A program made the position numbers and the translations under genes. DNA of 27,479 nucleotides. Origin: a virus. Positions 1 through 27,479 of the stretch are shown in pieces. The DNA lies in IMG/VR virus record IMGVR_UViG_3300019758_000023, positions 1 through 27,479 of that record. The stretch is one strand, 5' to 3'. Every line of letters begins with the position of its first letter. Within the stretch, counting starts at the first letter, position 1. Under the pieces are notes generated by a model that was not told the DNA's origin, made no database searches, and saw only the letters and a program-made list of their open reading frames with translations.

Positions 1-500
1 AAAAAGCGAAAAAAAATATATTTATAATTATATTTATTAAAAAAAAAAAAAAAAAAAAAGAAGTTCTGGCTAGTGTTGCTAACGCATTGCTGTTGCACCC
101 TGCCAGTACCCGTGTAGAACGAAAATGGGACATTTTGACACAGGTTAAATCGCGGTTAATTCGCAATTAAATTCGGGTATAGAAGAACTAAAAAAATTTA
201 ATATAAATCTCTTATAACTCGATTTTCGGATTTTTTGCGTTCAAACAGGTGTTTGAATGAAATCGTGGCAGACTTTAACCCGAAATTAACCACAAATTGA
301 CCCCGAATTAACCACTTTGTACCCGAAACCAATTGCAAACGTATTGCGAACTAACCGCGAACTAGTTGTGTATTAACCCGTCACCTAAATAATAAGTACC
401 TTTAATCAGTTGTGATTAAATTGCGAACCTACCCCGTTCAAGTTGCTTATCAGTTGCTAATTAACCACTGATAAGACATCCCTAATATTCGGGTTAAGTC

Positions 501-570
501 TTGGTTAAATCCGGGTACTAAATTTTGGGTTAAATCCGGGTACTAAATTTTGGGTTAAATCTGGGTAGTG
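501..570. repeat. Tandem direct repeat, about 2.8 copies of a 25-bp unit (iteron-like)
   Basis: Copies begin near 501, 525 and 550. Each carries GGTTAAATCCGGGTA followed by CTAAATTT. The first copy lacks one G and the third diverges after CTGGGTAG. Units have one period and no spacers, so this is not a CRISPR array. Iteron-like binding sites for a replication or regulatory protein are the best guess. Confidence 0.75.
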
Positions 571-709
571 TCGCAATTAAATCGTGGTAGGTTTACAGTT
601 AGCTATTGGTAATTATTTTATAAAAATTATCTTATAAGAACTCAGTAGTTCAATATGAGTCTTTTATAAAAAATCCGAGGTTACAAACTGTTACAAAAAT
701 ACCAAAACG

Positions 710-765
710 GGTTAAATAAGGGTTAACTCTGTAATAGCGAAACCAAAGTTAACCCTTATTTAACC
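710..765. repeat. Perfect 19-bp inverted repeat with 18-bp spacer
   Basis: Bases 710-728 (GGTTAAATAAGGGTTAACT) are the exact reverse complement of 747-765. The arms contain the same GGTTAA word that recurs through this region. It could be a cruciform or hairpin (single-strand origin-like) or a double operator. There is no T-run on either side, so it does not look like a terminator. Confidence 0.8.
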
Positions 766-990
766 TCTATTAAGTTGCTATTGAATTGCGAAACAACTTA
801 GTTCTAACCCTTCTACTGTTGCGAATTAATAGTTATTTAACCCGAAACTAAGCGACCAAATTACGGCAAATCCGGCCTTTCGCGCCTGAAATCCAGCCTC
901 TAACCTCTGCCGAATCTTGACGGTGTAAAAGGATTTTTCTATTAAAATCTCTTAAATATAAAATAATTTTTGCAGCCTGGACGACGAAAG

Positions 991-1014
991 CCCCAGCCGG
1001 TTGCCCGACTGGGG
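991..1014 (-). terminator. Hairpin, probable terminator of the leftward gene
   Basis: CCCCAG (991-996) pairs with CTGGGG (1009-1014). The helix continues through one C/A mismatch into CGG/CCG around a TTGC loop. Reading leftward the hairpin is followed by CTTTCGTCG, a weak U-tract. It lies past the stop codon of the 1090-2034 gene and beyond the left 28-bp repeat, so a leftward transcript would include both repeats before ending here. Confidence 0.5.
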
Positions 1015-1031
1015 TTAGCGTTTCCGCTTCA

Positions 1032-1059
1032 ATCTCTATTGCGCTTTGTTGTGCCTAGT
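1032..1059 (+). repeat. Left arm of perfect 28-bp inverted repeat flanking the leftward gene
   Basis: Bases 1032-1059 are identical to the reverse complement of 2064-2091 (28 of 28). The arms start ATCTCTATTGCG and end GTGCCTAGT. The pair brackets the single gene at 1090-2034, with both flanks diverging immediately outside the match. Confidence 0.95.
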
Positions 1060-1071
1060 TGGGTTGGGAAT

Positions 1072-1092
1072 TGATCAGGCTAGGCCTGATTA
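1072..1092. repeat. Short hairpin overlapping the stop codon of the leftward gene
   Basis: ATCAGGC (1074-1080) and GCCTGAT (1084-1090) form a perfect 7-bp stem with a TAG loop, extended by a G-T and a T-A pair. The stem includes the TAA stop (1092-1090, minus strand). There is no T-run, so it may be a 3' end stabiliser rather than a terminator. Confidence 0.6.
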
Positions 1093-2034
1093 GAAATATT
1101 GAACCAGTTCTGAAAGGATTTTCTTAAGCTGGTTCACTTCAGGAGCTTCAGACGCTAGAGCGTCTTTAGCCTGAGATTTTAAAGCCTGCACGGCTTCAAA
1201 GTTTAACTGAATGGCGTTTAGCATACTTGCTAAGCCTTCGGTCTTCTCTTCAGACATAAGCAGGTTAGCCGCCAGCTCTACACGCTTAGATGCGTCTAGC
1301 GCGGCCTCGCTACTCTTGTCCAAGGCTTTTTCAATGCTAGACGCTGCTTTCTTTGCGTCCGCTTCAGGGTCGTTAAACTTTCGGTTATCCTTGCCGTTTT
1401 GCTTGAAGCTACGCAGGCTGTCCCAGTACGCAGGCGGACGCTTGCGCCACATGTAGCCTTTTTTGCGCTTAAGCAGCACAACCAGCTCTTTCTTGCCGCC
1501 AGAATCACCAGCGGTTCCGATGGCCTCTTGGGCTGTCGCGTCTGTCGCTACTACATCCTTTTTCTGTACACGTACAATAAAAGGTGTAGTTGCTTCCAGA
1601 TACTTTTTAGCGGCATCAAAATCATGCCGCCAGCCCTTGCTAGTGTACATCAGCCAAAGGATAGATTGGATTAAGGAGAAGTCTTTATTGCCTGAATCCT
1701 GCAAGCGCAAAATACCGGATTGAAGACTATCATTTACCGTTTCCCTGTTAACCGTGCCATCCTTGAACGCCTGCACTGTTGAGGCGTAGGACTTCAAAGA
1801 TTCGGCCAGTTTTAAAGGCATATCCGCGAACGTTTCCACGGCTTCAGGATCAGCTTCAGCAGTAGCATTCTGCAATGCGGCTAACTCAAACTTAGCCGCA
1901 TCTTGCCAGCTTTTTGCCGGTTGTCCTGTAAGGTCTTTGTACCCCTTCAAAGTCTTATATTCTTCTTTTAAAAGAAGAGTGCAAGACTCAATTTGGGCCG
2001 AGGTAAAGTCTGTTTTTGCTGTATTTGTTTGCAT
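1090..2034 (-). CDS. Hypothetical protein, helical, isolated leftward gene
   Basis: This is a protein of about 314 residues that I do not recognise. The ATG at 2034 is preferred because GGTGAT (2041-2046 region, minus strand) makes a Shine-Dalgarno site four bases upstream; a GTG at 2046 would swallow that site. The N-terminal half looks helical and acidic. A central basic stretch (KRKKGYMWRKRPPAYW) is followed by about 90 residues rich in Ala, Glu, Lys and Leu that look like coiled coil, ending KKILSELVQYF. There is no signal peptide or membrane segment. It is the only leftward gene besides the terminase. Its unit has its own promoter, a leader of nearly 400 bases with a boxA-like site, and the 28-bp repeat outside both ends. 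Such a layout suggests strong or specially controlled expression, but function is unknown. Confidence 0.8.
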   Translation of the reverse strand: MQTNTAKTDFTSAQIESCTLLLKEEYKTLKGYKDLTGQPAKSWQDAAKFELAALQNATAEADPEAVETFADMPLKLAESLKSYASTVQAFKDGTVNRETVNDSLQSGILRLQDSGNKDFSLIQSILWLMYTSKGWRHDFDAAKKYLEATTPFIVRVQKKDVVATDATAQEAIGTAGDSGGKKELVVLLKRKKGYMWRKRPPAYWDSLRSFKQNGKDNRKFNDPEADAKKAASSIEKALDKSSEAALDASKRVELAANLLMSEEKTEGLASMLNAIQLNFEAVQALKSQAKDALASEAPEVNQLKKILSELVQYF

Positions 2035-2063
2035 AGTAATCACCACTTTTAAAAGAAATGAGG

Positions 2064-2091
2064 ACTAGGCACAACAAAGCGCAATAGAGAT
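2064..2091 (-). repeat. Right arm of perfect 28-bp inverted repeat
   Basis: Exact reverse complement of 1032-1059. It lies in the 5' leader of the leftward gene, about 20 bases upstream of its Shine-Dalgarno site. In the leftward transcript this arm and the left arm would be complementary. Confidence 0.95.
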
Positions 2092-2324
2092 AAATTGTTA
2101 AGGAGCGAACGGGTAACATCTCGCTAAACTGGCAACACTGTCAACCAGTTATTAACCCGTGATCTTAATCTAGTTTGCTTGTTCCGCTAAACTGGCGTTC
2201 CCTGCTGGTGATGGTAGGTGGGCGCATCCTGCGCCCTTTCTTCACATAGTCTTATACTCTGCCCCGCATGGCGGCAACAGACGGCAGCCCGTACAAAATG
2301 CACGTCCGAGCAAGCAAACCAAAT

Positions 2325-2336
2325 TGTTAAAGAACA
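2325..2336 (-). promoter_or_regulatory. rRNA-type boxA-like antitermination site
   Basis: On the minus strand the sequence reads TGTTCTTTAACA, then ATTTGG. The rrn boxA of enteric bacteria is TGCTCTTTAACA, so 11 of 12 bases match. A GC-rich hairpin (2347-2367) sits just upstream in the same transcript, which is the boxB-then-boxA order of rrn leaders. The site lies about 80 bases downstream of the inferred start of the leftward transcript. NusB/NusE (S10) binding is inferred, not shown. Confidence 0.5.
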
Positions 2337-2422
2337 ACCGCCAGATCAGGCGGGCAGCCATCCCGCGCGGGGCTGGCCTGTAAATTAGGGCAATCAAACT
2401 GAAATACCCTAACCACAAAGTA

Positions 2423-2451
2423 ACTATAGCAAAGTATAAAAGACTTTGCAA
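2423..2451 (-). promoter_or_regulatory. Sigma70 promoter reading leftward
   Basis: Minus strand: -35 TTGCAA (2451-2446), 17-base spacer, -10 TATAGT (2428-2423, five of six consensus). Transcription would start near 2416, giving a leader of about 380 bases before the ATG at 2034. Confidence 0.6.
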
Positions 2452-2495
2452 ACTCTTTTATAAAAATAGTAATAAATAAGTACCACGGTTAAAAA

Positions 2496-2521
2496 TTCAC
2501 GGTTATTAGAGTTACCGTGAA
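2496..2521 (-). terminator. Hairpin with leftward T-run, terminator-like
   Basis: TTCACGGT (2496-2503) pairs with ACCGTGAA (2514-2521), an 8-bp perfect stem with a 10-base loop. Reading leftward it is followed by TTTTT. It could stop read-through entering the leftward unit, or be an operator; no leftward gene lies immediately to its right. Confidence 0.4.
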
Positions 2522-2599
2522 AAAATAACGAACTAGCAATATGACTGTTGCCTTGGGACTGGTCACACCAGCCAGCCAGCGACAGAGACCCCCTCCCCA

Positions 2600-2625
2600 A
2601 AATGTTATGTTATAACGTAACATTT
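2600..2625. promoter_or_regulatory. 26-bp near-perfect palindrome, operator-like
   Basis: The sequence AATGTTATGTTATAACGTAA plus CATT is self-complementary except for one symmetric base pair. It lies between the two divergent promoters, about 90 bases upstream of the rightward -35. Palindromes of this size are typical binding sites for dimeric regulators. No regulator gene is visible in the window. Confidence 0.5.
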
Positions 2626-2715
2626 CACTCCTACCCTAACTCGTGATATTTTTGGATTTTTAAAGTTAGTACCCGAATCCAACCCGTCAGCCTCCCTCCG
2701 ACCAGAACCAGCCCC

Positions 2716-2744
2716 TTGCAAAGCTACAAAACCTGATCCATAAT
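2716..2744 (+). promoter_or_regulatory. Sigma70 promoter for the 2775 operon
   Basis: -35 TTGCAA (2716-2721), 17-base spacer, -10 CATAAT (2739-2744, five of six). The -35 is identical to that of the leftward promoter at 2451. The start would be near 2751, just upstream of the ribosome binding site of the first gene. Confidence 0.6.
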
Positions 2745-2774
2745 CAGCCCACAAACCTACTCAAGGAACTGAAC

Positions 2775-3335
2775 ATGAAATACGTTAAAGAGCTGAGGCT
2801 ACATAAGGTTGGCGATATCCTCACCGGCAAAGATGGCAGAGACATGGGAGTCGTAGAGCACCTGAAATCAAAAGCCTGCGAAGTAGTGTCAAGCTCTAGC
2901 TTTATGGAAGCTGAGGAGCTAGTCCTAACCTTCAAATACGGCGCGCTTAGTGAAGAGTACCTGCATAGGTACGATAATCAGTTAGGCCCTTACCAACTGA
3001 CTCTGCACCCCTCCGAGCAGAAGGTCGTCAGATCCGCCACCGTGTTCCTGCTGGGAGCGTCACTCTCCGATAAGAGTGTATGGAAGTTCATCGATAGCAT
3101 TGAATGGGCCGATAGAATCACTGCCGAGGAGAGTATGTGCGAATACATTGACATCTCGCGAGGCGGCCAAGTGGTACTGACCATCACCGTAGAAAAGCCT
3201 CTGACCCAGGAAGATTTGATTGAGACCCTGGAGAAATCCCCGACCAACTACGTCATAAAGTACGTTGAGCTGACAGCTGATGATCGCTGCGACTTTGAAG
3301 AGGTGGACCGAAAAGCCTACGAGACTATAAGATAG
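2775..3335 (+). CDS. Hypothetical protein, first gene of the rightward early-type operon
   Basis: A 186-residue protein with no family I recognise. The start ATG follows AAGGAA at a good distance, and the promoter at 2716-2744 is just upstream. It is acidic and mixed alpha/beta, with no signal peptide or membrane helix. Two stretches resemble each other: alternating hydrophobic strands near residues 45-80 and 140-165 may be repeated small domains. It begins an operon that continues with a second unknown protein and thymidylate synthase, so a role in host takeover or nucleotide metabolism is possible but unsupported. Confidence 0.8.
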   Translation: MKYVKELRLHKVGDILTGKDGRDMGVVEHLKSKACEVVSSSSFMEAEELVLTFKYGALSEEYLHRYDNQLGPYQLTLHPSEQKVVRSATVFLLGASLSDKSVWKFIDSIEWADRITAEESMCEYIDISRGGQVVLTITVEKPLTQEDLIETLEKSPTNYVIKYVELTADDRCDFEEVDRKAYETIR

Positions 3336-3389
3336 CAACTGGCCAGCTACGTGATTGATATTACCGGCAACCCATTTACAAGGTGATTT

Positions 3390-3689
3390 ATGTCCAGACC
3401 ACCCCGTAAGTCAGAGCCCGGACTTACTCGAATCAAGATGAAGTTCCACTTGTCGGGACTAAGCTCGCCAGACCGGGCTGAGTCGTCTCTGGAGGCCGAG
3501 CGGCTACTAAGATCATGGGACTGTGTAACCTCATTATCTTGGGAAGTGAAGGAAGACTGGATGTATGTCGACATCAAATTACTCCGAGGCTTCAAGACGT
3601 CGGCTGAGTTTAAGGTGGAGGTAGAACGGCGCATTAAGGGGCAAGTGTTCGCCTCCCTCCTTGTGATAACCGCAGCAGAGATAGCTTAA
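3390..3689 (+). CDS. Hypothetical small protein
   Basis: A 99-residue protein. AAGGTGAT sits six bases or less before the ATG, a strong ribosome binding site. The N-terminus is basic (RPPRKSEPGLTRIKMK). The rest suggests a small alpha/beta fold (strands around VTSLSWEVKEDWMYVDIKLL, helix EFKVEVERRIKG). No family is recognised. It lies 54 bases after the previous gene and 9 bases before thymidylate synthase, so it is probably co-transcribed with both. Confidence 0.75.
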   Translation: MSRPPRKSEPGLTRIKMKFHLSGLSSPDRAESSLEAERLLRSWDCVTSLSWEVKEDWMYVDIKLLRGFKTSAEFKVEVERRIKGQVFASLLVITAAEIA

Positions 3690-3698
3690 GGAACCACC

Positions 3699-4655
3699 AT
3701 GACCAAAAATTTTTCATCCCCCACACTCGACTACCACAACCTGCTTGTGGATCTGAAGTTGAACGGGCATACGGAATACAACGAACGTACCGGCAAGCGC
3801 TGTACGTTTCTTCTCAACAAGACTCTGACCTACGACAGGCTTCCTTATGTAGCCACGAAGAAGGTGGCGATTCGTTCTGCGGTGGCTGAGATGCTGGGCT
3901 ACCTTAAGGGTTGCACGTCGGCTGCTGAGTTCCGAGCTTTAGGAACCAAGACATGGGATGCCAATGCGAACGAGAACAAGGACTGGCTTGAGAATCCTGC
4001 TCGCAGGGGTCAGGACGACATGGGCCGGGTGTACGGGGCACAGGGAAGAGATTGGATTTCTCCTGCTCATGGGCTTGACCGTTCTAAACCTCCTACTTTC
4101 TATGGCAACCTCCGCAGCACGGACCAACTGGCAAAAGTGCTTGACCATCTGCTTAAAAGAATCGACGACCGAGGCGAGATCATAACTTTCTGGAACCCAG
4201 GAGAATTTCATCTTGGCTGCCTGAGACCGTGCTTGCACACACACCACTTCTCTGTCATGGACGGCAAGTTGTACCTGACCAGCACTCAGAGGTCGGCAGA
4301 CGTTCCGCTGGGGCTGCCGTTCAACATGATCCAGCCTTGGTTCCTGCTTAAGTTTGTGGCCTGGCTGACAGGCATGGAGGCGGGCACTGTTACGCACCAC
4401 ATCGTCAACTACCACATCTACGAAGATCAGTGGGATGGCGTGGAAGAGCAGATCGGTCGTATAGAGGCTGGGATGATGTGCGACAACCGGAACAGGGAAG
4501 CGGCAGATGACTTTGCATTTTCCTCTGCTCTTCCTCAAGGCTGCGTGTTGGGATTACAGGACGCACTGGACGAAATCAAGGAATTTAATACTGATTGCGT
4601 ATGGTTCCCGGATGTTGACCATCTGTCGGCTATCGAGTTTCCTTTCTCTGTGTGA
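3699..4655 (+). CDS. thyA: Thymidylate synthase (dTMP synthase)
   Basis: A 318-residue ThyA-family enzyme that would methylate dUMP to dTMP using methylene-tetrahydrofolate, yielding dihydrofolate. Conserved elements in order: NERTG (Arg30, phosphate binding), Glu64 in AEMLGYL, RVYGAQGRDW (110-119), nucleophile Cys178 in CLRPCLH, QRSADVPLGLPFN (197-209) with Asp201 and Asn209, and NYHIYEDQ with His239 and Tyr241. The chain ends in PFSV, matching the C-terminal closing tail of the family. Asn209 argues for uracil rather than cytosine as substrate; dCMP hydroxymethylases have Asp there. The PC-L-HTHHF and VNYHIYEDQ variants differ from E. coli ThyA but fit, as I recall, a gammaproteobacterial and phage subtype. 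It pairs functionally with the DHFR at 9006. Confidence 0.93.
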   Translation: MTKNFSSPTLDYHNLLVDLKLNGHTEYNERTGKRCTFLLNKTLTYDRLPYVATKKVAIRSAVAEMLGYLKGCTSAAEFRALGTKTWDANANENKDWLENPARRGQDDMGRVYGAQGRDWISPAHGLDRSKPPTFYGNLRSTDQLAKVLDHLLKRIDDRGEIITFWNPGEFHLGCLRPCLHTHHFSVMDGKLYLTSTQRSADVPLGLPFNMIQPWFLLKFVAWLTGMEAGTVTHHIVNYHIYEDQWDGVEEQIGRIEAGMMCDNRNREAADDFAFSSALPQGCVLGLQDALDEIKEFNTDCVWFPDVDHLSAIEFPFSV

Positions 4656-4674
4656 CCGGACAGGCAGCTACTTG

Positions 4675-4703
4675 TTGACATAGGCTCAGAACCTGCCTAG
4701 TAT
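4675..4703 (+). promoter_or_regulatory. Near-consensus sigma70 promoter of the structured-RNA region
   Basis: -35 TTGACA (4675-4680, perfect), 17-base spacer, -10 TAGTAT (4698-4703). This is the strongest promoter in the window. Transcription would start near 4710. It drives a stretch without a gene until 5396, which supports a noncoding product. Confidence 0.8.
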
Positions 4704-4709
4704 AGGGAC

Positions 4710-5370
4710 TGTTCAAATAGGTAGTTCCTTCCGGCTAGTCCGGAGGTTTTGGGTACCTCATCCAGGTACGGCATCTTAGCAGTGACACAGGCCTTTAAGG
4801 AGGTTCGACTGTGTAGCGGGTGCCTAATCGGCCGTAATGAGCAGCAGTGGGTTTTCTGAGTTCCCTTGAGCCGTCCGCCGGCACGGTCTGCGAATGCCGG
4901 CATCTGTTTGGTTTATGCGAAGCGATCTGGCCTCATCGCCTATAGATCGTGGAGGAACCCCCATAAGTAGATGAGTGCTTGTGCAAGGGTGAGACTTAAA
5001 CCGCTAAACAGGACGCCCTGCCAGCTAAGCTGGAGCCTGCACTAACCTGTAGTAAGGTCGAGCCCATGGCGGGTAATAAGTGCGTGGGACTATAGGGCAG
5101 TTGCAGGACTCTGCCACCCGCTGACTGACCAGCGGTTAAACAACACCTGCACCCGTGAAAGCGGAAACCCTTCGAGGTCGCAGAAGTAAAAGCGGCAACC
5201 GGCACCATCAGCGGTATATCTGGTGGTCGTTGGTTAGGGCTATTAGTTTGAAAAGGGTGTCTAAGTAAGCTTTCGGCCTCTGCATTCACCGATCAAAATA
5301 CCACGCGGCCGCTTTAGAACAGAAGAGTGGAGAGTGAGGTTGGAATCCTCATAGCCCTAACCAATGACAA
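4710..5370 (+). ncRNA. Candidate large structured noncoding RNA upstream of the Tad1-like gene
   Basis: About 660 bases lie between a near-consensus promoter and the next gene. Open frames here lack good starts and resemble nothing. The sequence is dense in helices: 4728-4734/4740-4746, 4753-4758/4764-4769, 4785-4790/4809-4814, 4877-4883/4895-4901, 5021-5025/5029-5033, 5118-5123/5130-5135 nested inside 5102-5107/5146-5151, and a long-range 18-bp helix 5226-5243/5351-5368 with one G-U pair. Context (phage, strong own promoter, tRNA genes just downstream) resembles the GOLLD and ROOL classes of large phage RNAs. I cannot assign it to either from sequence alone. It is not RNase P RNA, tmRNA or an obvious self-splicing intron. 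The exact ends are unknown, and the transcript may continue into the Tad1-like gene and tRNAs. Confidence 0.6.
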
Positions 5371-5395
5371 TAATCTACGCAAGCAGGGTGTCATA

Positions 5396-5758
5396 ATGAG
5401 ACAGCTAGACGACCACAAAATAAACCCAGCAAACGACACTATAAATATCACAGTTCTGGACGAACCTGGGGCAGGCGGAGCTTGCCACGAATATGAAATC
5501 AGCCACAGCGAAATGCCGTCGACTGTTATCAGCTTTCAGAACGGCCCGATTAGTGAAGAAGGGGTCGGAGTAAACGGCCTGACCCATGAAGTACTGCTGG
5601 CTATACTAGCTGATCGTCTGAGGGGTTTTCAGTCTGGCCCCTACGCATGTAAGGCCAACGAGCAGGCGCTAACGAAGCTGGAAGAAGCGCAGCACTGGCT
5701 ACAGCAGCGTACGCTGGAGCGCATGCGACGCGGCGTTGAGGGAACTCATAAGGTTTAA
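5396..5758 (+). CDS. Tad1/Acb2-like putative anti-defence (signal-sequestering) protein
   Basis: A 120-residue protein. The start chosen is the ATG at 5396 behind a GGGTG site; an upstream GTG at 5327 would overlap the long RNA helix and adds unlikely residues. The N-terminal half is beta-rich with LDEPGAGGACHEYEI (residues 21-35) and ISFQNGPI (45-52). The C-terminal half is a helical hairpin: GLTHEVLLAILADRL (61-75), FQSGPYACKANEQAL (78-92), then RTLERMRRGVEGTHK (105-119). This pattern matches a widespread phage family that I recall as carrying the Acb2/Tad1 hairpin domain. Characterised members bind cyclic nucleotide or ADP-ribose signals of the CBASS and Thoeris defences. Function here is inferred from family memory. 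It sits directly after the structured RNA. Confidence 0.62.
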   Translation: MRQLDDHKINPANDTINITVLDEPGAGGACHEYEISHSEMPSTVISFQNGPISEEGVGVNGLTHEVLLAILADRLRGFQSGPYACKANEQALTKLEEAQHWLQQRTLERMRRGVEGTHKV

Positions 5759-5889
5759 GAGAACACTCCCCGGCAAGGAGTGATCGTCCGAGGGCGGGTT
5801 AGCAACCGTCAAGTGATCTTCGGGAGAATGAACGCGACGACCGTTCCGTTATTGCGGCTCACAACGCAGTGGCCTGACGGCCAAACTTT
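5759..5889 (+). other. Noncoding spacer with hairpins before the first tRNA
   Basis: No gene is seen. CACTCC/GGAGTG forms a 6-bp hairpin at about 5764-5782, and GGCC-TGAC-GGCC forms another just before the tRNA. An AACCGTC segment is complementary to GACGGTT in the D-arm region of the tRNA. It may be a tRNA leader for processing or a continuation of the structured transcript. Confidence 0.4.
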
Positions 5890-5964
5890 GGGCCTGTAGC
5901 TGGACGGTTCAAGCGGACGGCTCATAACCGTCTGACCCCGGTTCGATTCCGGGCAGGCCCACCA
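5890..5964 (+). tRNA. tRNA with CAT anticodon (Met, or Ile2 if lysidine-modified)
   Basis: Acceptor GGGCCTG pairs with CAGGCCC. The anticodon stem GACGG/CCGTC holds loop CTCATAA. The T-arm is CCCGG-TTCGATT-CCGGG, and CCA is encoded at 5962-5964. It lacks the three G-C pairs of initiator tRNA, so it is elongator Met or Ile2; sequence alone does not separate these. Confidence 0.93.
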
Positions 5965-5988
5965 CTAACTACACGAGAGGCAGAAATC

Positions 5989-6180
5989 ATGAAAACTTAC
6001 GAAGAGTGGAAAGCTGATGTTGACCAAAAGGTCGATGATGCCGTCGCCGCAATGAAGCGAGTAAAGGCCGTTTTTGAGGAGATCGATAAGGTCGACACTA
6101 AGGGCGTCTCACCGACAGACGTACATGCCTTTGCGATTGCTGCGTCTCTTAAAATGAGTAAAGCCGCGGAGGAAATGTGA
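5989..6180 (+). CDS. Hypothetical small helical protein
   Basis: A 63-residue protein between tRNA genes. AGAGG precedes the ATG at a suitable distance. The sequence is charged and helical (MKTYEEWKADVDQKVDDAV, then AAMKRVKAVFEEIDKVD), likely one or two coiled helices without membrane segments. No family is recognised. It ends ATG-TGA, overlapping the start of the next gene, which points to coupled translation. Confidence 0.65.
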   Translation: MKTYEEWKADVDQKVDDAVAAMKRVKAVFEEIDKVDTKGVSPTDVHAFAIAASLKMSKAAEEM

Positions 6181-6458
6181 TGGACGTTTTCCCTAAGTGG
6201 TCAGTAGTAAATCTCGACAACGGCTATCAAGTGCTCGTAGAGCTGCGTGAACCGGATGAAGACGAAGACGACCTAGAGACAGCGACCGCAATTGTAAGCT
6301 ATAAGACGGCGTTCCCGGAGGCGTTGATGGAAGACAAGTCCTACGTAAAAGATAAAGCTCCAGAAGAGATTGACTTCGCGGCTATTACGACTACTGAGAT
6401 TTGCCAGAAACGATGGGATGAGATGGACAAATCCTACAACGCCTTCTACTCTTTATGA
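6180..6458 (+). CDS. Hypothetical small acidic protein
   Basis: A 92-residue protein starting at the ATG 6180-6182, which overlaps the preceding stop (TGATG). GGAGG lies about ten bases upstream, inside the end of the previous gene. It has strand-like segments (WSVVNLDNGYQVLVELREP) and a very acidic stretch (PDEDEDDLETA), net strongly negative. No family is recognised. Co-translation with the 63-residue protein suggests a joint function. Confidence 0.65.
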   Translation: MDVFPKWSVVNLDNGYQVLVELREPDEDEDDLETATAIVSYKTAFPEALMEDKSYVKDKAPEEIDFAAITTTEICQKRWDEMDKSYNAFYSL

Positions 6459-6464
6459 TTCACA

Positions 6465-6538
6465 GCGCCATTAGCTCAGCCGGATAGAGCGGTCGTCTCC
6501 TAAGCGACAGGCCGTAGGTTCAAGTCCTGCATGGCGCA
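6465..6538 (+). tRNA. tRNA-Arg (CCT)
   Basis: Acceptor GCGCCAT pairs with ATGGCGC. D-stem GCTC/GAGC. Anticodon stem GTCGT/GCGAC holds loop CTCCTAA, anticodon CCT, reading AGG. T-arm GTAGG/CCTGC. The discriminator A is followed by TCA, so CCA is not encoded and would need the host nucleotidyltransferase. AGG is common in the structural genes here. Confidence 0.93.
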
Positions 6539-6542
6539 TCAC

Positions 6543-6616
6543 AGGTCGGTAGCTCAAAGGTAGAGCAGAGGTTCCAAACTCTCGTGTCGAGGGTTCGATT
6601 CCCTCCCGGTCTGCCA
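6543..6616 (+). tRNA. tRNA-Trp-like (CCA anticodon) with a shortened anticodon arm
   Basis: Acceptor AGGTCGG pairs with CCGGTCT (two wobbles), D-stem GCTC/GAGC, T-arm GAGGG-TTCGATT-CCCTC, and CCA is encoded. Variable loop GTGTC and discriminator G fit bacterial tRNA-Trp. The anticodon arm GAGGTTCCAAACTCTC is 16 bases, one fewer than standard. It gives a 4-bp stem with an 8-base loop; position 31 appears deleted. It may be a degenerate or unusual decoder. Confidence 0.75.
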
Positions 6617-6617
6617 A

Positions 6618-6691
6618 GCGGGTATAGTTCAAAGGTAGAACATCAGCCTTCCAAGCTGAGAATGCGAGTTCGATTCTCGTTGCCCGCTCCA
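6618..6691 (+). tRNA. tRNA-Gly (TCC)
   Basis: Acceptor GCGGGTA pairs with TGCCCGC. D-stem GTTC/GAAC. Anticodon stem TCAGC/GCTGA holds loop CTTCCAA, anticodon TCC, reading GGA. T-arm GCGAG/CTCGT. CCA is encoded. It is separated by one base from the previous tRNA, so both come from one precursor. Confidence 0.94.
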
Positions 6692-6716
6692 ACCACACTA
6701 CTCAGGGTGGTCAACT

Positions 6717-6770
6717 ATGATGCTAATCCTTATCGCGCTTCTGATTCTTTTCCACTTAGTATTCGGCTAA
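6717..6770 (+). CDS. Possible 17-residue hydrophobic micropeptide
   Basis: ATG ATG opens a frame encoding MMLILIALLILFHLVFG and a TAA stop. GGGTGG lies nine bases upstream. The peptide is almost wholly hydrophobic and could span a membrane. It lies in the 138-base gap between the tRNA cluster and the next virion-type gene. Short hydrophobic frames arise by chance, so this is only a candidate. Confidence 0.25.
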   Translation: MMLILIALLILFHLVFG

Positions 6771-6829
6771 CTTGACTTCGAGCTGTGATAAACTCTACAC
6801 AATGTTACACGCACAGTAGAGGGCGTCCT

Positions 6830-7165
6830 ATGTTCAGAGAAAGAGAAGTGTCAGGTCCAGTCAACTCGGCTATCGAAGTTGATGACCCTTACTTTAGTCG
6901 CCTCCCTAAAGGTTATATCACTGTCGCCTACTTTCAGGATCAGGCCTGCACCGTCCCTGCCACCCCCTCGACAGGCGACGTAACCCTGCACGTCTGGATG
7001 CGTGGAGGACAAGAGCCTTTGGAGCTTGAAGACTCGCCACTGCCCTCTACTGATGTAGCGTCATTTGGATCGTGGGCTGGGCCAGCTATAAAGTTCAAAG
7101 CTACAGCCAATGCGGTAGCTGGAGCTGCCTACTACAAGATGACAATTACAGCGAATAGAGGCTAA
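6830..7165 (+). CDS. Hypothetical protein, probable small virion component
   Basis: A 111-residue protein. ATG at 6830 follows AGAGGG; an in-frame GTG at 6785 lacks a ribosome site. The sequence is beta-rich (YITVAYFQDQACTVPA, VTLHVWMRGG, YYKMTITANRG), with Pro/Thr/Ser-rich turns and no membrane segment, which fits a small Ig-like or beta-sandwich structural domain. It ends 3 bases before the next gene, a larger fibre-type protein, so the two are likely made and used together. No family is firmly recognised. Confidence 0.7.
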   Translation: MFREREVSGPVNSAIEVDDPYFSRLPKGYITVAYFQDQACTVPATPSTGDVTLHVWMRGGQEPLELEDSPLPSTDVASFGSWAGPAIKFKATANAVAGAAYYKMTITANRG

Positions 7166-7168
7166 GAC

Positions 7169-8533
7169 ATGAGAGCACCAAGAGCCGTACCAAGTCGAGG
7201 TATAGAGATACGCGATGAGCACATCTTCTCCGACACCGCTGCCAGAGACGCCTACTTCTCCGCTAACCCTGGCGAGCTTAGAGCTAGCCTCTACGTCTCT
7301 GCTGGCAGCCAGCTCTTTAAGCGGGTTGCCGGGCAGTGGGCAGACTTGACCCCGGTTATTCAAGGTCAACCGGGGAGCGAGACCGACTTCTCAGAGATAC
7401 CTACTGATCACTTAGTCGCTATTGGTCTGGACAACAGACCATACGATTCAGGGCTGGTAAAACAAGGCAGAAACTTAAAGACCGAAGGGAGCATACAGGC
7501 AGGCCCATCCAGCCTGCTGATTGGTCCGAAGTTCCGGATGAGTTCAGGTGTGAACGCCGTAGCGTTCACACTGGGTACAGGTCAGGACGCGGTGGGTATC
7601 AACACCACCTATGACTCGCAGGGGTCGACTTACCCTTTCTACTACAAACTGGCCCCTATGGAGAATTTGACGGTCAATAACAAGACTGACCAAATGGTCA
7701 CGTCTCCATTTGAGCTGCAGTACTCCACTTTCGGCGATAACCTCACCTACGACTTCATGTTTATACCTGCCGAAGCTGGAGAGATGCGGGTAAGGTACTG
7801 GCTAGGCACAGCCATCACTGACGAAGACCTAATCTTTGATGAGATCAGGGAGGTTACTCAGGCAGAGGTGGACGCTGGAGTCCCGGTACAATTTGGCGTA
7901 GGCAACAAGTACATTCTGCCACAAGGACAAAACTTGTACGTCCAGTTCTCAGGTGTTGACCTGGTTGGAGGCTATCCTGACTCAGGCCCATTTGCAGGAC
8001 AGCTTCTCCCTTACTTTGTCAGCCAGATTCACCCTTACCGCAAGATAACCTTCACCTCGTTCGGATGGTACGACTACAGCAACTCCCTGCCAGCGCAGAG
8101 CATCAGCAAGAATACCTGGACGACACTGCTAAATGACGGTGACGGCCCCTACACTAACAAGGGGTACCCTCCACACGCAGTAGGAGAAATGCTGGACCCA
8201 CTAACAGGCAGGATTCTGTTCGACGATCTTGACCCGGGAGACGAGGTCTATATCCGACATACTCTGTCGGTCAAGCCGAATGCCAATGGCGTGACTTACT
8301 TCGTAAGACACCTTCTTGGCGACGGAGCTGGCCAGTATAGCTTGCCAATAGGCAGGCCTACTAAATTAGAGCAGGGCGGTGGAACGTCCACAGGTGACTT
8401 CGTAGTAGATACTCGTATTTACATAGGCGACAATAATACTCTTATCGGAGGGGCTGTCCCTCAGATACAGTTAAGCGGAACCGCCGAGGTAGCCTACAAA
8501 GGCGCCTACATTTCAGTAACCAGGAGAGGGTAA
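7169..8533 (+). CDS. Fibre-type virion structural protein (putative)
   Basis: A 454-residue beta-rich protein. The N-terminus (HIFSDTAARDAYFSANPGEL, then LYVSAGSQLFKRVAGQWADL, residues about 18-60) has the pattern F..TAARDAYF.ANP.EL..G..W found at the start of many phage fibre or appendage proteins. It is followed by a short collagen-like QGQPGSE. The rest is Gly/Asn/Tyr-rich beta sequence ending in AEVAYKGAYISVTRRG, like a compact C-terminal beta domain. Adsorption or capsid decoration are both possible. It sits far from the tail tip genes, between a small beta protein and a peptidase whose ATG overlaps its stop (TAATG). Function is inference. Confidence 0.6.
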   Translation: MRAPRAVPSRGIEIRDEHIFSDTAARDAYFSANPGELRASLYVSAGSQLFKRVAGQWADLTPVIQGQPGSETDFSEIPTDHLVAIGLDNRPYDSGLVKQGRNLKTEGSIQAGPSSLLIGPKFRMSSGVNAVAFTLGTGQDAVGINTTYDSQGSTYPFYYKLAPMENLTVNNKTDQMVTSPFELQYSTFGDNLTYDFMFIPAEAGEMRVRYWLGTAITDEDLIFDEIREVTQAEVDAGVPVQFGVGNKYILPQGQNLYVQFSGVDLVGGYPDSGPFAGQLLPYFVSQIHPYRKITFTSFGWYDYSNSLPAQSISKNTWTTLLNDGDGPYTNKGYPPHAVGEMLDPLTGRILFDDLDPGDEVYIRHTLSVKPNANGVTYFVRHLLGDGAGQYSLPIGRPTKLEQGGGTSTGDFVVDTRIYIGDNNTLIGGAVPQIQLSGTAEVAYKGAYISVTRRG

Positions 8534-9009
8534 TGATTGCATCAAAATTAGACTGGTCTCAAATAGAAAACTTCAAAAAGTCAGAGTTCCCTGCAGGCGT
8601 ATTACGCCAGACGTCTGGCGAGCTGATAGAACAGCTGGCGAAGTACCGGACTCACCTGGGAAAGGCCCTGCATCCGTCTCCTAACCATAAGGGGTGGGCG
8701 AGGACAACCGGATCAGAGGGTTCCGAGCACTACGCTGTAGGGCGGCGATCCACAGCCGGTGACGTCTTCCTGTCATCAAGTCAAGATGCCAGATACGCAT
8801 TTACTCTTGCCTGTCAGTACTTTAATGGCGTTGGCATCTACTATGACACTAAGCTTAATGGCCAGCCACGCATCATGCTCCATCTCGACTTACGGGACAC
8901 GCCGACGGTATGGTGCCGCCACCACGGAGAATACCTGTATCCTGCTAAAGGCGGACGAGATGCTGACGCATTCTACCACCTGCTGAACATAGGACTACCG
9001 CAACCATGA
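8533..9009 (+). CDS. M15-like metallopeptidase (D-Ala-D-Ala carboxypeptidase-type), putative
   Basis: A 158-residue protein. Putative zinc ligands follow the M15/DUF882-like layout: SEHYAVGRRSTAGDV (64-78) gives His66 and Asp77, and MLHLDLR (115-121) gives His117 with Asp119. The segment GVGIYYDT before HLDLR matches the usual strand before the last histidine. Members cut peptidoglycan cross-bridge peptides and serve phages as endolysins or virion lysins. There is no signal peptide. Its stop overlaps the start of the DHFR gene (ATGA). The role, lysis or entry, is not decided by the context. Confidence 0.6.
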   Translation: MIASKLDWSQIENFKKSEFPAGVLRQTSGELIEQLAKYRTHLGKALHPSPNHKGWARTTGSEGSEHYAVGRRSTAGDVFLSSSQDARYAFTLACQYFNGVGIYYDTKLNGQPRIMLHLDLRDTPTVWCRHHGEYLYPAKGGRDADAFYHLLNIGLPQP

Positions 9010-9695
9010 AAAACCTGTCAGACAAGTTCTTTACGATAGTTGCGGCTATGGCTAAGGATCGAACTATCGGGGATGCCGGAAAACTTCCTTGGCACATGCC
9101 GTCCGAGTTGCGTCACTTTAAATCTATCACCACAGGAAAGGTCGTAATCGCCGGTAGGAAGACCTACGAATCGCTCCCAAAAGCAGCGCTGGCAGGGAGG
9201 CAATACGTAGTGGTCAGCAGAGACCCCTACTACGTTCTACGTAGGGCAGAGGACATACTGGCCACGGATCTTGAAGAGGCCGTGTTTGCAGCAGCTTACA
9301 CCTCACCGTCAGCCGAGATTATGGTAATCGGGGGTGGCGAGATATTCCGACAGGCTGCCGAGTTCGCGGACCGCGCCATCATCTCTACGATAGATGCCGA
9401 GTTCCAGGGAGACACCGAGTTCCAGGCGGACTTGTCTGGATGGAGGTCGGACAAGGAGGAAGAGATCCGCTGCGAGACATCCGAACTAACTGCCACGATA
9501 CACTACCTAACAAGGCCTGCAGATGGGAGACTGACACCCTGCACCGGCATCTGTTCATCTTCCTCCCTTGGCGATCCGGTATGTGCAGGCTGCGGGAGAA
9601 AGTCAAAGGAGGTGGACTTATGGTATCTCCAACCAAAAGCCTATAAAAGGCTGGTAACGAGTCGATTAAAGGAGAGTCAAAGTGACAGGACTTAA
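9006..9695 (+). CDS. folA: Dihydrofolate reductase fused to a DUF1289-like Cys-rich domain
   Basis: A 229-residue protein. Residues 8-168 are DHFR: IVAAMAKDRTIGDAGKLPW, catalytic acid Glu34 in MPSELRHFK, the NADPH-binding GRKTYESL (50-57) and IGGGEIF (108-114). It reduces dihydrofolate from thymidylate synthase back to tetrahydrofolate. A linker then leads to TPCTGICSS...DPVCAGCGRK...W (177-206) with Cys179, Cys183, Cys193 and Cys196, the pattern of DUF1289, a small family common in Proteobacteria and of unknown function. Both parts are in one frame with no internal start that looks better. The fusion is unusual to me. Its ATG overlaps the preceding stop, and its end overlaps the next gene's GTG start by 14 bases. 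Confidence 0.88.
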   Translation: MKNLSDKFFTIVAAMAKDRTIGDAGKLPWHMPSELRHFKSITTGKVVIAGRKTYESLPKAALAGRQYVVVSRDPYYVLRRAEDILATDLEEAVFAAAYTSPSAEIMVIGGGEIFRQAAEFADRAIISTIDAEFQGDTEFQADLSGWRSDKEEEIRCETSELTATIHYLTRPADGRLTPCTGICSSSSLGDPVCAGCGRKSKEVDLWYLQPKAYKRLVTSRLKESQSDRT

Positions 9696-10197
9696 CCCGA
9701 TCAAAGAACCCAAGCCTGCCCCGGAGCGCAGCCTAAACCTAAATATTAAGCAGGCAGTTTCCATGGTAGCTTCTGCGATGAGGGAAGGCATGCTAGACCC
9801 TGACGATGTGTTGATGCTGGAACAGGGAGGTATTCACCGGACGCAAGTAAAGCAGAGCGTATATGAGACCTATGAGGATCTGCTGGCGACTGCGCAGGAA
9901 ACCCTAGCTGAGGTTAGATCCAACAAGGTCATGATCCGCGAGTCTCCCGCCGAGTTCAGCCGGATAGTTGGACTCGTAGTGAAGCTGATGGATTCAGTAA
10001 GAAAGTCTCAGTCAGAGGCTCGCAGGGTAGAGGAGTTGACGGCACTGGAATCTGCCCTGCATGGGTGCATATCTGACATCCAGGATGAGGTGTCGGGCAA
10101 CAAGGACCTTGAGGTCCTTGTCGATTCTGCAGTTAAGACTATGATGCGTAACTTGGAAGACAACCTCAAGAACATACAGGCCAAGTACGAGGATTAG
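9682..10197 (+). CDS. Hypothetical helical protein
   Basis: A 171-residue protein starting at GTG 9682 behind AAAGGAGAG, inside the end of the DHFR gene. It is predicted nearly all helical: MREGMLDPDDVLMLEQGG, then a coiled-coil-like segment from about 60 to 165 (YEDLLATAQETLAEVRSNK ... SAVKTMMRNLEDNLKNIQ). No signal or membrane segment and no recognised family. Small terminase subunits are often helical oligomers of this length and would be expected near the large subunit, which is less than 3 kb away on the other strand. No helix-turn-helix is obvious, so that idea is weak. Confidence 0.65.
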   Translation: MTGLNPIKEPKPAPERSLNLNIKQAVSMVASAMREGMLDPDDVLMLEQGGIHRTQVKQSVYETYEDLLATAQETLAEVRSNKVMIRESPAEFSRIVGLVVKLMDSVRKSQSEARRVEELTALESALHGCISDIQDEVSGNKDLEVLVDSAVKTMMRNLEDNLKNIQAKYED

Positions 10198-10198
10198 G

Positions 10199-10228
10199 TT
10201 GCGATAGGGTCGGTCTATAAGGTAGTAT
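10199..10228 (+). promoter_or_regulatory. Probable sigma70 promoter for the HU-like gene
   Basis: -35 TTGCGA (10199-10204), 18-base spacer, -10 TAGTAT (10223-10228), the same -10 as the strong promoter at 4698. It would start transcription near 10235, about 27 bases before the HU-like ATG. Confidence 0.5.
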
Positions 10229-10261
10229 CGGCCACATAGATACAACCTATCGGAGTGAATT

Positions 10262-10549
10262 ATGAACACTAAAGAGCTTATTAAGGTAGTGCACGAAGAA
10301 ACTGGGCTGACTTATCGCGAAAGCGAGCGAGCTGTCAGGTCTGTAATTGGTCAAGTTAAAGAGGCGGTTGCAGGTGGGGACGAGGTCAACCTGAAGGGTT
10401 TACTGAATATTAAACGTGTCCACCGTAATGCCAGAGTATATAAGTCCGGAATGACAGGCAGCACAGTGACTAAACCAGCGCACACTCGGCCAGTTATTAG
10501 TCTTTCGGGCCCGCTGGTGAAAGAAGCCACGCGCGATATTAACGGTTGA
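10262..10549 (+). CDS. HU/IHF-family DNA-bending protein
   Basis: A 95-residue protein with the HU/IHF fold signature: N-terminal helices NTKELIKVVHEETGLTYRES and VRSVIGQVKEAVAGGD, then the beta start EVNLKGLLNIKRVHRNARV and a long basic arm (YKSGMTGSTVTKPAHTRP) in place of the usual GRNP arm, ending SGPLVKEATRD. Family members are dimers that bend DNA and help replication, recombination or packaging. GGAGTGA lies seven bases before the ATG. It has its own probable promoter and ends at a strong bidirectional terminator. The arm lacks the canonical RNPQTG, so DNA binding could be specialised. Confidence 0.88.
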   Translation: MNTKELIKVVHEETGLTYRESERAVRSVIGQVKEAVAGGDEVNLKGLLNIKRVHRNARVYKSGMTGSTVTKPAHTRPVISLSGPLVKEATRDING

Positions 10550-10574
10550 CTTGCAGCTGACCTTCTGCGGCGAT

Positions 10575-10598
10575 AAAAGGCCTCCTAGGAGGCCTTTT
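10575..10598. terminator. Bidirectional rho-independent terminator
   Basis: AAAAGGCCTCC (10575-10585) is the mirror complement of GGAGGCCTTTT (10588-10598), a perfect palindrome with T-runs on both strands. It separates the converging HU-like gene and terminase gene, and serves both. Confidence 0.92.
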
Positions 10599-10599
10599 T

Positions 10600-12480
10600 C
10601 TATAACTTAATTCTAGCTCCGTCATCCCGACCGAACCTAGAGCCAGCGCCGAGAGACGGCCCTTTAGGTCGGAAGGTAGACATAGCCGGCGGCATATACA
10701 CACCTGAGCTAGCCCCTTTAGCTACGGCACCCACCACCATATAAAGTAGAGCATGTACAAAGTGGTCAGGCTCATTAGAAGCAACTTTGATCCACTGCTC
10801 TTCAGGCTGACCGTTGTTATCCTCCAAACGGGTAACAACTTTTTTCACGTTGGCCATATTCCTTCTCAGGTCAGCAATTTTCTTCTCATTCCAGCCCTTA
10901 GGCAGCCTTATCTTGCCAGACTGCCATAGGTAGAGAAGGTGGTTTAGCATTTTAGTCCGGTAGACTTTCGCCACTCGGTCGTCATTATCAACAGCCAACA
11001 GGTCGGCAGTACCAAAGCCGCCAGACACATACTGAGCCTGAAGCCCCCAAGTTGCTGCAGATACCTTCAACGCTGCGGTCTGATCCGGAAGCTGGTCAAT
11101 TACCAGCGACCGGGCATTATACTTTTTCTGGACGTAGGCCAGACGGTCGAAAAGTTCCGGTTCAGGGAAAGCCTCAGCAAACTTACCTGTTAAAGTAACG
11201 TCGTCAATCGTCTTATGTACAGGGGAGAACCTTTCCCACTCATGTACGGTCACTTCTTCCGGCATGCCAGATGAGGCAACTTTAACCCTACCGATCACAA
11301 TGTCAGATGTAGCGCCCACGTCACAGCCTACCGCACAGCCCTGTAGCCTTTCTCCATTCTCCACTGCAACTCTTTCGGTTGTGAAAATGCTCTTGTCGTC
11401 GATACCCTTAAGACTGAAGGCTTGGTCACCATCCTCATAGGCCTCCCCTAGAACAAAGTTAACCCAGTCGCCATGACTGAAACCGCCTTTCGCCTGAGAA
11501 AGGATCTTAGGGATGTCGTTGAACTCGTAAAAGTCGTAGGGCTTGGTCTCGAATCCGCGGTGATCAAGGACGCCTGGACGCTGCGCAACCCATTCACGGT
11601 CTTTGGCCAGCAGCTCCTCATGCAGCTTCTTGCCACACTTCTGGCACTTGAGGTAGGCAGATGAGATGTCAACCCCAGGAGTGCCGACATAGTGGCCTCT
11701 GAATTCAGAGAGAGGCCTATCGAAACCGGGGATGACTACATCATCAAAGAAGTTAGGCGCCTGACGAGTTCCGCAGCGACCGCACTTGACCATGTAGCGC
11801 ATGCCATTAGAACTTTGCAGCAGGCCGTCTACCCCGTAGCCTGGCAAGGTTGGAGTAGAGAATCGGTACAAAACCCCGCGCATGGTATCTTCGGTGCCTG
11901 GGATATTGAACTCGGTCGCGTGACGGATACGGGACTCATACTGGCCTGCAATCTTCATGTTCATGAAGTCGTACTCGTCGAGAATCACAGCTTCCGCAGG
12001 AGTGGAGATAGCGCCACCGGTGGAGTCCTGAGTACCACCAAGGTGGACAAAGCTAGACCCTACTTGCCGAAGAAGAGTAGTCTGAGTGGTCCCACGACCG
12101 TAGTTCAGGGCAGGACAGCTGTCGATGATAGGTTTAATCCGGACGGTACTGTTCTTCTCGGCCATCTTACCAGTAGGCATAACATACAGGATGTTTGCTC
12201 CCTTCATACAGGCAGCAAACGCGACAGCCATTCGGATAGTAGCCTCGGTAGCGCCGATCTGCGATGGTTTAATAATGCTTACCTTTGGGTGCGGCTCCAT
12301 TTGATCGCCACCCATAAACCAAGCAGCCTGAGCCTCGTGGCCCTTAAGACTGAACTTCTTGTCTTTTATGTAAGTATTTCTCGTTGCCCAAGACAAGGCA
12401 CCGGCCAGGCCTAGCCGAGAGTCGACCGCAGTACCCATGCGATCCAAGTATTGTTGGTATCTTGGCGATAATGATCTCAT
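10600..12480 (-). CDS. Terminase large subunit, lambda GpA-type
   Basis: A 626-residue packaging motor and headful or cos nuclease. The ATPase domain has a variant Walker A KPSQIGAT (71-78) and Walker B VILDEYDF (165-172, Asp168-Glu169). Two CxxC pairs (Cys233/Cys236 and Cys279/Cys282) form the zinc-finger-like insert seen in GpA-family proteins. The nuclease domain shows GCDVGATSD (Asp387), LVIDQ (Asp462) and NEPDHFVHA (Asp572) as likely metal ligands. The ATG follows AGGGG on the minus strand. It is the only structural or packaging gene on the minus strand, divergent from the portal gene and convergent with the HU-like gene. No small subunit is recognised beside it. Confidence 0.94.
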   Translation of the reverse strand: MRSLSPRYQQYLDRMGTAVDSRLGLAGALSWATRNTYIKDKKFSLKGHEAQAAWFMGGDQMEPHPKVSIIKPSQIGATEATIRMAVAFAACMKGANILYVMPTGKMAEKNSTVRIKPIIDSCPALNYGRGTTQTTLLRQVGSSFVHLGGTQDSTGGAISTPAEAVILDEYDFMNMKIAGQYESRIRHATEFNIPGTEDTMRGVLYRFSTPTLPGYGVDGLLQSSNGMRYMVKCGRCGTRQAPNFFDDVVIPGFDRPLSEFRGHYVGTPGVDISSAYLKCQKCGKKLHEELLAKDREWVAQRPGVLDHRGFETKPYDFYEFNDIPKILSQAKGGFSHGDWVNFVLGEAYEDGDQAFSLKGIDDKSIFTTERVAVENGERLQGCAVGCDVGATSDIVIGRVKVASSGMPEEVTVHEWERFSPVHKTIDDVTLTGKFAEAFPEPELFDRLAYVQKKYNARSLVIDQLPDQTAALKVSAATWGLQAQYVSGGFGTADLLAVDNDDRVAKVYRTKMLNHLLYLWQSGKIRLPKGWNEKKIADLRRNMANVKKVVTRLEDNNGQPEEQWIKVASNEPDHFVHALLYMVVGAVAKGASSGVYMPPAMSTFRPKGPSLGAGSRFGRDDGARIKL

Positions 12481-12501
12481 CTCTGCCCCTACTGCGGTAA
12501 C

Positions 12502-12531
12502 TGGTAAAATATTCTAATCTGGTGGTATCAT
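12502..12531 (+). promoter_or_regulatory. Possible promoter for the portal and head operon
   Basis: A -10-like TATCAT (12526-12531) with a weak -35-like TGGTAA (12502-12507) at spacing 18. It overlaps the leftward promoter on the other strand, so the two would compete for polymerase. The weak -35 suggests help from a phage factor or read-through. Confidence 0.35.
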
Positions 12532-12540
12532 AGCGCACAA
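12511..12540 (-). promoter_or_regulatory. Possible promoter for the terminase gene
   Basis: Minus strand: -35-like TTGTGC (12540-12535), 18-base spacer, -10 TAGAAT (12516-12511, five of six). It lies 31 bases upstream of the terminase ATG. Confidence 0.45.
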
Positions 12541-12567
12541 CCAACCATTCTACACCGGCAGACATTT

Positions 12568-14016
12568 ATGGCACAGTCACCAAAGATCAAGCCCATAGTA
12601 AGACCCAAAAAGACACCAAATAAGGCGCAGTCTCAGGTAGTAGGTCAGAACGTGGACGCCGGTTCAGAAATCACGAACCCGGACAGAAGTTACACCTTCT
12701 ACACCGGCAGAGACCTGCTTTCTCTGATCAACAGCGGGGCTGCCACCGACGCTGTAAGGCGGATGGTTAGAACTTCCGACTCTACCGTATCCTCAGACGT
12801 TAGCACGAAAGCCACTCTGGCCAACTCAGGCTATGAGGTGACAGCTTACAACTCCCAGACCATGGAGTTTGACGCCGAGGCGACGATTGCGGCGACCAAC
12901 GTACTTAAATCTCTTGGGAGGGTGTACGACTACACGAAAGGCTTCGTAGCCAAGCCGTCTATCAGCGAGGTCCTCCACAGGATGCTAGTTGATACGCAGA
13001 TAACCGGCGCTCCGGCGGCTGAACTGGTTATGGACAAGGATAGGCTGCCCTCTCACATCAACACCATAGCCTACGACTACCTGAAGAAGATTGCCAAGAA
13101 AGACGGCGGATGGTTCCCAAGACAGGCCATTCCGCGTCAGGATGAGGTTGACCTAGACTACCCTAACATCTTCCTAAGTGAGATGCTGAAGGACTCAGGG
13201 TCAGTTTACGCGATCAGCCCAATTATACCAGCCCTACCAGACGTCTTTGACCTTAGGGTGTTTAAAGACGATATGCAGAGAGCGGTGAGCAGGGCGGGTC
13301 ATGGAAGGTTAGTGGTTACCGTCGACTACGAGTCGGTGTTCAATAATATGCCGGACGAAGTAAAGTCTGCGGATAAAGAGGTCATTTATGCTGAGATGGA
13401 GAAGGCAAGGGCACAGCTTCAGGGCATTGTCGATGAGCTAGAACCACAGGACGCTCTAGTTTCCTGGGATTCTGCGACGGTCGATGTTAAGGACGGCTCA
13501 GGTTCCAGAGCAGATTACAAACCTCTGCTTGAGACTAAACTGAGTCAACTTGCATCAGCTCTGAAATCCAATTCATCAGCGCTAGGCCTGCGCATCGAAG
13601 GCTCCCAGTCTCTTTCCAATACTGAGTCACTGATCTACCTGAAGCAGTGTGCCGGCATACAGAAACCGGTGGCAGACGTGATGACCCGCATGCTTACATT
13701 CGCCTGCCGCATCCTCGGCATGGACGTCACCGTGGACTTCAAGTTCAAGGATATCAATCTGCGACCAGAGGACGAGCTTGAAGCCTTCAAGACTTCACGG
13801 CATAGCCGATACAGAAAAGACCTATCTGACGGCCTAATATCTGACGCCTATTTTTACCACGTTACCGGACTGCCCCCGCAACCTACGAACCTATCCGGAA
13901 CCGGATTTGATTCTGGAGCAGGCAAAGGAGTCCCTGAAACTACGTCTGGCCCCCAAGAGGACAGGCTACAACCTGACAACGATGTGCCGCGACGCGGCGG
14001 AGGATCGGATCAATGA
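12568..14016 (+). CDS. Portal protein
   Basis: A 482-residue protein that would form the dodecameric ring at one capsid vertex through which DNA enters and leaves. Placement immediately upstream of the S49 protease, and length, fit the family. A basic Pro-rich N-terminus (residues 1-30) precedes a mixed domain; a long helical segment around EVIYAEMEKARAQLQGIVDEL is followed by a C-terminal helical part (KPVADVMTRMLTFACRILGM). The tail is Gly/Ser/Asp-rich and probably disordered. The pattern GRDLLSLINSGAATDAVRRM near 48-67 fits the start of this portal group. There is no clear Shine-Dalgarno site before the ATG. The stop overlaps the protease start by four bases (ATGA). Confidence 0.8.
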   Translation: MAQSPKIKPIVRPKKTPNKAQSQVVGQNVDAGSEITNPDRSYTFYTGRDLLSLINSGAATDAVRRMVRTSDSTVSSDVSTKATLANSGYEVTAYNSQTMEFDAEATIAATNVLKSLGRVYDYTKGFVAKPSISEVLHRMLVDTQITGAPAAELVMDKDRLPSHINTIAYDYLKKIAKKDGGWFPRQAIPRQDEVDLDYPNIFLSEMLKDSGSVYAISPIIPALPDVFDLRVFKDDMQRAVSRAGHGRLVVTVDYESVFNNMPDEVKSADKEVIYAEMEKARAQLQGIVDELEPQDALVSWDSATVDVKDGSGSRADYKPLLETKLSQLASALKSNSSALGLRIEGSQSLSNTESLIYLKQCAGIQKPVADVMTRMLTFACRILGMDVTVDFKFKDINLRPEDELEAFKTSRHSRYRKDLSDGLISDAYFYHVTGLPPQPTNLSGTGFDSGAGKGVPETTSGPQEDRLQPDNDVPRRGGGSDQ

Positions 14017-14903
14017 GTGAATTCTCTATCTGGCTTGGCTCCCATAATGTAGCCCTGGATACAGCCGCAAGGATTACGCTAGGACATGAGAGGTACGTCC
14101 CGGAAGCCGCCAAGTATAAGGACAAAAAGGGGCCGATGGCCACTGCCAGCTTCTCGTCAGAAAATGGCCTATACGGCTACATGGCGCAGAGGCAGGGCAG
14201 GCAAGGAAGAACGGCCATGATCTCCATCCAGGGCGGCATGGTGCAACGGGCCGAGTGGTGGCACGAGTATGTAGGGCTGCCCAGCTATGAGGCCATCAAT
14301 CAGGCCCTAGCGGCAGCGTCCGCTGACGAGTCTGTGGATAGCATTCTGCTGAATCTCGATTCCCCTGGAGGCATGGTGTCTGGGATCGACTCAGTTACTG
14401 ATACTATGGCTAGGATAGATAAGCCGATAATCGGATACACGGACGGTGTAATGGCATCAGCCGCTTACTGGATAGGATCTAACACTGATATGTTAGTCAG
14501 CTCTCGCCTAGCTACAGTGGGTTCTGTGGGGGCTATTGTCATCCGGCAGGACATCACTCAGATGCTTGAGAAGGCCGGCATCAAGATGGAAATCTACAGA
14601 GCCGGTGACAACAAGGCCAGGATGAACCCGTTCGAGGATATGAGAGAAGAAGACAAGGAACACCTGCAAAGTAGTCTGGACGAAAGCTACTCAGCCTTCC
14701 TGGATCAAGTCGCTATAGGTAGGAAAGGTAAAGTAAGCCGACAGGGACTTGAGGAGCTGACGGAGTACGGTAGGACGTTCTCGGGTAAGACGGCATACGC
14801 TAAAAATCTGGTTGATTACAACGCCTCGCTTATTGAAGTCCTTGAACAAATGGACGAAACAATCAATAATAACGATCAAAACCCCATGTCGTCCATAGGT
14901 TAG
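14013..14903 (+). CDS. Head maturation protease, S49 (SppA/lambda gpC) family
   Basis: A 296-residue protease that cleaves scaffold and head proteins inside the procapsid. The ClpP-like fold is seen in MISIQGGMV (69-77), SILLNLDSPGGMVSG (110-124), the nucleophile Ser149 in GVMASAAYW, and VGSVGAIVIRQD (169-180). The likely general base is Lys201 in GDNKARMNPF; the Ser-Lys spacing of 52 suits the lambda gpC group. The start overlaps the portal stop (ATGA). Lambda gpC carries the scaffold at its own C-terminus, whereas here the chain ends soon after the catalytic domain and a separate scaffold-like gene follows. Confidence 0.9.
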   Translation: MSEFSIWLGSHNVALDTAARITLGHERYVPEAAKYKDKKGPMATASFSSENGLYGYMAQRQGRQGRTAMISIQGGMVQRAEWWHEYVGLPSYEAINQALAAASADESVDSILLNLDSPGGMVSGIDSVTDTMARIDKPIIGYTDGVMASAAYWIGSNTDMLVSSRLATVGSVGAIVIRQDITQMLEKAGIKMEIYRAGDNKARMNPFEDMREEDKEHLQSSLDESYSAFLDQVAIGRKGKVSRQGLEELTEYGRTFSGKTAYAKNLVDYNASLIEVLEQMDETINNNDQNPMSSIG

Positions 14904-14943
14904 AGCTATGGAAGACAGGAAGTAGCTGACAAAGGTACTTACT

Positions 14944-15588
14944 ATGTTACGCAAACGTCACGGCCGAGTGGTCTGCTTGGCTCCTGCTTCTGAGCACGGT
15001 TCTGTTGATGGACTGGCTCAGGCCATGCAGGAAAATCTGAACATCTCGCCTGCAGAGTTAGAGGCAGCAGCCAGTCTTGAAGAAGATGGCGCCGAAGAGG
15101 AAGGACCTGAGCCTGTACAGACTCCGGACGAGCCAGAGGAATCTCCTGCAGATCTGGACGCATCCGCAGGTCAAGATCTGCAGGCCAAGCTGGACGCGGC
15201 TCTGGAAGAGAATAAAGCCCTGACAGCACAAGTGTCTCTGCTGGAAAGACTTAACAGCACCCTGAACTCTGATAAGTCAGGCATGCAGGCCAAGCTAGAT
15301 GTGCAGGCATCAGAACTTGAAAGCGCTGCTCAAGCCTGTGAAGCCCTAAAGCCGGGGGCGGTGCGGGCGGTTAAAGTCCTGTCACGAGTCCTCGGAGAGC
15401 CGGTAGCGGATGACCTCTCAAGCAAGTCAGCAGCCGAGATCGGCTCTATCTGCGCGTCCCTGATCTCGAAGAACGAGAAAGTGATGCCTAACCGCCAAGT
15501 TTCAAATGAAATGCCTACAGGCACCGGTGCCGAGCCGGAACAAGTAGTTGTACCAACCGCCAGCGAAAGCGGCTTGTCCAACTTCTAA
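14944..15588 (+). CDS. Probable capsid scaffolding protein
   Basis: A 214-residue acidic protein lying between the head protease and the decoration and capsid genes, where scaffolds belong. After a basic start (MLRKRHGRVVC) comes an Asp/Glu/Pro-rich disordered stretch (about 45-75), then a clear coiled coil (LQAKLDAALEENKALTAQV, 80-98, through about 130) and a polar tail. This is the usual scaffold design, with no enzyme motif. The ribosome site AAAGG is modest. It would be removed by the S49 protease during maturation. The assignment rests on position and composition. Confidence 0.7.
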   Translation: MLRKRHGRVVCLAPASEHGSVDGLAQAMQENLNISPAELEAAASLEEDGAEEEGPEPVQTPDEPEESPADLDASAGQDLQAKLDAALEENKALTAQVSLLERLNSTLNSDKSGMQAKLDVQASELESAAQACEALKPGAVRAVKVLSRVLGEPVADDLSSKSAAEIGSICASLISKNEKVMPNRQVSNEMPTGTGAEPEQVVVPTASESGLSNF

Positions 15589-15608
15589 ACTACACCAGGA
15601 GAGAGATA

Positions 15609-16028
15609 ATGGGTCCATTATTCGACGAAAACATCTCCAACTCTACCTACCCGGCAGACACGGTCTACTTGACTGGTGTAGCAGGTAGTGCAGATGTTGG
15701 CAAACCTGTAATTCTGGCAGGCGCAACTACGTTCGCTCTGGCCGAAGACGGCGACGACTTTGAAGGATTTATCTACGCAGTTGATCCTGTCTTCGCTGAC
15801 GGCACTGTCACAGGCTCGATTCAGCGACAGCCTCTGCTGCGTAAGCGTGTTATTAATGCAGGCGCTACTCAGCTGGCTATTGGTGACACCGTGGTGGCGG
15901 CAGCTCAGGTAACCGCAGGTACTAAGGGTAAGCCACAGGTTAAGGCAGGCGCGGGCAGCTGGCGAGTTATTGAGCTGCTTAATGGGACAGGTCTGCAGAC
16001 CGAAGAACTGGTTATTGAGAAGGTGTGA
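15609..16028 (+). CDS. Head decoration protein (lambda gpD-like), putative
   Basis: A 139-residue beta-rich protein directly before the major capsid gene, the usual place of capsid decoration proteins. The sequence (DTVYLTGVAGSADVGKPVIL, FEGFIYAVDP, RKRVINAGATQLAIGDTVV) suggests a compact beta barrel like gpD or related head-stabilising trimers. AGGAGAG precedes the ATG. The stop overlaps the ribosome site region of the capsid gene, so the two are probably translated together to similar amounts. Confidence 0.65.
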   Translation: MGPLFDENISNSTYPADTVYLTGVAGSADVGKPVILAGATTFALAEDGDDFEGFIYAVDPVFADGTVTGSIQRQPLLRKRVINAGATQLAIGDTVVAAAQVTAGTKGKPQVKAGAGSWRVIELLNGTGLQTEELVIEKV

Positions 16029-16030
16029 GC

Positions 16031-17215
16031 ATGAGCTACGAAGCATTGAAATTTAATTATGAGGCTACTGACGGCACCAAGAAGGAAGCTCAGGTAGGCC
16101 TCCAGGAGTACCAGCAGGCGTCTCGCGCAGGCATGAACCTTAATCAGTTCCTGCAGGCGAAATACCAAGATGCAGACCCGAAGGTCGGCACGGTATTCCA
16201 GCAGTTTGCGGCTGCCATGGGCTACAACTTAAACCCTATGGCCAAGTTCAAAAACACAGCTGCTGAGATTCTGGAAGGAAAAGGAATCATCGCAGGAGCT
16301 GTTACAGCCCCGGACGGCCAGGACCGATCCATCGCAGGTCGCCTGTTGATGCCTGAGATTGTACTGGGCATGCAGGAGCAGTTCCTGCCGCAGGACACTA
16401 TGCCTCTGCGGAATGCCCTGATGAGCAAGGTTGCTATCCGTACCAACGTCAACAGCAAGACGTACTACCGTCCCGTTGTTGATTCCGATACCAACCGTGA
16501 CTTTGAGCAGCGTGTTATCAGCCAGGGTGCGACCCCCGACCTGCTGGTTAAAATCGCGACATCGGAACGTGGCTACACCATCCCGACGACCTCCTTCGGT
16601 GTTGAGATCACGGACGAGGCCATGGCCTCCAGCACTCTTGATCAGATCGGCATGATGCTGCGTTCAGCTCGCCGCAGTATCGACAACAAGTCTGTCTACC
16701 GCTGGATCAGCCGTATCGTAAATGGCGACGCACAGTACGGCATCACCGGCCTAACTCCTGTAAGTCTGTCCAGCTTTGACGGGTCTATCTCGGGTGACGA
16801 AGTGACCCAGACCGCATGGCTGAAGGCGCTTATGGACGGACAAGAGTACTGGGAAGCTGACACCATGTTGGCCACTAAAGACTCTTACCTGGCTATTGAA
16901 AACCGTGGCCAACGTCCGACAGTCAGCGATGACACCGGCCGTGACAACCGCCTGAACGCCGGCATGAACCTGATGAACGTATCTCTGGACACCATCGATA
17001 CCATCTTGGTTAACCAAGATTCAGCACTGGGCGGCGCAGGCAACTTCCTGCTGTTCGATTCGCAGCAGTCTCTTGAGTACGTGCAGAACGTATCAGCGTC
17101 CTACGAAGCAGTAGAGCGTTACGTGATGCGCAAGATGGAGCAGATGCGCTTCGACATGGCAGAGGAAATGTTCCGCTTCCGTGACGACGCCATGATGCTG
17201 GTAACCCGAGCGTAA
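16031..17215 (+). CDS. Major capsid protein, HK97 fold
   Basis: A 394-residue protein, by position (after protease, scaffold and decoration genes) and sequence the main shell protein. ATG 16031 is chosen because GAGAAGGTG lies just upstream; a GTG six bases earlier is less likely. The first 75 residues are helical and polar. The core carries PEIVLGMQEQFLPQDTMPLR, the strand-rich RGYTIPTTSFGVEITDEAM (about 183-201), the long spine helix LDQIGMMLRSARRSIDNK, and the C-terminal VERYVMRKMEQMRFDMAEEM, as in related siphovirus capsids. A GC-rich hairpin follows the stop. Confidence 0.88.
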   Translation: MSYEALKFNYEATDGTKKEAQVGLQEYQQASRAGMNLNQFLQAKYQDADPKVGTVFQQFAAAMGYNLNPMAKFKNTAAEILEGKGIIAGAVTAPDGQDRSIAGRLLMPEIVLGMQEQFLPQDTMPLRNALMSKVAIRTNVNSKTYYRPVVDSDTNRDFEQRVISQGATPDLLVKIATSERGYTIPTTSFGVEITDEAMASSTLDQIGMMLRSARRSIDNKSVYRWISRIVNGDAQYGITGLTPVSLSSFDGSISGDEVTQTAWLKALMDGQEYWEADTMLATKDSYLAIENRGQRPTVSDDTGRDNRLNAGMNLMNVSLDTIDTILVNQDSALGGAGNFLLFDSQQSLEYVQNVSASYEAVERYVMRKMEQMRFDMAEEMFRFRDDAMMLVTRA

Positions 17216-17223
17216 GGCTGATC

Positions 17224-17243
17224 TGCCCGGGTTCGCCCGGGCA
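17224..17243 (+). terminator. GC-rich hairpin after the capsid gene
   Basis: TGCCCGGG and CCCGGGCA form a perfect 8-bp stem with a TTCG loop, nine bases after the capsid stop. There is no T-run, so it may be a partial terminator or an mRNA 3' stabiliser that raises capsid yield relative to downstream genes. Confidence 0.5.
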
Positions 17244-17271
17244 ATCCATCGACTAAACAGGAAACAATACC

Positions 17272-17508
17272 ATGGCTAAGATTGATACAGGCAAGATCGC
17301 TGTGTACAAAGGTAAATACCCTCTGAACGTAGCAACTAAGGACGGCAAACCGTTCACCAAGGAACCAGGTGAAGAACTGACTGCTGCGGAAGTAGCAGCT
17401 ATCCCTGATAAAACCTTCCGCAGTATGCAAATTGCTGGGGACGTGCTGGTAGCCGACAAGCCTAAGGCGTCAGCAAAACCGGCAGGTCAAAAGGAAGACG
17501 ATAAGTAA
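17272..17508 (+). CDS. Hypothetical small head-region protein
   Basis: A 78-residue protein with a good AGGAAAC site before the ATG. The sequence has a small beta start (GKIAVYKGKYPLNVAT), a helix (TAAEVAAIPDKTFRSM), and a Lys/Ala/Pro-rich, probably disordered tail (KPKASAKPAGQKEDDK). It lies between the capsid and first connector genes, so a head-completion or minor capsid role is possible. The TAA overlaps the next ATG (TAATG). No family is recognised. Confidence 0.65.
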   Translation: MAKIDTGKIAVYKGKYPLNVATKDGKPFTKEPGEELTAAEVAAIPDKTFRSMQIAGDVLVADKPKASAKPAGQKEDDK

Positions 17509-17957
17509 TGGCCTTCCTGGGCAGTATCTGCACAGCGGAAGACGTGAGGCAGGTTTTTGGCTTAGAGGACGACGAGCTGACGGATTCAACGATCCTCTCT
17601 CGCGCTACTCGGGTTGATATAGCTGTTAAGCAAGAAATTCCCGACTACCAGACGATAATCGACAACCAAGCCTCAGATGCTGAGCCTTATGAGAAACTTG
17701 TCGACTACGTCATATACACGTCCGCAGATAAGGTACTGCCCGCCCTCATCCTTACCCTTGAGAAGAGTACCAAGGATGACTCAGGGGCTGAAGGGTCAAG
17801 GTACGATGACCTGAAGGCCAATCTTGAAGGCCTGAGGCAAGATATATCTGCCTATCTGGGGCAGCTAAGGGCTGACCTAACAAACACCTCCACTTCTGCC
17901 ACCCTTACCATCATGGGCAGAAGCATTCCTGCCGTGGACGTAGTTACTGGCGGGTAA
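17508..17957 (+). CDS. Head-tail connector (adaptor) protein, putative
   Basis: A 149-residue protein with the look of the gp6/gp15-type adaptors that bind below the portal: an N-terminal TAEDVRQVFGLEDDELTDST helix pair (8-27), then further helices (YEKLVDYVIYTSADKVLPAL). Such proteins form a 12-mer ring in the neck. Position after the capsid gene is standard. Assignment is by position and predicted helical layout rather than exact motif. Confidence 0.6.
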   Translation: MAFLGSICTAEDVRQVFGLEDDELTDSTILSRATRVDIAVKQEIPDYQTIIDNQASDAEPYEKLVDYVIYTSADKVLPALILTLEKSTKDDSGAEGSRYDDLKANLEGLRQDISAYLGQLRADLTNTSTSATLTIMGRSIPAVDVVTGG

Positions 17958-17977
17958 ACTTAACCGCAGGGCGCGCC

Positions 17978-18931
17978 ATGAGCAAACGTCTTAAGAGAAT
18001 CCAAAGAAAGTACCGAGACTCTGTGATGGAGCAGCTTGACCCAGGCGGCGCTTGGTCAGCATGGCTGCCCGTATCCGCTGAACCAGCCACCTCCCGCAAA
18101 AATAAATTTCACCTATTCGACGTAGACCGATTTTTGTCGATCTATAATCGACCAGTACGCAGGCGCCAAATATCTCATGAGCCGGGCGCAATCTTCCCAA
18201 GTACGGGCGTGGTAAGAAATCCTGCAGACGGTGCCGTCTATATTTTAGGCGCAGACAGAACTGACACTGATGGCTCGCTGACGATAGAGACTCTGACGAC
18301 CCTTCACGAAGTAGGGCAAACAGGCACTGTAACCCGTCGACAGCTGTCGGCTACCGCTACGCCAGAAGATCCCGGATGGCTTGATCAGGTGCAGGTTGGC
18401 GAGTTCTATTTCGATTCCGAGCTGAGAACCGTTACCGAGGAATCCGAGCAGGCTGGAGAGTTCGTAGGCAAGTATTTCACCTTCACCAACTGCTCAGATC
18501 TCCAGCCCAACGACGTCCTGACTATTGGGCAAGACTCTTACATTGTAGAGGCCCCGTACAAGGACGCAGGCTTCAACTCTGCCCGAGTGGCCAAACTTAA
18601 GGACTGCAGGCAGGATGTTGTCATTAACAAGCAGCAGTCGACAGCCGGGGTAACCTCTTCAAAGTACGATCCGCACAACCCGACCGCCAGCTCGACATCT
18701 ACTGATCCTGAGCCATTCAACGTCACGGCTTGGATAGGTTCTTCAATGTCAGAGCCAGCAACCGCCATGACGGCCGCCGATGAGCTGCGAGTTTTTATCG
18801 ATAAGACGGCTATAGGGTTCCGGCCTACTGCGTCACACTCCGTCGTCGTAGATGGCGTAGAATGGAGCGTGGAGGACGTTAAATACAGCCACCAGTTCGA
18901 GCAGTACAGGCTAGACTGTAGGAGGGTGTGA
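17978..18931 (+). CDS. Neck or head-closure protein, putative
   Basis: A 317-residue protein, starting basic (MSKRLKRIQRKYRDSV) and becoming beta-rich. The last 60 residues (ELRVFIDKTAIGFRPTASHS and onward to EQYRLDCRRV) look like the small beta-barrel stopper proteins that close the portal channel. The first 250 residues are extra and unrecognised, so this may be a fused stopper plus another neck domain. Location between adaptor and tail-completion genes fits. The ribosome site CAGGG is weak. The stop overlaps the next ATG (TGATG). Confidence 0.5.
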   Translation: MSKRLKRIQRKYRDSVMEQLDPGGAWSAWLPVSAEPATSRKNKFHLFDVDRFLSIYNRPVRRRQISHEPGAIFPSTGVVRNPADGAVYILGADRTDTDGSLTIETLTTLHEVGQTGTVTRRQLSATATPEDPGWLDQVQVGEFYFDSELRTVTEESEQAGEFVGKYFTFTNCSDLQPNDVLTIGQDSYIVEAPYKDAGFNSARVAKLKDCRQDVVINKQQSTAGVTSSKYDPHNPTASSTSTDPEPFNVTAWIGSSMSEPATAMTAADELRVFIDKTAIGFRPTASHSVVVDGVEWSVEDVKYSHQFEQYRLDCRRV

Positions 18932-19404
18932 TGGGTAGGAACAAGGCAGTATCCGCAGCAATTATCAAAAAGCTCAGAGCACTGCCAGGTAGAGTGCATG
19001 CGGCAGGCCTTGAGGCGGCTATCTTCTTCCTGCCTGCTAATTCATATCAAGACTCAGGCAGAGCTGCGTTTAACTGGCAGACTGAGTCTGGAAGAAATTC
19101 AGCCAGAGTGTACTTGGAAGACAGAGGCAGACCTCCTGTTGGTAACAGAGGTGATCGTAGGACGGGTACCGGAAAGTCACTCGATGCGGTGTCAAGGTTT
19201 AGAGTGAAAGAAGCTATGCAGCTACTTCGGTCGATAAGAGAAGGGTCAGTCAGCACGTCGACTATCTCCAATCCGATTCCCAAGGTCAACGAGTTCTACG
19301 AAGATAACGCCAAGCTAAAAGAAGCCCTTGAGGGTTCTAAGATCAGGATAGAGTCGGCTATGAAAGCGGAAGTAGATCACTGGCATAAAGAGAACGGAAG
19401 ATGA
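18931..19404 (+). CDS. Tail completion / neck protein (HK97 gp10-like), putative
   Basis: A 157-residue protein; ATG 18931 is chosen over an upstream GTG because AGGAGGGTG is correctly placed. The start (VSAAIIKKLRALPGRVHAAG) and following FFLPANSYQDSGRAAFNWQ, RPPVGNRG fit the small alpha/beta proteins that join head and tail in HK97-like phages. It is basic and ends in helices. The stop overlaps the next ATG (ATGA). Confidence 0.55.
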   Translation: MGRNKAVSAAIIKKLRALPGRVHAAGLEAAIFFLPANSYQDSGRAAFNWQTESGRNSARVYLEDRGRPPVGNRGDRRTGTGKSLDAVSRFRVKEAMQLLRSIREGSVSTSTISNPIPKVNEFYEDNAKLKEALEGSKIRIESAMKAEVDHWHKENGR

Positions 19405-19826
19405 CCAGAATTGAGACAGGCGAGATGATGGTGCAGAAGTTCAGGTACGACGAACTGAACCCTGTATTTGAGGGAGACCCAGTAGAGTTCCTGTTATCTG
19501 GCTCTCCGGGTGCGTCCAATGAAGACTTAGATCTTCCCTTTATAGAAATGGAGTGGACGCCAGGCGATGGTAGGTCTATCGGGACTTCACTGCAGACTTT
19601 CCAGTACCAAGGGTCAGTCAGTTTCTTGGTGTTCATGCCTAAGGGACTACCCCCTCACAAGGCCAAGTCCGTGGTGGGGCAGCTTGAGCAGTCCCTTACT
19701 CATGCCTACAAAGACTACCCTGAAGGAACCGTCACCTTTGGTAAGGCCAGGATCAGACCGATAAGACCTGTAGGGACGTCAGAGATGACTGAAGTTACAG
19801 TGGAAACGAATCTCCTGCTAAGGTAG
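19401..19826 (+). CDS. Tail terminator protein (gpU-like), putative
   Basis: A 141-residue alpha/beta protein, with PFIEMEWTPGDGRSIG, then FQYQGSVSFLVFMPKG (57-75) and a helix AKSVVGQLEQSLTHAY, ending in strands (SEMTEVTVETNLLLR). This alternation matches tail terminators, which cap the tail tube and dock it to the neck. Position fits. A major tail protein would normally follow, but the next gene looks like a tail chaperone instead. Confidence 0.55.
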   Translation: MTRIETGEMMVQKFRYDELNPVFEGDPVEFLLSGSPGASNEDLDLPFIEMEWTPGDGRSIGTSLQTFQYQGSVSFLVFMPKGLPPHKAKSVVGQLEQSLTHAYKDYPEGTVTFGKARIRPIRPVGTSEMTEVTVETNLLLR

Positions 19827-19861
19827 GATCAGCGCTAAAGACACAAATACAAGAGGACAGC

Positions 19862-20251
19862 ATGAAATTATCTGCGATCACCAACAAACACCCTGACGGC
19901 CAGTGGTTCGAGTACGCTGGAGTGCTAAAGGTTAAGTTGAAGTTTGGCCAAGGCATAGAGACTAAACTTAACTCTGCTATGGTAGAGTTAACTGTAAAAG
20001 CAGGACAGTCAATTGAAGGCAGTGATTTAGAGCCAATTAAGCAGGCAGAGCAGGAATTCCGGCAGGAAGCCGTCAGACTGATCTGCGAGGACTACTTCCT
20101 TGATTTTGAATCAGTAGATGGAAGTCTCGAAGACGACGAAGGAAACGCGGTGGAAAACACTCTTGCCAACCGAATGATGCTGCTGTCAAAGGTCGAAGAC
20201 CTACACGACTTTGTCGACGTAAGGATCAGCACCTACTCGTTCTGGACGTAA
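19862..20251 (+). CDS. Tail assembly chaperone-like protein, putative
   Basis: A 129-residue acidic protein with AGAGGA before the ATG. Helices (SDLEPIKQAEQEFRQEAVRLI), an acidic turn (GSLEDDEGNAVENT), and position directly before the tape measure gene suggest a gpG-like chaperone that coats the tape measure during tail assembly. Many relatives are made in two lengths by ribosomal frameshift; I see no slippery heptamer and no extending frame before the tape measure start. Confidence 0.5.
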   Translation: MKLSAITNKHPDGQWFEYAGVLKVKLKFGQGIETKLNSAMVELTVKAGQSIEGSDLEPIKQAEQEFRQEAVRLICEDYFLDFESVDGSLEDDEGNAVENTLANRMMLLSKVEDLHDFVDVRISTYSFWT

Positions 20252-20284
20252 CCTTCCCGTTAATATCCTGACGCTTTAATGCTA

Positions 20285-20316
20285 AACTCCCGGTATCTGT
20301 TATCGGGAGTTTTCTT
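20285..20316 (+). promoter_or_regulatory. Hairpin enclosing the tape measure ribosome binding site
   Basis: AACTCCCG (20285-20292) pairs with CGGGAGTT (20304-20311) over an 11-base loop and is followed by TTTCTT. The GGAG at 20306-20309, seven bases before the tape measure ATG, lies in the 3' arm. The element can therefore act as an intrinsic terminator and hide the ribosome site. Either would limit tape measure synthesis. Confidence 0.65.
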
Positions 20317-23300
20317 ATGTCTGAAGAGTACAAAATTGGGTTTAGTACGGAAGAGTCAGAGGCCAGACTCAGCTCGCTGATCGGCAAGCTAAACTCACTC
20401 GCCTATGCTGCGGACAAAGTTGACAGGAGAAGCGTCAACCCGGTAACCGGCGGGTCCATAAGAAATGTTGATGAGATGAGGAGAAGCCTGGACGGCATGT
20501 TCTCTCGCCAGCTATCCCAGGCCCAGAGGCTATTTGCCGAGCACCTGGAGAGAATCAATCACGAGTCGTCAGCCACTAGTAACGCAGTGGACCGGCTAAC
20601 CGCATCAATATCCAGGAACAGGAGGGTTACTAGGTCAGCCGCTAGGGACCGAAGCATGGTTTCTTCCCTCCATTCAAGCGCCCAAGCGACTGCAGCATGG
20701 CGAGCAGGCCTTAACGCTGCAGGCACCTCCATGGGTATATTCACCAGCCAGACTATTGCCGTGGCCTCGGCTACTTACGCCGCTGTATCAGCTTTCAGGG
20801 CCTCAATCACCGCAGGCATCGAGTTCACTGACCTGATGGCGAGAGTCCAGGCGGTAACAGGCGCGTCCGCGGAAACCCTTGACTGGATGAAGCAGGAGGT
20901 TAGGAGCTTTGCAGGAGAGACCATCTTTACTGCTGCGGAAGCAGCTGACGCTCTCTTGCAGCTGGGCATGGCTGGCCTATCAGCCGAGGAGTCGGTAGCG
21001 GCTATGCCTGCGACTCTCAGGCTGGCATCCATCGGCCTGATGTCCACTGGAGAGGCTGCTGACTTAGCCACCAACGTCATGACCCAGTTTGGCCTTGAGG
21101 CTAAGCACTTGGCAGCAGTTGTTGATGACCTGGCTACCGTAGCTAACAACTCCAACACGTCAGTGTCTCAGCTAGGGCTGGCCCTTTCTTACACCGGCCC
21201 TGCAGCTGCCTCTGCCAACGTTCACATCACAGAGACAGTAGCGGCTATCGGTTCGCTTGCCTCTGCAGGCATTAAAGGTTCCCGCGCAGGTACGGCTATG
21301 CGCCGTGTAATATCAATGTTGGTCGCTCCGACCGAAAAAGCCCAGAAAGTGCTAGCCAAGCTGGGGGTGTCAACCAAGGACTTGGAGGGTAATGCAAGGC
21401 CGCTAGGCGACGTGTTGGAGGATCTTTCGGCTGCTGGCGTAGATTACGCTGACGCCGTTGATCTGGTTACCCTGAGACAGTCTCAAGGCCTGCTCGCGCT
21501 GACCAGCAACACAGAAAAGTACCGAGAGCTTGAAGAGCAGCAGCACAAAAATACGGGCGCTGCTGAAAAGTTCCAGAAAACCATCGAGGACACACTAGGG
21601 GCGGATTTTAAGCTTCTGGTTTCTGCTGCCTATGAGCAGATGCTGAAGTTCTTTGACGCCAATGAAGACGGTTTCCGGTCGATGGTCCAGGAAGCCACTG
21701 AATTCGTTAAGTCCCTAGACGTCGATAAGATCAATGCCTTCCTTCATAACCTGAAAGACGGAGCCATCACGGCAGCCAAGGCACTTGCCGGACTATGGGT
21801 CACCAGTAAAGTATTCGGCCTCGTCAGCGCTGTGGCAGCTCTAAGCAGCAATCTGCAGCACTTGGGCGGGGTGTCAGGGGCTACCAGGAAGGGGCTTTCA
21901 GCCTTAATGAGAGTGGCTGCAAGGCTGCACCCAGCTCTACTGGCCCTTACCGTGGCAGGCGGAGGCCTAGCCTACGCTATGTACCAGACACAGCGTAGAA
22001 CAGCAGCAGCAGCCAGCGAGCTTGAAAGGGTAACCAGCCTAGCCGACAAGTATAGACGGACAACCGAGCAGCTGACTAAGGCTCAGAAGGAAAGCCGATA
22101 CGAAGCCCTCAAGCAGCGGGAAAACGAGATTCAAAGTCAGCTGAACGTTTCGTTCGAGGAAGATGCGACGCTTAACCAGCTACGTCCAGGCTATCAGAAT
22201 CTGGTAGACGCTGGGCACGGAGACTCTGAGCCCGCCAGAGCTATTAAGGCGCTTATTGATAGGCGCCTAGTGCAAATAGCCGAGATGAAGGCAAAATCCG
22301 CAGAACTAAGCTCTGAGCTCCAGGAAGTTCAGAGGGAGCTGAACGAAGTAGGGGAAGCTATAGGCATCCCCGCCAAAGCCCTGAAGGACCATGGGAACCA
22401 GTATGACCTGCTGACTGAAAAAATTTCTAAGTTTGTGGATAAGGAGACTACGGCCTCAGAAAAGGTGGCCCTCTACAAGAAAGCCTTAGACGCTGCGAAT
22501 GCGAGTGTGAAGGACTACAGCAAAGAGCTGACCGCCGCTAATGACCAAGTTAATAGGGAACACCAGCTCAAAGAGAAGAGCATTCGCGTTGAACTGGAGA
22601 TGCACAACCGTAGACTTCAAAACCTTCAGGCCTATGCGGCCAAGGAAAAGGAAGCACTTGCGCAAAGAAGAGCCAACTTCAACCGCTTCGCAGGGATGTC
22701 AAAGGCTGCCTACGTAGGAGAAGGAGGCAGTCTAACTCAAGCCAGGGAGGCTGTAATCTCTGCCGAGCTAGACCGACTGTTCAAGTCTGAGCAGGGACTG
22801 AGCGCCGCAGGGGGTGAGGACTACATCCTCGATCTGTACGAAGAGCGTACTAAGCTGGAGGAGGAGTACGCGAAGCTGCAAGAAGAGCTGAGCAAGAAGT
22901 CAGCTGATCTGAGAAAGGACGAGCTGACTTTAGCAGCTGAGCTGACTTCTACTGAACTGAAGCTGTCAGATACTAGGATTCAAGCCATAGCCTCGTACTC
23001 TAAAGGTTTAGTATCGTCGAGGGTCCTGCTGGAGAGGGTAACCGAGGCGAATGACAAGTATGTGAAGTCGGTCAAGAAAGCCAATGAAACCTTCAAGCCC
23101 GGCTCGACTGCTCACTCAGAAGCGCTGGAACAAGCCAAGAAGGAGTTTGATGACGACCTCTACTCGGCAGCCGGAACTGCCGGAGAGAGATTCGCCGCTA
23201 ACTTGCTGGACAACCTGTCTGGAATAGGTCAAAGCGTAGCTGACGCTGTGGCATCAGGGGATTACTCCGGATTAAGGGACGCTCTACAGGCCGCACTATC

Positions 23301-25872
23301 CGGTGCTATAGGTAAGAGCATAGGCGACGCCGTCACTCAGTCCCTAGGCGACAACCTAGGCGGACTGATGGGCAACGTGGCCGGAGACTCGGTCAAGGGC
23401 ATGTTCGGCAAGGCTGCGGGGGGCATACTCGGCGGAGTGGCCGGAGGTGCTGTCGCCGGCATCGTGACGGGGTTAATGAAAGGCAGTAAAACCGAAATCA
23501 CGGGCAAGGGTTACAGGATAGGTATAGAGGCCGGTAAGATATTCTCCGCCGAGCTTAGTACGTCCTTCAAAAAGTCTTCAATGTTCGGCAGTAGGAGATG
23601 GACCGAATATCAGAACATGAGGCTAGCTGAGTCAGACAACCTGGCTAGCTCAGTAGCAGAATTGAACGAACAGTTCACACAGGGCGCTAGCAGCATGGGG
23701 CATGCTGTTAACCTATGGACGGGTCAGTTAAAGAATAAAAATGCGGACATCAGCGCAGCCCTGACAGAACTCTCTGAGGAGACCGCCAAAGCTCAAATGG
23801 CAGCGCTGGAGAAGTTCCAGCAGGTCGGGGAGACAGCGGCAGAGACCTACCTGGACATGGTCGACAGGTACCAAACCATTCAGGAGGGGTTCCGAGTATC
23901 TGGTATGGATTTGGGCGCCGCCTCTCAGGGCTACATCGCCACAGAGTCCAGCAGGCTGGCAGACGAGTATGAGAAGCAGTACCAGGACTATTTGCGTACA
24001 GAGAAGCTAATCACTTCCCATATAGCGTCCAGGGTGACAACTGGAGATAAGTTCAACGAAGCTGCAGTTGAGATGTACATGGGTATGCTGGAAACCATGA
24101 CACCTGACGAGCTGATAAACAGCCTAGAGCCCGGCAAGGCAAGGTTCATAGATGGAGACAATTTAGCGTCTTGGCTAGCCTACAATGACGCTAAGAAAAG
24201 ACTTAAGAATGAAGTGTACCCTGTAGCGGAGGACGCTGCGGAAATCCTGAAACGCATGGGGGACGTCTACAAAGAGGCTACCGAGAACTTTAACCAAGAG
24301 TTGATAGGCGCCATTGCTGACGTGGAAAACCTGACCACCGACGAGGCTGAGGATAGGTTCGGGCAGCTGGCAGCCTCTTTTGCAGAGAACTACCTATCTG
24401 CACAAGAAAGGCTAGAGAACACGAGGAAGCTGACAGAGTTCAGACTGGCTCAGCTGGACGTAGGGATAGGTATGGACTCCTCCGTTGAGGATGTCAGGGC
24501 GGTTATAGACTCACTTAAAAGCAGCCCAGCTGACCTCGGCAAGGCTTACCTGGCCGCTGAGTATCTTAAGGTGTACACAGATGCCGTAGAAGATTCAGCC
24601 AACGCCGTAAGGGAGCTCGACACAGGACCGTGGGACAACCTGACGAAAGTAGTTAACAGAGAGATGGAGGCTTTAAACCTCCTTAAAGACGCCGCTGAGT
24701 CCTCTCTATCAGGTATCAGGGTGGCTATTGATGCAGAGATGGAACTTAATGCCTCGCGGCAGGAAGCTGTAAAGGAACAGGTCAAGCTGTCCGAGGAGGC
24801 AGTTAACCGTCTTAAATCCCTGTACGACAAACTGGACTCAGCCCTGTACGGGATGTCTAATCTGTCGGAGGCTCAGAAGTACAGCCAAGCTCAGCAGGAG
24901 CTTGCAGATGCCCTGAACTTGGCAAGGACCACAGGTGAGCTTCCGCTTGACGGAGAAATAGACCGGGCACTGTCAGTGGTGCAGGGGGTGGATTCCTCTG
25001 CCTTCAGTTCTGCGGCTCAGATGGCTTTTGAGCAGGCCAAGACGGCCAACCAGATACAGAGTCTGAGAGACATAACAGGAGATCAGCTCAGCTACGAAGA
25101 GTCAGCCCTGCAGGCAGCTAACGCTCAGCTAGAGGCCCTTGAGGCCCAATCGGACAGGCTCGACGACGTCTACAGTACAGCCGAACGTCAATTACGTGCA
25201 GCGCTAGGCACTGATCAGGGTGTGCTTAGCCTAGGGGACGCGCTCGATAAATTTGCGGACGACTTACTCGCCCTAGACGAAGCGGATTACGCTGAAAAGA
25301 TGGGGTATTATGAGGACTCGTTGGAGTACTACCGCAAGATACTGGAAACTCTGCAGTCTGGGTACACGGCAGATACAGTAGCTGGAGCAGTATCCGATGT
25401 AGAGGCAGCTGCACAAGCGGCGGTGTCTGATGAGGATATTATCTGGAGAGTCAACGAGATAATAGGCAGGTTCGGAGGGGTTACTGACGAAGCCGCCATG
25501 GAGATGTACAATACCGCCAAGGCGTTCGGAGTTTCCCTCGAAAGACTCAGACCTTTTCTGCCTGAGCAAGACCAGCTGAACATGGAAGGATGGTTATCGG
25601 GCCACAGTCTGCCTAAGTTTGCAGCTGGAGGGTTGCACTCAGGAGGGTTTAGGCTAGTAGGGGAGAACGGGCCAGAAGTTGAGGCAGTGGGTCCGGCTAG
25701 GTACTACTCAGCTGGGCAGACTAGACAGCTTCTGTCAGGCGGAGCTGATAACGGGCGTATCGCTGAAATGGCTGACGCTCTAAAATCAGTTGATTCCAAT
25801 ACAGAGCAGCTGAGAAGAGATATTCGACAGTGGTCCGTGCTCGGGTTACCCCCGACGAGGCAGACAGTCTAA
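20317..25872 (+). CDS. Tail tape measure protein (TP901 type)
   Basis: An 1851-residue protein that fixes tail length and exits during DNA ejection. The TP901-like core spans about residues 165-350 (FTDLMARVQAVTGASAETLD, AADALLQLGMAGLSAEES, then VAAIGSLASAGIKGSRAGTA). Hydrophobic stretches occur near 145-170, 485-510, 545-560 and in the Gly/Ala-rich AAGGILGGVAGGAVAGIVTG near 1035. Long coiled coils lie between about 580 and 980 and again from 1400 to 1700. The C-terminus (LPKFAAGGLHSGGFRLVGEN) is a common tape measure ending. From the usual 0.15 nm per residue this suggests a tail of roughly 250-280 nm. The start is set by GGAG seven bases upstream, within a hairpin. Confidence 0.95.
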   Translation: MSEEYKIGFSTEESEARLSSLIGKLNSLAYAADKVDRRSVNPVTGGSIRNVDEMRRSLDGMFSRQLSQAQRLFAEHLERINHESSATSNAVDRLTASISRNRRVTRSAARDRSMVSSLHSSAQATAAWRAGLNAAGTSMGIFTSQTIAVASATYAAVSAFRASITAGIEFTDLMARVQAVTGASAETLDWMKQEVRSFAGETIFTAAEAADALLQLGMAGLSAEESVAAMPATLRLASIGLMSTGEAADLATNVMTQFGLEAKHLAAVVDDLATVANNSNTSVSQLGLALSYTGPAAASANVHITETVAAIGSLASAGIKGSRAGTAMRRVISMLVAPTEKAQKVLAKLGVSTKDLEGNARPLGDVLEDLSAAGVDYADAVDLVTLRQSQGLLALTSNTEKYRELEEQQHKNTGAAEKFQKTIEDTLGADFKLLVSAAYEQMLKFFDANEDGFRSMVQEATEFVKSLDVDKINAFLHNLKDGAITAAKALAGLWVTSKVFGLVSAVAALSSNLQHLGGVSGATRKGLSALMRVAARLHPALLALTVAGGGLAYAMYQTQRRTAAAASELERVTSLADKYRRTTEQLTKAQKESRYEALKQRENEIQSQLNVSFEEDATLNQLRPGYQNLVDAGHGDSEPARAIKALIDRRLVQIAEMKAKSAELSSELQEVQRELNEVGEAIGIPAKALKDHGNQYDLLTEKISKFVDKETTASEKVALYKKALDAANASVKDYSKELTAANDQVNREHQLKEKSIRVELEMHNRRLQNLQAYAAKEKEALAQRRANFNRFAGMSKAAYVGEGGSLTQAREAVISAELDRLFKSEQGLSAAGGEDYILDLYEERTKLEEEYAKLQEELSKKSADLRKDELTLAAELTSTELKLSDTRIQAIASYSKGLVSSRVLLERVTEANDKYVKSVKKANETFKPGSTAHSEALEQAKKEFDDDLYSAAGTAGERFAANLLDNLSGIGQSVADAVASGDYSGLRDALQAALSGAIGKSIGDAVTQSLGDNLGGLMGNVAGDSVKGMFGKAAGGILGGVAGGAVAGIVTGLMKGSKTEITGKGYRIGIEAGKIFSAELSTSFKKSSMFGSRRWTEYQNMRLAESDNLASSVAELNEQFTQGASSMGHAVNLWTGQLKNKNADISAALTELSEETAKAQMAALEKFQQVGETAAETYLDMVDRYQTIQEGFRVSGMDLGAASQGYIATESSRLADEYEKQYQDYLRTEKLITSHIASRVTTGDKFNEAAVEMYMGMLETMTPDELINSLEPGKARFIDGDNLASWLAYNDAKKRLKNEVYPVAEDAAEILKRMGDVYKEATENFNQELIGAIADVENLTTDEAEDRFGQLAASFAENYLSAQERLENTRKLTEFRLAQLDVGIGMDSSVEDVRAVIDSLKSSPADLGKAYLAAEYLKVYTDAVEDSANAVRELDTGPWDNLTKVVNREMEALNLLKDAAESSLSGIRVAIDAEMELNASRQEAVKEQVKLSEEAVNRLKSLYDKLDSALYGMSNLSEAQKYSQAQQELADALNLARTTGELPLDGEIDRALSVVQGVDSSAFSSAAQMAFEQAKTANQIQSLRDITGDQLSYEESALQAANAQLEALEAQSDRLDDVYSTAERQLRAALGTDQGVLSLGDALDKFADDLLALDEADYAEKMGYYEDSLEYYRKILETLQSGYTADTVAGAVSDVEAAAQAAVSDEDIIWRVNEIIGRFGGVTDEAAMEMYNTAKAFGVSLERLRPFLPEQDQLNMEGWLSGHSLPKFAAGGLHSGGFRLVGENGPEVEAVGPARYYSAGQTRQLLSGGADNGRIAEMADALKSVDSNTEQLRRDIRQWSVLGLPPTRQTV

Positions 25873-25881
25873 GGTAAACGT

Positions 25882-26799
25882 ATGAGCCAGATGAGTATGT
25901 CCATACCACAAATGATAGACGATAGTACATTGTTGTCGTCTAATGCTGTGGATGAGGCAATAGACCAGTGGGTAGCCGGCACTTACGTCACGGGTACGCA
26001 GAAAATATACGAGCAACAGGTATGGAAAGTAGCTGCGGACCCGAGCACGGATGACAGACCCGACATAGGTGCGGAGAAAGAAATACCTACATGGACTAGG
26101 ATGGGGTGGGTCAACACTTACCGCATGTTTAGGGATGGAGTAGATTCCAAGACCACAGCAACCGGGAATCTTGAGGTGAGCCTGTCACAGACGGGCAACA
26201 ACACCTTAGTTGTGCTGCTAGGGGCTGAAGGGTTTGAGGCTGTTTTGGAACTTCTTGACGAAGTGGGACAGCCCATACCCGAGTACACTGAAACTAAGCC
26301 CCTAATAGACTACTTAGTCGACAACACCGAGGACTGGTGCTTCAAAGACCCAGTGCTCTATGAGGAAGTGGTCTTTGAGTTACCAATAGGATTCAGCACC
26401 AACGACGTAAGGGTCACTATAGTGGCAGGTAGCCCAACCGACCCAACAGCATGTGGAAGGCTGCTGTTGGCGGAGGAAAGGACGCTAGGGATAACCAATT
26501 ACGGCACGGAGGTGTCGGCACTGAGCGGGTCTGAGATCACCAGAGATGGGTTCAACAATCTAATACTCGATAAGAAACGAACAGTAAAGCTGGTAGACTA
26601 CAAAGTGACCGTGGAGACGCTTTTAGTATCTACGGTTAGGTCTGCACTGGCGGCTGCCGATGCCACGGAAGCCCTGTTCATCGGCAGCTCCATACCCGGG
26701 TATGGAGCTACTATCGTATTTGGCATCTACCGCGACTTTAGAACTGTGTACGAAAATAAATCGATATCTGACATGACACTGACTGTGGAGGGTCTGTAA
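25882..26799 (+). CDS. Minor tail / tail tip protein, putative
   Basis: A 305-residue protein right after the tape measure. The N-terminal 120 residues carry a motif typical of tail tip components: TYVTGTQKIYEQQVWKVA, then DDRPDIGAEKEIPTWTRMGW, NTYRMFRDGVDSKT. The rest alternates strands (TLVVLLGAEGFEAVLELLDE, VVFELPIGFSTNDVRVTIVA) and looks like a beta-sandwich. It could be part of the distal tail ring or a fibre anchor. AAGG precedes the ATG. The stop overlaps the next gene's ATG (TAATG). Confidence 0.6.
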   Translation: MSQMSMSIPQMIDDSTLLSSNAVDEAIDQWVAGTYVTGTQKIYEQQVWKVAADPSTDDRPDIGAEKEIPTWTRMGWVNTYRMFRDGVDSKTTATGNLEVSLSQTGNNTLVVLLGAEGFEAVLELLDEVGQPIPEYTETKPLIDYLVDNTEDWCFKDPVLYEEVVFELPIGFSTNDVRVTIVAGSPTDPTACGRLLLAEERTLGITNYGTEVSALSGSEITRDGFNNLILDKKRTVKLVDYKVTVETLLVSTVRSALAAADATEALFIGSSIPGYGATIVFGIYRDFRTVYENKSISDMTLTVEGL

Positions 26800-27479
26800 T
26801 GGCCTCAGTACTGCCGGACAAACCTACACTTACCCCTATAACATTCGACCTGCCTCAAAAGGGCCAGGTTAAGTCTGTATTTACGCCCAACTTTAACAAC
26901 TTCATCTCTTGGACACCCAACTTCCAGCAGAACCTGCAAGACGCTATAGATTGGATGGAGACTGTGTCGGATTACGTGGAGGCATGGTCGGCCACAGTAG
27001 AGCAGACGGCTGTCGAGGTGGCGCAGAATGCAGCGCTTGCCGAGGAGTACAGAGACAGCGCGGTGGAAGCGAAAAACCTGGCCGAGGCGGCGGTGGCATC
27101 CCTCCCAGAGGGAACTATCGACGACTTGATTACGTCTGAAACTACGACGTGGTCTAGTTATGAGATTAATAAAAGACTGGCCACTGCTGGAGGGGTGCAG
27201 GAGTTTACTGCAAGCGGTTCGATACCTGACGGAAGGACAGTCAGATTGAATGGAGATGGGACGGTGAGCGTGATTAGCGGGGTACCCACTGAGGCTGGGA
27301 CTTCTGTTGTTTTTAATAGCGCTAGCACCTTTTACATCTCAGCTACATTTGACTCTATCTCAAATAAAGTTGTCATTGCTTATACGGATAATGGCAACTC
27401 TAATTACGGTACAGCAGTGGTTGGTACAGTATCAGGGACAAGTATCACATTCGGCACTCCTGTTGTTTTTGAGAGTGCT
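26799..27479 (+). CDS. Tail fibre protein, 3' end cut off by the window
   Basis: The frame runs open to the window end: 227 codons are seen. GGAGGG lies before the ATG, which overlaps the previous stop. Residues 1-50 form a Pro-rich tail-attachment part (LPDKPTLTPITFDLPQKGQV). Residues about 50-115 form a coiled coil (WMETVSDYVEAWSATVEQTA). After SSYEINKRLA a beta region begins, ending in NKVVIAYTDNGNSNYGTAVV and GTVSGTSITFGTPVVFES, a repeat unit I recall from multi-bladed beta repeats in phage fibres. From about 27290 the DNA is more A/T-rich than the gene's first half, suggesting a transferred tip domain. Confidence 0.75.
   Translation, partial: MASVLPDKPTLTPITFDLPQKGQVKSVFTPNFNNFISWTPNFQQNLQDAIDWMETVSDYVEAWSATVEQTAVEVAQNAALAEEYRDSAVEAKNLAEAAVASLPEGTIDDLITSETTTWSSYEINKRLATAGGVQEFTASGSIPDGRTVRLNGDGTVSVISGVPTEAGTSVVFNSASTFYISATFDSISNKVVIAYTDNGNSNYGTAVVGTVSGTSITFGTPVVFESA

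Follow-up and report, generated by a model that had tools for sequence, protein, structure and literature searches.

Directly after the gene for the lambda gpV-type tail tube protein (PHROG 158; structures 2k4q, 7t2e and 8k36) come G, a −1 slip site and T. According to PMC5009743, the T part attaches to the tube protein in lambda, and G to the tape measure. Non-canonical positions of the major tail gene have been reported for Microbacterium cluster EG and Rhodococcus cluster CB phages (PMC7302621, PMC13313380) where, by description, the tube gene is within the structural region, upstream of connector or portal-capsid genes. The block dealt with here has the lambda-type tube fold, and G, a −1 slip site and T follow the tube gene in the same way. 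However, it is on the strand opposite to the structural genes, away from terminator and tape measure, and beside nucleotide-metabolism and SbcC-like genes. The passages on clusters EG and CB in the two papers do not describe an opposite-strand tube-G-GT block, and no description of one, let alone of one accompanied by an operon chaperone lacking T, was found in the literature covered (weak evidence of absence, as subscription journals were barely included). Unusual tube positions are known in actinobacteriophages; an opposite-strand tube-G-GT block, with the tail operon keeping a chaperone that lacks T, seems to be new.

Three sets of phages are the closest points of comparison. Pseudomonas phage PMBT3 (Maxrubnervirus) and Vibrio phage K404 share with the present phage the portal, protease, capsid and neck proteins, the N-terminal part of the tape measure and the position of a G-like chaperone, but a gene for a 319-350-aa tube (phrog_290) occupies the slot before that chaperone and a T frame follows G. 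Salicola phage CGphi29 shares a phrog_158-type tube (33% identical), a relative of the T part, the C-terminal region of the tape measure and a relative of the 305-aa protein encoded after the tape measure. Its tube, G and T, however, are in canonical order on one strand, with the tube between terminator and tape measure. The third set comprises Acinetobacter phages Effie, MD-2021a and HHU4 and contigs L032 and L033, whose tubes are 57-59% identical to the displaced one. In Effie, MD-2021a, L032 and L033 the tube-G-T block stands apart from the tail operon and has an AAATTTT slip site. Between terminator and tape measure, Effie, MD-2021a and L033 have a short gene that leaves no room for T. (The Effie block, at 4029-5399, precedes terminase, and a 108-aa gene is all that the slot contains; HHU4 shares these tube, terminator-like and slot genes.) These differ from the present case in that the block comes ahead of terminase and shares its strand with the structural genes, and the tape measure is unrelated.

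The window, which is the whole 27,479-base viral record that was analyzed, carries at 12568-20251 genes for portal, protease, scaffold-like, decoration-like, capsid and connector proteins, a terminator-like protein and a 129-aa protein. Beyond are the tape measure gene (20317-25872, +; 1851 aa, PHROGs tape measure match 8.6e-73), a 305-aa gene in the tail tip region (25882-26799, +; phrog_6278, 6e-42) and, cut off by the end of the window, the first part of a fibre gene that contains 156-base tandem repeats (26799-27479, +). The C-terminal part of the 317-aa neck protein (17978-18931, +) resembles head closure protein Hc1 (phrog_161, E 0.0049, residues 225-305), and the 158-aa product of 18928-19404 (+), which has a K404 relative (E 5.9e-11), is in the tail-completion (gpZ-like) position. 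The 141-aa product of 19401-19826 (+) matches terminator family phrog_179 weakly (E 0.0011), though its position equals that of terminators in relatives, and it forms the upstream border of the slot. Only 35 bases (19827-19861, +) separate it from the 129-aa gene (19862-20251, +), and it is here that 24 of the 26 relatives with a visible slot have a major tail protein gene. The original prediction had the sizes and coordinates of these four genes and of the gap right, from the terminator-like gene to the 305-aa gene. Its main claim, that a recognizable tube gene is missing before the tape measure, is borne out: none of the slot genes has a tube-family match in PHROGs or Pfam, and the same is true of every product of 17978-20251 and 25882-26799. 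Alignments of neck or terminator sequences did not find relatives among solved structures, and 12500-20300, compared as DNA with the phage collection, gave no match.

That the slot is normally filled is evident from a survey of relatives with the same head and neck. A three-row capsid alignment led to 30 viral contigs which, with PMBT3 and K404, make 32 loci; 24 of these have a slot tube gene, two have an empty slot and six do not reach the slot. (One contig, L095, has the same length as PMBT3 and is a copy of it, so 23 of the 24 tube-bearing loci are distinct records.) The 24 products, of 303-354 aa, are from genes between terminator and tape measure and form one family. Though PHROGs labels the family 'minor tail protein' (phrog_290), by sequence profile it is a tube, since the profile matches a solved 'Major tail structural protein' (8xan, 5.2e-11); tail tube protein gp93 is a weaker match (0.056). 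The two empty-slot loci are L071, a sibling contig of the window, and L072, whose capsid is 82% identical. Absence of the tube from the slot exceeds chance. T is affected as well. A −1-frame extension after G is open for 356-374 nt in all 21 relatives tested, but the −1 frame after the 129-aa stop is open for just 17 nt in the window and 20 nt in L072. With both the slot tube and the T extension of its relatives absent, this phage has lost the tube gene and the T part and kept a G-like gene. By a strict pattern, a canonical slip heptamer is at the end of G in only four of the 21, and other relatives with a T frame may use slip sites outside that pattern.

The remaining slot gene, that for the 129-aa protein, has the place of the tail assembly chaperone of relatives, and alignment of the protein with the chaperones found there is collinear. 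Both hhalign comparisons with such chaperones are weak (K404, P 8e-4; PMBT3, P 0.013), there is no direct match in PHROGs (the tail assembly chaperones of phrog_313 included), and tblastn found no relative in the phage collection. No slip site for a shift into a T frame is present. The predicted model is helical with an N-terminal beta hairpin (pLDDT 85.5). Foldseek found no match to it at E ≤ 0.001 and no relative among solved structures, and its best VIA Z, 5.8, is to unrelated chains. Position, weak profile similarity and the helical model point, weakly as far as sequence goes, to a retained G-like chaperone devoid of T.

Terminator, head-closure and tube proteins have related folds, and names alone could conceal a tube-like domain. 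It was suggested that the tube might be hidden in the neck or tail tip gene, or that one of the labels was wrong, in which case the phrog_158 protein described below would be an accessory or decoy. This is very improbable for each of the three operon products concerned. Relatives of the 317-aa neck protein (full-length in PMBT3, N-terminal in Vibrio phages) occur in phages whose slot also holds a distinct tube gene, as is seen at 24 loci. Structure prediction within 17978-20251 covered the 129-aa gene, and no tube fold was seen, so that the supposition of a wrong label is mostly not supported. The 305-aa protein has no relative among solved structures (the only matches, to nuclear receptors and deacetylases at E 0.15 and above, are taken as chance). 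Its relatives, however, follow tape measures, and the best of them, the product of the gene after the CGphi29 tape measure (35% identical), coexists with a separate phrog_158-type tube; the 305-aa gene was rejected as a tube gene. A further argument against a concealed tube is that the sibling contig has one clear tube protein adjoined by intact G and GT.

That contig, IMGVR_UViG_3300019935_000002 (L009; 78,394 bases), was reached via the 129-aa gene. To the window it is 99.95% identical over 14-9757 and 100% identical over 8758-27479. Outside the part shared with the window and on the opposite strand, at L009 3543-3995 (−), is a gene whose 150-aa product matches the major tail protein family phrog_158 over residues 1-149 (5.5e-16); the remaining option offered, that the tube is elsewhere, is thus the one that held. 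The match to Pfam Phage_tail_3 (0.0026) is below the Pfam cut-off. The product is 33-59% identical to those of tube or tail genes from 39 phage records, with the best matches in Acinetobacter phages. A profile of 26 tube relatives (A4) matches only this product among the sibling contig ORFs and, among solved structures, finds lambda gpV (2k4q, 9.2e-4). The AlphaFold2 model is moderately confident (pLDDT 75.2, pTM 0.70; residues 49-56 and 60-70 are below 50). Its top Foldseek matches are lambda-type tube chains at E 5.4e-8 to 1.4e-7, with VIA Z of 13.9-15.0 over 143-145 residues. By profile and predicted fold the displaced product is a gpV-type (phrog_158) tube, and it would be the abundant tail subunit of the virion. 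It is not encoded between terminator and tape measure, a location that is usual but not defining for the type. Annotation rules expect the tube there and otherwise score it as 'missing'; here it is intact but encoded elsewhere.

Might the displaced block be a recent addition to a phage that still has an unrecognized resident tube, so that a second tube, or a mixed one, is built? For Gordonia cluster DJ (PMC12859696) and Rhodococcus cluster CB (PMC13313380), phages with two or three related major tail genes have been reported, and these accounts provide precedents. The profile of the resident-type tube (A7), however, found nothing in sibling contig ORFs while recovering all three positive controls (7.7e-119 or better). 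Also absent is the T extension, on which relatives depend to recruit the resident tube. A second tube has a slimmer chance still than one hidden in the operon.

After the displaced tube gene comes a G-like gene for 165 aa (L009 2947-3444, −). The product has no PHROG match and is 36% identical to that of the same-place gene in contig L019 and 22% to that of Effie. Near its end CCCAAAG is in the correct frame for −1 shifting, and a 146-residue extension is predicted. The T frame involved (L009 2528-2857, −), in the −1 frame of G, matches Phage_TAC_18 (PF23812) marginally (4e-6; score 27.3 bits, cut-off 27). L019 likewise has CCCAAAG, with a 154-residue extension, and AAATTTT is at the corresponding site in Effie, MD-2021a, L032, L033 and CGphi29. 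A hairpin between tube and G (L009 3483-3502, −), partly conserved in L019, could lower G expression relative to that of the tube.

The block may also have its own promoter. Upstream of the tube start by 48-59 bases is a 33-base stretch that contains TAGATA-17-TACAAT. This phage and L019 have the same base at 31 of its 33 positions, although the rest of the spacer upstream of the tube has mostly diverged. As the pattern alone is no commoner than expected (2 found, 2.5 expected by chance), the case for a promoter-like element rests on conservation between the two phages. The sibling contig lacks a second strong copy (the best other, 22/33, is in coding sequence; shuffled maxima are 18-20), and a role of the element as a general late promoter is thus not established.

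The fibre frame that exits the window at 27479 is taken up again, still in frame, where the sibling contig begins, and it ends at L009 465. If the sibling contig, which is linear and broken in the fibre repeats, is closed at this junction, about 3.5 kb separate the fibre stop from the tube start beyond it. The block faces the structural genes from the downstream end of the strand of nucleotide and recombination genes, with dATP/dGTP hydrolase-like and SbcC-like genes as neighbors. Contig L019, from the same metagenome set, has the same displaced block (tube 81% identical) with neighbors in the same order: SbcC-like gene, small gene, tube, G, T and two convergent genes related to those of L009. 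L018 repeats the tube side of the layout. L072, with the empty slot, and L019, with the displaced block, are separate contigs that we infer to belong to one phage.

All contigs are metagenomic and break at fibre repeats, and faulty assembly might have dropped a tube gene from the operon or joined an opposite-strand block that does not belong. Nevertheless, the 35-base gap and intact flanking genes are in both window and sibling contig, and the gap of L072 is in diverged sequence. The displaced layout, in turn, recurs in L019 with conserved neighbors, and on the tube side in L018. Of the alternatives weighed, an artefact has the least probability. [The 156-base repeats of the fibre gene amount to 5.3 copies and are found at 27297-27479 of the window and at L012 18576-19394; the window, sibling and L018 contigs all end in them.]

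How common the arrangement is can be gauged from 54 viral-contig tube loci. In 41 a long downstream ORF lies 1.2-2.4 kb from the tube start, and 34 of these ORFs match known tape measures (the other seven are unmatched by a small query set). Terminase is downstream in two (L032 and L033). The convergent displaced layout is in three (L017, L018 and L019), being two contigs of this phage and L019. Eleven loci have no downstream ORF of at least 400 aa, and eight of these are cut short or unclear and were not classed. On the best tube tree there are three changes in displacement; at the level of tube sequences a single origin is neither shown nor excluded. A scan of genome contigs yielded three Delftia loci only, and a search of plasmids three distant matches.

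The tape measure is a mosaic. Its PMBT3-like residues 1-560 match 23 of 27 PMBT3/K404-type loci but only two of 52 loci with canonical phrog_158-type tubes. For residues 921-1851 the corresponding counts are 0/27 and 13/52, several of the 13 matches covering only a C-terminal motif of about 50 residues. Two lineages are thus represented: the tip-side gene and part of the tape measure incline, with the tube, to one of them, and the first third of the tape measure goes with head and neck in inclining to the other. The product of L009 9892-10110 (−; 72 aa), which resembles that of a small gene beside the CGphi29 terminator (5.6e-8), is possibly another piece of a CGphi29-like tail module, far from the tail operon.

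The empty slot, the intact block, the predicted tube fold, the slip site with its T frame and recurrence of the arrangement in a second phage together argue that the tube gene left the tail operon and was replaced by a gpV-type (phrog_158) tube with its own chaperone pair at another locus. This is very probably what happened. The resident tube would have given way to an intact tube-chaperone cassette working from elsewhere, with G, and GT by −1 frameshifting at CCCAAAG, as the displaced pair. The tail operon would retain only the T-less, G-like 129-aa chaperone beside the mosaic tape measure. The 129-aa protein, perhaps with the displaced G as well, would coat the tape measure in the manner of lambda G, and the displaced GT (perhaps together with its own G) would join the tape measure and recruit tube subunits. 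A promoter and locus of its own would let the tube be made in many copies, in excess and irrespective of tail operon expression.

A broader proposal is more tentative, and on present indications rather doubtful: that the tube-G-GT block is a portable cassette for tube exchange, with its own promoter and an adaptor chaperone, that replaces native tubes of unrelated siphophages. Wherever such a block landed, GT would join any compatible tape measure to its own tube, and the recipient would shed its tube and T but keep its G. If this were true, the two unrelated tail operons, of this phage and of the Effie type, would be independent cases. The present phage amounts to a natural swap experiment, with the head, neck and head-proximal tape measure of one family and the tube and part of the tape measure of another. 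It makes testable which contacts must match (GT with tube, G with tape measure, terminator with tube) and whether a tube cassette moves between phages as a unit.

A 12-pair hairpin found by terminator scan (20284-20312, +) ends four bases before the tape measure ATG and has a ribosome-site-like run, GGGAG, in its 3′ arm. A similar one is visible in L072, and control of tape measure translation is a possible function. The 305-aa gene contains a perfect 24-base palindrome at 26686-26709, seen as a self match to the other strand. A 626-aa ORF at 10600-12480 (−) was considered as a misplaced structural gene and rejected: it is the terminase large subunit, on the strand opposite to that of portal. 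Among the 32 related loci terminase is on the + strand in 24 and on the − strand in five (L071, L073, L074, L075 and L096), and in three it was not found. Elsewhere in the window are genes for thymidylate synthase (3699-4655) and dihydrofolate reductase with a DUF1289 tail (9006-9695), and a cluster of four predicted tRNA genes (5890-6691), one of which has an odd anticodon.
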